64,000 nucleotides of DNA from contig OZ038530.1 of the NCBI GenBank assembly GCA_964036665.1, positions 6,958,501-7,022,500 of the forward strand, in the 5' to 3' direction. This DNA comes from Gordius sp. MW1. Its lineage: Eukaryota > Nematomorpha > Gordioida > Gordea > Gordiidae. Below the pieces are notes generated by a model. It did no database searches. It was given only the letters and a program-made list of their open reading frames with translations, and had not been told where the DNA came from. The position numbers and the translations under genes were made by a program. Shown piece after piece: positions 1 to 64,000 of this stretch. Position 1 is the first letter of the stretch; each line of letters begins with the position of its first letter.

Positions 1-65
1 GCCCTCCCCTCGATTTTAAATGATAATACATGGGTGGGAAATAATAAAGTAGGAATCTTGCCTGA

Positions 66-73
66 TTTATAAG
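66..73 (+). promoter_or_regulatory. TATA-like upstream element of the 5S gene (unit 1 example)
   Basis: TTTATAAG, with TATAAG at -29 to -24 from the 5S start. The same motif at the same distance precedes every complete gene in the array and the truncated copy. Units 9 and 64 carry TATAAAG, one base longer. An upstream TATA-like box near -30 is known for RNA polymerase III 5S genes of several invertebrates, fungi and plants. Its role here is inferred from position. Confidence 0.7.
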
Positions 74-96
74 CACAATTTTCGGTTTTGACCAAC

Positions 97-215
97 GGTT
101 ACGACCATATCACGTTGAAAACACCGGTTCCCTTCCGAACACCTAAGTTAAGCAACGTTGAGCCCGGTTAGTACTTGGATGGGTGACCGCTTGGGAATCC
201 CGGGTGTTGTAACCT
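97..215 (+). rRNA. 5S rRNA: 5S rRNA, unit 1 (G48T)
   Basis: The 5S RNA of the large ribosomal subunit, transcribed by RNA polymerase III with TFIIIA. The gene runs from GGTTACGAC to GTTGTAACC plus one T, 119 nt. The two ends pair as a 9-bp helix I with one G-U. CGTTG (17-21) pairs with CAACG (57-61) in helix II, and CCCGG (67-71) pairs with CCGGG (104-108) in helix V. The internal promoter is visible: box A near 146-160 and box C near 176-193. The first T-run is 215-219. This copy has G48T, which opens the 29-48 pair of helix III. Its flank is type C with TTCGGTTTTGACC in place of TTCGCTTTTAACC. The 5' third resembles nematode 5S from memory. Confidence 0.95.
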
Positions 216-219
216 TTTT
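215..219 (+). terminator. Pol III T-run terminator (unit 1 example)
   Basis: Five Ts follow directly on the 3' strand of helix I. This is the standard RNA polymerase III stop and nearly all units have it. Unit 14 is the exception, where it reads TATTT. Confidence 0.85.
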
Positions 220-659
220 AAATACTTTTTTGAATCCAGTTACGATCAGGGGCGATCCTTAGCACATAGGGGACGCCGTAGGAATATATTTGAGAATTAA
301 TTTTTAATTTTAAAGCGCCATTTACGGAGATTTAGGGATTTTATAGTATTTTGCGTCGGACAGAATGCTAGGCTAGGTGTCCGCCCTCAACGGAATTCAC
401 GTATTGGCGTCTGAAAGGGAGTGAGTAAATCGAGAACGCGATAATAAAACTGCGTCGAGCTGTATAATTACTACCTAACGATCAAAAAGTTACATATTCA
501 ATCAAAAAGTTACATATTCCTCGCATTGCGTCATTGATTAGGACAAAATACACACATTTCGATGCCCTCCCCTCGATTTTAAATGATAATACATGGGTGG
601 GAAATAATAAAGTAGGAATCTAGCCTGATTTATAAGCACAATTTTCACTTTTAACCAAC
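220..659 (+). repeat. 5S intergenic spacer (unit 1 example)
   Basis: Non-transcribed spacer shared by all units. It holds TGCGTC at 352, 451 and 527, an inverted repeat CGGACA/TGTCCG at 357-383, and a direct repeat of 19 bp at 481-499 and 501-519 (ATCAAAAAGTTACATATTC). Then come a C-rich stretch at 565-576 and the TATA-like box of unit 2. I see no spliced-leader exon with a splice donor and Sm site, no tRNA or snRNA, and no credible reading frame on either strand. Confidence 0.85.
226..231 (+). terminator. Second T-run, probable backup terminator (unit 1 example)
   Basis: Six Ts begin 11 bp after the start of the first T-run and recur in almost every unit. Units 55 and 56 carry TTTCTT here. 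A backup role is inferred from spacing. Confidence 0.5.
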
Positions 660-778
660 GGTTACGACCATATCACGTTGAAAACACCGGTTCCCTTCCG
701 AACACCGAAGTTAAGCAACGTTGAGCCCGGTTAGTACTTGGATGGGTGACCGCTTGGGAATCCCGGGTGTTGTAACCT
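660..778 (+). rRNA. 5S rRNA: 5S rRNA, unit 2
   Basis: No difference from consensus seen. Flank type A with TTCACTTTT. Downstream spacer reads GGGGGGATCC instead of GGGGCGATCC. Confidence 0.95.
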
Positions 779-1222
779 TTTTAAATACTTTTTTGAATCC
801 AGTTACGATCAGGGGGGATCCTTAGCACATAGGGGACGCCGTAGGAATATATTTGAGAATTAATTTTTAATTTTAAAGCGCCATTTACGGAGATTTAGGG
901 ATTTTATAGTATTTTGCGTCGGACAGAATGCTAGGCTAGGTGTCCGCCCTCAACGGAATTCACGTATTGGCGTCTGAAAGGGAGTGAGTAAATCGAGAAC
1001 GCGATAATAAAACTGCGTCGAGCTGTATAATTACTACCTAACGATCAAAAAGTTACATATTCAATCAAAAAGTTACATATTCCTCGCATTGCGTCATTGA
1101 TTAGGACAAAATACACACATTTCGATGCCCTCCCCTCGATTTTAAATGATAATACATGGGTGGGAAATAATAAAGTAGGAATCTAGCCTGATTTATAAGC
1201 ACAATTTTCACTTTTAACCAAC

Positions 1223-1341
1223 GGTTACGACCATATCACGTTGAAAACACCGGTTCCCTTCCGAACACCGAAGTTAAGCAACGTTGAGCCCGGTTAGTAC
1301 TTGGATGGGTGACCGCTTGGGAATCCCGGGTGTTGTAACCT
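1223..1341 (+). rRNA. 5S rRNA: 5S rRNA, unit 3
   Basis: Consensus gene. Like unit 2 in flank (type A, TTCACTTTT) and in the GGGGGGATCC spacer variant, so units 2 and 3 are a recent tandem copy. Confidence 0.95.
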
Positions 1342-1785
1342 TTTTAAATACTTTTTTGAATCCAGTTACGATCAGGGGGGATCCTTAGCACATAGGGGAC
1401 GCCGTAGGAATATATTTGAGAATTAATTTTTAATTTTAAAGCGCCATTTACGGAGATTTAGGGATTTTATAGTATTTTGCGTCGGACAGAATGCTAGGCT
1501 AGGTGTCCGCCCTCAACGGAATTCACGTATTGGCGTCTGAAAGGGAGTGAGTAAATCGAGAACGCGATAATAAAACTGCGTCGAGCTGTATAATTACTAC
1601 CTAACGATCAAAAAGTTACATATTCAATCAAAAAGTTACATATTCCTCGCATTGCGTCATTGATTAGGACAAAATACACACATTTCGATGCCCTCCCCTC
1701 GATTTTAAATGATAATACATGGGTGGGAAATAAAAAAGTAGGAATCTTGCCTGATTTATAAGCACAATTTTCGCTTTTAACCAAC

Positions 1786-1904
1786 GGTTACGACCATATC
1801 ACGTTGAAAACACCGGTTCCCTTCCGAACACCTAAGTTAAGCAACGTTGAGCCCGGTTAGTACTTGGATGGGTGACCGCTTAGGAATCCCGGGTGTTGTA
1901 ACCT
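1786..1904 (+). rRNA. 5S rRNA: 5S rRNA, unit 4 (G48T, G97A)
   Basis: Shares G48T with units 1 and 12. G97A changes the last base of box C (CTTAGGAAT). Flank type B. Confidence 0.93.
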
Positions 1905-2348
1905 TTTTAAATACTTTTTTGAATCCAGTTACGATCAGGGGCGATCCTTAGCACATAGGGGACGCCGTAGGAATATATTTGAGAATTAATTTTTAATTTT
2001 AAAGCGCCATTTACGGAGATTTAGGGATTTTATAGTATTTTGCGTCGGACAGAATGCTAGGCTAGGTGTCCGCCCTCAACGGAATTCACGTATTGGCGTC
2101 TGAAAGGGAGTGAGTAAATCGAGAACGCGATAATAAAACTGCGTCGAGCTGTATAATTACTACCTAACGATCAAAAAGTTACATATTCAATCAAAAAGTT
2201 ACATATTCCTCGCATTGCGTCATTGATTAGGACAAAATACACACATTTCGATGCCCTCCCCTCGATTTTAAATGATAATACATGGGTGGGAAATAATAAA
2301 GTAGGAATCTAGCCTGATTTATAAGCACAATTTTCACTTTTAACCAAC

Positions 2349-2467
2349 GGTTACGACCATATCACGTTGAAAACACCGGTTCCCTTCCGAACACCGAAGT
2401 TAAGCAACGTTGAGCCCGGTTAGTACTTGGATGGGTGACCGCTTGGGAATCCCGGGTGTTGTAACCT
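2349..2467 (+). rRNA. 5S rRNA: 5S rRNA, unit 5
   Basis: Consensus gene, flank type A with TTCACTTTT. The matching copy is unit 60. Confidence 0.95.
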
Positions 2468-2911
2468 TTTTAAATACTTTTTTGAATCCAGTTACGATCA
2501 GGGGCGATCCTTAGCACATAGGGGACGCCGTAGGAATATATTTGAGAATTAATTTTTAATTTTAAAGCGCCATTTACGGAGATTTAGGGATTTTATAGTA
2601 TTTTGCGTCGGACAGAATGCTAGGCTAGGTGTCCGCCCTCAACGGAATTCACGTATTGGCGTCTGAAAGGGAGTGAGTAAATCGAGAACGCGATAATAAA
2701 ACTGCGTCGAGCTGTATAATTACTACCTAACAATCAAAAAGTTACATATTCAATCAAAAAGTTACATATTCCTCGCATTGCGTCATTGATTAGGACAAAA
2801 TACACACATTTCGATGCCCTCCCCTTGATTTTAAATGATAATACATGGGTGGGAAATAAAAAAGTAGGAATCTTGCCTGATTTATAAGCACAATTTTCGC
2901 TTTTAACCAAC

Positions 2912-3030
2912 GGTTACGACCATATCACGTTGAAAACACCGGTTCCCTTCCGAACACCGAAGTTAAGCAACGTTGAGCCCGGTTAGTACTTGGATGGGTG
3001 ACCGCTTGGGAATCCCGGGTGTTGTAACCT
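2912..3030 (+). rRNA. 5S rRNA: 5S rRNA, unit 6
   Basis: Consensus gene, flank type B. The preceding spacer carries CCCCTTGATT (usual CCCCTCGATT), shared with units 13, 59, 61 and 67. Confidence 0.95.
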
Positions 3031-3474
3031 TTTTAAATACTTTTTTGAATCCAGTTACGATCAGGGGCGATCCTTAGCACATAGGGGACGCCGTAGGAAT
3101 ATATTTGAGAATTAATTTTTAATTTTAAAGCGCCATTTACGGAGATTTAGGGATTTTATAGTATTTTGCGTCGGACAGAATGCTAGGCTAGGTGTCCGCC
3201 CTCAACGGAATTCACGTATTGGCGTCTGAAAGGGAGTGAGTAAATCGAGAACGCGATAATAAAACTGCGTCGAGCTGTATAATTACTACCTAACGATCAA
3301 AAAGTTACATATTCAATCAAAAAGTTACATATTCCTCGCATTGCGTCATTGATTAGGACAAAATACACACATTTCGATGCCCTCCCCTCGATTTTAAATG
3401 ATAATACATGGGTGGGAAATAATAAAGTAGGAATCTAGCCTGATTTATAAGCACAATTTTCGCTTTTAACCAAC

Positions 3475-3593
3475 GGTTACGACCATATCACGTTGAAAAC
3501 ACCGGTTCCCTTCCGAACACCGAAGTTAAGCAACGTTGAGCCCGGTTAGTACTTGGATGGGTGACCGCTTGGGAATCCCGGGTGTTGTAACCT
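3475..3593 (+). rRNA. 5S rRNA: 5S rRNA, unit 7
   Basis: Consensus gene, flank type A. Corresponds to unit 62. Confidence 0.95.
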
Positions 3594-4037
3594 TTTTAAA
3601 TACTTTTTTGAATCCAGTTACGATCAGGGGCGATCCTTAGCACATAGGGGACGCCGTAGGAATATATTTGAGAATTAATTTTTAATTTTAAAGCGCCATT
3701 TACGGAGATTTAGGGATTTTATAGTATTTTGCGTCGGACAGAATGCTAGGCTAGGTGTCCGCCCTCAACGGAATTCACGTATTGGCGTCTGAAAGGGAGT
3801 GAGTAAATCGAGAACGCGATAATAAAACTGCGTCGAGCTGTATAATTACTACCTAACAATCAAAAAGTTACATATTCAATCAAAAAGTTACATATTCCTC
3901 GCATTGCGTCATTGATTAGGACAAAATACACACATTTCGATGCCCTCCCCTCGATTTTAAATGATAATACATGGGTGGGAAATAAAAAAGTAGGAATCTT
4001 GCCTGATTTATAAGCACAATTTTCGCTTTTAACCAAC

Positions 4038-4156
4038 GGTTACGACCATATCACGTTGAAAACACCGGTTCCCTTCCGAACACCGAAGTTAAGCAACGTT
4101 GAGCCCGGTTAGTACTTGGATGGGTGACCGCTTGGGAATCCCGGGTGTTGTAACCT
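4038..4156 (+). rRNA. 5S rRNA: 5S rRNA, unit 8
   Basis: Consensus gene, flank type B. Corresponds to unit 63. Confidence 0.95.
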
Positions 4157-4601
4157 TTTTAAATACTTTTTTGAATCCAGTTACGATCAGGGGCGATCCT
4201 TAGCACATAGGGGACGCCGTAGGAATATATTTGAGAATTAATTTTTAATTTTAAAGCGCCATTTACGGAGATTTAGGGATTTTATAGTATTTTGCGTCGG
4301 ACAGAATGCTAGGCTAGGTGTCCGCCCTCAACGGAATTCACGTATTGGCGTCTGAAAGGGAGTGAGTAAATCGAGAACGCGATAATAAAACTGCGTCGAG
4401 CTGTATAATTACTACCTAACGATCAAAAAGTTACATATTCAATCAAAAAGTTACATATTCCTCGCATTGCGTCATTGATTAGGACAAAATACACACATTT
4501 CGATGCCCTCCCCTCGATTTTAAATGATAATACATGGGTGGGAAATAATAAAGTAGGAATCTAGCCTGATTTATAAAGCACAATTTTCGCTTTTAACCAA
4601 C

Positions 4602-4720
4602 GGTTACGACCATATCACGTTGAAAACACCGGTTCCCTTCCGAACACCGAAGTTAAGCAACGTTGAGCCCGGTTAGTACTTGGATGGGTGACCGCTTGGG
4701 AATCCCGGGTGTTGTAACCT
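4602..4720 (+). rRNA. 5S rRNA: 5S rRNA, unit 9
   Basis: Consensus gene, flank type A. One extra A makes the upstream box TATAAAGC and shifts it by 1 bp. The only other copy like this is unit 64. Confidence 0.95.
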
Positions 4721-5164
4721 TTTTAAATACTTTTTTGAATCCAGTTACGATCAGGGGCGATCCTTAGCACATAGGGGACGCCGTAGGAATATATTTGAGA
4801 ATTAATTTTTAATTTTAAAGCGCCATTTACGGAGATTTAGGGATTTTATAGTATTTTGCGTCGGACAGAATGCTAGGCTAGGTGTCCGCCCTCAACGGAA
4901 TTCACGTATTGGCGTCTGAAAGGGAGTGAGTAAATCGAGAACGCGATAATAAAACTGCGTCGAGCTGTATAATTACTACCTAACAATCAAAAAGTTACAT
5001 ATTCAATCAAAAAGTTACATATTCCTCGCATTGCGTCATTGATTAGGACAAAATACACACATTTCGATGCCCTCCCCTCGATTTTAAATGATAATACATG
5101 GGTGGGAAATAAAAAAGTAGGAATCTTGCCTGATTTATAAGCACAATTTTCGCTTTTAACCAAC

Positions 5165-5283
5165 GGTTACGACCATATCACGTTGAAAACACCGGTTCCC
5201 TTCCGAACACCGAAGTTAAGCAACGTTGAGCCCGGTTAGTACTTGGATGGGTGACCGCTTGGGAATCCCGGGTGTTGTAACCT
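5165..5283 (+). rRNA. 5S rRNA: 5S rRNA, unit 10
   Basis: Consensus gene, flank type B. Corresponds to unit 65. Confidence 0.95.
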
Positions 5284-5727
5284 TTTTAAATACTTTTTTG
5301 AATCCAGTTACGATCAGGGGCGATCCTTAGCACATAGGGGACGCCGTAGGAATATATTTGAGAATTAATTTTTAATTTTAAAGCGCCATTTACGGAGATT
5401 TAGGGATTTTATAGTATTTTGCGTCGGACAGAATGCTAGGCTAGGTGTCCGCCCTCAACGGAATTCACGTATTGGCGTCTGAAAGGGAGTGAGTAAATCG
5501 AGAACGCGATAATAAAACTGCGTCGAGCTGTATAATTACTACCTAACAATCAAAAAGTTACATATTCAATCAAAAAGTTACATATTCCTCGCATTGCGTC
5601 ATTGATTAGGACAAAATACACACATTTCGATGCCCTCCCCTCGATTTTAAATGATAATACATGGGTGGGAAATAAAAAAGTAGGAATCTTGCCTGATTTA
5701 TAAGCACAATTTTCGCTTTTAACCAAC

Positions 5728-5846
5728 GGTTACGACCATATCACGTTGAAAACACCGGTTCCCTTCCGAACACCGAAGTTAAGCAACGTTGAGCCCGGTT
5801 AGTACTTGGATGGGTGACCGCTTGGGAATCCCGGGTGTTGTAACCT
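5728..5846 (+). rRNA. 5S rRNA: 5S rRNA, unit 11
   Basis: Consensus gene, flank type B (breaks the A/B alternation). Spacer has GGGGGGATCC as in units 2 and 3, and ATTGAATAGG near 6166. Confidence 0.95.
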
Positions 5847-6290
5847 TTTTAAATACTTTTTTGAATCCAGTTACGATCAGGGGGGATCCTTAGCACATAG
5901 GGGACGCCGTAGGAATATATTTGAGAATTAATTTTTAATTTTAAAGCGCCATTTACGGAGATTTAGGGATTTTATAGTATTTTGCGTCGGACAGAATGCT
6001 AGGCTAGGTGTCCGCCCTCAACGGAATTCACGTATTGGCGTCTGAAAGGGAGTGAGTAAATCGAGAACGCGATAATAAAACTGCGTCGAGCTGTATAATT
6101 ACTACCTAACGATCAAAAAGTTACATATTCAATCAAAAAGTTACATATTCCTCGCATTGCGTCATTGAATAGGACAAAATACACACATTTCGATGCCCTC
6201 CCCTCGATTTTAAATGATAATACATGGGTGGGAAATAATAAAGTAGGAATCTTGCCTGATTTATAAGCACAATTTTCGCTTTTAACCAAC

Positions 6291-6409
6291 GGTTACGACC
6301 ATATCACGTTGAAAACACCGGTTCCCTTCCGAACACCTAAGTTAAGCAACGTTGAGCCCGGTTAGTACTTGGATGGGTGACCGCTTGGGAATCCCGGGTG
6401 TTGTAACCT
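6291..6409 (+). rRNA. 5S rRNA: 5S rRNA, unit 12 (G48T)
   Basis: G48T as in units 1 and 4, flank type C as in unit 1. No counterpart in the copy of this region starting at unit 60. Confidence 0.93.
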
Positions 6410-6853
6410 TTTTAAATACTTTTTTGAATCCAGTTACGATCAGGGGCGATCCTTAGCACATAGGGGACGCCGTAGGAATATATTTGAGAATTAATTTTTA
6501 ATTTTAAAGCGCCATTTACGGAGATTTAGGGATTTTATAGTATTTTGCGTCGGACAGAATGCTAGGCTAGGTGTCCGCCCTCAACGGAATTCACGTATTG
6601 GCGTCTGAAAGGGAGTGAGTAAATCGAGAACGCGATAATAAAACTGCGTCGAGCTGTATAATTACTACCTAACAATCAAAAAGTTACATATTCAATCAAA
6701 AAGTTACATATTCCTCGCATTGCGTCATTGATTAGGACAAAATACACACATTTCGATGCCCTCCCCTTGATTTTAAATGATAATACATGGGTGGGAAATA
6801 AAAAAGTAGGAATCTTGCCTGATTTATAAGCACAATTTTCGCTTTTAACCAAC

Positions 6854-6972
6854 GGTTACGACCATATCACGTTGAAAACACCGGTTCCCTTCCGAACACC
6901 GAAGTTAAGCAACGTTGAGCCCGGTTAGTACTTGGATGGGTGACCGCTTGGGAATCCCGGGTGTTGTAACCT
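6854..6972 (+). rRNA. 5S rRNA: 5S rRNA, unit 13
   Basis: Consensus gene, flank type B, preceded by CCCCTTGATT. Corresponds to unit 67. Confidence 0.95.
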
Positions 6973-7416
6973 TTTTAAATACTTTTTTGAATCCAGTTAC
7001 GATCAGGGGCGATCCTTAGCACATAGGGGACGCCGTAGGAATATATTTGAGAATTAATTTTTAATTTTAAAGCGCCATTTACGGAGATTTAGGGATTTTA
7101 TAGTATTTTGCGTCGGACAGAATGCTAGGCTAGGTGTCCGCCCTCAACGGAATTCACGTATTGGCGTCTGAAAGGGAGTGAGTAAATCGAGAACGCGATA
7201 ATAAAACTGCGTCGAGCTGTATAATTACTACCTAACGATCAAAAAGTTACATATTCAATCAAAAAGTTACATATTCCTCGCATTGCGTCATTGATTAGGA
7301 CAAAATACACACATTTCGATGCCCTCCCCTCGATTTTAAATGATAATACATGGGTGGGAAATAATAAAGTAGGAATCTAGCCTGATTTATAAGCACAATT
7401 TTCGCTTTTAACCAAC

Positions 7417-7535
7417 GGTTACGACCATATCACGTTGAAAACACCGGTTCCCTTCCGAACACCGAAGTTAAGCAACGTTGAGCCCGGTTAGTACTTGGAT
7501 GGGTGACCGCTTGGGAATCCCGGGTGTTGTAACCT
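7417..7535 (+). rRNA. 5S rRNA: 5S rRNA, unit 14 (broken first terminator)
   Basis: Gene body is consensus, but the T-run right after it reads TATTT, so the first pol III stop is lost. The six-T run about 11 bp on is intact. Flank type A. Confidence 0.93.
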
Positions 7536-7979
7536 ATTTAAATACTTTTTTGAATCCAGTTACGATCAGGGGCGATCCTTAGCACATAGGGGACGCCGTA
7601 GGAATATATTTGAGAATTAATTTTTAATTTTAAAGCGCCATTTACGGAGATTTAGGGATTTTATAGTATTTTGCGTCGGACAGAATGCTAGGCTAGGTGT
7701 CCGCCCTCAACGGAATTCACGTATTGGCGTCTGAAAGGGAGTGAGTAAATCGAGAACGCGATAATAAAACTGCGTCGAGCTGTATAATTACTACCTAACA
7801 ATCAAAAAGTTACATATTCAATCAAAAAGTTACATATTCCTCGCATTGCGTCATTGATTAGGACAAAATACACACATTTCGATGCCCTCCCCTCGATTTT
7901 AAATGATAATACATGGGTGGGAAATAAAAAAGTAGGAATCTTGCCTGATTTATAAGCACAATTTTCGCTTTTAACCAAC

Positions 7980-8098
7980 GGTTACGACCATATCACGTTG
8001 AAAACACCGGTTCCCTTCCGAACACCGAAGTTAAGCAACGTTGAGCCCGGTTAGTACTTGGATGGGTGACCGCTTGGGAATCCCGGGTGTTGTAACCT
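7980..8098 (+). rRNA. 5S rRNA: 5S rRNA, unit 15
   Basis: Consensus gene, flank type B. Corresponds to unit 69. Confidence 0.95.
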
Positions 8099-8542
8099 TT
8101 TTAAATACTTTTTTGAATCCAGTTACGATCAGGGGCGATCCTTAGCACATAGGGGACGCCGTAGGAATATATTTGAGAATTAATTTTTAATTTTAAAGCG
8201 CCATTTACGGAGATTTAGGGATTTTATAGTATTTTGCGTCGGACAGAATGCTAGGCTAGGTGTCCGCCCTCAACGGAATTCACGTATTGGCGTCTGAAAG
8301 GGAGTGAGTAAATCGAGAACGCGATAATAAAACTGCGTCGAGCTGTATAATTACTACCTAACGATCAAAAAGTTACATATTCAATCAAAAAGTTACATAT
8401 TCCTCGCATTGCGTCATTGATTAGGACAAAATACACACATTTCGATGCCCTCCCCTCGATTTTAAATGATAATACATGGGTGGGAAATAATAAAGTAGGA
8501 ATCTAGCCTGATTTATAAGCACAATTTTCGCTTTTAACCAAC

Positions 8543-8661
8543 GGTTACGACCATATCACGTTGAAAACACCGGTTCCCTTCCGAACACCGAAGTTAAGCA
8601 ACGTTGAGCCCGGTTAGTACTTGGATGGGTGACCGCTTGGGAATCCCGGGTGTTGTAACCT
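8543..8661 (+). rRNA. 5S rRNA: 5S rRNA, unit 16
   Basis: Consensus gene, flank type A. Corresponds to unit 70. Confidence 0.95.
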
Positions 8662-9105
8662 TTTTAAATACTTTTTTGAATCCAGTTACGATCAGGGGCG
8701 ATCCTTAGCACATAGGGGACGCCGTAGGAATATATTTGAGAATTAATTTTTAATTTTAAAGCGCCATTTACGGAGATTTAGGGATTTTATAGTATTTTGC
8801 GTCGGACAGAATGCTAGGCTAGGTGTCCGCCCTCAACGGAATTCACGTATTGGCGTCTGAAAGGGAGTGAGTAAATCGAGAACGCGATAATAAAACTGCG
8901 TCGAGCTGTATAATTACTACCTAACAATCAAAAAGTTACATATTCAATCAAAAAGTTACATATTCCTCGCATTGCGTCATTGATTAGGACAAAATACACA
9001 CATTTCGATGCCCTCCCCTCGATTTTAAATGATAATACATGGGTGGGAAATAAAAAAGTAGGAATCTTGCCTGATTTATAAGCACAATTTTCGCTTTTAA
9101 CCAAC

Positions 9106-9224
9106 GGTTACGACCATATCACGTTGAAAACACCGGTTCCCTTCCGAACACCGAAGTTAAGCAACGTTGAGCCCGGTTAGTACTTGGATGGGTGACCGCT
9201 TGGGAATCCCGGGTGTTGTAACCT
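9106..9224 (+). rRNA. 5S rRNA: 5S rRNA, unit 17
   Basis: Consensus gene, flank type B. Corresponds to unit 71. Confidence 0.95.
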
Positions 9225-9668
9225 TTTTAAATACTTTTTTGAATCCAGTTACGATCAGGGGCGATCCTTAGCACATAGGGGACGCCGTAGGAATATATTT
9301 GAGAATTAATTTTTAATTTTAAAGCGCCATTTACGGAGATTTAGGGATTTTATAGTATTTTGCGTCGGACAGAATGCTAGGCTAGGTGTCCGCCCTCAAC
9401 GGAATTCACGTATTGGCGTCTGAAAGGGAGTGAGTAAATCGAGAACGCGATAATAAAACTGCGTCGAGCTGTATAATTACTACCTAACGATCAAAAAGTT
9501 ACATATTCAATCAAAAAGTTACATATTCCTCGCATTGCGTCATTGATTAGGACAAAATACACACATTTCGATGCCCTCCCCTCGATTTTAAATGATAATA
9601 CATGGGTGGGAAATAATAAAGTAGGAATCTAGCCTGATTTATAAGCACAATTTTCGCTTTTAACCAAC

Positions 9669-9787
9669 GGTTACGACCATATCACGTTGAAAACAGCGGT
9701 TCCCTTCCGAACACCGAAGTTAAGCAACGTTGAGCCCGGTTAGTACTTGGATGGGTGACCGCTTGGGAATCCCGGGTGTTGTAACCT
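9669..9787 (+). rRNA. 5S rRNA: 5S rRNA, unit 18 (C28G)
   Basis: C28G (ACAGCGG for ACACCGG) at the base of helix III. Shared with units 23, 72, 78 and 84. Flank type A. Confidence 0.93.
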
Positions 9788-10231
9788 TTTTAAATACTTT
9801 TTTGAATCCAGTTACGATCAGGGGCGATCCTTAGCACATAGGGGACGCCGTAGGAATATATTTGAGAATTAATTTTTAATTTTAAAGCGCCATTTACGGA
9901 GATTTAGGGATTTTATAGTATTTTGCGTCGGACAGAATGCTAGGCTAGGTGTCCGCCCTCAACGGAATTCACGTATTGGCGTCTGAAAGGGAGTGAGTAA
10001 ATCGAGAACGCGATAATAAAACTGCGTCGAGCTGTATAATTACTACCTAACAATCAAAAAGTTACATATTCAATCAAAAAGTTACATATTCCTCGCATTG
10101 CGTCATTGATTAGGACAAAATACACACATTTCGATGCCCTCCCCTCGATTTTAAATGATAATACATGGGTGGGAAATAAAAAAGTAGGAATCTTGCCTGA
10201 TTTATAAGCACAATTTTCGCTTTTAACCAAC

Positions 10232-10350
10232 GGTTACGACCATATCACGTTGAAAACACCGGTTCCCTTCCGAACACCGAAGTTAAGCAACGTTGAGCCC
10301 GGTTAGTACTTGGATGGGTGACCGCTTGGGAATCCCGGGTGTTGTAACCT
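10232..10350 (+). rRNA. 5S rRNA: 5S rRNA, unit 19
   Basis: Consensus gene, type B. The following spacer has TACGGCGATT (usual TACGGAGATT), a marker that always follows a C28G unit or its copy. Confidence 0.95.
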
Positions 10351-10794
10351 TTTTAAATACTTTTTTGAATCCAGTTACGATCAGGGGCGATCCTTAGCAC
10401 ATAGGGGACGCCGTAGGAATATATTTGAGAATTAATTTTTAATTTTAAAGCGCCATTTACGGCGATTTAGGGATTTTATAGTATTTTGCGTCGGACAGAA
10501 TGCTAGGCTAGGTGTCCGCCCTCAACGGAATTCACGTATTGGCGTCTGAAAGGGAGTGAGTAAATCGAGAACGCGATAATAAAACTGCGTCGAGCTGTAT
10601 AATTACTACCTAACGATCAAAAAGTTACATATTCAATCAAAAAGTTACATATTCCTCGCATTGCGTCATTGATTAGGACAAAATACACACATTTCGATGC
10701 CCTCCCCTCGATTTTAAATGATAATACATGGGTGGGAAATAAAAAAGTAGGAATCTTGCCTGATTTATAAGCACAATTTTCGCTTTTAACCAAC

Positions 10795-10913
10795 GGTTAC
10801 GACCATATCACGTTGAAAACACCGGTTCCCTTCCGAACACCGAAGTTAAGCAACGTTGAGCCCGGTTAGTACTTGGATGGGTGACCGCTTGGGAATCCCG
10901 GGTGTTGTAACCT
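10795..10913 (+). rRNA. 5S rRNA: 5S rRNA, unit 20
   Basis: Consensus gene, second type B unit in a row. Downstream GAATCGAG replaces GAATCCAG. Confidence 0.95.
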
Positions 10914-11357
10914 TTTTAAATACTTTTTTGAATCGAGTTACGATCAGGGGCGATCCTTAGCACATAGGGGACGCCGTAGGAATATATTTGAGAATTAATT
11001 TTTAATTTTAAAGCGCCATTTACGGAGATTTAGGGATTTTATAGTATTTTGCGTCGGACAGAATGCTAGGCTAGGTGTCCGCCCTCAACGGAATTCACGT
11101 ATTGGCGTCTGAAAGGGAGTGAGTAAATCGAGAACGCGATAATAAAACTGCGTCGAGCTGTATAATTACTACCTAACGATCAAAAAGTTACATATTCAAT
11201 CAAAAAGTTACATATTCCTCGCATTGCGTCATTGATTAGGACAAAATACACACATTTCGATGCCCTCCCCTCGATTTTAAATGATAATACATGGGTGGGA
11301 AATAATAAAGTAGGAATCTAGCCTGATTTATAAGCACAATTTTCGCTTTTAACCAAC

Positions 11358-11476
11358 GGTTACGACCATATCACGTTGAAAACACCGGTTCCCTTCCGAA
11401 CACCGAAGTTAAGCAACGTTGAGCCCGGTTAGTACTTGGATGGGTGACCGCTTGGGAATCCCGGGTGTTGTAACCT
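11358..11476 (+). rRNA. 5S rRNA: 5S rRNA, unit 21
   Basis: Consensus gene, flank type A. Corresponds to unit 76. Confidence 0.95.
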
Positions 11477-11920
11477 TTTTAAATACTTTTTTGAATCCAG
11501 TTACGATCAGGGGCGATCCTTAGCACATAGGGGACGCCGTAGGAATATATTTGAGAATTAATTTTTAATTTTAAAGCGCCATTTACGGAGATTTAGGGAT
11601 TTTATAGTATTTTGCGTCGGACAGAATGCTAGGCTAGGTGTCCGCCCTCAACGGAATTCACGTATTGGCGTCTGAAAGGGAGTGAGTAAATCGAGAACGC
11701 GATAATAAAACTGCGTCGAGCTGTATAATTACTACCTAACAATCAAAAAGTTACATATTCAATCAAAAAGTTACATATTCCTCGCATTGCGTCATTGATT
11801 AGGACAAAATACACACATTTCGATGCCCTCCCCTCGATTTTAAATGATAATACATGGGTGGGAAATAAAAAAGTAGGAATCTTGCCTGATTTATAAGCAC
11901 AATTTTCGCTTTTAACCAAC

Positions 11921-12039
11921 GGTTACGACCATATCACGTTGAAAACACCGGTTCCCTTCCGAACACCGAAGTTAAGCAACGTTGAGCCCGGTTAGTACTT
12001 GGATGGGTGACCGCTTGGGAATCCCGGGTGTTGTAACCT
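11921..12039 (+). rRNA. 5S rRNA: 5S rRNA, unit 22
   Basis: Consensus gene, type B. Spacer reads GAGCTGCTTAA near 12281 instead of GAGCTGTATAA. Confidence 0.95.
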
Positions 12040-12483
12040 TTTTAAATACTTTTTTGAATCCAGTTACGATCAGGGGCGATCCTTAGCACATAGGGGACGC
12101 CGTAGGAATATATTTGAGAATTAATTTTTAATTTTAAAGCGCCATTTACGGAGATTTAGGGATTTTATAGTATTTTGCGTCGGACAGAATGCTAGGCTAG
12201 GTGTCCGCCCTCAACGGAATTCACGTATTGGCGTCTGAAAGGGAGTGAGTAAATCGAGAACGCGATAATAAAACTGCGTCGAGCTGCTTAATTACTACCT
12301 AACGATCAAAAAGTTACATATTCAATCAAAAAGTTACATATTCCTCGCATTGCGTCATTGATTAGGACAAAATACACACATTTCGATGCCCTCCCCTCGA
12401 TTTTAAATGATAATACATGGGTGGGAAATAATAAAGTAGGAATCTAGCCTGATTTATAAGCACAATTTTCGCTTTTAACCAAC

Positions 12484-12602
12484 GGTTACGACCATATCAC
12501 GTTGAAAACAGCGGTTCCCTTCCGAACACCGAAGTTAAGCAACGTTGAGCCCGGTTAGTACTTGGATGGGTGACCGCTTGGGAATCCCGGGTGTTGTAAC
12601 CT
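12484..12602 (+). rRNA. 5S rRNA: 5S rRNA, unit 23 (C28G)
   Basis: C28G, flank type A. First unit of a C28G / TACGGCG / V1 trio that recurs at units 72-74, 78-80 and 84-86. Confidence 0.93.
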
Positions 12603-13046
12603 TTTTAAATACTTTTTTGAATCCAGTTACGATCAGGGGCGATCCTTAGCACATAGGGGACGCCGTAGGAATATATTTGAGAATTAATTTTTAATTTTAA
12701 AGCGCCATTTACGGAGATTTAGGGATTTTATAGTATTTTGCGTCGGACAGAATGCTAGGCTAGGTGTCCGCCCTCAACGGAATTCACGTATTGGCGTCTG
12801 AAAGGGAGTGAGTAAATCGAGAACGCGATAATAAAACTGCGTCGAGCTGTATAATTACTACCTAACAATCAAAAAGTTACATATTCAATCAAAAAGTTAC
12901 ATATTCCTCGCATTGCGTCATTGATTAGGACAAAATACACACATTTCGATGCCCTCCCCTCGATTTTAAATGATAATACATGGGTGGGAAATAAAAAAGT
13001 AGGAATCTTGCCTGATTTATAAGCACAATTTTCGCTTTTAACCAAC

Positions 13047-13165
13047 GGTTACGACCATATCACGTTGAAAACACCGGTTCCCTTCCGAACACCGAAGTTA
13101 AGCAACGTTGAGCCCGGTTAGTACTTGGATGGGTGACCGCTTGGGAATCCCGGGTGTTGTAACCT
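13047..13165 (+). rRNA. 5S rRNA: 5S rRNA, unit 24
   Basis: Consensus gene, type B, TACGGCG marker in its spacer. First unit of the 2236-bp block repeated at 15283. Confidence 0.95.
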
Positions 13166-13609
13166 TTTTAAATACTTTTTTGAATCCAGTTACGATCAGG
13201 GGCGATCCTTAGCACATAGGGGACGCCGTAGGAATATATTTGAGAATTAATTTTTAATTTTAAAGCGCCATTTACGGCGATTTAGGGATTTTATAGTATT
13301 TTGCGTCGGACAGAATGCTAGGCTAGGTGTCCGCCCTCAACGGAATTCACGTATTGGCGTCTGAAAGGGAGTGAGTAAATCGAGAACGCGATAATAAAAC
13401 TGCGTCGAGCTGTATAATTACTACCTAACGATCAAAAAGTTACATATTCAATCAAAAAGTTACATATTCCTCGCATTGCGTCATTGATTAGGACAAAATA
13501 CACACATTTCGATGCCCTCCCCTCGATTTTAAATGATAATACATGGGTGGGAAATAAAAAAGTAGGAATCTTGCCTGATTTATAAGCACAATTTTCGCTT
13601 TTAACCAAC

Positions 13610-13725
13610 GGTTACGACATCACGTTGAAAACACCGGTTCCCTTCCGAACACCGAAGTTTAGCAACGTTGAGCCCGGTTAATACTTGGATGGGTGACCGC
13701 TTGGGAATCCCGGGTGTTGTAAGCT
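13610..13725 (+). rRNA. 5S rRNA: 5S rRNA variant V1, unit 25
   Basis: 116 nt. Three bases lost near positions 9-14 (GACATCACG), plus A54T in box A, G75A, and C117G, which breaks the 2-117 pair of helix I. The spacer lacks 10 bp (GTCTGAGTAA). It may be a pseudogene or a divergent subtype. Confidence 0.85.
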
Positions 13726-14159
13726 TTTTAAATACTTTTTTGAATCCAGTTACGATCAGGGGCGATCCTTAGCACATAGGGGACGCCGTAGGAATATATT
13801 TGAGAATTAATTTTTAATTTTAAAGCGCCATTTACGGAGATTTAGGGATTTTATAGTATTTTGCGTCGGACAGAATGCTAGGCTAGGTGTCCGCCCTCAA
13901 CGGAATTCACGTATTGGCGTCTGAGTAAATCGAGAACGCGATAATAAAACTGCGTCGAGCTGTATAATTACTACCTAACGATCAAAAAGTTACATATTCA
14001 ATCAAAAAGTTACATATTCCTCGCATTGCGTCATTGATTAGGACAAAATACACACATTTCGATGCCCTCCCCTCGATTTTAAATGATAATACATGGGTGG
14101 GAAATAAAAAAGTAGGAATCTTGCCTGATTTATAAGCACAATTTTCGCTTTTAACCAAC

Positions 14160-14278
14160 GGTTACGACCATATCACGTTGAAAACACCGGTTCCCTTCCG
14201 AACACCGAAGTTAAGCAACGTTGAGCCCGGTTAGTACTTGGATGGGTGACCGCTTGGGAATCCCGGGTGTTGTAACCT
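14160..14278 (+). rRNA. 5S rRNA: 5S rRNA, unit 26
   Basis: Consensus gene. Spacer has CTAGTCTAGG and a 2-bp loss giving TTCAACAAAAAG. Confidence 0.95.
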
Positions 14279-14721
14279 TTTTAAATACTTTTTTGAATCC
14301 AGTTACGATCAGGGGCGATCCTTAGCACATAGGGGACGCCGTAGGAATATATTTGAGAATTAATTTTTAATTTTAAAGCGCCATTTACGGAGATTTAGGG
14401 ATTTTATAGTATTTTGCGTCGGACAGAATGCTAGTCTAGGTGTCCGCCCTCAACGGAATTCACGTATTGGCGTCTGAAAGGGAGTGAGTAAATCGAGAAC
14501 GCGATAATAAAACTGCGTCGAGCTGTATAATTACTACCTAACAATCAAAAAGTTACATATTCAACAAAAAGTTACATATTCCTCGCATTGCGTCATTGAT
14601 TAGGACAAAATACACACATTTCGATGCCCTCCCCTCGATTTTAAATGATAATACATGGGTGGGAAATAAAAAAGTAGGAATCTTGCCTGATTTATAAGCA
14701 CAATTTTCGCTTTTAACCAAC

Positions 14722-14840
14722 GGTTACGACCATATCACGTTGAAAACACCGGTTCCCTTCCGAACACCGAAGTTAAGCAACGTTGAGCCCGGTTAGTACT
14801 TGGATGGGTGACCGCTTGGGAATCCCGGGTGTTGTAACCT
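14722..14840 (+). rRNA. 5S rRNA: 5S rRNA, unit 27
   Basis: Consensus gene. Spacer has CTAGTCTAGG and CAATCAAAGTT (AA lost from the first direct repeat). Confidence 0.95.
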
Positions 14841-15282
14841 TTTTAAATACTTTTTTGAATCCAGTTACGATCAGGGGCGATCCTTAGCACATAGGGGACG
14901 CCGTAGGAATATATTTGAGAATTAATTTTTAATTTTAAAGCGCCATTTACGGAGATTTAGGGATTTTATAGTATTTTGCGTCGGACAGAATGCTAGTCTA
15001 GGTGTCCGCCCTCAACGGAATTCACGTATTGGCGTCTGAAAGGGAGTGAGTAAATCGAGAACGCGATAATAAAACTGCGTCGAGCTGTATAATTACTACC
15101 TAACAATCAAAGTTACATATTCAATCAAAAAGTTACATATTCCTCGCATTGCGTCATTGATTAGGACAAAATACACACATTTCGATGCCCTCCCCTCGAT
15201 TTTAAATGATAATACATGGGTGGGAAATAAAAAAGTAGGAATCTTGCCTGATTTATAAGCACAATTTTCGCTTTTAACCAAC

Positions 15283-15401
15283 GGTTACGACCATATCACG
15301 TTGAAAACACCGGTTCCCTTCCGAACACCGAAGTTAAGCAACGTTGAGCCCGGTTAGTACTTGGATGGGTGACCGCTTGGGAATCCCGGGTGTTGTAACC
15401 T
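15283..15401 (+). rRNA. 5S rRNA: 5S rRNA, unit 28
   Basis: Consensus gene with TACGGCG spacer; same as unit 24, 2236 bp upstream. Confidence 0.95.
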
Positions 15402-15845
15402 TTTTAAATACTTTTTTGAATCCAGTTACGATCAGGGGCGATCCTTAGCACATAGGGGACGCCGTAGGAATATATTTGAGAATTAATTTTTAATTTTAAA
15501 GCGCCATTTACGGCGATTTAGGGATTTTATAGTATTTTGCGTCGGACAGAATGCTAGGCTAGGTGTCCGCCCTCAACGGAATTCACGTATTGGCGTCTGA
15601 AAGGGAGTGAGTAAATCGAGAACGCGATAATAAAACTGCGTCGAGCTGTATAATTACTACCTAACGATCAAAAAGTTACATATTCAATCAAAAAGTTACA
15701 TATTCCTCGCATTGCGTCATTGATTAGGACAAAATACACACATTTCGATGCCCTCCCCTCGATTTTAAATGATAATACATGGGTGGGAAATAAAAAAGTA
15801 GGAATCTTGCCTGATTTATAAGCACAATTTTCGCTTTTAACCAAC

Positions 15846-15961
15846 GGTTACGACATCACGTTGAAAACACCGGTTCCCTTCCGAACACCGAAGTTTAGCA
15901 ACGTTGAGCCCGGTTAATACTTGGATGGGTGACCGCTTGGGAATCCCGGGTGTTGTAAGCT
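15846..15961 (+). rRNA. 5S rRNA: 5S rRNA variant V1, unit 29
   Basis: 116 nt, all V1 changes and the 10-bp spacer loss, as in unit 25. Confidence 0.85.
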
Positions 15962-16395
15962 TTTTAAATACTTTTTTGAATCCAGTTACGATCAGGGGCG
16001 ATCCTTAGCACATAGGGGACGCCGTAGGAATATATTTGAGAATTAATTTTTAATTTTAAAGCGCCATTTACGGAGATTTAGGGATTTTATAGTATTTTGC
16101 GTCGGACAGAATGCTAGGCTAGGTGTCCGCCCTCAACGGAATTCACGTATTGGCGTCTGAGTAAATCGAGAACGCGATAATAAAACTGCGTCGAGCTGTA
16201 TAATTACTACCTAACGATCAAAAAGTTACATATTCAATCAAAAAGTTACATATTCCTCGCATTGCGTCATTGATTAGGACAAAATACACACATTTCGATG
16301 CCCTCCCCTCGATTTTAAATGATAATACATGGGTGGGAAATAAAAAAGTAGGAATCTTGCCTGATTTATAAGCACAATTTTCGCTTTTAACCAAC

Positions 16396-16514
16396 GGTTA
16401 CGACCATATCACGTTGAAAACACCGGTTCCCTTCCGAACACCGAAGTTAAGCAACGTTGAGCCCGGTTAGTACTTGGATGGGTGACCGCTTGGGAATCCC
16501 GGGTGTTGTAACCT
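16396..16514 (+). rRNA. 5S rRNA: 5S rRNA, unit 30
   Basis: Consensus gene; spacer markers CTAGTCTAGG and TTCAACAAAAAG repeat those of unit 26. Confidence 0.95.
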
Positions 16515-16957
16515 TTTTAAATACTTTTTTGAATCCAGTTACGATCAGGGGCGATCCTTAGCACATAGGGGACGCCGTAGGAATATATTTGAGAATTAAT
16601 TTTTAATTTTAAAGCGCCATTTACGGAGATTTAGGGATTTTATAGTATTTTGCGTCGGACAGAATGCTAGTCTAGGTGTCCGCCCTCAACGGAATTCACG
16701 TATTGGCGTCTGAAAGGGAGTGAGTAAATCGAGAACGCGATAATAAAACTGCGTCGAGCTGTATAATTACTACCTAACAATCAAAAAGTTACATATTCAA
16801 CAAAAAGTTACATATTCCTCGCATTGCGTCATTGATTAGGACAAAATACACACATTTCGATGCCCTCCCCTCGATTTTAAATGATAATACATGGGTGGGA
16901 AATAAAAAAGTAGGAATCTTGCCTGATTTATAAGCACAATTTTCGCTTTTAACCAAC

Positions 16958-17076
16958 GGTTACGACCATATCACGTTGAAAACACCGGTTCCCTTCCGAA
17001 CACCGAAGTTAAGCAACGTTGAGCCCGGTTAGTACTTGGATGGGTGACCGCTTGGGAATCCCGGGTGTTGTAACCT
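16958..17076 (+). rRNA. 5S rRNA: 5S rRNA, unit 31
   Basis: Consensus gene; spacer markers as in unit 27. Confidence 0.95.
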
Positions 17077-17518
17077 TTTTAAATACTTTTTTGAATCCAG
17101 TTACGATCAGGGGCGATCCTTAGCACATAGGGGACGCCGTAGGAATATATTTGAGAATTAATTTTTAATTTTAAAGCGCCATTTACGGAGATTTAGGGAT
17201 TTTATAGTATTTTGCGTCGGACAGAATGCTAGTCTAGGTGTCCGCCCTCAACGGAATTCACGTATTGGCGTCTGAAAGGGAGTGAGTAAATCGAGAACGC
17301 GATAATAAAACTGCGTCGAGCTGTATAATTACTACCTAACAATCAAAGTTACATATTCAATCAAAAAGTTACATATTCCTCGCATTGCGTCATTGATTAG
17401 GACAAAATACACACATTTCGATGCCCTCCCCTCGATTTTAAATGATAATACATGGGTGGGAAATAAAAAAGTAGGAATCTTGCCTGATTTATAAGCACAA
17501 TTTTCGCTTTTAACCAAC

Positions 17519-17637
17519 GGTTACGACCATATCACGTTGAAAACACCGGTTCCCTTCCGAACACCGAAGTTAAGCAACGTAGAGCCCGGTTAGTACTTGG
17601 ATGGGTGACCGCTTGGGAATCCCGGGTGTTGTAACCT
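17519..17637 (+). rRNA. 5S rRNA: 5S rRNA, unit 32 (T63A)
   Basis: T63A (AACGTAGAG) inside box A. Followed by a spacer with one T missing (TCGATTTAAATG). Same pair of markers at units 41, 45 and 91. Confidence 0.93.
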
Positions 17638-18080
17638 TTTTAAATACTTTTTTGAATCCAGTTACGATCAGGGGCGATCCTTAGCACATAGGGGACGCCG
17701 TAGGAATATATTTGAGAATTAATTTTTAATTTTAAAGCGCCATTTACGGAGATTTAGGGATTTTATAGTATTTTGCGTCGGACAGAATGCTAGGCTAGGT
17801 GTCCGCCCTCAACGGAATTCACGTATTGGCGTCTGAAAGGGAGTGAGTAAATCGAGAACGCGATAATAAAACTGCGTCGAGCTGTATAATTACTACCTAA
17901 CGATCAAAAAGTTACATATTCAATCAAAAAGTTACATATTCCTCGCATTGCGTCATTGATTAGGACAAAATACACACATTTCGATGCCCTCCCCTCGATT
18001 TAAATGATAATACATGGGTGGGAAATAAAAAAGTAGGAATCTTGCCTGATTTATAAGCACAATTTTCGCTTTTAACCAAC

Positions 18081-18199
18081 GGTTACGACCATATCACGTT
18101 GAAAACACCGGTTCCCTTCCGAACACCGAAGTTAAGCAACGTTGAGCCCGGTTAGTACTTGGATGGGTGACCGCTTGGGAATCCCGGGTGTTGTAACCT
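18081..18199 (+). rRNA. 5S rRNA: 5S rRNA, unit 33
   Basis: Consensus gene, second half of the T63A module. Confidence 0.95.
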
Positions 18200-18643
18200 T
18201 TTTAAATACTTTTTTGAATCCAGTTACGATCAGGGGCGATCCTTAGCACATAGGGGACGCCGTAGGAATATATTTGAGAATTAATTTTTAATTTTAAAGC
18301 GCCATTTACGGAGATTTAGGGATTTTATAGTATTTTGCGTCGGACAGAATGCTAGGCTAGGTGTCCGCCCTCAACGGAATTCACGTATTGGCGTCTGAAA
18401 GGGAGTGAGTAAATCGAGAACGCGATAATAAAACTGCGTCGAGCTGTATAATTACTACCTAACGATCAAAAAGTTACATATTCAATCAAAAAGTTACATA
18501 TTCCTCGCATTGCGTCATTGATTAGGACAAAATACACACATTTCGATGCCCTCCCCTCGATTTTAAATGATAATACATGGGTGGGAAATAAAAAAGTAGG
18601 AATCTTGCCTGATTTATAAGCACAATTTTCGCTTTTAACCAAC

Positions 18644-18762
18644 GGTTACGACCATATCACGTTGAAAACACCGGTTCCCTTCCGAACACCGAAGTTAAGC
18701 AACGTTGAGCCCGGTTAGTACTTGGATGGGTGACCGCTTGGGAATCCCGGGTGTTGTAACCT
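18644..18762 (+). rRNA. 5S rRNA: 5S rRNA, unit 34
   Basis: Consensus gene. Spacer has a 4-bp gain (ACGGAGGGAGATTT), so the unit is 567 bp. Confidence 0.95.
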
Positions 18763-19210
18763 TTTTAAATACTTTTTTGAATCCAGTTACGATCAGGGGC
18801 GATCCTTAGCACATAGGGGACGCCGTAGGAATATATTTGAGAATTAATTTTTAATTTTAAAGCGCCATTTACGGAGGGAGATTTAGGGATTTTAAAGTAT
18901 TTTGCGTCGGACAGAATGCTAGGCTAGGTGTCCGCCCTCAACGGAATTCACGTATTGGCGTCTGAAAGGGAGTGAGTAAATCGAGAACGCGATAATAAAA
19001 CTGCGTCGAGCTGTATAATTACTACCTAACAATCAAAAAATTACATATTCAATCAAAAAGTTACATATTCCTCGCATTGCGTCATTGATTAGGACAAAAT
19101 ACACACATTTCGATGCCCTCCCCTCGATTTTAAATGATAATACATGGGTGGGAAATAAAAAAGTAGGAATCTTGCCTGATTTATAAGCACAATTTTCGCT
19201 TTTAACCAAC

Positions 19211-19329
19211 GATTACGACCATATCACGTTGAAAACACCGGTTCCCTTCCGAACACCGAAGTTAAGCAACGTTGAGCCCGGTTAGTACTTGGATGGGTGA
19301 CCGCTTGGGAATCCCGGGTGTTGTAACCT
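19211..19329 (+). rRNA. 5S rRNA: 5S rRNA, unit 35 (G2A)
   Basis: Starts GATTACGACC. G2A turns the 2-117 pair of helix I into A-C. Spacer lacks the 10-bp AAGGGAGTGA-type segment. Confidence 0.92.
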
Positions 19330-19763
19330 TTTTAAATACTTTTTTGAATCCAATTACGATCAGGGGCGATCCTTAGCACATAGGGGACGCCGTAGGAATA
19401 TATTTGAGAATTAATTTTTAATTTTAAAGCGCCATTTACGGAGATTTAGGGATTTTATAGTATTTTGCGTCGGACAGAATGCTAGGCTAGGTGTCCGCCC
19501 TCAACGGAATTCACGTATTGGCGTCTGAGTAAATCGAGAACGCGATAATAAAACTGCGTCGAGCTGTATAATTACTACCTAACAATCAAAAAGTTACATA
19601 TTCAATCAAAAAGTTACATATTCCTCGCATTGCGTCATTGATTAGGACAAAATACACACATTTCGATGCCCTCCCCTCGATTTTAAATGATAATACATGG
19701 GTGGGAAATAAAAAAGTAGGAATCTTGCCTGATTTATAAGCACAATTTTCGCTTTTAACCAAC

Positions 19764-19882
19764 GGTTACGACCATATCACGTTGAAAACACCGGTTCCCT
19801 TCCGAACACCGAAGTTAAGCAACGTTGAGCCCGGTTAGTACTTGGATGGGTTACCGCTTGGGAATCCCGGCTGTTGTAACCT
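19764..19882 (+). rRNA. 5S rRNA: 5S rRNA, unit 36 (G89T, G108C)
   Basis: G89T lies in box C (GGGTTACCGC). G108C (CCCGGCTGTTG) breaks the 67-108 pair of helix V. G108C is shared with unit 37. Confidence 0.9.
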
Positions 19883-20326
19883 TTTTAAATACTTTTTTGA
19901 ATCCAGTTACGATCAGGGGCGATCCTTAGCACATAGGGGACGCCGTAGGAATATATTTGAGAATTAATTTTTAATTTTAAAGCGCCATTTACGGAGATTT
20001 AGGGATTTTATAGTATTTTGCGTCGGACAGAATGCTAGTCTAGGTGTCCGCCCTCAACGGAATTCACGTATTGGCGTCTGAAAGGGAGTGAGTAAATCGA
20101 GAACGCGATAATAAAACTGCGTCGAGCTGTATAATTACTACCTAACAATCAAAAAGTTACATATTCAATCAAAAAGGTACATATTCCTCGCATTGCGTCA
20201 TTGATTAGGACAAAATACACACATTTCGATGCCCTCCCCTCGATTTTAAATGATAATACATGGGTGGGAAATAAAAAAGTAGGAATCTTGCCTGATTTAT
20301 AAGCACAATTTTCGCTTTTAACCAAC

Positions 20327-20445
20327 GGTTACGACCATATCACGTTGAAAACACCGGTTCCCTTCCGAACACCGAAGTTAAGCAACGTTGAGCCCGGTTA
20401 GTACTTGGATGGGTGACCGCTTGGGAATCCCGGCTGTTGTAACCT
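20327..20445 (+). rRNA. 5S rRNA: 5S rRNA, unit 37 (G108C)
   Basis: Only G108C differs. Preceding spacer has AAAAAGGTACATATT in its second direct repeat. Confidence 0.92.
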
Positions 20446-20889
20446 TTTTAAATACTTTTTTGAATCCAGTTACGATCAGGGGCGATCCTTAGCACATAGG
20501 GGACGCCGTAGGAATATATTTGAGAATTAATTTTTAATTTTAAAGCGCCATTTACGGAGATTTAGGGATTTTATAGTATTTTGCGTCGGACAGAATGCTA
20601 GTCTAGGTGTCCGCCCTCAACGGAATTCACGTATTGGCGTCTGAAAGGGAGTGAGTAAATCGAGAACGCGATAATAAAACTGCGTCGAGCTGTATAATTA
20701 CTACCTAACGATCAAAAAGTTACATATTCAATCAAAAAGTTACATATTCCTCGCATTGCGTCATTGATTAGGACAAAATACACACATTTCGATGCCCTCC
20801 CCTCGATTTTAAATGATAATACATGGGTGGGAAATAAAAAAGTAGGAATCTTGCCTGATTTATAAGCACAATTTTCGCTTTTAACCAAC

Positions 20890-21008
20890 GGTTACGACCA
20901 TATCACGTTGAAAACACCGGTTCCCTTCCGAACACCGAAGTTAAGCAACGTTGAGCCCGGTTAGTACTTGGATGGGTGACCGCTTGGGAATCCCGGGTGT
21001 TGTAACCT
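20890..21008 (+). rRNA. 5S rRNA: 5S rRNA, unit 38
   Basis: Consensus gene, type B; spacer CTAGTCTAGG. Confidence 0.95.
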
Positions 21009-21452
21009 TTTTAAATACTTTTTTGAATCCAGTTACGATCAGGGGCGATCCTTAGCACATAGGGGACGCCGTAGGAATATATTTGAGAATTAATTTTTAA
21101 TTTTAAAGCGCCATTTACGGAGATTTAGGGATTTTATAGTATTTTGCGTCGGACAGAATGCTAGTCTAGGTGTCCGCCCTCAACGGAATTCACGTATTGG
21201 CGTCTGAAAGGGAGTGAGTAAATCGAGAACGCGATAATAAAACTGCGTCGAGCTGTATAATTACTACCTAACGATCAAAAAGTTACATATTCAATCAAAA
21301 AGTTACATATTCCTCGCATTGCGTCATTGATTAGGACAAAATACACACATTTCGATGCCCTCCCCTCGATTTTAAATGATAATACATGGGTGGGAAATAA
21401 AAAAGTAGGAATCTTGCCTGATTTATAAGCACAATTTTCGCTTTTAACCAAC

Positions 21453-21571
21453 GGTTACGACCATATCACGTTGAAAACACCGGTTCCCTTCCGAACACCG
21501 AAGTTAAGCAACGTTGAGCCCGGTTAGTACTTGGATGGGTGACCGCTTGGGAATCCCGGGTGTTGTAACCT
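21453..21571 (+). rRNA. 5S rRNA: 5S rRNA, unit 39
   Basis: Consensus gene; spacer TTCAACAAAAAG (2 bp lost). Confidence 0.95.
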
Positions 21572-22014
21572 TTTTAAATACTTTTTTGAATCCAGTTACG
21601 ATCAGGGGCGATCCTTAGCACATAGGGGACGCCGTAGGAATATATTTGAGAATTAATTTTTAATTTTAAAGCGCCATTTACGGAGATTTAGGGATTTTAT
21701 AGTATTTTGCGTCGGACAGAATGCTAGGCTAGGTGTCCGCCCTCAACGGAATTCACGTATTGGCGTCTGAAAGGGAGTGAGTAAATCGAGAACGCGATAA
21801 TAAAACTGCGTCGAGCTGTATAATTACTACCTAACAATCAAAAAGTTACATATTCAACAAAAAGTTACATATTCCTCGCATTGCGTCATTGATTAGGACA
21901 AAATACACACATTTCGATGCCCTCCCCTCGATTTTAAATGATAATACATGGGTGGGAAATAAAAAAGTAGGAATCTTGCCTGATTTATAAGCACAATTTT
22001 CGCTTTTAACCAAC

Positions 22015-22133
22015 GGTTACGACCATATCACGTTGAAAACACCGGTTCCCTTCCGAACACCGAAGTTAAGCAACGTTGAGCCCGGTTAGTACTTGGATGG
22101 GTGACCGCTTGGGAATCCCGGGTGTTGTAACCT
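22015..22133 (+). rRNA. 5S rRNA: 5S rRNA, unit 40
   Basis: Consensus gene; spacer CTAGTCTAGG and CAATCAAAGTT, matching units 27 and 31. Confidence 0.95.
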
Positions 22134-22575
22134 TTTTAAATACTTTTTTGAATCCAGTTACGATCAGGGGCGATCCTTAGCACATAGGGGACGCCGTAGG
22201 AATATATTTGAGAATTAATTTTTAATTTTAAAGCGCCATTTACGGAGATTTAGGGATTTTATAGTATTTTGCGTCGGACAGAATGCTAGTCTAGGTGTCC
22301 GCCCTCAACGGAATTCACGTATTGGCGTCTGAAAGGGAGTGAGTAAATCGAGAACGCGATAATAAAACTGCGTCGAGCTGTATAATTACTACCTAACAAT
22401 CAAAGTTACATATTCAATCAAAAAGTTACATATTCCTCGCATTGCGTCATTGATTAGGACAAAATACACACATTTCGATGCCCTCCCCTCGATTTTAAAT
22501 GATAATACATGGGTGGGAAATAAAAAAGTAGGAATCTTGCCTGATTTATAAGCACAATTTTCGCTTTTAACCAAC

Positions 22576-22694
22576 GGTTACGACCATATCACGTTGAAAA
22601 CACCGGTTCCCTTCCGAACACCGAAGTTAAGCAACGTAGAGCCCGGTTAGTACTTGGATGGGTGACCGCTTGGGAATCCCGGGTGTTGTAACCT
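22576..22694 (+). rRNA. 5S rRNA: 5S rRNA, unit 41 (T63A)
   Basis: T63A with the TCGATTTAAATG spacer; second occurrence of the module first seen at unit 32. Confidence 0.93.
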
Positions 22695-23137
22695 TTTTAA
22701 ATACTTTTTTGAATCCAGTTACGATCAGGGGCGATCCTTAGCACATAGGGGACGCCGTAGGAATATATTTGAGAATTAATTTTTAATTTTAAAGCGCCAT
22801 TTACGGAGATTTAGGGATTTTATAGTATTTTGCGTCGGACAGAATGCTAGGCTAGGTGTCCGCCCTCAACGGAATTCACGTATTGGCGTCTGAAAGGGAG
22901 TGAGTAAATCGAGAACGCGATAATAAAACTGCGTCGAGCTGTATAATTACTACCTAACGATCAAAAAGTTACATATTCAATCAAAAAGTTACATATTCCT
23001 CGCATTGCGTCATTGATTAGGACAAAATACACACATTTCGATGCCCTCCCCTCGATTTAAATGATAATACATGGGTGGGAAATAAAAAAGTAGGAATCTT
23101 GCCTGATTTATAAGCACAATTTTCGCTTTTAACCAAC

Positions 23138-23256
23138 GGTTACGACCATATCACGTTGAAAACACCGGTTCCCTTCCGAACACCGAAGTTAAGCAACGTT
23201 GAGCCCGGTTAGTACTTGGATGGGTGACCGCTTGGGAATCCCGGGTGTTGTAACCT
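23138..23256 (+). rRNA. 5S rRNA: 5S rRNA, unit 42
   Basis: Consensus gene. Spacer has CTAGTGTAGG and lacks AAC (GCCCTCGGAATTC), as after units 47, 88 and 89. Confidence 0.95.
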
Positions 23257-23697
23257 TTTTAAATACTTTTTTGAATCCAGTTACGATCAGGGGCGATCCT
23301 TAGCACATAGGGGACGCCGTAGGAATATATTTGAGAATTAATTTTTAATTTTAAAGCGCCATTTACGGAGATTTAGGGATTTTATAGTATTTTGCGTCGG
23401 ACAGAATGCTAGTGTAGGTGTCCGCCCTCGGAATTCACGTATTGGCGTCTGAAAGGGAGTGAGTAAATCGAGAACGCGATAATAAAACTGCGTCGAGCTG
23501 TATAATTACTACCTAACAATCAAAAAGTTACATATTCAATCAAAAAGTTACATATTCCTCGCATTGCGTCATTGATTAGGACAAAATACACACATTTCGA
23601 TGCCCTCCCCTCGATTTTAAATGATAATACATGGGTGGGAAATAAAAAAGTAGGAATCTTGCCTGATTTATAAGCACAATTTTCGCTTTTAAATAAC

Positions 23698-23815
23698 GGT
23701 TACTACCATATCACGTTAAAAACACCGGTTCCCTTCCGAACACCGAAGTTAAGCAACGTTGAGCCCGGTTAGTACTTGGATGGGTGACCGCTTGGGATCC
23801 CGGGTGTTGTAACCT
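23698..23815 (+). rRNA. 5S rRNA: 5S rRNA variant V2, unit 43 (1-nt deletion)
   Basis: 118 nt. G7T and G21A with the AAATAACGG flank, but C92 is unchanged. One A is lost near 100 (CTTGGGATCCC). G21A breaks the 21-57 pair of helix II. Looks like a V2 5' part joined to another 3' part. Confidence 0.85.
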
Positions 23816-24259
23816 TTTTAAATACTTTTTTAAATCCAGTTACGATCAGGGGCGATCCTTAGCACATAGGGGACGCCGTAGGAATATATTTGAGAATTAA
23901 TTTTTAATTTTAAAGCGCCATTTACGGAGATTTAGGGATTTTATAGTATTTTGCGTCGGACAGAATGCTAGGCTAGGTGTCCGCCCTCAACGGAATTCAC
24001 GTATTGGCGTCTGAAAGGGAGTGAGTAAATCGAGAACGCGATAATAAAACTGCGTCGAGCTGTATAATTACTACCTAACGATCAAAAAGTTACATATTCA
24101 ATCAAAAAGTTACATATTCCTCGCATTGCGTCATTGATTAGGACAAAATACACACATTTCGATGCCCTCCCCTCGATTTTAAATGATAATACATGGGTGG
24201 GAAATAAAAAAGTAGAAATCTTGCCTGATTTATAAGCACAATTTTCGCTTTTAAATAAC

Positions 24260-24378
24260 GGTTACTACCATATCACGTTAAAAACACCGGTTCCCTTCCG
24301 AACACCGAAGTTAAGCAACGTTGAGCCCGGTTAGTACTTGGATGGGTGACTGCTTGGGAATCCCGGGTGTTGTAACCT
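24260..24378 (+). rRNA. 5S rRNA: 5S rRNA variant V2, unit 44
   Basis: G7T, G21A and C92T (GACTGCTT in box C), AAATAACGG flank. Upstream AAGTAGAAATC replaces AAGTAGGAATC. Confidence 0.87.
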
Positions 24379-24820
24379 TTTTAAATACTTTTTTGAATCC
24401 AGTTACGATCAGGGGCGATCCTTAGCACATAGGGGACGCCGTAGGAATATATTTGAGAATTAATTTTTAATTTTAAAGCGCCATTTACGGAGATTTAGGG
24501 ATTTTATAGTATTTTGCGTCGGACAGAATGCTAGGCTAGGTGTCCGCCCTCAACGGAATTCACGTATTGGCGTCTGAAAGGGAGTGAGTAAATCGAGAAC
24601 GCGATAATAAAACTGCGTCGAGCTGTATAATTACTACCTAACAATCAAAGTTACATATTCAATCAAAAAGTTACATATTCCTCGCATTGCGTCATTGATT
24701 AGGACAAAATACACACATTTCGATGCCCTCCCCTCGATTTTAAATGATAATACATGGGTGGGAAATAAAAAAGTAGGAATCTTGCCTGATTTATAAGCAC
24801 AATTTTCGCTTTTAACCAAC

Positions 24821-24939
24821 GGTTACGACCATATCACGTTGAAAACACCGGTTCCCTTCCGAACACCGAAGTTAAGCAACGTAGAGCCCGGTTAGTACTT
24901 GGATGGGTGACCGCTTGGGAATCCCGGGTGTTGTAACCT
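24821..24939 (+). rRNA. 5S rRNA: 5S rRNA, unit 45 (T63A)
   Basis: T63A, preceded by the CAATCAAAGTT spacer and followed by TCGATTTAAATG. Confidence 0.93.
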
Positions 24940-25382
24940 TTTTAAATACTTTTTTGAATCCAGTTACGATCAGGGGCGATCCTTAGCACATAGGGGACGC
25001 CGTAGGAATATATTTGAGAATTAATTTTTAATTTTAAAGCGCCATTTACGGAGATTTAGGGATTTTATAGTATTTTGCGTCGGACAGAATGCTAGGCTAG
25101 GTGTCCGCCCTCAACGGAATTCACGTATTGGCGTCTGAAAGGGAGTGAGTAAATCGAGAACGCGATAATAAAACTGCGTCGAGCTGTATAATTACTACCT
25201 AACGATCAAAAAGTTACATATTCAATCAAAAAGTTACATATTCCTCGCATTGCGTCATTGATTAGGACAAAATACACACATTTCGATGCCCTCCCCTCGA
25301 TTTAAATGATAATACATGGGTGGGAAATAAAAAAGTAGGAATCTTGCCTGATTTATAAGCACAATTTTCGCTTTTAACCAAC

Positions 25383-25501
25383 GGTTACGACCATATCACG
25401 TTGAAAACACCGGTTCCCTTCCGAACACCGAAGTTAAGCAACGTTGAGCCCGGTTAGTACTTGGATGGGTGACCGCTTGGGAATCCCGGGTGTTGTAACC
25501 T
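25383..25501 (+). rRNA. 5S rRNA: 5S rRNA, unit 46
   Basis: Consensus gene, second half of the T63A module. Confidence 0.95.
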
Positions 25502-25945
25502 TTTTAAATACTTTTTTGAATCCAGTTACGATCAGGGGCGATCCTTAGCACATAGGGGACGCCGTAGGAATATATTTGAGAATTAATTTTTAATTTTAAA
25601 GCGCCATTTACGGAGATTTAGGGATTTTATAGTATTTTGCGTCGGACAGAATGCTAGGCTAGGTGTCCGCCCTCAACGGAATTCACGTATTGGCGTCTGA
25701 AAGGGAGTGAGTAAATCGAGAACGCGATAATAAAACTGCGTCGAGCTGTATAATTACTACCTAACGATCAAAAAGTTACATATTCAATCAAAAAGTTACA
25801 TATTCCTCGCATTGCGTCATTGATTAGGACAAAATACACACATTTCGATGCCCTCCCCTCGATTTTAAATGATAATACATGGGTGGGAAATAAAAAAGTA
25901 GGAATCTTGCCTGATTTATAAGCACAATTTTCGCTTTTAACCAAC

Positions 25946-26064
25946 GGTTACGACCATATCACGTTGAAAACACCGGTTCCCTTCCGAACACCGAAGTTAA
26001 GCAACGTTGAGCCCGGTTAGTACTTGGATGGGTGACCGCTTGGGAATCCCGGGTGTTGTAACCT
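25946..26064 (+). rRNA. 5S rRNA: 5S rRNA, unit 47
   Basis: Consensus gene. Spacer has GGGATGCCG, CTAGTGTAGG and the AAC loss. Confidence 0.95.
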
Positions 26065-26505
26065 TTTTAAATACTTTTTTGAATCCAGTTACGATCAGGG
26101 GCGATCCTTAGCACATAGGGGATGCCGTAGGAATATATTTGAGAATTAATTTTTAATTTTAAAGCGCCATTTACGGAGATTTAGGGATTTTATAGTATTT
26201 TGCGTCGGACAGAATGCTAGTGTAGGTGTCCGCCCTCGGAATTCACGTATTGGCGTCTGAAAGGGAGTGAGTAAATCGAGAACGCGATAATAAAACTGCG
26301 TCGAGCTGTATAATTACTACCTAACAATCAAAAAGTTACATATTCAATCAAAAAGTTACATATTCCTCGCATTGCGTCATTGATTAGGACAAAATACACA
26401 CATTTCGATGCCCTCCCCTCGATTTTAAATGATAATACATGGGTGGGAAATAAAAAAGTAGGAATCTTGCCTGATTTATAAGCACAATTTTCGCTTTTAA
26501 ATAAC

Positions 26506-26624
26506 GGTTACTACCATATCACGTTAAAAACACCGGTTCCCTTCCGAACACCGAAGTTAAGCAACGTTGAGCCCGGTTAGTACTTGGATGGGTGACTGCT
26601 TGGGAATCCCGGGTGTTGTAACCT
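26506..26624 (+). rRNA. 5S rRNA: 5S rRNA variant V2, unit 48
   Basis: G7T, G21A, C92T. Spacer has GATTCTTAGTACAT and lacks 10 bp (GTCTGAGTAA). Confidence 0.87.
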
Positions 26625-27058
26625 TTTTAAATACTTTTTTAAATCCAGTTACGATCAGGGGCGATTCTTAGTACATAGGGGACGCCGTAGGAATATATTT
26701 GAGAATTAATTTTTAATTTTAAAGCGCCATTTACGGAGATTTAGGGATTTTATAGTATTTTGCGTCGGACAGAATGCTAGGCTAGGTGTCCGCCCTCAAC
26801 GGAATTCACGTATTGGCGTCTGAGTAAATCGAGAACGCGATAATAAAACTGCGTCGAGCTGTATAATTACTACCTAACGATCAAAAAGTTACATATTCAA
26901 TCAAAAAGTTACATATTCCTCGCATTGCGTCATTGATTAGGACAAAATACACACATTTCGATGCCCTCCCCTCGATTTTAAATGATAATACATGGGTGGG
27001 AAATAAAAAAGTAGGAATCTTGCCTGATTTATAAGCACAATTTTCGCTTTTGACCAAC

Positions 27059-27176
27059 GGTTACGACCATATCACGTTGAAAACACCGGTTCCCTTCCGA
27101 ACACCGAAGTTAAGCAACGTTGAGCCCGGTTAGTACTTGGATGGGTGACCGCTTGGGATCCCGGGTGTTGTAACCT
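27059..27176 (+). rRNA. 5S rRNA: 5S rRNA, unit 49 (1-nt deletion)
   Basis: 118 nt; one A lost near 100 (CTTGGGATCCC), as in unit 43. Flank reads TTTTGACCAACGG. Spacer has GTCCGCGCTC. Confidence 0.9.
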
Positions 27177-27620
27177 TTTTAAATACTTTTTTGAATCCAG
27201 TTACGATCAGGGGCGATCCTTAGCACATAGGGGACGCCGTAGGAATATATTTGAGAATTAATTTTTAATTTTAAAGCGCCATTTACGGAGATTTAGGGAT
27301 TTTATAGTATTTTGCGTCGGACAGAATGCTAGGCTAGGTGTCCGCGCTCAACGGAATTCACGTATTGGCGTCTGAAAGGGAGTGAGTAAATCGAGAACGC
27401 GATAATAAAACTGCGTCGAGCTGTATAATTACTACCTAACAATCAAAAAGTTACATATTCAATCAAAAAGTTACATATTCCTCGCATTGCGTCATTGATT
27501 AGGACAAAATACACACATTTCGATGCCCTCCCCTCGATTTTAAATGATAATACATGGGTGGGAAATAAAAAAGTAGGAATCTTGCCTGATTTATAAGCAC
27601 AATTTTCGCTTTTAAATAAC

Positions 27621-27739
27621 GGTTACTACCATATCACGTTAAAAACACCGGTTCCCTTCCGAACACCGAAGTTAAGCAACGTTGAGCCCGGTTAGTACTT
27701 GGATGGGTGACTGCTTGGGAATCCCGGGTGTTGTAACCT
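27621..27739 (+). rRNA. 5S rRNA: 5S rRNA variant V2, unit 50
   Basis: G7T, G21A, C92T with GATTCTTAGTACAT and GAGAAGCGATA in the spacer. Same combination at units 94 and 97. Confidence 0.87.
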
Positions 27740-28182
27740 TTTTAAATACTTTTTTGAATCCAGTTACGATCAGGGGCGATTCTTAGTACATAGGGGACGC
27801 CGTAGGAATATATTTGAGAATTAATTTTTAATTTTAAAGCGCCATTTACGGAGATTTAGGGATTTTATAGTATTTTGCGTCGGACAGAATGCTAGGCTAG
27901 GTGTCCGCCCTCAACGGAATTCACGTATTGGCGTCTGAAAGGGAGTGAGTAAATCGAGAAGCGATAATAAAACTGCGTCGAGCTGTATAATTACTACCTA
28001 ACGATCAAAAAGTTACATATTCAATCAAAAAGTTACATATTCCTCGCATTGCGTCATTGATTAGGACAAAATACACACATTTCGATGCCCTCCCCTCGAT
28101 TTTAAATGATAATACATGGGTGGGAAATAAAAAAGTAGGAATCTTGCCTGATTTATAAGCACAATTTTCGCTTTTAACCAAC

Positions 28183-28301
28183 GGTTACGACCATATTACG
28201 TTGAAAACACCGGTTCCCTTCCGAACACCGAAGTTAAGCAACGTTGAGCCCGGTTAGTACTTGGATGGGTGACCGCTTGGGAATCCCGGGTGTTGTAACC
28301 T
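28183..28301 (+). rRNA. 5S rRNA: 5S rRNA, unit 51 (C15T)
   Basis: C15T (CATATTACG); 4-bp spacer gain. Shared with units 96 and 99. Confidence 0.93.
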
Positions 28302-28749
28302 TTTTAAATACTTTTTTGAATCCAGTTACGATCAGGGGCGATCCTTAGCACATAGGGGACGCCGTAGGAATATATTTGAGAATTAATTTTTAATTTTAAA
28401 GCGCCATTTACGGAGGGAGATTTAGGGATTTTATAGTATTTTGCGTCGGACAGAATGCTAGGCTAGGTGTCCGCCCTCAACGGAATTCACGTATTGGCGT
28501 CTGAAAGGGAGTGAGTAAATCGAGAACGCGATAATAAAACTGCGTCGAGCTGTATAATTACTACCTAACAATCAAAAAGTTACATATTCAATCAAAAAGT
28601 TACATATTCCTCGCATTGCGTCATTGATTAGGACAAAATACACACATTTCGATGCCCTCCCCTCGATTTTAAATGATAATACATGGGTGGGAAATAAAAA
28701 AGTAGGAATCTTGCCTGATTTATAAGCACAATTTTTGCTTTTAACCAAC

Positions 28750-28868
28750 GGTTACGACCATATCACGTTGAAAACACCGGTTCCCTTCCGAACACCGAAG
28801 TTAAGCAACGTTGAGCCCGGTTAGTACTTGGATGGGTGACCGCTTGGGAATCCCGGGTGTTGTAACCT
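28750..28868 (+). rRNA. 5S rRNA: 5S rRNA, unit 52
   Basis: Consensus gene. Flank has ATTTTTGCTTTT; spacer has GGACGCTGTAGG and the 4-bp gain, as in units 93 and 100. Confidence 0.95.
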
Positions 28869-29316
28869 TTTTAAATACTTTTTTGAATCCAGTTACGATC
28901 AGGGGCGATCCTTAGCACATAGGGGACGCTGTAGGAATATATTTGAGAATTAATTTTTAATTTTAAAGCGCCATTTACGGAGGGAGATTTAGGGATTTTA
29001 TAGTATTTTGCGTCGGACAGAATGCTAGGCTAGGTGTCCGCCCTCAACGGAATTCACGTATTGGCGTCTGAAAGGGAGTGAGTAAATCGAGACCGCGATA
29101 ATAAAACTGCGTCGAGCTGTATAATTACTACCTAACAATCAAAAAGTTACATATTCAATCAAAAAGTTACATATTCCTCGCATTGCGTCATTGATTAGGA
29201 CAAAATACACACATTTCGATGCCCTCCCCTCGATTTTAAATGATAATACATGGGTGGGAAATAAAAAAGTAGGAATCTTGCCTGATTTATAAGCACAATT
29301 TTCGCTTTTAACCAAC

Positions 29317-29435
29317 GGTTACGACCATATCACGTTGAAAACACCGGTTCCCTTCCGAACACCGAAGTTATGCAACGTTGAGCCCGGTTAGTACTTGGAT
29401 GGGTGACCGCTTGGGAATCCCGGGGGTTGTAACCT
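29317..29435 (+). rRNA. 5S rRNA: 5S rRNA, unit 53 (A55T, T109G)
   Basis: A55T in box A (GTTATGC) and T109G (CCCGGGGGTTG). Its spacer has kept only one of the two 19-bp direct repeats, giving a 543-bp unit. Confidence 0.9.
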
Positions 29436-29859
29436 TTTTAAATACTTTTTTGAATCCAGTTACGATCAGGGGCGATCCTTAGCACATAGGGGACGCCGTA
29501 GGAATATATTTGAGAATTAATTTTTAATTTTAAAGCGCCATTTACGGAGATTTAGGGATTTTACAGTATTTTGCGTCGGACAGAATGCTAGGCTAGGTGT
29601 CCGCCCTCAACGGAATTCACGTATTGGCGTCTGAAAGGGAGTGAGTAAATCGAGAACGCGATAATAAAACTGCGTCGAGCTGTATAATTACTCCCTAACA
29701 ATCAAAAAGTTACATATTCCTCGCATTGCGTCATTGATTAGGACAAAATACACACATTTCGATGCCCTCCCCTCGATTTTAAATGATAATACATGGGTGG
29801 GAAATAAAAAAGTAGGAATCTTGCCTGATTTATAAGCACAATTTTCGCTTTTAACCAAC

Positions 29860-29978
29860 GGTTACGACCATATCACGTTGAAAACACCGGTTCCCTTCCG
29901 AACACCGAAGTTTAGCAACGTTGAGCCCGGTTAGTACTTGGATGGGTGACCGCTTGGGAATCCCGGGTGTTGTAACCT
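29860..29978 (+). rRNA. 5S rRNA: 5S rRNA, unit 54 (A54T)
   Basis: A54T (GTTTAGC) in box A, without the other V1 changes. Spacer lacks the 10 bp. Confidence 0.92.
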
Positions 29979-30412
29979 TTTTAAATACTTTTTTGAATCC
30001 AGTTACGATCAGGGGCGATCCTTAGCACATAGGGGACGCCGTAGGAATATATTTGAGAATTAATTTTTAATTTTAAAGCGCCATTTACGGAGATTTAGGG
30101 ATTTTATAGTATTTTGCGTCGGACAGAATGCTAGGCTAGGTGTCCGCCCTCAACGGAATTCACGTATTGGCGTCTGAGTAAATCGAGAACGCGATAATAA
30201 AACTGCGTCGAGCTGTATAATTACTACCTAACGATCAAAAAGTTACATATTCAATCAAAAAGTTACATATTCCTCGCATTGCGTCATTGATTAGGACAAA
30301 ATACACACATTTCGATGCCCTCCCCTCGATTTTAAATGATAATACATGGGTGGGAAATAATAAAGTAGGAATCTTGCCTGATTTATAAGCACAATTTTCG
30401 CTTTTAACCAAC

Positions 30413-30531
30413 GGTTACGACCATATCACGTTGAAAACACCGGTTCCCTTCCGAACACCGAAGTTAAGCAACGTTGAGCCCGGTTAGTACTTGGATGGGT
30501 GACCGCTTGGGAATCCCGGGTGTTGTAACCT
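30413..30531 (+). rRNA. 5S rRNA: 5S rRNA, unit 55
   Basis: Consensus gene, flank type C. Second T-run broken (TTTCTT). 553-bp unit. Confidence 0.95.
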
Positions 30532-30965
30532 TTTTAAATACTTTCTTGAATCCAGTTACGATCAGGGGCGATCCTTAGCACATAGGGGACGCCGTAGGAA
30601 TATATTTGAGAATTAATTTTTAATTTTAAAGCGCCATTTACGGAGATTTAGGGATTTTATAGTATTTTGCGTCGGACAGAATGCTAGGCTAGGTGTCCGC
30701 CCTCAACGGAATTCACGTATTGGCGTCTGAGTAAATCGAGAACGCGATAATAAAACTGCGTCGAGCTGTATAATTACTACCTAACGATCAAAAAGTTACA
30801 TATTCAATCAAAAAGTTACATATTCCTCGCATTGCGTCATTGATTAGGACAAAATACACACATTTCGATGCCCTCCCCTCGATTTTAAATGATAATACAT
30901 GGGTGGGAAATAATAAAGTAGGAATCTTGCCTGATTTATAAGCACAATTTTCGCTTTTAACCAAC

Positions 30966-31084
30966 GGTTACGACCATATCACGTTGAAAACACCGGTTCC
31001 CTTCCGAACACCGAAGTTAAGCAACGTTGAGCCCGGTTAGTACTTGGATGGGTGACCGCTTGGGAATCCCGGGTGTTGTAACCT
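30966..31084 (+). rRNA. 5S rRNA: 5S rRNA, unit 56
   Basis: Same as unit 55 in flank type, broken second T-run and 553-bp length; a fresh tandem copy of it. Confidence 0.95.
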
Positions 31085-31518
31085 TTTTAAATACTTTCTT
31101 GAATCCAGTTACGATCAGGGGCGATCCTTAGCACATAGGGGACGCCGTAGGAATATATTTGAGAATTAATTTTTAATTTTAAAGCGCCATTTACGGAGAT
31201 TTAGGGATTTTATAGTATTTTGCGTCGGACAGAATGCTAGGCTAGGTGTCCGCCCTCAACGGAATTCACGTATTGGCGTCTGAGTAAATCGAGAACGCGA
31301 TAATAAAACTGCGTCGAGCTGTATAATTACTACCTAACGATCAAAAAGTTACATATTCAATCAAAAAGTTACATATTCCTCGCATTGCGTCATTGATTAG
31401 GACAAAATACACACATTTCGATGCCCTCCCCTCGATTTTAAATGATAATACATGGGTGGGAAATAATAAAGTAGGAATCTTGCCTGATTTATAAGCACAA
31501 TTTTCGCTTTTAACCAAC

Positions 31519-31637
31519 GGTTACGACCATATCACGTTGAAAACACCGGTTCCCTTCCGAACACCGAAGTTTAGCAACGTTGAGCCCGGTTAGTACTTGG
31601 ATGGGTGACCGCTTGGGAATCCCGGGTGTTGTAACCT
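31519..31637 (+). rRNA. 5S rRNA: 5S rRNA, unit 57 (A54T)
   Basis: A54T as in unit 54, flank type C, 553-bp unit. Spacer has GTATTAGCGTC. Confidence 0.92.
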
Positions 31638-32071
31638 TTTTAAATACTTTTTTGAATCCAGTTACGATCAGGGGCGATCCTTAGCACATAGGGGACGCCG
31701 TAGGAATATATTTGAGAATTAATTTTTAATTTTAAAGCGCCATTTACGGAGATTTAGGGATTTTATAGTATTTTGCGTCGGACAGAATGCTAGGCTAGGT
31801 GTCCGCCCTCAACGGAATTCACGTATTAGCGTCTGAGTAAATCGAGAACGCGATAATAAAACTGCGTCGAGCTGTATAATTACTACCTAACGATCAAAAA
31901 GTTACATATTCAATCAAAAAGTTACATATTCCTCGCATTGCGTCATTGATTAGGACAAAATACACACATTTCGATGCCCTCCCCTCGATTTTAAATGATA
32001 ATACATGGGTGGGAAATAATAAAGTAGGAATCTTGCCTGATTTATAAGCACAATTTTCGCTTTTAACCAAC

Positions 32072-32190
32072 GGTTACGACCATATCACGTTGAAAACACC
32101 GGTTCCCTTCCGAACACCGAAGTTAAGCAACGTTGAGCCCGGTTAGTACTTGGATGGGTGACCGCTTGGGAATCCCGGGTGTTGTAACCT
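32072..32190 (+). rRNA. 5S rRNA: 5S rRNA, unit 58
   Basis: Consensus gene, last type C unit; spacer back to full length. Confidence 0.95.
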
Positions 32191-32634
32191 TTTTAAATAC
32201 TTTTTTGAATCCAGTTACGATCAGGGGCGATCCTTAGCACATAGGGGACGCCGTAGGAATATATTTGAGAATTAATTTTTAATTTTAAAGCGCCATTTAC
32301 GGAGATTTAGGGATTTTATAGTATTTTGCGTCGGACAGAATGCTAGGCTAGGTGTCCGCCCTCAACGGAATTCACGTATTGGCGTCTGAAAGGGAGTGAG
32401 TAAATCGAGAACGCGATAATAAAACTGCGTCGAGCTGTATAATTACTACCTAACAATCAAAAAGTTACATATTCAATCAAAAAGTTACATATTCCTCGCA
32501 TTGCGTCATTGATTAGGACAAAATACACACATTTCGATGCCCTCCCCTTGATTTTAAATGATAATACATGGGTGGGAAATAAAAAAGTAGGAATCTTGCC
32601 TGATTTATAAGCACAATTTTCGCTTTTAACCAAC

Positions 32635-32753
32635 GGTTACGACCATATCACGTTGAAAACACCGGTTCCCTTCCGAACACCGAAGTTAAGCAACGTTGAG
32701 CCCGGTTAGTACTTGGATGGGTGACCGCTTGGGAATCCCGGGTGTTGTAACCT
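32635..32753 (+). rRNA. 5S rRNA: 5S rRNA, unit 59
   Basis: Consensus gene, type B, preceded by CCCCTTGATT. Confidence 0.95.
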
Positions 32754-33197
32754 TTTTAAATACTTTTTTGAATCCAGTTACGATCAGGGGCGATCCTTAG
32801 CACATAGGGGACGCCGTAGGAATATATTTGAGAATTAATTTTTAATTTTAAAGCGCCATTTACGGAGATTTAGGGATTTTATAGTATTTTGCGTCGGACA
32901 GAATGCTAGGCTAGGTGTCCGCCCTCAACGGAATTCACGTATTGGCGTCTGAAAGGGAGTGAGTAAATCGAGAACGCGATAATAAAACTGCGTCGAGCTG
33001 TATAATTACTACCTAACGATCAAAAAGTTACATATTCAATCAAAAAGTTACATATTCCTCGCATTGCGTCATTGATTAGGACAAAATACACACATTTCGA
33101 TGCCCTCCCCTCGATTTTAAATGATAATACATGGGTGGGAAATAATAAAGTAGGAATCTAGCCTGATTTATAAGCACAATTTTCACTTTTAACCAAC

Positions 33198-33316
33198 GGT
33201 TACGACCATATCACGTTGAAAACACCGGTTCCCTTCCGAACACCGAAGTTAAGCAACGTTGAGCCCGGTTAGTACTTGGATGGGTGACCGCTTGGGAATC
33301 CCGGGTGTTGTAACCT
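33198..33316 (+). rRNA. 5S rRNA: 5S rRNA, unit 60
   Basis: Consensus gene, type A with TTCACTTTT, the marker of units 2, 3 and 5. Start of the second copy of the unit 5-26 region. Spacer has CACATAAGGG and TTTAGAGATT. Confidence 0.95.
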
Positions 33317-33760
33317 TTTTAAATACTTTTTTGAATCCAGTTACGATCAGGGGCGATCCTTAGCACATAAGGGACGCCGTAGGAATATATTTGAGAATTA
33401 ATTTTTAATTTTAAAGCGCCATTTACGGAGATTTAGAGATTTTATAGTATTTTGCGTCGGACAGAATGCTAGGCTAGGTGTCCGCCCTCAACGGAATTCA
33501 CGTATTGGCGTCTGAAAGGGAGTGAGTAAATCGAGAACGCGATAATAAAACTGCGTCGAGCTGTATAATTACTACCTAACAATCAAAAAGTTACATATTC
33601 AATCAAAAAGTTACATATTCCTCGCATTGCGTCATTGATTAGGACAAAATACACACATTTCGATGCCCTCCCCTTGATTTTAAATGATAATACATGGGTG
33701 GGAAATAAAAAAGTAGGAATCTTGCCTGATTTATAAGCACAATTTTCGCTTTTAACCAAC

Positions 33761-33879
33761 GGTTACGACCATATCACGTTGAAAACACCGGTTCCCTTCC
33801 GAACACCGAAGTTAAGCAACGTTGAGCCCGGTTAGTACTTGGATGGGTGACCGCTTGGGAATCCCGGGTGTTGTAACCT
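33761..33879 (+). rRNA. 5S rRNA: 5S rRNA, unit 61
   Basis: Consensus gene, type B, CCCCTTGATT upstream; counterpart of unit 6. Confidence 0.95.
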
Positions 33880-34323
33880 TTTTAAATACTTTTTTGAATC
33901 CAGTTACGATCAGGGGCGATCCTTAGCACATAGGGGACGCCGTAGGAATATATTTGAGAATTAATTTTTAATTTTAAAGCGCCATTTACGGAGATTTAGG
34001 GATTTTATAGTATTTTGCGTCGGACAGAATGCTAGGCTAGGTGTCCGCCCTCAACGGAATTCACGTATTGGCGTCTGAAAGGGAGTGAGTAAATCGAGAA
34101 CGCGATAATAAAACTGCGTCGAGCTGTATAATTACTACCTAACGATCAAAAAGTTACATATTCAATCAAAAAGTTACATATTCCTCGCATTGCGTCATTG
34201 ATTAGGACAAAATACACACATTTCGATGCCCTCCCCTCGATTTTAAATGATAATACATGGGTGGGAAATAATAAAGTAGGAATCTAGCCTGATTTATAAG
34301 CACAATTTTCGCTTTTAACCAAC

Positions 34324-34442
34324 GGTTACGACCATATCACGTTGAAAACACCGGTTCCCTTCCGAACACCGAAGTTAAGCAACGTTGAGCCCGGTTAGTA
34401 CTTGGATGGGTGACCGCTTGGGAATCCCGGGTGTTGTAACCT
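34324..34442 (+). rRNA. 5S rRNA: 5S rRNA, unit 62
   Basis: Consensus gene, type A; counterpart of unit 7. Confidence 0.95.
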
Positions 34443-34886
34443 TTTTAAATACTTTTTTGAATCCAGTTACGATCAGGGGCGATCCTTAGCACATAGGGGA
34501 CGCCGTAGGAATATATTTGAGAATTAATTTTTAATTTTAAAGCGCCATTTACGGAGATTTAGGGATTTTATAGTATTTTGCGTCGGACAGAATGCTAGGC
34601 TAGGTGTCCGCCCTCAACGGAATTCACGTATTGGCGTCTGAAAGGGAGTGAGTAAATCGAGAACGCGATAATAAAACTGCGTCGAGCTGTATAATTACTA
34701 CCTAACAATCAAAAAGTTACATATTCAATCAAAAAGTTACATATTCCTCGCATTGCGTCATTGATTAGGACAAAATACACACATTTCGATGCCCTCCCCT
34801 CGATTTTAAATGATAATACATGGGTGGGAAATAAAAAAGTAGGAATCTTGCCTGATTTATAAGCACAATTTTCGCTTTTAACCAAC

Positions 34887-35005
34887 GGTTACGACCATAT
34901 CACGTTGAAAACACCGGTTCCCTTCCGAACACCGAAGTTAAGCAACGTTGAGCCCGGTTAGTACTTGGATGGGTGACCGCTTGGGAATCCCGGGTGTTGT
35001 AACCT
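34887..35005 (+). rRNA. 5S rRNA: 5S rRNA, unit 63
   Basis: Consensus gene, type B; counterpart of unit 8. Confidence 0.95.
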
Positions 35006-35450
35006 TTTTAAATACTTTTTTGAATCCAGTTACGATCAGGGGCGATCCTTAGCACATAGGGGACGCCGTAGGAATATATTTGAGAATTAATTTTTAATTT
35101 TAAAGCGCCATTTACGGAGATTTAGGGATTTTATAGTATTTTGCGTCGGACAGAATGCTAGGCTAGGTGTCCGCCCTCAACGGAATTCACGTATTGGCGT
35201 CTGAAAGGGAGTGAGTAAATCGAGAACGCGATAATAAAACTGCGTCGAGCTGTATAATTACTACCTAACGATCAAAAAGTTACATATTCAATCAAAAAGT
35301 TACATATTCCTCGCATTGCGTCATTGATTAGGACAAAATACACACATTTCGATGCCCTCCCCTCGATTTTAAATGATAATACATGGGTGGGAAATAATAA
35401 AGTAGGAATCTAGCCTGATTTATAAAGCACAATTTTCGCTTTTAACCAAC

Positions 35451-35569
35451 GGTTACGACCATATCACGTTGAAAACACCGGTTCCCTTCCGAACACCGAA
35501 GTTAAGCAACGTTGAGCCCGGTTAGTACTTGGATGGGTGACCGCTTGGGAATCCCGGGTGTTGTAACCT
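35451..35569 (+). rRNA. 5S rRNA: 5S rRNA, unit 64
   Basis: Consensus gene, type A with the rare TATAAAGC box; counterpart of unit 9. Confidence 0.95.
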
Positions 35570-36013
35570 TTTTAAATACTTTTTTGAATCCAGTTACGAT
35601 CAGGGGCGATCCTTAGCACATAGGGGACGCCGTAGGAATATATTTGAGAATTAATTTTTAATTTTAAAGCGCCATTTACGGAGATTTAGGGATTTTATAG
35701 TATTTTGCGTCGGACAGAATGCTAGGCTAGGTGTCCGCCCTCAACGGAATTCACGTATTGGCGTCTGAAAGGGAGTGAGTAAATCGAGAACGCGATAATA
35801 AAACTGCGTCGAGCTGTATAATTACTACCTAACAATCAAAAAGTTACATATTCAATCAAAAAGTTACATATTCCTCGCATTGCGTCATTGATTAGGACAA
35901 AATACACACATTTCGATGCCCTCCCCTCGATTTTAAATGATAATACATGGGTGGGAAATAAAAAAGTAGGAATCTTGCCTGATTTATAAGCACAATTTTC
36001 GCTTTTAACCAAC

Positions 36014-36132
36014 GGTTACGACCATATCACGTTGAAAACACCGGTTCCCTTCCGAACACCGAAGTTAAGCAACGTTGAGCCCGGTTAGTACTTGGATGGG
36101 TGACCGCTTGGGAATCCCGGGTGTTGTAACCT
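36014..36132 (+). rRNA. 5S rRNA: 5S rRNA, unit 65
   Basis: Consensus gene, type B. Spacer has lost one G (CGGACAAATGC), which leaves the CGGACA stem intact. Confidence 0.95.
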
Positions 36133-36575
36133 TTTTAAATACTTTTTTGAATCCAGTTACGATCAGGGGCGATCCTTAGCACATAGGGGACGCCGTAGGA
36201 ATATATTTGAGAATTAATTTTTAATTTTAAAGCGCCATTTACGGAGATTTAGGGATTTTATAGTATTTTGCGTCGGACAAATGCTAGGCTAGGTGTCCGC
36301 CCTCAACGGAATTCACGTATTGGCGTCTGAAAGGGAGTGAGTAAATCGAGAACGCGATAATAAAACTGCGTCGAGCTGTATAATTACTACCTAACAATCA
36401 AAAAGTTACATATTCAATCAAAAAGTTACATATTCCTCGCATTGCGTCATTGATTAGGACAAAATACACACATTTCGATGCCCTCCCCTCGATTTTAAAT
36501 GATAATACATGGGTGGGAAATAAAAAAGTAGGAATCTTGCCTGATTTATAAGCACAATTTTCGCTTTTAACCAAC

Positions 36576-36694
36576 GGTTACGACCATATCACGTTGAAAA
36601 CACCGGTTCCCTTCCGAACACCGAAATTAAGCAACGTTGAGCCCGGTTAGTACTTGGATGGGTGACCGCTTGGGAATCCCGGGTGTTGTAACCT
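36576..36694 (+). rRNA. 5S rRNA: 5S rRNA, unit 66 (G51A)
   Basis: G51A (CCGAAATTAAG) at the edge of box A; only copy with it. Type B. Confidence 0.93.
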
Positions 36695-37138
36695 TTTTAA
36701 ATACTTTTTTGAATCCAGTTACGATCAGGGGCGATCCTTAGCACATAGGGGACGCCGTAGGAATATATTTGAGAATTAATTTTTAATTTTAAAGCGCCAT
36801 TTACGGAGATTTAGGGATTTTATAGTATTTTGCGTCGGACAGAATGCTAGGCTAGGTGTCCGCCCTCAACGGAATTCACGTATTGGCGTCTGAAAGGGAG
36901 TGAGTAAATCGAGAACGCGATAATAAAACTGCGTCGAGCTGTATAATTACTACCTAACAATCAAAAAGTTACATATTCAATCAAAAAGTTACATATTCCT
37001 CGCATTGCGTCATTGATTAGGACAAAATACACACATTTCGATGCCCTCCCCTTGATTTTAAATGATAATACATGGGTGGGAAATAAAAAAGTAGGAATCT
37101 TGCCTGATTTATAAGCACAATTTTCGCTTTTAACCAAC

Positions 37139-37257
37139 GGTTACGACCATATCACGTTGAAAACACCGGTTCCCTTCCGAACACCGAAGTTAAGCAACGT
37201 TGAGCCCGGTTAGTACTTGGATGGGTGACCGCTTGGGAATCCCGGGTGTTGTAACCT
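37139..37257 (+). rRNA. 5S rRNA: 5S rRNA, unit 67
   Basis: Consensus gene, type B, CCCCTTGATT upstream; counterpart of unit 13, so unit 12 has no match here. Confidence 0.95.
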
Positions 37258-37701
37258 TTTTAAATACTTTTTTGAATCCAGTTACGATCAGGGGCGATCC
37301 TTAGCACATAGGGGACGCCGTAGGAATATATTTGAGAATTAATTTTTAATTTTAAAGCGCCATTTACGGAGATTTAGGGATTTTATAGTATTTTGCGTCG
37401 GACAGAATGCTAGGCTAGGTGTCCGCCCTCAACGGAATTCACGTATTGGCGTCTGAAAGGGAGTGAGTAAATCGAGAACGCGATAATAAAACTGCGTCGA
37501 GCTGTATAATTACTACCTAACGATCAAAAAGTTACATATTCAATCAAAAAGTTACATATTCCTCGCATTGCGTCATTGATTAGGACAAAATACACACATT
37601 TCGATGCCCTCCCCTCGATTTTAAATGATAATACATGGGTGGGAAATAATAAAGTAGGAATCTAGCCTGATTTATAAGCACAATTTTCGCTTTTAACCAA
37701 C

Positions 37702-37820
37702 GGTTACGACCATATCACGTTGAAAACACCGGTTCCCTTCCGAACACCGAAGTTAAGCAACGTTGAGCCCGGTTAGTACTTGGATGGGTGACCGCTTGGG
37801 AATCCCGGGTGTTGTAACCT
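37702..37820 (+). rRNA. 5S rRNA: 5S rRNA, unit 68
   Basis: Consensus gene, type A. Intact TTTTT, unlike its counterpart unit 14. Spacer has ATATTTCAGAATT. Confidence 0.95.
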
Positions 37821-38264
37821 TTTTAAATACTTTTTTGAATCCAGTTACGATCAGGGGCGATCCTTAGCACATAGGGGACGCCGTAGGAATATATTTCAGA
37901 ATTAATTTTTAATTTTAAAGCGCCATTTACGGAGATTTAGGGATTTTATAGTATTTTGCGTCGGACAGAATGCTAGGCTAGGTGTCCGCCCTCAACGGAA
38001 TTCACGTATTGGCGTCTGAAAGGGAGTGAGTAAATCGAGAACGCGATAATAAAACTGCGTCGAGCTGTATAATTACTACCTAACAATCAAAAAGTTACAT
38101 ATTCAATCAAAAAGTTACATATTCCTCGCATTGCGTCATTGATTAGGACAAAATACACACATTTCGATGCCCTCCCCTCGATTTTAAATGATAATACATG
38201 GGTGGGAAATAAAAAAGTAGGAATCTTGCCTGATTTATAAGCACAATTTTCGCTTTTAACCAAC

Positions 38265-38383
38265 GGTTACGACCATATCACGTTGAAAACACCGGTTCCC
38301 TTCCGAACACCGAAGTTAAGCAACGTTGAGCCCGGTTAGTACTTGGATGGGTGACCGCTTGGGAATCCCGGGTGTTGTAACCT
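38265..38383 (+). rRNA. 5S rRNA: 5S rRNA, unit 69
   Basis: Consensus gene, type B. Confidence 0.95.
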
Positions 38384-38827
38384 TTTTAAATACTTTTTTG
38401 AATCCAGTTACGATCAGGGGCGATCCTTAGCACATAGGGGACGCCGTAGGAATATATTTGAGAATTAATTTTTAATTTTAAAGCGCCATTTACGGAGATT
38501 TAGGGATTTTATAGTATTTTGCGTCGGACAGAATGCTAGGCTAGGTGTCCGCCCTCAACGGAATTCACGTATTGGCGTCTGAAAGGGAGTGAGTAAATCG
38601 AGAACGCGATAATAAAACTGCGTCGAGCTGTATAATTACTACCTAACGATCAAAAAGTTACATATTCAATCAAAAAGTTACATATTCCTCGCATTGCGTC
38701 ATTGATTAGGACAAAATACACACATTTCGATGCCCTCCCCTCGATTTTAAATGATAATACATGGGTGGGAAATAATAAAGTAGGAATCTAGCCTGATTTA
38801 TAAGCACAATTTTCGCTTTTAACCAAC

Positions 38828-38946
38828 GGTTACGACCATATCACGTTGAAAACACCGGTTCCCTTCCGAACACCGAAGTTAAGCAACGTTGAGCCCGGTT
38901 AGTACTTGGATGGGTGACCGCTTGGGAATCCCGGGTGTTGTAACCT
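38828..38946 (+). rRNA. 5S rRNA: 5S rRNA, unit 70
   Basis: Consensus gene, type A. Spacer second direct repeat begins AATTAAAAAG, as after unit 82. Confidence 0.95.
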
Positions 38947-39390
38947 TTTTAAATACTTTTTTGAATCCAGTTACGATCAGGGGCGATCCTTAGCACATAG
39001 GGGACGCCGTAGGAATATATTTGAGAATTAATTTTTAATTTTAAAGCGCCATTTACGGAGATTTAGGGATTTTATAGTATTTTGCGTCGGACAGAATGCT
39101 AGGCTAGGTGTCCGCCCTCAACGGAATTCACGTATTGGCGTCTGAAAGGGAGTGAGTAAATCGAGAACGCGATAATAAAACTGCGTCGAGCTGTATAATT
39201 ACTACCTAACAATCAAAAAGTTACATATTCAATTAAAAAGTTACATATTCCTCGCATTGCGTCATTGATTAGGACAAAATACACACATTTCGATGCCCTC
39301 CCCTCGATTTTAAATGATAATACATGGGTGGGAAATAAAAAAGTAGGAATCTTGCCTGATTTATAAGCACAATTTTCGCTTTTAACCAAC

Positions 39391-39509
39391 GGTTACGACC
39401 ATATCACGTTGAAAACACCGGTTCCCTTCCGAACACCGAAGTTAAGCAACGTTGAGCCCGGTTAGTACTTGGATGGGTGACCGCTTGGGAATCCCGGGTG
39501 TTGTAACCT
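39391..39509 (+). rRNA. 5S rRNA: 5S rRNA, unit 71
   Basis: Consensus gene, type B. Confidence 0.95.
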
Positions 39510-39953
39510 TTTTAAATACTTTTTTGAATCCAGTTACGATCAGGGGCGATCCTTAGCACATAGGGGACGCCGTAGGAATATATTTGAGAATTAATTTTTA
39601 ATTTTAAAGCGCCATTTACGGAGATTTAGGGATTTTATAGTATTTTGCGTCGGACAGAATGCTAGGCTAGGTGTCCGCCCTCAACGGAATTCACGTATTG
39701 GCGTCTGAAAGGGAGTGAGTAAATCGAGAACGCGATAATAAAACTGCGTCGAGCTGTATAATTACTACCTAACGATCAAAAAGTTACATATTCAATCAAA
39801 AAGTTACATATTCCTCGCATTGCGTCATTGATTAGGACAAAATACACACATTTCGATGCCCTCCCCTCGATTTTAAATGATAATACATGGGTGGGAAATA
39901 ATAAAGTAGGAATCTAGCCTGATTTATAAGCACAATTTTCGCTTTTAACCAAC

Positions 39954-40072
39954 GGTTACGACCATATCACGTTGAAAACAGCGGTTCCCTTCCGAACACC
40001 GAAGTTAAGCAACGTTGAGCCCGGTTAGTACTTGGATGGGTGACCGCTTGGGAATCCCGGGTGTTGTAACCT
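39954..40072 (+). rRNA. 5S rRNA: 5S rRNA, unit 72 (C28G)
   Basis: C28G, type A. First unit of the 3365-bp, six-unit block. Confidence 0.93.
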
Positions 40073-40516
40073 TTTTAAATACTTTTTTGAATCCAGTTAC
40101 GATCAGGGGCGATCCTTAGCACATAGGGGACGCCGTAGGAATATATTTGAGAATTAATTTTTAATTTTAAAGCGCCATTTACGGAGATTTAGGGATTTTA
40201 TAGTATTTTGCGTCGGACAGAATGCTAGGCTAGGTGTCCGCCCTCAACGGAATTCACGTATTGGCGTCTGAAAGGGAGTGAGTAAATCGAGAACGCGATA
40301 ATAAAACTGCGTCGAGCTGTATAATTACTACCTAACAATCAAAAAGTTACATATTCAATCAAAAAGTTACATATTCCTCGCATTGCGTCATTGATTAGGA
40401 CAAAATACACACATTTCGATGCCCTCCCCTCGATTTTAAATGATAATACATGGGTGGGAAATAAAAAAGTAGGAATCTTGCCTGATTTATAAGCACAATT
40501 TTCGCTTTTAACCAAC

Positions 40517-40635
40517 GGTTACGACCATATCACGTTGAAAACACCGGTTCCCTTCCGAACACCGAAGTTAAGCAACGTTGAGCCCGGTTAGTACTTGGAT
40601 GGGTGACCGCTTGGGAATCCCGGGTGTTGTAACCT
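40517..40635 (+). rRNA. 5S rRNA: 5S rRNA, unit 73
   Basis: Consensus gene with TACGGCG spacer marker. Confidence 0.95.
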
Positions 40636-41079
40636 TTTTAAATACTTTTTTGAATCCAGTTACGATCAGGGGCGATCCTTAGCACATAGGGGACGCCGTA
40701 GGAATATATTTGAGAATTAATTTTTAATTTTAAAGCGCCATTTACGGCGATTTAGGGATTTTATAGTATTTTGCGTCGGACAGAATGCTAGGCTAGGTGT
40801 CCGCCCTCAACGGAATTCACGTATTGGCGTCTGAAAGGGAGTGAGTAAATCGAGAACGCGATAATAAAACTGCGTCGAGCTGTATAATTACTACCTAACG
40901 ATCAAAAAGTTACATATTCAATCAAAAAGTTACATATTCCTCGCATTGCGTCATTGATTAGGACAAAATACACACATTTCGATGCCCTCCCCTCGATTTT
41001 AAATGATAATACATGGGTGGGAAATAAAAAAGTAGGAATCTTGCCTGATTTATAAGCACAATTTTCGCTTTTAACCAAC

Positions 41080-41195
41080 GGTTACGACATCACGTTGAAA
41101 ACACCGGTTCCCTTCCGAACACCGAAGTTTAGCAACGTTGAGCCCGGTTAATACTTGGATGGGTGACCGCTTGGGAATCCCGGGTGTTGTAAGCT
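41080..41195 (+). rRNA. 5S rRNA: 5S rRNA variant V1, unit 74
   Basis: 116 nt; full V1 set (3-nt loss, A54T, G75A, C117G) and 10-bp spacer loss. Confidence 0.85.
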
Positions 41196-41629
41196 TTTTA
41201 AATACTTTTTTGAATCCAGTTACGATCAGGGGCGATCCTTAGCACATAGGGGACGCCGTAGGAATATATTTGAGAATTAATTTTTAATTTTAAAGCGCCA
41301 TTTACGGAGATTTAGGGATTTTATAGTATTTTGCGTCGGACAGAATGCTAGGCTAGGTGTCCGCCCTCAACGGAATTCACGTATTGGCGTCTGAGTAAAT
41401 CGAGAACGCGATAATAAAACTGCGTCGAGCTGTATAATTACTACCTAACGATCAAAAAGTTACATATTCAATCAAAAAGTTACATATTCCTCGCATTGCG
41501 TCATTGATTAGGACAAAATACACACATTTCGATGCCCTCCCCTCGATTTTAAATGATAATACATGGGTGGGAAATAAAAAAGTAGGAATCTTGCCTGATT
41601 TATAAGCACAATTTTCGCTTTTAACCAAC

Positions 41630-41748
41630 GGTTACGACCATATCACGTTGAAAACACCGGTTCCCTTCCGAACACCGAAGTTAAGCAACGTTGAGCCCGG
41701 TTAGTACTTGGATGGGTGACCGCTTGGGAATCCCGGGTGTTGTAACCT
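41630..41748 (+). rRNA. 5S rRNA: 5S rRNA, unit 75
   Basis: Consensus gene, type B. Confidence 0.95.
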
Positions 41749-42192
41749 TTTTAAATACTTTTTTGAATCCAGTTACGATCAGGGGCGATCCTTAGCACAT
41801 AGGGGACGCCGTAGGAATATATTTGAGAATTAATTTTTAATTTTAAAGCGCCATTTACGGAGATTTAGGGATTTTATAGTATTTTGCGTCGGACAGAATG
41901 CTAGGCTAGGTGTCCGCCCTCAACGGAATTCACGTATTGGCGTCTGAAAGGGAGTGAGTAAATCGAGAACGCGATAATAAAACTGCGTCGAGCTGTATAA
42001 TTACTACCTAACGATCAAAAAGTTACATATTCAATCAAAAAGTTACATATTCCTCGCATTGCGTCATTGATTAGGACAAAATACACACATTTCGATGCCC
42101 TCCCCTCGATTTTAAATGATAATACATGGGTGGGAAATAATAAAGTAGGAATCTAGCCTGATTTATAAGCACAATTTTCGCTTTTAACCAAC

Positions 42193-42311
42193 GGTTACGA
42201 CCATATCACGTTGAAAACACCGGTTCCCTTCCGAACACCGAAGTTAAGCAACGTTGAGCCCGGTTAGTACTTGGATGGGTGACCGCTTGGGAATCCCGGG
42301 TGTTGTAACCT
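42193..42311 (+). rRNA. 5S rRNA: 5S rRNA, unit 76
   Basis: Consensus gene, type A. Confidence 0.95.
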
Positions 42312-42755
42312 TTTTAAATACTTTTTTGAATCCAGTTACGATCAGGGGCGATCCTTAGCACATAGGGGACGCCGTAGGAATATATTTGAGAATTAATTTT
42401 TAATTTTAAAGCGCCATTTACGGAGATTTAGGGATTTTATAGTATTTTGCGTCGGACAGAATGCTAGGCTAGGTGTCCGCCCTCAACGGAATTCACGTAT
42501 TGGCGTCTGAAAGGGAGTGAGTAAATCGAGAACGCGATAATAAAACTGCGTCGAGCTGTATAATTACTACCTAACAATCAAAAAGTTACATATTCAATCA
42601 AAAAGTTACATATTCCTCGCATTGCGTCATTGATTAGGACAAAATACACACATTTCGATGCCCTCCCCTCGATTTTAAATGATAATACATGGGTGGGAAA
42701 TAAAAAAGTAGGAATCTTGCCTGATTTATAAGCACAATTTTCGCTTTTAACCAAC

Positions 42756-42874
42756 GGTTACGACCATATCACGTTGAAAACACCGGTTCCCTTCCGAACA
42801 CCGAAGTTAAGCAACGTTGAGCCCGGTTAGTACTTGGATGGGTGACCGCTTGGGAATCCCGGGTGTTGTAACCT
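42756..42874 (+). rRNA. 5S rRNA: 5S rRNA, unit 77
   Basis: Consensus gene, type B; last unit of the first 3365-bp block. Confidence 0.95.
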
Positions 42875-43318
42875 TTTTAAATACTTTTTTGAATCCAGTT
42901 ACGATCAGGGGCGATCCTTAGCACATAGGGGACGCCGTAGGAATATATTTGAGAATTAATTTTTAATTTTAAAGCGCCATTTACGGAGATTTAGGGATTT
43001 TATAGTATTTTGCGTCGGACAGAATGCTAGGCTAGGTGTCCGCCCTCAACGGAATTCACGTATTGGCGTCTGAAAGGGAGTGAGTAAATCGAGAACGCGA
43101 TAATAAAACTGCGTCGAGCTGTATAATTACTACCTAACGATCAAAAAGTTACATATTCAATCAAAAAGTTACATATTCCTCGCATTGCGTCATTGATTAG
43201 GACAAAATACACACATTTCGATGCCCTCCCCTCGATTTTAAATGATAATACATGGGTGGGAAATAATAAAGTAGGAATCTAGCCTGATTTATAAGCACAA
43301 TTTTCGCTTTTAACCAAC

Positions 43319-43437
43319 GGTTACGACCATATCACGTTGAAAACAGCGGTTCCCTTCCGAACACCGAAGTTAAGCAACGTTGAGCCCGGTTAGTACTTGG
43401 ATGGGTGACCGCTTGGGAATCCCGGGTGTTGTAACCT
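43319..43437 (+). rRNA. 5S rRNA: 5S rRNA, unit 78 (C28G)
   Basis: C28G, type A; starts the second 3365-bp block. Confidence 0.93.
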
Positions 43438-43881
43438 TTTTAAATACTTTTTTGAATCCAGTTACGATCAGGGGCGATCCTTAGCACATAGGGGACGCCG
43501 TAGGAATATATTTGAGAATTAATTTTTAATTTTAAAGCGCCATTTACGGAGATTTAGGGATTTTATAGTATTTTGCGTCGGACAGAATGCTAGGCTAGGT
43601 GTCCGCCCTCAACGGAATTCACGTATTGGCGTCTGAAAGGGAGTGAGTAAATCGAGAACGCGATAATAAAACTGCGTCGAGCTGTATAATTACTACCTAA
43701 CAATCAAAAAGTTACATATTCAATCAAAAAGTTACATATTCCTCGCATTGCGTCATTGATTAGGACAAAATACACACATTTCGATGCCCTCCCCTCGATT
43801 TTAAATGATAATACATGGGTGGGAAATAAAAAAGTAGGAATCTTGCCTGATTTATAAGCACAATTTTCGCTTTTAACCAAC

Positions 43882-44000
43882 GGTTACGACCATATCACGT
43901 TGAAAACACCGGTTCCCTTCCGAACACCGAAGTTAAGCAACGTTGAGCCCGGTTAGTACTTGGATGGGTGACCGCTTGGGAATCCCGGGTGTTGTAACCT
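43882..44000 (+). rRNA. 5S rRNA: 5S rRNA, unit 79
   Basis: Consensus gene with TACGGCG marker; spacer also has ATTTGAAAATT. Confidence 0.95.
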
Positions 44001-44444
44001 TTTTAAATACTTTTTTGAATCCAGTTACGATCAGGGGCGATCCTTAGCACATAGGGGACGCCGTAGGAATATATTTGAAAATTAATTTTTAATTTTAAAG
44101 CGCCATTTACGGCGATTTAGGGATTTTATAGTATTTTGCGTCGGACAGAATGCTAGGCTAGGTGTCCGCCCTCAACGGAATTCACGTATTGGCGTCTGAA
44201 AGGGAGTGAGTAAATCGAGAACGCGATAATAAAACTGCGTCGAGCTGTATAATTACTACCTAACGATCAAAAAGTTACATATTCAATCAAAAAGTTACAT
44301 ATTCCTCGCATTGCGTCATTGATTAGGACAAAATACACACATTTCGATGCCCTCCCCTCGATTTTAAATGATAATACATGGGTGGGAAATAAAAAAGTAG
44401 GAATCTTGCCTGATTTATAAGCACAATTTTCGCTTTTAACCAAC

Positions 44445-44560
44445 GGTTACGACATCACGTTGAAAACACCGGTTCCCTTCCGAACACCGAAGTTTAGCAA
44501 CGTTGAGCCCGGTTAATACTTGGATGGGTGACCGCTTGGGAATCCCGGGTGTTGTAAGCT
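44445..44560 (+). rRNA. 5S rRNA: 5S rRNA variant V1, unit 80
   Basis: 116 nt; full V1 set, exactly 3365 bp after unit 74. Confidence 0.85.
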
Positions 44561-44994
44561 TTTTAAATACTTTTTTGAATCCAGTTACGATCAGGGGCGA
44601 TCCTTAGCACATAGGGGACGCCGTAGGAATATATTTGAGAATTAATTTTTAATTTTAAAGCGCCATTTACGGAGATTTAGGGATTTTATAGTATTTTGCG
44701 TCGGACAGAATGCTAGGCTAGGTGTCCGCCCTCAACGGAATTCACGTATTGGCGTCTGAGTAAATCGAGAACGCGATAATAAAACTGCGTCGAGCTGTAT
44801 AATTACTACCTAACGATCAAAAAGTTACATATTCAATCAAAAAGTTACATATTCCTCGCATTGCGTCATTGATTAGGACAAAATACACACATTTCGATGC
44901 CCTCCCCTCGATTTTAAATGATAATACATGGGTGGGAAATAAAAAAGTAGGAATCTTGCCTGATTTATAAGCACAATTTTCGCTTTTAACCAAC

Positions 44995-45113
44995 GGTTAC
45001 GACCATATCACGTTGAAAACACCGGTTCCCTTCCGAACACCGAAGTTAAGCAACGTTGAGCCCGGTTAGTACTTGGATGGGTGACCGCTTGGGAATCCCG
45101 GGTGTTGTAACCT
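44995..45113 (+). rRNA. 5S rRNA: 5S rRNA, unit 81
   Basis: Consensus gene, type B. Confidence 0.95.
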
Positions 45114-45557
45114 TTTTAAATACTTTTTTGAATCCAGTTACGATCAGGGGCGATCCTTAGCACATAGGGGACGCCGTAGGAATATATTTGAGAATTAATT
45201 TTTAATTTTAAAGCGCCATTTACGGAGATTTAGGGATTTTATAGTATTTTGCGTCGGACAGAATGCTAGGCTAGGTGTCCGCCCTCAACGGAATTCACGT
45301 ATTGGCGTCTGAAAGGGAGTGAGTAAATCGAGAACGCGATAATAAAACTGCGTCGAGCTGTATAATTACTACCTAACGATCAAAAAGTTACATATTCAAT
45401 CAAAAAGTTACATATTCCTCGCATTGCGTCATTGATTAGGACAAAATACACACATTTCGATGCCCTCCCCTCGATTTTAAATGATAATACATGGGTGGGA
45501 AATAATAAAGTAGGAATCTAGCCTGATTTATAAGCACAATTTTCGCTTTTAACCAAC

Positions 45558-45676
45558 GGTTACGACCATATCACGTTGAAAACACCGGTTCCCTTCCGAA
45601 CACCGAAGTTATGCAACGTTGAGCCCGGTTAGTACTTGGATGGGTGACCGCTTGGGAATCCCGGGTGTTGTAACAT
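45558..45676 (+). rRNA. 5S rRNA: 5S rRNA, unit 82 (A55T, C118A)
   Basis: A55T in box A, and C118A (GTAACATTTTT), which opens the terminal 1-118 pair of helix I. T-run intact. Type A. Confidence 0.91.
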
Positions 45677-46120
45677 TTTTAAATACTTTTTTGAATCCAG
45701 TTACGATCAGGGGCGATCCTTAGCACATAGGGGACGCCGTAGGAATATATTTGAGAATTAATTTTTAATTTTAAAGCGCCATTTACGGAGATTTAGGGAT
45801 TTTATAGTATTTTGCGTCGGACAGAATGCTAGGCTAGGTGTCCGCCCTCAACGGAATTCACGTATTGGCGTCTGAAAGGGAGTGAGTAAATCGAGAACGC
45901 GATAATAAAACTGCGTCGAGCTGTATAATTACTACCTAACAATCAAAAAGTTACATATTCAATTAAAAAGTTACATATTCCTCGCATTGCGTCATTGATT
46001 AGGACAAAATACACACATTTCGATGCCCTCCCCTCGATTTTAAATGATAATACATGGGTGGGAAATAAAAAAGTAGGAATCTTGCCTGATTTATAAGCAC
46101 AATTTTCGCTTTTAACCAAC

Positions 46121-46239
46121 GGTTACGACCATATCACGTTGAAAACACCGGTTCCCTTCCGAACACCGAAGTTAAGCAACGTTGAGCCCGGTTAGTACTT
46201 GGATGGGTGACCGCTTGGGAATCCCGGGTGTTGTAACAT
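46121..46239 (+). rRNA. 5S rRNA: 5S rRNA, unit 83 (C118A)
   Basis: Shares C118A with unit 82 but is type B and lacks A55T. One change in two adjacent, otherwise different units suggests local gene conversion. Confidence 0.92.
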
Positions 46240-46683
46240 TTTTAAATACTTTTTTGAATCCAGTTACGATCAGGGGCGATCCTTAGCACATAGGGGACGC
46301 CGTAGGAATATATTTGAGAATTAATTTTTAATTTTAAAGCGCCATTTACGGAGATTTAGGGATTTTATAGTATTTTGCGTCGGACAGAATGCTAGGCTAG
46401 GTGTCCGCCCTCAACGGAATTCACGTATTGGCGTCTGAAAGGGAGTGAGTAAATCGAGAACGCGATAATAAAACTGCGTCGAGCTGTATAATTACTACCT
46501 AACGATCAAAAAGTTACATATTCAATCAAAAAGTTACATATTCCTCGCATTGCGTCATTGATTAGGACAAAATACACACATTTCGATGCCCTCCCCTCGA
46601 TTTTAAATGATAATACATGGGTGGGAAATAATAAAGTAGGAATCTAGCCTGATTTATAAGCACAATTTTCGCTTTTAACCAAC

Positions 46684-46802
46684 GGTTACGACCATATCAC
46701 GTTGAAAACAGCGGTTCCCTTCCGAACACCGAAGTTAAGCAACGTTGAGCCCGGTTAGTACTTGGATGGGTGACCGCTTGGGAATCCCGGGTGTTGTAAC
46801 CT
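46684..46802 (+). rRNA. 5S rRNA: 5S rRNA, unit 84 (C28G)
   Basis: C28G, type A; starts the third, incomplete 3365-bp block. Confidence 0.93.
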
Positions 46803-47246
46803 TTTTAAATACTTTTTTGAATCCAGTTACGATCAGGGGCGATCCTTAGCACATAGGGGACGCCGTAGGAATATATTTGAGAATTAATTTTTAATTTTAA
46901 AGCGCCATTTACGGAGATTTAGGGATTTTATAGTATTTTGCGTCGGACAGAATGCTAGGCTAGGTGTCCGCCCTCAACGGAATTCACGTATTGGCGTCTG
47001 AAAGGGAGTGAGTAAATCGAGAACGCGATAATAAAACTGCGTCGAGCTGTATAATTACTACCTAACAATCAAAAAGTTACATATTCAATCAAAAAGTTAC
47101 ATATTCCTCGCATTGCGTCATTGATTAGGACAAAATACACACATTTCGATGCCCTCCCCTCGATTTTAAATGATAATACATGGGTGGGAAATAAAAAAGT
47201 AGGAATCTTGCCTGATTTATAAGCACAATTTTCGCTTTTAACCAAC

Positions 47247-47365
47247 GGTTACGACCATATCACGTTGAAAACACCGGTTCCCTTCCGAACACCGAAGTTA
47301 AGCAACGTTGAGCCCGGTTAGTACTTGGATGGGTGACCGCTTGGGAATCCCGGGTGTTGTAACCT
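47247..47365 (+). rRNA. 5S rRNA: 5S rRNA, unit 85
   Basis: Consensus gene with TACGGCG marker. Confidence 0.95.
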
Positions 47366-47809
47366 TTTTAAATACTTTTTTGAATCCAGTTACGATCAGG
47401 GGCGATCCTTAGCACATAGGGGACGCCGTAGGAATATATTTGAGAATTAATTTTTAATTTTAAAGCGCCATTTACGGCGATTTAGGGATTTTATAGTATT
47501 TTGCGTCGGACAGAATGCTAGGCTAGGTGTCCGCCCTCAACGGAATTCACGTATTGGCGTCTGAAAGGGAGTGAGTAAATCGAGAACGCGATAATAAAAC
47601 TGCGTCGAGCTGTATAATTACTACCTAACGATCAAAAAGTTACATATTCAATCAAAAAGTTACATATTCCTCGCATTGCGTCATTGATTAGGACAAAATA
47701 CACACATTTCGATGCCCTCCCCTCGATTTTAAATGATAATACATGGGTGGGAAATAAAAAAGTAGGAATCTTGCCTGATTTATAAGCACAATTTTCGCTT
47801 TTAACCAAC

Positions 47810-47925
47810 GGTTACGACATCACGTTGAAAACACCGGTTCCCTTCCGAACACCGAAGTTTAGCAACGTTGAGCCCGGTTAATACTTGGATGGGTGACCGC
47901 TTGGGAATCCCGGGTGTTGTAAGCT
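47810..47925 (+). rRNA. 5S rRNA: 5S rRNA variant V1, unit 86
   Basis: 116 nt; full V1 set and 10-bp spacer loss, 3365 bp after unit 80. Confidence 0.85.
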
Positions 47926-48359
47926 TTTTAAATACTTTTTTGAATCCAGTTACGATCAGGGGCGATCCTTAGCACATAGGGGACGCCGTAGGAATATATT
48001 TGAGAATTAATTTTTAATTTTAAAGCGCCATTTACGGAGATTTAGGGATTTTATAGTATTTTGCGTCGGACAGAATGCTAGGCTAGGTGTCCGCCCTCAA
48101 CGGAATTCACGTATTGGCGTCTGAGTAAATCGAGAACGCGATAATAAAACTGCGTCGAGCTGTATAATTACTACCTAACGATCAAAAAGTTACATATTCA
48201 ATCAAAAAGTTACATATTCCTCGCATTGCGTCATTGATTAGGACAAAATACACACATTTCGATGCCCTCCCCTCGATTTTAAATGATAATACATGGGTGG
48301 GAAATAAAAAAGTAGGAATCTTGCCTGATTTATAAGCACAATTTTCGCTTTTAACCAAC

Positions 48360-48478
48360 GGTTACGACCATATCACGTTGAAAACACCGGTTCCCTTCCG
48401 AACACCGAAGTTAAGCAACGTTGAGCCCGGTTAGTACTTGGATGGGTGACCGCTTGGGAATCCCGGGTGTTGTAACCT
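48360..48478 (+). rRNA. 5S rRNA: 5S rRNA, unit 87
   Basis: Consensus gene; spacer reads ACATATTTCTCGC near 48775. Confidence 0.95.
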
Positions 48479-48922
48479 TTTTAAATACTTTTTTGAATCC
48501 AGTTACGATCAGGGGCGATCCTTAGCACATAGGGGACGCCGTAGGAATATATTTGAGAATTAATTTTTAATTTTAAAGCGCCATTTACGGAGATTTAGGG
48601 ATTTTATAGTATTTTGCGTCGGACAGAATGCTAGGCTAGGTGTCCGCCCTCAACGGAATTCACGTATTGGCGTCTGAAAGGGAGTGAGTAAATCGAGAAC
48701 GCGATAATAAAACTGCGTCGAGCTGTATAATTACTACCTAACGATCAAAAAGTTACATATTCAATCAAAAAGTTACATATTTCTCGCATTGCGTCATTGA
48801 TTAGGACAAAATACACACATTTCGATGCCCTCCCCTCGATTTTAAATGATAATACATGGGTGGGAAATAAAAAAGTAGGAATCTTGCCTGATTTATAAGC
48901 ACAATTTTCGCTTTTAACCAAC

Positions 48923-49038
48923 GGTTACGACCATATCACGTTGAAAACACCGGTTCCCTCCCGAACACCGAAGTTAAGCAACGTTGAGCCCGGTTAGTAC
49001 TTGGATGGGTGACCGCTTGGGAATCCCGGGTGTTACCT
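48923..49038 (+). rRNA. 5S rRNA: 5S rRNA, unit 88 (T38C, 3-nt deletion at the 3' end)
   Basis: 116 nt. T38C in the helix III loop, and three bases lost from the 3' strand of helix I (GGGTGTTACC), so the closing stem is damaged. Probable pseudogene copy. Confidence 0.8.
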
Positions 49039-49478
49039 TTTTAAATACTTTTTTGAATCCAGTTACGATCAGGGGCGATCCTTAGCACATAGGGGACGCC
49101 GTAGGAATATATTTGAGAATTAATTTTTAATTTTAAAGCGCCATTTACGGAGATTTAGGGATTTTATAGTATTTTGCGTCGGACAGAATGCTAGTGTAGG
49201 TGTCCGCCCTCGGAATTCACGTATTGGCGTCTGAAAGGGAGTGAGTAAATCGAGAACGCGATAATAAAACTGCGTCGAGCTGTATAATTACTACCTAACA
49301 ATCAAAAAGTTACATATTCAACAAAAAGTTACATATTCCTCGCATTGCGTCATTGATTAGGACAAAATACACACATTTCGATGCCCTCCCCTCGATTTTA
49401 AATGATAATACATGGGTGGGAAATAAAAAAGTAGGAATCTTGCCTGATTTATAAGCACAATTTTCGCTTTTAACCAAC

Positions 49479-49597
49479 GGTTACGACCATATCACGTTGA
49501 AAACACCGGTTCCCTTCCGAACACCGAAGTTAAGCAACGTTGAGCCCGGTTAGTACTTGGATGGGTGACCGCTTGGGAATCCCGGGTGTTGTAACCT
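49479..49597 (+). rRNA. 5S rRNA: 5S rRNA, unit 89
   Basis: Consensus gene; spacer CTAGTGTAGG with the AAC loss. Confidence 0.95.
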
Positions 49598-50038
49598 TTT
49601 TAAATACTTTTTTGAATCCAGTTACGATCAGGGGCGATCCTTAGCACATAGGGGACGCCGTAGGAATATATTTGAGAATTAATTTTTAATTTTAAAGCGC
49701 CATTTACGGAGATTTAGGGATTTTATAGTATTTTGCGTCGGACAGAATGCTAGTGTAGGTGTCCGCCCTCGGAATTCACGTATTGGCGTCTGAAAGGGAG
49801 TGAGTAAATCGAGAACGCGATAATAAAACTGCGTCGAGCTGTATAATTACTACCTAACGATCAAAAAGTTACATATTCAATCAAAAAGTTACATATTCCT
49901 CGCATTGCGTCATTGATTAGGACAAAATACACACATTTCGATGCCCTCCCCTCGATTTTAAATGATAATACATGGGTGGGAAATAAAAAAGTAGGAATCT
50001 TGCCTGATTTATAAGCACAATTTTCGCTTTTAACCAAC

Positions 50039-50157
50039 GGTTACGACCATATCACGTTGAAAACACCGGTTCCCTTCCGAACACCGAAGTTAAGCAACGT
50101 TGAGCCCGGTTAGTACTTGGATGGGTGACCGCTTGGGAATCCCGGGTGTTGTAACCT
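50039..50157 (+). rRNA. 5S rRNA: 5S rRNA, unit 90
   Basis: Consensus gene. Spacer has the 4-bp gain, GATTCAGGG, and only one 19-bp direct repeat, giving a 547-bp unit. Confidence 0.95.
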
Positions 50158-50585
50158 TTTTAAATACTTTTTTGAATCCAGTTACGATCAGGGGCGATCC
50201 TTAGCACATAGGGGACGCCGTAGGAATATATTTGAGAATTAATTTTTAATTTTAAAGCGCCATTTACGGAGGGAGATTCAGGGATTTTATAGTATTTTGC
50301 GTCGGACAGAATGCTAGGCTAGGTGTCCGCCCTCAACGGAATTCACGTATTGGCGTCTGAAAGGGAGTGAGTAAATCGAGAACGCGATAATAAAACTGCG
50401 TCGAGCTGTATAATTACTACCTAACAATCAAAAAGTTACATATTCCTGGCATTGCGTCATTGATTAGGACAAAATACACACATTTCGATGCCCTCCCCTC
50501 GATTTTAAATGATAATACATGGGTGGGAAATAAAAAAGTAGGAATCTTGCCTGATTTATAAGCACAATTTTCGCTTTTAACCAAC

Positions 50586-50704
50586 GGTTACGACCATATC
50601 ACGTTGAAAACACCGGTTCCCTTCCGAACACCGAAGTTAAGCAACGTAGAGCCCGGTTAGTACTTGGATGGGTGACCGCTTGGGAATCCCGGGTGTTGTA
50701 ACCT
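50586..50704 (+). rRNA. 5S rRNA: 5S rRNA, unit 91 (T63A)
   Basis: T63A followed by TCGATTTAAATG; fourth copy of this module, 25.8 kb from the third. Confidence 0.93.
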
Positions 50705-51147
50705 TTTTAAATACTTTTTTGAATCCAGTTACGATCAGGGGCGATCCTTAGCACATAGGGGACGCCGTAGGAATATATTTGAGAATTAATTTTTAATTTT
50801 AAAGCGCCATTTACGGAGATTTAGGGATTTTATAGTATTTTGCGTCGGACAGAATGCTAGGCTAGGTGTCCGCCCTCAACGGAATTCACGTATTGGCGTC
50901 TGAAAGGGAGTGAGTAAATCGAGAACGCGATAATAAAACTGCGTCGAGCTGTATAATTACTACCTAACGATCAAAAAGTTACATATTCAATCAAAAAGTT
51001 ACATATTCCTCGCATTGCGTCATTGATTAGGACAAAATACACACATTTCGATGCCCTCCCCTCGATTTAAATGATAATACATGGGTGGGAAATAAAAAAG
51101 TAGGAATCTTGCCTGATTTATAAGCACAATTTTCGCTTTTAACCAAC

Positions 51148-51266
51148 GGTTACGACCATATCACGTTGAAAACACCGGTTCCCTTCCGAACACCGAAGTT
51201 AAGCAACGTTGAGCCCGGTTAGTACTTGGATGGGTGACCGCTTGGGAATCCCGGGTGTTGTAACCT
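51148..51266 (+). rRNA. 5S rRNA: 5S rRNA, unit 92
   Basis: Consensus gene, second half of the T63A module. Confidence 0.95.
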
Positions 51267-51710
51267 TTTTAAATACTTTTTTGAATCCAGTTACGATCAG
51301 GGGCGATCCTTAGCACATAGGGGACGCCGTAGGAATATATTTGAGAATTAATTTTTAATTTTAAAGCGCCATTTACGGAGATTTAGGGATTTTATAGTAT
51401 TTTGCGTCGGACAGAATGCTAGGCTAGGTGTCCGCCCTCAACGGAATTCACGTATTGGCGTCTGAAAGGGAGTGAGTAAATCGAGAACGCGATAATAAAA
51501 CTGCGTCGAGCTGTATAATTACTACCTAACGATCAAAAAGTTACATATTCAATCAAAAAGTTACATATTCCTCGCATTGCGTCATTGATTAGGACAAAAT
51601 ACACACATTTCGATGCCCTCCCCTCGATTTTAAATGATAATACATGGGTGGGAAATAAAAAAGTAGGAATCTTGCCTGATTTATAAGCACAATTTTCGCT
51701 TTTAACCAAC

Positions 51711-51829
51711 GGTTACGACCATATCACGTTGAAAACACCGGTTCCCTTCCGAACACCGAAGTTAAGCAACGTTGAGCCCGGTTAGTACTTGGATGGGTGA
51801 CCGCTTGGGAATCCCGGGTGTTGTAACCT
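51711..51829 (+). rRNA. 5S rRNA: 5S rRNA, unit 93
   Basis: Consensus gene; spacer GGACGCTGTAGG and 4-bp gain. Confidence 0.95.
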
Positions 51830-52277
51830 TTTTAAATACTTTTTTGAATCCAGTTACGATCAGGGGCGATCCTTAGCACATAGGGGACGCTGTAGGAATA
51901 TATTTGAGAATTAATTTTTAATTTTAAAGCGCCATTTACGGAGGGAGATTTAGGGATTTTATAGTATTTTGCGTCGGACAGAATGCTAGGCTAGGTGTCC
52001 GCCCTCAACGGAATTCACGTATTGGCGTCTGAAAGGGAGTGAGTAAATCGAGAACGCGATAATAAAACTGCGTCGAGCTGTATAATTACTACCTAACAAT
52101 CAAAAAGTTACATATTCAATCAAAAAGTTACATATTCCTCGCATTGCGTCATTGATTAGGACAAAATACACACATTTCGATGCCCTCCCCTCGATTTTAA
52201 ATGATAATACATGGGTGGGAAATAAAAAAGTAGGAATCTTGCCTGATTTATAAGCACAATTTTCGCTTTTAAATAAC

Positions 52278-52396
52278 GGTTACTACCATATCACGTTAAA
52301 AACACCGGTTCCCTTCCGAACACCGAAGTTAAGCAACGTTGAGCCCGGTTAGTACTTGGATGGGTGACTGCTTGGGAATCCCGGGTGTTGTAACCT
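52278..52396 (+). rRNA. 5S rRNA: 5S rRNA variant V2, unit 94
   Basis: G7T, G21A, C92T. Spacer combines GATTCTTAGTACAT, GAGAAGCGATA, TTTTTGATTAGG and a loss of about 40 bp before the next gene; 523-bp unit. Confidence 0.87.
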
Positions 52397-52800
52397 TTTT
52401 AAATACTTTTTTGAATCCAGTTACGATCAGGGGCGATTCTTAGTACATAGGGGACGCCGTAGGAATATATTTGAGAATTAATTTTTAATTTTAAAGCGCC
52501 ATTTACGGAGATTTAGGGATTTTATAGTATTTTGCGTCGGACAGAATGCTAGGCTAGGTGTCCGCCCTCAACGGAATTCACGTATTGGCGTCTGAAAGGG
52601 AGTGAGTAAATCGAGAAGCGATAATAAAACTGCGTCGAGCTGTATAATTACTACCTAACGATCAAAAAGTTACATATTCAATCAAAAAGTTAAATATTCC
52701 TCGCATTGCGTTTTTGATTAGGACAAAAAATACATGGGTGGGAAATAAAAAAGTAGGAATCTTGCCTGATTTATAAGCACAATTTTCGCTTTTAACCAAC

Positions 52801-52919
52801 GGTTACGACCATATCACGTTGAAAACACCGGTTCCCTTCCGAACACCGAAGTTAAGCAACGTTGAGCCCGGTTAGTACTTGGATGGGTGACCGCTTGGGA
52901 ATCCCGGGTGTTGTAACCT
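52801..52919 (+). rRNA. 5S rRNA: 5S rRNA, unit 95
   Basis: Consensus gene. The shortened spacer upstream keeps the TATA-like box and B flank. Confidence 0.95.
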
Positions 52920-53363
52920 TTTTAAATACTTTTTTGAATCCAGTTACGATCAGGGGCGATCCTTAGCACATAGGGGACGCCGTAGGAATATATTTGAGAA
53001 TTAATTTTTAATTTTAAAGCGCCATTTACGGAGATTTAGGGATTTTATAGTATTTTGCGTCGGACAGAATGCTAGGCTAGGTGTCCGCCCTCAACGGAAT
53101 TCACGTATTGGCGTCTGAAAGGGAGTGAGTAAATCGAGAACGCGATAATAAAACTGCGTCGAGCTGTATAATTACTACCTAACAATCAAAAAGTTACATA
53201 TTCAATCAAAAAGTTACATATTCCTCGCATTGCGTCATTGATTAGGACAAAATACACACATTTCGATGCCCTCCCCTCGATTTTAAATGATAATACATGG
53301 GTGGGAAATAAAAAAGTAGGAATCTTGCCTGATTTATAAGCACAATTTTCGCTTTTAACCAAC

Positions 53364-53482
53364 GGTTACGACCATATTACGTTGAAAACACCGGTTCCCT
53401 TCCGAACACCGAAGTTAAGCAACGTTGAGCCCGGTTAGTACTTGGATGGGTGACCGCTTGGGAATCCCGGGTGTTGTAACCT
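53364..53482 (+). rRNA. 5S rRNA: 5S rRNA, unit 96 (C15T)
   Basis: C15T; spacer has the 4-bp gain and the AAC loss. Confidence 0.93.
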
Positions 53483-53927
53483 TTTTAAATACTTTTTTGA
53501 ATCCAGTTACGATCAGGGGCGATCCTTAGCACATAGGGGACGCCGTAGGAATATATTTGAGAATTAATTTTTAATTTTAAAGCGCCATTTACGGAGGGAG
53601 ATTTAGGGATTTTATAGTATTTTGCGTCGGACAGAATGCTAGGCTAGGTGTCCGCCCTCGGAATTCACGTATTGGCGTCTGAAAGGGAGTGAGTAAATCG
53701 AGAACGCGATAATAAAACTGCGTCGAGCTGTATAATTACTACCTAACAATCAAAAAGTTACATATTCAATCAAAAAGTTACATATTCCTCGCATTGCGTC
53801 ATTGATTAGGACAAAATACACACATTTCGATGCCCTCCCCTCGATTTTAAATGATAATACATGGGTGGGAAATAAAAAAGTAGGAATCTTGCCTGATTTA
53901 TAAGCACAATTTTCGCTTTTAAATAAC

Positions 53928-54046
53928 GGTTACTACCATATCACGTTAAAAACACCGGTTCCCTTCCGAACACCGAAGTTAAGCAACGTTGAGCCCGGTT
54001 AGTACTTGGATGGGTGACTGCTTGGGAATCCCGGGTGTTGTAACCT
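53928..54046 (+). rRNA. 5S rRNA: 5S rRNA variant V2, unit 97
   Basis: Same gene and spacer changes as unit 94, including the roughly 40-bp loss; 523-bp unit. Confidence 0.87.
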
Positions 54047-54450
54047 TTTTAAATACTTTTTTGAATCCAGTTACGATCAGGGGCGATTCTTAGTACATAG
54101 GGGACGCCGTAGGAATATATTTGAGAATTAATTTTTAATTTTAAAGCGCCATTTACGGAGATTTAGGGATTTTATAGTATTTTGCGTCGGACAGAATGCT
54201 AGGCTAGGTGTCCGCCCTCAACGGAATTCACGTATTGGCGTCTGAAAGGGAGTGAGTAAATCGAGAAGCGATAATAAAACTGCGTCGAGCTGTATAATTA
54301 CTACCTAACGATCAAAAAGTTACATATTCAATCAAAAAGTTAAATATTCCTCGCATTGCGTTTTTGATTAGGACAAAAAATACATGGGTGGGAAATAAAA
54401 AAGTAGGAATCTTGCCTGATTTATAAGCACAATTTTCGCTTTTAACCAAC

Positions 54451-54569
54451 GGTTACGACCATATCACGTTGAAAACACCGGTTCCCTTCCGAACACCGAA
54501 GTTAAGCAACGTTGAGCCCGGTTAGTACTTGGATGGGTGACCGCTTGGGAATCCCGGGTGTTGTAACCT
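54451..54569 (+). rRNA. 5S rRNA: 5S rRNA, unit 98
   Basis: Consensus gene; counterpart of unit 95. Confidence 0.95.
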
Positions 54570-55013
54570 TTTTAAATACTTTTTTGAATCCAGTTACGAT
54601 CAGGGGCGATCCTTAGCACATAGGGGACGCCGTAGGAATATATTTGAGAATTAATTTTTAATTTTAAAGCGCCATTTACGGAGATTTAGGGATTTTATAG
54701 TATTTTGCGTCGGACAGAATGCTAGGCTAGGTGTCCGCCCTCAACGGAATTCACGTATTGGCGTCTGAAAGGGAGTGAGTAAATCGAGAACGCGATAATA
54801 AAACTGCGTCGAGCTGTATAATTACTACCTAACAATCAAAAAGTTACATATTCAATCAAAAAGTTACATATTCCTCGCATTGCGTCATTGATTAGGACAA
54901 AATACACACATTTCGATGCCCTCCCCTCGATTTTAAATGATAATACATGGGTGGGAAATAAAAAAGTAGGAATCTTGCCTGATTTATAAGCACAATTTTC
55001 GCTTTTAACCAAC

Positions 55014-55132
55014 GGTTACGACCATATTACGTTGAAAACACCGGTTCCCTTCCGAACACCGAAGTTAAGCAACGTTGAGCCCGGTTAGTACTTGGATGGG
55101 TGACCGCTTGGGAATCCCGGGTGTTGTAACCT
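55014..55132 (+). rRNA. 5S rRNA: 5S rRNA, unit 99 (C15T)
   Basis: C15T; counterpart of unit 96 but retains AAC in the spacer. Confidence 0.93.
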
Positions 55133-55580
55133 TTTTAAATACTTTTTTGAATCCAGTTACGATCAGGGGCGATCCTTAGCACATAGGGGACGCCGTAGGA
55201 ATATATTTGAGAATTAATTTTTAATTTTAAAGCGCCATTTACGGAGGGAGATTTAGGGATTTTATAGTATTTTGCGTCGGACAGAATGCTAGGCTAGGTG
55301 TCCGCCCTCAACGGAATTCACGTATTGGCGTCTGAAAGGGAGTGAGTAAATCGAGAACGCGATAATAAAACTGCGTCGAGCTGTATAATTACTACCTAAC
55401 AATCAAAAAGTTACATATTCAATCAAAAAGTTACATATTCCTCGCATTGCGTCATTGATTAGGACAAAATACACACATTTCGATGCCCTCCCCTCGATTT
55501 TAAATGATAATACATGGGTGGGAAATAAAAAAGTAGGAATCTTGCCTGATTTATAAGCACAATTTTCGCTTTTAACCAAC

Positions 55581-55699
55581 GGTTACGACCATATCACGTT
55601 GAAAACACCGGTTCCCTTCCGAACACCGAAGTTAAGCAACGTTGAGCCCGGTTAGTACTTGGATGGGTGACCGCTTGGGAATCCCGGGTGTTGTAACCT
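55581..55699 (+). rRNA. 5S rRNA: 5S rRNA, unit 100 (last complete copy)
   Basis: Consensus gene; spacer GGACGCTGTAGG and 4-bp gain as in units 52 and 93. The spacer after it is complete up to the next gene start. Confidence 0.95.
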
Positions 55700-56147
55700 T
55701 TTTAAATACTTTTTTGAATCCAGTTACGATCAGGGGCGATCCTTAGCACATAGGGGACGCTGTAGGAATATATTTGAGAATTAATTTTTAATTTTAAAGC
55801 GCCATTTACGGAGGGAGATTTAGGGATTTTATAGTATTTTGCGTCGGACAGAATGCTAGGCTAGGTGTCCGCCCTCAACGGAATTCACGTATTGGCGTCT
55901 GAAAGGGAGTGAGTAAATCGAGAACGCGATAATAAAACTGCGTCGAGCTGTATAATTACTACCTAACAATCAAAAAGTTACATATTCAATCAAAAAGTTA
56001 CATATTCCTCGCATTGCGTCATTGATTAGGACAAAATACACACATTTCGATGCCCTCCCCTCGATTTTAAATGATAATACATGGGTGAGAAATAAAAAAG
56101 TAGGAATCTTGCCTGATTTATAAGCACAATTTTCGCTTTTAACCAAC

Positions 56148-56156
56148 GGTTACGAC
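56148..56156 (+). pseudogene. Truncated 5S gene, unit 101 (9 nt)
   Basis: GGTTACGAC, the first 9 nt of the gene, after an intact type B flank with the TATA-like box near 56119. Then the terminal inverted repeat of a hAT element begins. The rest of the gene is not found on the far side of the element. Confidence 0.9.
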
Positions 56157-56170
56157 TAGGGCTGCACCGA
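56157..56170 (+). repeat. hAT left terminal inverted repeat
   Basis: TAGGGCTGCACCGA, abutting the ninth base of the truncated 5S gene. Exact complement of the right end. The true element end could be one base further in. Confidence 0.88.
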
Positions 56171-56256
56171 CATCGGTATCGGTATCGGTACCGATATCAC
56201 GATTTTTTAACGATATCGGTATCGATTATTAATCGACCGATACCGATACCGATACT
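56171..56256. repeat. Left subterminal ATCGGT/ACCGAT motif cluster
   Basis: Runs of ATCGGT on the + strand, then ACCGAT in the opposite sense (for example CGATACCGATACCGATAC near 56238). The segment can fold on itself. Subterminal repeats of this kind are transposase-binding sites in several hAT elements; that role is inferred here. Confidence 0.7.
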
Positions 56257-56714
56257 TGAAACTTTTTTTACAAATATTTTATATTTGTTAGAGCTGTATA
56301 TCTATATACTTTTTAAATTAAATTTTACTTAATTGCTGTTAAATCTAATTTATTTTTTCATTGATTCATTCATTCAAATTTCTACCACCACTTATTTATA
56401 TTATTATGTAAGTTAGTTTATATTTAAAATTTATAATATAATGTATTTATTTTTATATTATATATTGTATATACGTTTTTAATATATATATTATATAATA
56501 TTTATCAACAAAGCATTTAAAATATTTTAAATTAGAATAACATTCTATGTTGTGTATTATTAATTCAAATGGCCTTACATTGACTTTATTTAAATTAAAT
56601 TATATTTAGGTCTAAAAGCAAGTCATTAATTTGGAATTATTTTATAATTGATGAGAACTCAGAACCTATTTTGCCAGGTAAAGTATATAATTGTACTTCT
56701 AAAATAATTATTAA
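56257..56714. other. AT-rich interior of the hAT element
   Basis: Very AT-rich with long TA runs around 56440-56500. I see no open reading frame or recognisable transposase segment, so the 5' part of the transposase gene has been lost or has decayed. Confidence 0.6.
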
Positions 56715-57156
56715 GAGAACGACGAACCATTACTACCTGTAAAACAACTTACGAAAACAAAGAAATTTAATATATGGGATACATATAATGAAACAGTGGA
56801 TTCAATGGCTGGAACTATTGATACAAACATCATCATAGGTATATTTACTTAGCTAATATTAATTTTCATTTTAAGGTGATCAGTGTTTATTGGAATTAGA
56901 CCCATATCTCAAAACACCAATTTACAAGGGTAATAGAATCATAAACGAAACATCAATGGGATCATATGTAAATCCATTAGAATATTGGGCAACAAATAGT
57001 TCCGATTTGCCAATATTAGCAACACTGGCCAGAAAATATCTGTCGTCACCCGCCACATCTATCCCTTCTGAATCTATTTTTAGTACAACTGGTGATATTG
57101 ATGGTCCACATAGAAGATCTCTTCTACCGGAGACTATTGAAAAATTACATTTATGA
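56715..57156 (+). pseudogene. hAT transposase C-terminal (dimerisation) fragment
   Basis: The open part at 56890-57156 gives 88 residues with the marks of the hAT C-terminal dimerisation domain: NPLEYW (28-33), LARKYL (46-51), PATSIPSE (54-61), IFSTTG (63-68), and LLPE (78-81) before a TGA. No ATG precedes it in frame; the computed start is TTG. A second open piece at 56715-56838, with a WDTYNE stretch, fits the linker normally found before this domain. The two pieces join in frame if 56839-56875 (GT...AG, 37 bp) is removed as a tiny intron. The DDE catalytic core and the BED zinc finger are absent, so this copy cannot encode an active transposase. Confidence 0.82.
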
Positions 57157-57227
57157 AAAAAATTTTGGAATATTTTAAATAAAGCTTTATAAATATTAAC
57201 AGGTGTCATTTTTATAAGATGTAAAAT

Positions 57228-57293
57228 ATCGGTATCGGTATATTTATTTAAATATCGGTAGTATCGGTATCGGTATCGGTTAAAAATTTGATA
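57228..57293. repeat. Right subterminal ATCGGT motif cluster
   Basis: ATCGGT repeats near 57228, 57253 and 57263-57280, then GATATCGG next to the right inverted repeat. Mirror counterpart of the left cluster. Confidence 0.68.
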
Positions 57294-57307
57294 TCGGTGC
57301 AGCCCTA
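57294..57307 (-). repeat. hAT right terminal inverted repeat
   Basis: TCGGTGCAGCCCTA, complement of the left end. Followed by a TA run and not by 5S sequence. Confidence 0.88.
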
Positions 57308-57343
57308 ATATATATATTACATAAATTGCATAACAATTAATAA

Positions 57344-57500
57344 CATGGTGTAGCCATGGAGTGACAGGGAGGTGTGGCAGCCCCCTCTAAATCCTTAAAT
57401 TCTTAAAATTTTAATATTTTTGGCTAAAATTGATAAACATTAATTTTTGCCCCTCCCTGAATCATTATTACCCCCCTCTAAATCCAATCCTGGCCCATGC
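57344..57500. mobile_element. Short MITE-like repeat (GTAGCCA family), copy 1
   Basis: Begins CATGGTGTAGCCATGGAG and ends CCAATCCTGGCCCATG, which are imperfect inverted ends. The interior has C-rich CCCCTCCCTGA and CCCCCCTCTAAATCC tracts around an AT core. The same layout is seen at 63217-63370. Family unknown; mobility is inferred from recurrence and the inverted ends. Confidence 0.55.
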
Positions 57501-59233
57501 ATATTATTGCCAAACTTATAATTTTATTATTAACTTACTTGTATAAGTGTACAATTAATAATTAGTTATTTTATGATGGCTTATAAATTTAATATTAGTG
57601 TTAAGATCATAGGTGAATTTGGTTATTATTATATTTAAATATGCTATACTAAGTCTTATTAGAATAAAAACCGATTTAAAAATATTTTGAAACTTTTATT
57701 TGTTCAGATTAACCGTTTTAAGGCATTAAGTTCCGTATAATATAAGAGGAATAAACGTCCTATATAAACGACATTTTTCTAGCAAGGTCTTAGCTAAGAT
57801 AGTAATGCTTTTTTGGCACATACAGTTTCTAATCCAGAATTTACCAAATTACGCCATCTGGATTAAGGCAGTTTAATTTTCATTTACATACATTTAATTA
57901 CCAACCAATTTAACATGTCTCTATCCTTAAAACCGTTGAATGCATACCGCAGACATAATCATTAATTAATCTTTCGGGACTCAATTTTATTTAAGTTAAT
58001 TCAAATATGAAAAATAAGAAGATCGTAGAAAAAGATTACAGAGCTAATGTTCAAAGGATCATTTTTCTAATTTCGCTATTTTTCTTAGTCTATTCGAAAA
58101 TATTCTTGGAGGCTGTGATCGTACAACCAATTTTCAGCAACAAAAGTTAGCAACACTTCAATTTGTCGATTATGATCTTAAAATTTAGTTGGTTTTTGTA
58201 AGAAATTTTAATATGACCCAGATGTTTAAATGGCTAGAATTTTAAAATTATAAAGCAAACTGGAGATTTTGCTTTTAAACTATTGGAACCTTTGCCCCTA
58301 ATTTGAGTCATAAAGTCTTTAATTAGACCATGTGTAAAATTAATTTTTTTTGTATACAATTTTTATTTACTTAAAAATTTAAGGCTCTAGAATACGTATT
58401 AATATAATTAATATTTATGATCACATAAAGTAGGTAATATTAATTGTACATAATGGACCTAAATAAGTTATGGCGAGAACATTTGAGGTCGCAAAAAACC
58501 AATTATTAACCATGTGATTTTTTAATGATATTAGATTTTCAAAAGTTCAAAATAATTATATCTATTGGCGATATTAACTTTGTATTTATAAATAGGTTGA
58601 TTTTTATCAACTTAATGTCTAATTAAAATAGCTTGTCATTCAATTATAATTTTATCGTTTCCAAAGTAGTATTAATTATTTAGATTTCATCCTGTTTCAA
58701 GATTAATTCATCTTGCATTTTTTAATTTATAACAAACAAGTTTTTAATATAAACTCTTTTATTACAAAAAAATTTTAAATTAATAAAATACCTCCAAAGT
58801 GTGCATTTATTCCTATTTAATAAGTGAAAAAGCTCTCAATTAAAAATCAATATAACTTCACCGAAATTCATAAATGATGTATATAAATTAAATAAAAGCA
58901 TATTTATTTTTACTATTAAATCATAGTATAGACCATGAATGTTTGTATACATGGCGAAAAAACAATAACAAATGTTAAGCGCTAATTTCATTTGTGAGGA
59001 TAGAAAAATTGGATTTTTGGACTTTTATAATTTTGAAACTAATAACTATAAAACAATATATTTTTTACAAAATAGCTATCTCTAACATTTAAATTAAAAA
59101 AAAATTGAAATTTTTGGCTCTTTGTATCTAGTAACTTTATTTTATGAAACTTTGACTTGCAGGGTCATATTGACCCTTAAGGTTTAAATTAAATACATTA
59201 AAAACATTGTGGTTATAATATAGCACGGGAATA
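57501..59233. other. AT-rich stretch without recognisable genes
   Basis: Low-complexity AT-rich sequence with frequent stops in all frames. No credible reading frame, RNA gene or clear repeat unit found. Confidence 0.7.
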
Positions 59234-59283
59234 GTGAGAGTAAAGTGGTGGAGACCAGGAAGGAGTTCGTTAAATAATAAAAA

Positions 59284-59400
59284 TTACGCCCTTCGGGCGT
59301 GGGGCTTCGCCCCCAAACCCCCTGCTGGGGGCTCCGCCCCCAGTCTCCCGACCCCCGGAGAAGGGGGAGAAGGGAAGGGGGGGGGAAGGGAAGAGGGGAC
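59284..59400. repeat. GC-rich hairpin cluster in AT-rich DNA
   Basis: Successive perfect hairpins: CGCCC-TTC-GGGCG at 59287-59299, GGGGC-TTC-GCCCC at 59301-59313, and CTGGGGGC-TCC-GCCCCCAG at 59325-59343. The last overlaps an alternative pairing of CCCCC (59318) with GGGGG (59327). A G-rich tract follows to 59400. Two short + strand reading frames cross here, but they arise from the low-complexity GC sequence and I do not call them genes. Confidence 0.65.
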
Positions 59401-59433
59401 GACTCATCTATTCTACGTATAAATGTAGCTTAT

Positions 59434-59453
59434 TTGCTATGCAATTTATGGGC
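59434..59453 (-). repeat. 20-bp dispersed repeat, inverted copy
   Basis: TTGCTATGCAATTTATGGGC, the exact complement of 62629-62648. A related direct form with one change lies near 57321-57340. It may be one end of a small element that includes the GC-rich cluster. Confidence 0.5.
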
Positions 59454-59739
59454 GAGAAAGGTGAGAAGGGGCGAGAATGCCTATAGGGGGGTATTAAATG
59501 CAAAAGAATTGGACTGACGGGCATAGGTAGGTATCAATGTTAGCCAAAAAAACGTAAAATTTTATTTTGATTTACAATTTGACGAAGCGGGAAAATATAA
59601 ATGAGTTAAGTGTATAAATATCGGCTGGATAAAATATAAATATCATCTTTATTTTTTATTTTTTAATTAATGAAATTAGGTTAAACATTTTAGGTTAGGA
59701 GGGTGAAGGGGCTAAAATGTAACTCTTGGAGGAAGCTTT

Positions 59740-59961
59740 ATTGAAATTTTTTGTCATTTAGTGGGGGGGACTAGTTTTGCCTGGGTTTTGCTTGGTCGAC
59801 CTTTAGTTCAAATAAGAAAACCCCCCTAAATGACGAAAATAAAATTTTTCAATGAAAAAACCCGTAAAAATTAAAAATTGTAGGTTTGGCCCCCCCCCCT
59901 GATTGAAATTTTAAACGTTTCGCCTCCCCCCCCCCCAAACCAAAACCTGGCTACGTCCATG
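59740..59961. mobile_element. Inverted repeat and third CTGGCTACG-type element end
   Basis: TTGTCATTTAGTGGGGGG near 59751 is inverted near 59820-59840 as CCCCCCTAAATGACGAAA, an imperfect stem of roughly 30 bp. Poly-C tracts follow, then CCAAAACCTGGCTACGTCCATG ending at 59961, the same type of end as at 63370. The left end is not clear. Confidence 0.45.
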
Positions 59962-60540
59962 TCCCTGTCTGATCAATTAAATTTCATTTTTGATAAACAT
60001 ATTTTTACGATAAAATGTTTTTTAAAAGTGTACTGAATTATAGAGTTAGACGTCATTTATAATAGGTTCATATGGAAAACATAACATTATACAAAGACAT
60101 TTGGAATATATTAAAAATGTATTTAAAAAGGAGAGATTAATGTTTATTAAATGAAAGATTAAATTATTGAAGGAGAGATTAATGTTTATTAAATGATAAA
60201 AGAGGCGTTAAATAACAGAGATTAGATAAGGTATATACATAAGAAGTTGGGGCAGCATAAGGAGGCTGGATTATTACCAAAAGTTCCGAGAAGATTGAAT
60301 ACATTAAAATATAAAGCTAGAAAAAATGCAATCATTTCATTTTTAAGTTAAACTGTTTGAACCAAAACAAAATCTAGTGGAACGTTATTGTAAGTAAAGG
60401 AAACCTTTAAATTAGTATGCCCTAATTCGCAGTTAATCAAATTAAAGATTAATTTTCTAATTTAAAAGATTTAAAAATAAATAGCCCTATAAATATTTGA
60501 GTGATATAAACAGCTGACTTGGCGCTCTAAGTGTATTTGC
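59962..60540. repeat. AT-rich stretch with a 42-bp-spaced direct repeat
   Basis: GGAGAGATTAATGTTTATTA at 60130 recurs at 60172 with the following AATGA. Nothing else recognisable; no gene found. Confidence 0.6.
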
Positions 60541-60770
60541 CTGAAGTGAGGGGGAATAGAAGAGTAACTACCTCCTTCCCCCCCTTTCACTCCGTTAAAA
60601 CTAAACGCGCACACTATCCCCCCTTTCCCTCCGTTAATTTGCCAAAAGCATATAAAAATCAATAATAATAAAAAGGGGTTGAGGGATGATCTCCTCCACT
60701 CCCGCCCCCTAATAATACCAACTCAGCGGTGGAAGGGTAAGATAGGGAGGGGTAGGGGTTTAACGTATAA
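60541..60770. repeat. C/G-rich low-complexity stretch
   Basis: Two near-identical tracts, CCCCCTTTCACTCCGTTAA near 60579 and CCCCCTTTCCCTCCGTTAA near 60619, then G-rich GGGAGGGGTAGGGG. A 63-residue minus-strand frame spans it but has no protein-like character. Confidence 0.5.
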
Positions 60771-61167
60771 TCAATATAAAAATAAAAAACTCGCTACGTA
60801 ATTCAGAGGTAATTTTTATTTAGTAACGGTAAAGAAATGTAACTAAAATAATTGTTCCATCTTATATGAAAGTTATTAAAAAATGATTGTAGTTCAATTA
60901 TTAAAATATTTCTCATATACATTAGCTGTCACTATTCGATACTTTGATTGTTTTGGTAACAAATTATTTAAAAGCCATTTAGTATTGGTTTAGCTAGAGC
61001 TGTTAAAGGAACTAGTTCAAAAAGGAACTAATAAGTTCCTTTTTAAAATGAGGAAACCTAATTTTTATTATTTTACATCTTTCTTAAAATGATATGCAAA
61101 AGGTCCATCTCTATAAATTTTGGTTAGTAATAATGGAAAACTTTGTTAAAAATAGTAATTAATTTAG
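60771..61167. other. AT-rich stretch, nothing recognised
   Basis: No reading frame of note, RNA gene or repeat unit seen. Confidence 0.6.
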
Positions 61168-61470
61168 GCGTCCTGTTACGTCTGCGCATCTAAAAATGGC
61201 ACAATTACCAGCGATATGCAATAGCTCCGCTATTGCCTGTTACGAACGCGCATCTAATAATGATAAAATTTAAAAACTTACTTTTGGTTAAGGTAAAATG
61301 TTATTAAATTGGGATAATTCCTATTGTAGCTTATAATAAAAAATTGCATAGAAATTATTAAAAAAATTTTACATGGGAAATAATAATAAAAATTAAAAAA
61401 ATCCTTACGACGAAACTATCAGCGACATGCAATAGCTCCGCTATTGCCTGTTACGACCGCGCATCTAAAA
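61168..61470. repeat. Triplicated CCTGTTACG...GCGCATCTAA motif with two TCC-loop hairpins
   Basis: The motif occurs at 61172, 61236 and 61447. The last two follow directly on identical perfect hairpins, GCAATAGC-TCC-GCTATTGC, at 61218-61236 and 61429-61447. The sequence between copies is AT-rich and not repeated. Confidence 0.7.
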
Positions 61471-62190
61471 CTGTCACAGGTATCATAAAGATATATCAAA
61501 AAATTTACATGTGCTAAATTGTTCCATTGGTCAGTACCAAAAGACAATCTATTAATACATAAGAGTCAAAAAAAACTAAAAAAAATTTCGATTCACATTT
61601 TGGCCAAATGGTCATTTTTTTCATTGGTCACTACCAACAGATACTCTATAAGTCAATGTTAGCCAAAAAAACGAGGAAAAAAATTTTACTTCATACTTTG
61701 GCCAATGGTCATTTTTTTCCAATGGTCAGTAGCCAGCGGACGGCCAAAAAGTCATATTATCAATGGTAGTAACAGGAACAATCATAAGAGTCAAAAAAAA
61801 CGGGAAAAAAATTTCGCTTCACACTTTCGGACACTGGTCATTTTTTTCCAATGGTCAGTAGCCAGCGGACGGCCAAAAAGTCATATTATCAATGGTAGTA
61901 ACAGGAACAATCATAAGAGTCAAAAAAACGGGAAAAAAAATTTCGCTTCACACTTTCGGACACTGACCATTTTTTCCAGTGGTCAGTAGCCAGAGGACGG
62001 CCAAAAAGTCAGATTATCAATGGTAGTAACATGAACAATCATAATAGGCGGAAAAAAGCGAAAAAATAAACTTGGATTCACATTTTGGCCAAATGGTCAT
62101 TTTTTTCCAGTGGTCAGCAGCCAGCGGACGGCCAAAAAGTCTTATTATCAATGGTAGTAACAGGAACAAACATAATAGTCAAAAAAAAAA

Positions 62191-62206
62191 CCCGGGATTC
62201 GAACCC
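62191..62206 (-). ncRNA. tRNA T-arm/B-box-like fragment, copy 1
   Basis: On the minus strand GGGTTCGAATCCCGGG, a T-arm with a perfect pol III B box (GGTTCGAATCC), followed by a run of 10 Ts. I could not find a matching acceptor stem, D-arm or A box upstream, so this is a tRNA remnant or the head of a tRNA-derived SINE and not a tRNA gene. Confidence 0.45.
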
Positions 62207-62488
62207 AAAAACTGGTTAAATTAACAAAAATTAAAAGTAAACAAAAAAGACATTCGGTGCAAGACATCCACGTTTTTTTCATTGGTCAGCAGCCAACGGA
62301 CGGCCAAAAAGGAATATTATCAATGGTAGTAACAGGAACAATCATAAGAGGCAAAAAAACGGAAAAATAAACTTGGATTCACATTTTGGCCAAATGGTCA
62401 TTTTTTTCTAGTGGTCAGCACCCAACGGACGGCCAAAAAGTCTTATTATCAATGGTAGTAACAGGAACAATCATAATAGAAAAAAAAA

Positions 62489-62504
62489 CCCGGGATTCGA
62501 ACCC
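62489..62504 (-). ncRNA. tRNA T-arm/B-box-like fragment, copy 2
   Basis: Same 16-bp core and same neighbours as copy 1 (AAAAACTGGTTAAATTAACA on one side, polyA on the other), about 298 bp on. It was copied with the tandem repeat or inserted twice. Confidence 0.45.
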
Positions 62505-62934
62505 AAAAACTGGTTAAATTAACAAAAATTAAAAGTAAACAAAATAAGACATTCGGTGCACACTCGGTGCGTGACATCCACGTTCGGTGCGTGACACCGA
62601 AGAGCGTGACAAACAAAATGGAAAGTGAGCCCATAAATTGCATAGCAATTAAAAAAGTTACTCTTAAATTTCAATGCCAACGAGTCGTTCTTATTGGAGA
62701 CTTGCTTTAACCCCTTTTTTGAGAGGGGGCTGAGCAAATTTATCAACGTTTTCTTGTTTTAAATTTCAATTGAAATATTTTAAACTTAGCGTCATTCTTT
62801 AAGATTTTGCTCTATTGATTTACAATTGAACAATTGCATTATTGTATGATAGCACGTTTGCCAGTTTCATTGGAAATAATTGCATTTACCATCGCTTTGG
62901 GCATTTTAACAAAGCTATTTCTATTAAAATCCTA
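62505..62934. other. AT-rich stretch with short CGGTGCGTGAC repeats
   Basis: CGGTGCGTGACA recurs at 62565 and 62585 (20-bp step), with a further GCGTGAC near 62604. The exact inverse of the 59434 repeat is at 62629-62648. Overlapping minus-strand frames at 62449-62746 contain no recognisable domain. Confidence 0.55.
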
Positions 62935-63195
62935 GAGGCGCGCCGATTTCCTAGAGTCGTCAAACTTTAATTTTACAGGGTCTATAAAGATAATGTGGAA
63001 TGACGGGAAGGCCGACCTTGCTGGATTGGCAGTCGGGGGATGATGGCCTTTTCCTAGAACAGGTTTGGCGACCCGAGGCGTCATGAAAGTGAAACACAAT
63101 GTCACGATCACGATAAAACGCAAATCTACACATTTGAAATGCTCGTCCCACTAGTGTAAGACGAGGTTTTGAATAGCTGGAGGTTATAGCCATAG
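62935..63195 (-). other. GC-richer patch with overlapping minus-strand reading frames
   Basis: Composition is clearly less AT-rich than the flanks. Two frames run on the minus strand: 63123-62932 (63 residues) and 63193-62960 (77 residues). The longer one is rich in R, S, C and H and has no motif I can name. The patch could be part of a dispersed repeat or an old retroelement piece. I do not call a gene. Confidence 0.35.
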
Positions 63196-63216
63196 CGTCG
63201 GATATACAATTAAAAT

Positions 63217-63370
63217 GAACCAGGGGGCCAGGGAGAGGCGGCTGCTTCCTTTAAATCCAAAAATTTGTAGAAATTTATTAAAATTATGGCTAAATTTCAA
63301 AACTTTTCATTTTGCCCCTCCCTTGATCATTATTGGCCCCTCTAATTCCAATGCTGGCTACGCCCATGCA
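63217..63370. mobile_element. Short MITE-like repeat (GTAGCCA family), copy 2
   Basis: Parallels 57344-57500 in order: GGCCAGGGAGAGGCGGCTGC, TTTAAATCC, AT core with ATGGCTAAA, TTTTGCCCCTCCCTTGATCATTATT, CCCCTCTAATTCCAAT, CTGGCTACGCCCATGCA. The left end lacks the CATGGTGTAGCC part. Divergence suggests an old family. Confidence 0.55.
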
Positions 63371-64000
63371 TAGAAGGTTGCGCCAATATAGGTTACGAAC
63401 TTGTCAGTTGTAAATCCCATTTCTTTTGGGTGATTATTATTTGTGGACGAATTAATTACTTAAGACAAAAGTTGTTTCATGCCTTAAATGCGTTGTCGAA
63501 CCATTGTTTTGGTTGCAAGTCAGTTGCTTGATAAATCTATGAGTTGTTAACTCAGTGGGATTGTTTTAAGAATAATGTAAGGCATTCGGAGGGTTTTTCC
63601 TACCCAAAGAGAGTTTATATTCTGAAGTGATAGCTGGCAGATTTTAAAGGGCTCTGTTGTGGTGGCTAATAAATATGTTAGGGAGTTGACATAACCTATA
63701 ATGGCCATTTTTAATGATGTCATAGACTTTTTACAAGATGAAATTTGTATTTTAGAAGCCTTGTGATGGGAATGCATAAAAAGGCATCGTTAAAAATATA
63801 TAATCTTATCTCAGAGATATAGTAATGAACTACCTAATTAGATAGTCAACTTTCAATTAGGTGAACAAAATTTATTTACAGTCAAAACCGTTTAATTGTA
63901 AAGCCTTGGGCCTAAATTTTTTTCGCGATTAACCAATATTTCGCGATTAAACGGTGGAAAAAAAAGTATATGTACATTATAATAAATATTTATTTCTTAA
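63371..64000. other. AT-rich stretch, no gene recognised
   Basis: A 76-residue minus-strand frame at 63547-63777 has no recognisable domain. Near the end, ACCGTTTAAT (63887-63896) and ATTAAACGGT (63946-63955) form a 10-bp inverted repeat around two TTTCGCGATTAA copies. This may be part of a small element. Confidence 0.5.

Follow-up and report, generated by a model that had tools for sequence, protein, structure and literature searches.

The end of a 5S rRNA gene array in Gordius sp. MW1 lies inside a gene, at an internally deleted hAT element with mismatched flanks

Results

The window, the whole stretch of 64,000 nucleotides analysed here (C4:6958501-7022500), was examined in the context of a searched genome of 212 Mb in 12 contigs. 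It contains a tandem array of 5S rRNA genes, a gene fragment that closes the array, a hAT element that cuts this gene short, and AT-rich DNA beyond it (Table 1). The last of the 100 complete genes identified with Rfam lies at 55581-55699. To the left of the window, 5S units still continued over 9.9 kb. A 49-base 5S pattern (at most three mismatches) gave 561 forward matches and one reverse match genome-wide, and the lowest forward position among the matches listed was C4:6699963. Judging from this span (~314 kb, at ~560 bp each), all 561 genes would belong to one array of about 315 kb.

Table 1. Features at the right-hand end of the 5S array, in window coordinates.
Feature	Position	Strand	Remarks
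Complete 5S units, 100, ~563 bp each	97..56147	+	Rfam, 100 matches; array extends further left
Cut 5S gene GGTTACGAC	56148..56156	+	9 nt long; the left target-site copy is formed by its final 8 bases (56149-56156)
hAT element, internally deleted, 1151 bp	56157..57307	+	14-bp exact terminal inverted repeats TAGGGCTGCACCGA
Left part of hAT, up to GAACTCAG	56157..56662	+	Matches 5' parts of sister copies
Internal join CAG-A-ACC	56660..56666	+	Extra A at 56663; ~1.4 kb of the full-length element absent
Shared block, 2,578 bp	56660..59237	.	Equals C6:2703155-2705733, reverse strand; one indel, zero substitutions
Right part of hAT with hAT dimerisation region	56664..57307	+	One base fewer than C6, at 57148
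Right flank, 1,930 bp, 75% A+T	57308..59237	.	Long matches only in the window and C6
Right 8-bp flank ATATATAT	57308..57315	.	No copy of GTTACGAC
Sequence past the block	59238..59285	.	Not common to C6
Start of high-copy repeat (TACGCCCTTCGGGCG...)	59286..60600	+	

The left end of the array, at ~C4:6,699,460 (L072), starts mid-gene in a damaged 5S gene. Neither a hAT in the preceding 1.9 kb nor a transposon at the join was found, and this end was therefore rejected as a partner of the element in the window. Toward the right end, the substitutions relative to the consensus averaged 3.2 in the last 10 units and 2.5 in the other 90, and some of these final units have exact duplicates further inside the array. 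A degenerate array edge is thus not decisive as the mark of an old end. Variant units recur as exact copies within the array (window positions 13610, 15846, 41080, 44445, and 47810; 52278 and 53928). One such unit, 550 bp long and carrying a damaged gene (92 bits), is present five times, with three of the copies spaced 3,365 bp apart, and a 523-bp variant unit is present twice, at a spacing of 1,650 bp. These recurrences appear to be signs of higher-order repeats. The lone 5S match outside the array, at C1:10286522 (L126), is 114 bp long and covers the RNA from about its eighth base to a TTT, with neither a spacer nor a hAT. On these features, it is probably a retropseudogene rather than the lost part of the array.

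The initial annotation had placed the element 9 nt into the 101st 5S gene. The 9-nt fragment is as described, while the ordinal is valid for the window only, in an array of ~561 genes. The annotation had also stated that the 8-bp flanks differ, that the right side is unrelated, AT-rich DNA, and that a simple insertion would not suffice; the differing flanks were confirmed, the right side proved rich in A+T, and the failure of a simple insertion was supported. The left flank is GTTACGAC and the right flank is the octamer listed in Table 1, leaving the element without an 8-bp target-site duplication. A 5S gene continuing past 57307 would read CATATCACGTTG; no 14-mer of the last complete 5S unit was found on either strand in 57308-64000. 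The mismatched flanks argue against an undisturbed insertion, and not against membership in the hAT family. The terminal inverted repeats match exactly over 14 bp at both ends.

A further discontinuity, overlooked in the initial annotation, lies inside the element at 56660-56664, at the start of the block that C6 also carries. At this point, the left part (...GATGAGAACTCAG) is joined through one extra A to the right part (ACCTATTTTGCC...), and the full-length copies read ...CAGCACATATT and ...CATCTACACCTATT at the corresponding points. When up to two mismatches were allowed, the join sequence GAACTCAG-A-ACCTATT was detected just twice, once in the window and once, with a single mismatch, on C6. 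The element keeps only the C-terminal part of the transposase.

Relatives of ~2577 bp were found at C7:16251541-16254116 and C6:8144716-8147292. The full-length copy at C6:8144716 contains the hAT dimerisation region (PF05699, E = 5.7e-15) and a BED zinc finger (zf-BED, PF02892, E = 6.2e-6), and its middle frame matched no Pfam family. The terminal repeat gave 330 genome matches at no more than one mismatch, corresponding to ~165 hAT copies. We read the ends of 23 sister copies, the flanks of the last few by eye, and set aside four in which an end was truncated, altered, or outside the stretch. Among the 19 readable copies, 13 carry an 8-bp duplication (one with seven of the eight bases, and one lacking 3 bases of the terminal repeat), one carries a shifted 6-bp duplication, and five carry none (3, 4, 5, 5, and 7 mismatches in 8, the 3-mismatch case being the least certain). 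Mismatched flanks are thus fairly common in this hAT family, and the missing duplication at the array end carries some information without being unique. Four of the five mismatched copies were examined further: two lie between inverted repeats (83% over 295 bp for L097/L098 at C7:6307277-6308335; 89% over 45 bp for the other), and the remaining two gave no flanking inverted-repeat match. A hAT pair at C4:6348439 and C4:6351932, considered as a control for exchange, was discarded because the first copy has a perfect duplication, indicating no exchange between them.

Internal deletions are also frequent in the family, as seven of the first ten copies compared at their ends are far below 2.6 kb. 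The copy L002 (C2:20036050, 89%) was rejected as one sharing the deletion of the window element, since its interior is different. We compared the two halves of the window element with 15 left-part and 11 right-part sister sequences and observed divergences of 2/504 on the left and 7/637 on the right. This difference is not significant (Fisher p = 0.31) and is not decisive for or against a chimeric element.

The right half of the element, together with its 1,930-bp downstream flank, recurs on C6. No other long match to the flank was present among the 40 scored candidates. The alignment of window 56655-59237 with C6:2703155-2705738, reversed, showed 99.92% identity. The difference at 56659 (T versus A) belongs to the joining end, and the base lost from the window at 57148 is present in both C6 and the hAT copy L002. 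At the far side, the high-copy repeat begins only at ~59286, so the block edge at 59237 is not the insertion point of this repeat. At the near side, the C6 block starts within ~3 bp of the internal join of the window element, a point through which the full-length copies run straight. By our arithmetic, a random start within the element would fall this close with a chance of ~0.6% (7/1151), which suggests that the join and the block edge share one cause.

The block has the features of a patch, being near-identical over 2,578 bp with one indel and having non-homologous or microhomology joins at both ends. The left join shares GAAC[T/A]C with the helitron end on C6, and the right join has an extra CC on C6. 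C6 keeps AGA before ACC, like the window, and the AG is native to the left half of the hAT, which favours C4 as the donor. The left half of the hAT and C6 also share GAAC[T/A]CAG, however, so that the reverse direction is possible. On the bases at this join, we lean slightly toward C4 as the donor of the C6 block.

On C6, the block adjoins an open frame of 1580 codons with Helitron_like_N and PIF1 domains. This Helitron-type gene breaks off at GATGAACAC, where the block takes over. Ahead of that join, 1,267 bp of C6 sequence are 100% identical (rounded) to copies on C3 and C8 and 98% identical to two copies on C2. From ...GATGAACAC, the C3 copy runs on with GTCGAACTT and enters an endonuclease part (Exo_endo_phos, only slightly above the cut-off), whereas C6 continues with AGAACCTATT. 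The other end of the block on C6 reads AATAGTGA, then CC, then GTGCTC, and the last of these opens a ~2.5-kb stretch (C6:2700673-2703152) with 93-97% identity to C3:22458797-22461283. The remainder of the helitron, represented by the 4 kb that follow in C3, gave only short matches (at most 78 bp) within C6:2695500-2714900 and none on the far side of the block. With the stretch shared with C3 lying directly beside the block, that part of C6 looks like a patchwork.

Two other repeats were noticed near the block. A hairpin motif like AATTGCTATGCAATTTATG, which we take to be a possible helitron terminal hairpin, lies at window ~57321-57344, ~14 bp to the right of the hAT, and also occurs at L018, L020, L053, and L074. 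A 129-bp tandem repeat occupies window 61665-62188, and related repeats were seen downstream of the C3 helitron and beside the hAT at C6:19158 kb.

Discussion

The array end may be a repaired chromosome break inside a hAT that resided in a 5S gene, joined to a block that carries the right half of another hAT. We tentatively assign this reading a probability of roughly 0.45. Judging from the left flank, a hAT copy would have inserted into a 5S gene at the target GTTACGAC. The chromosome would subsequently have broken inside the element, and this position would have lost the element's right half along with the second copy of the target and the remainder of the 5S gene. The remaining left half would then have been connected by end joining, with few or no matching bases and the extra A, to the block at 56664-59237, consisting of the right half of another hAT insertion and its downstream flank. 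The same block, starting within ~3 bp of the join, would have been copied between C4 and C6. The join, the block, the mismatched flanks, and the lack of the partner in the assembly are observed; we infer the order of events, as well as the derivation of the two halves from different insertions.

A single break-and-join event of this kind would account at once for the missing 1.4 kb, the mismatch between the 8-bp flanks, and the array ending here. As such repair is non-reciprocal, no hAT end continuing into the remainder of the 5S gene would be expected. C6 shows the same style of join, between the broken Helitron-type gene and the block, and work on rice documents both deletions and filler DNA of foreign origin at transposon breaks (PMC4423477). 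Several observations weigh against break repair. Internal deletions are common in this hAT family, and the deletion may therefore be a separate, older event. The divergence of the two halves does not differ significantly, and with 5 of 19 sister copies lacking a duplication, mismatched flanks need no special event. If the C6 block came from C4, as the shared AGA suggests, there is no explanation for the two starts coinciding, and the deletion and the mismatched flanks might be two older events, both of kinds common in this family.

Alternative transposition, or an adjacent deletion, by the hAT transposase is the strongest competitor to break repair, and we consider it unlikely. In such a process, the right end of an already deleted hAT would be cut at its exact terminus and joined to a new target beginning with ATATATAT, while the left end stayed in place and the DNA to the right was removed; the block would later have been copied to C6. 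Both terminal repeats are intact to the last base with the mismatch beginning exactly at the terminus, and the five sister copies without a duplication likewise have intact ends, as this process would predict. Maize hAT elements leave the old duplication at one end and no match at the other (PMC3744419), and a rice excision removed 2,479 bp exactly from the element end (PMC4423477). However, alternative transposition needs a separate internal deletion and does not explain why the C6 block starts at that deletion. Moreover, apart from the window and its C6 twin, the search for a copy of the new target beside another hAT end gave one candidate, an exact ATATATAT at a rearranged copy at C6:19158133; ~0.1-0.2 such occurrences are expected by chance among 330 ends (our arithmetic), and the candidate may be one of them.

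An assembly error, with the array end attached to an incorrect hAT copy, is considerably less probable. An array of 561 copies is hard to assemble, and the element is one of ~165 similar copies. Nevertheless, the hAT right half occurs together with its flank at two loci that have different neighbours and one indel between them, and no third place shows the internal join. As read from the two assembled loci, the right-hand junction is therefore probably real, and a misjoin there is unlikely. A false join would need to lie at the left junction between the 5S gene and the hAT or in the left half (56156-56660).

The least probable explanation is ectopic homologous recombination, in which a hAT of the 5S array would have exchanged with one located at the ATATATAT site: it would produce mismatched flanks with intact ends and could draw on ~165 copies (~330 repeat matches), but the reciprocal partner, a hAT right end followed by GTTACGACCATATYACGTTGA, gave 0 matches in the genome at up to three mismatches; no left flank among the window and the five mismatched sister copies equalled the right flank of another, directly or as the reverse complement (compared by eye); the sole internal breakpoint observed is non-homologous and accompanied by the 1.4-kb deletion; and nothing in the divergence of the halves points to chimerism. 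The initial annotation had proposed the search for this partner and had offered hAT-hAT recombination, deletion beside the element, and assembly error as explanations. The first was not borne out, the second is possible, and the third has become less likely at the right-hand junction.

To our knowledge, base-level accounts of how tandem rRNA gene arrays come to have their ends are rare. The junction described here is defined to the base, and a near-identical twin exists on another chromosome; sequencing reads or the genome of a relative could thus reveal the order of events. Mismatched flanks (5 of 19 copies) are also common enough for a study of hAT-associated break repair. In the broadest form of the break-repair reading, transposon breaks would set the physical end of the 5S array, a 2.6-kb patch would have come from another chromosome, and array edges in this genome would be both made and moved by the repair of transposon breaks. 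We regard this generalization as doubtful.

The locus is a new case of known processes, each of them known from other organisms, and its mechanism is narrowed rather than proven. The window element is a non-autonomous, internally deleted derivative of the hAT superfamily. With this superfamily it shares the terminal inverted repeats, the 8-bp duplications in most readable sister copies, and the BED finger and dimerisation region in the full-length relative; it differs in having no 8-bp duplication itself and only the C-terminal part of the transposase. In the partly accessible literature that we searched, we recognised no hAT at the end of a 5S array. The Galileo inversions of Drosophila buzzatii are the benchmark for ectopic recombination, offering both junctions, exchanged duplications, and chimeric copies (PMC2775673). 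At the array end, as at the Galileo breakpoints, a rearrangement junction carries a transposon whose ends are intact and whose flanks do not match, whereas the window has one junction, no partner, and no proof of chimerism.

After alternative transposition of maize Ac and other hAT elements, one flank can lack a matching duplication (PMC3744419). Reversed-ends transposition of Ac has in common with the window that one end keeps its flank and the other shows no 8-bp match; it differs in that neither a second element nor a copy of the new target is identified in the window. Transposon excision in rice leads to flanking deletions and to foreign filler DNA of 1-123 bp (PMC4423477). The window would share with this system the foreign segments acquired during repair and a deletion that starts exactly at the element end, while its block is 2,578 bp long and is situated where an rRNA gene array ends.
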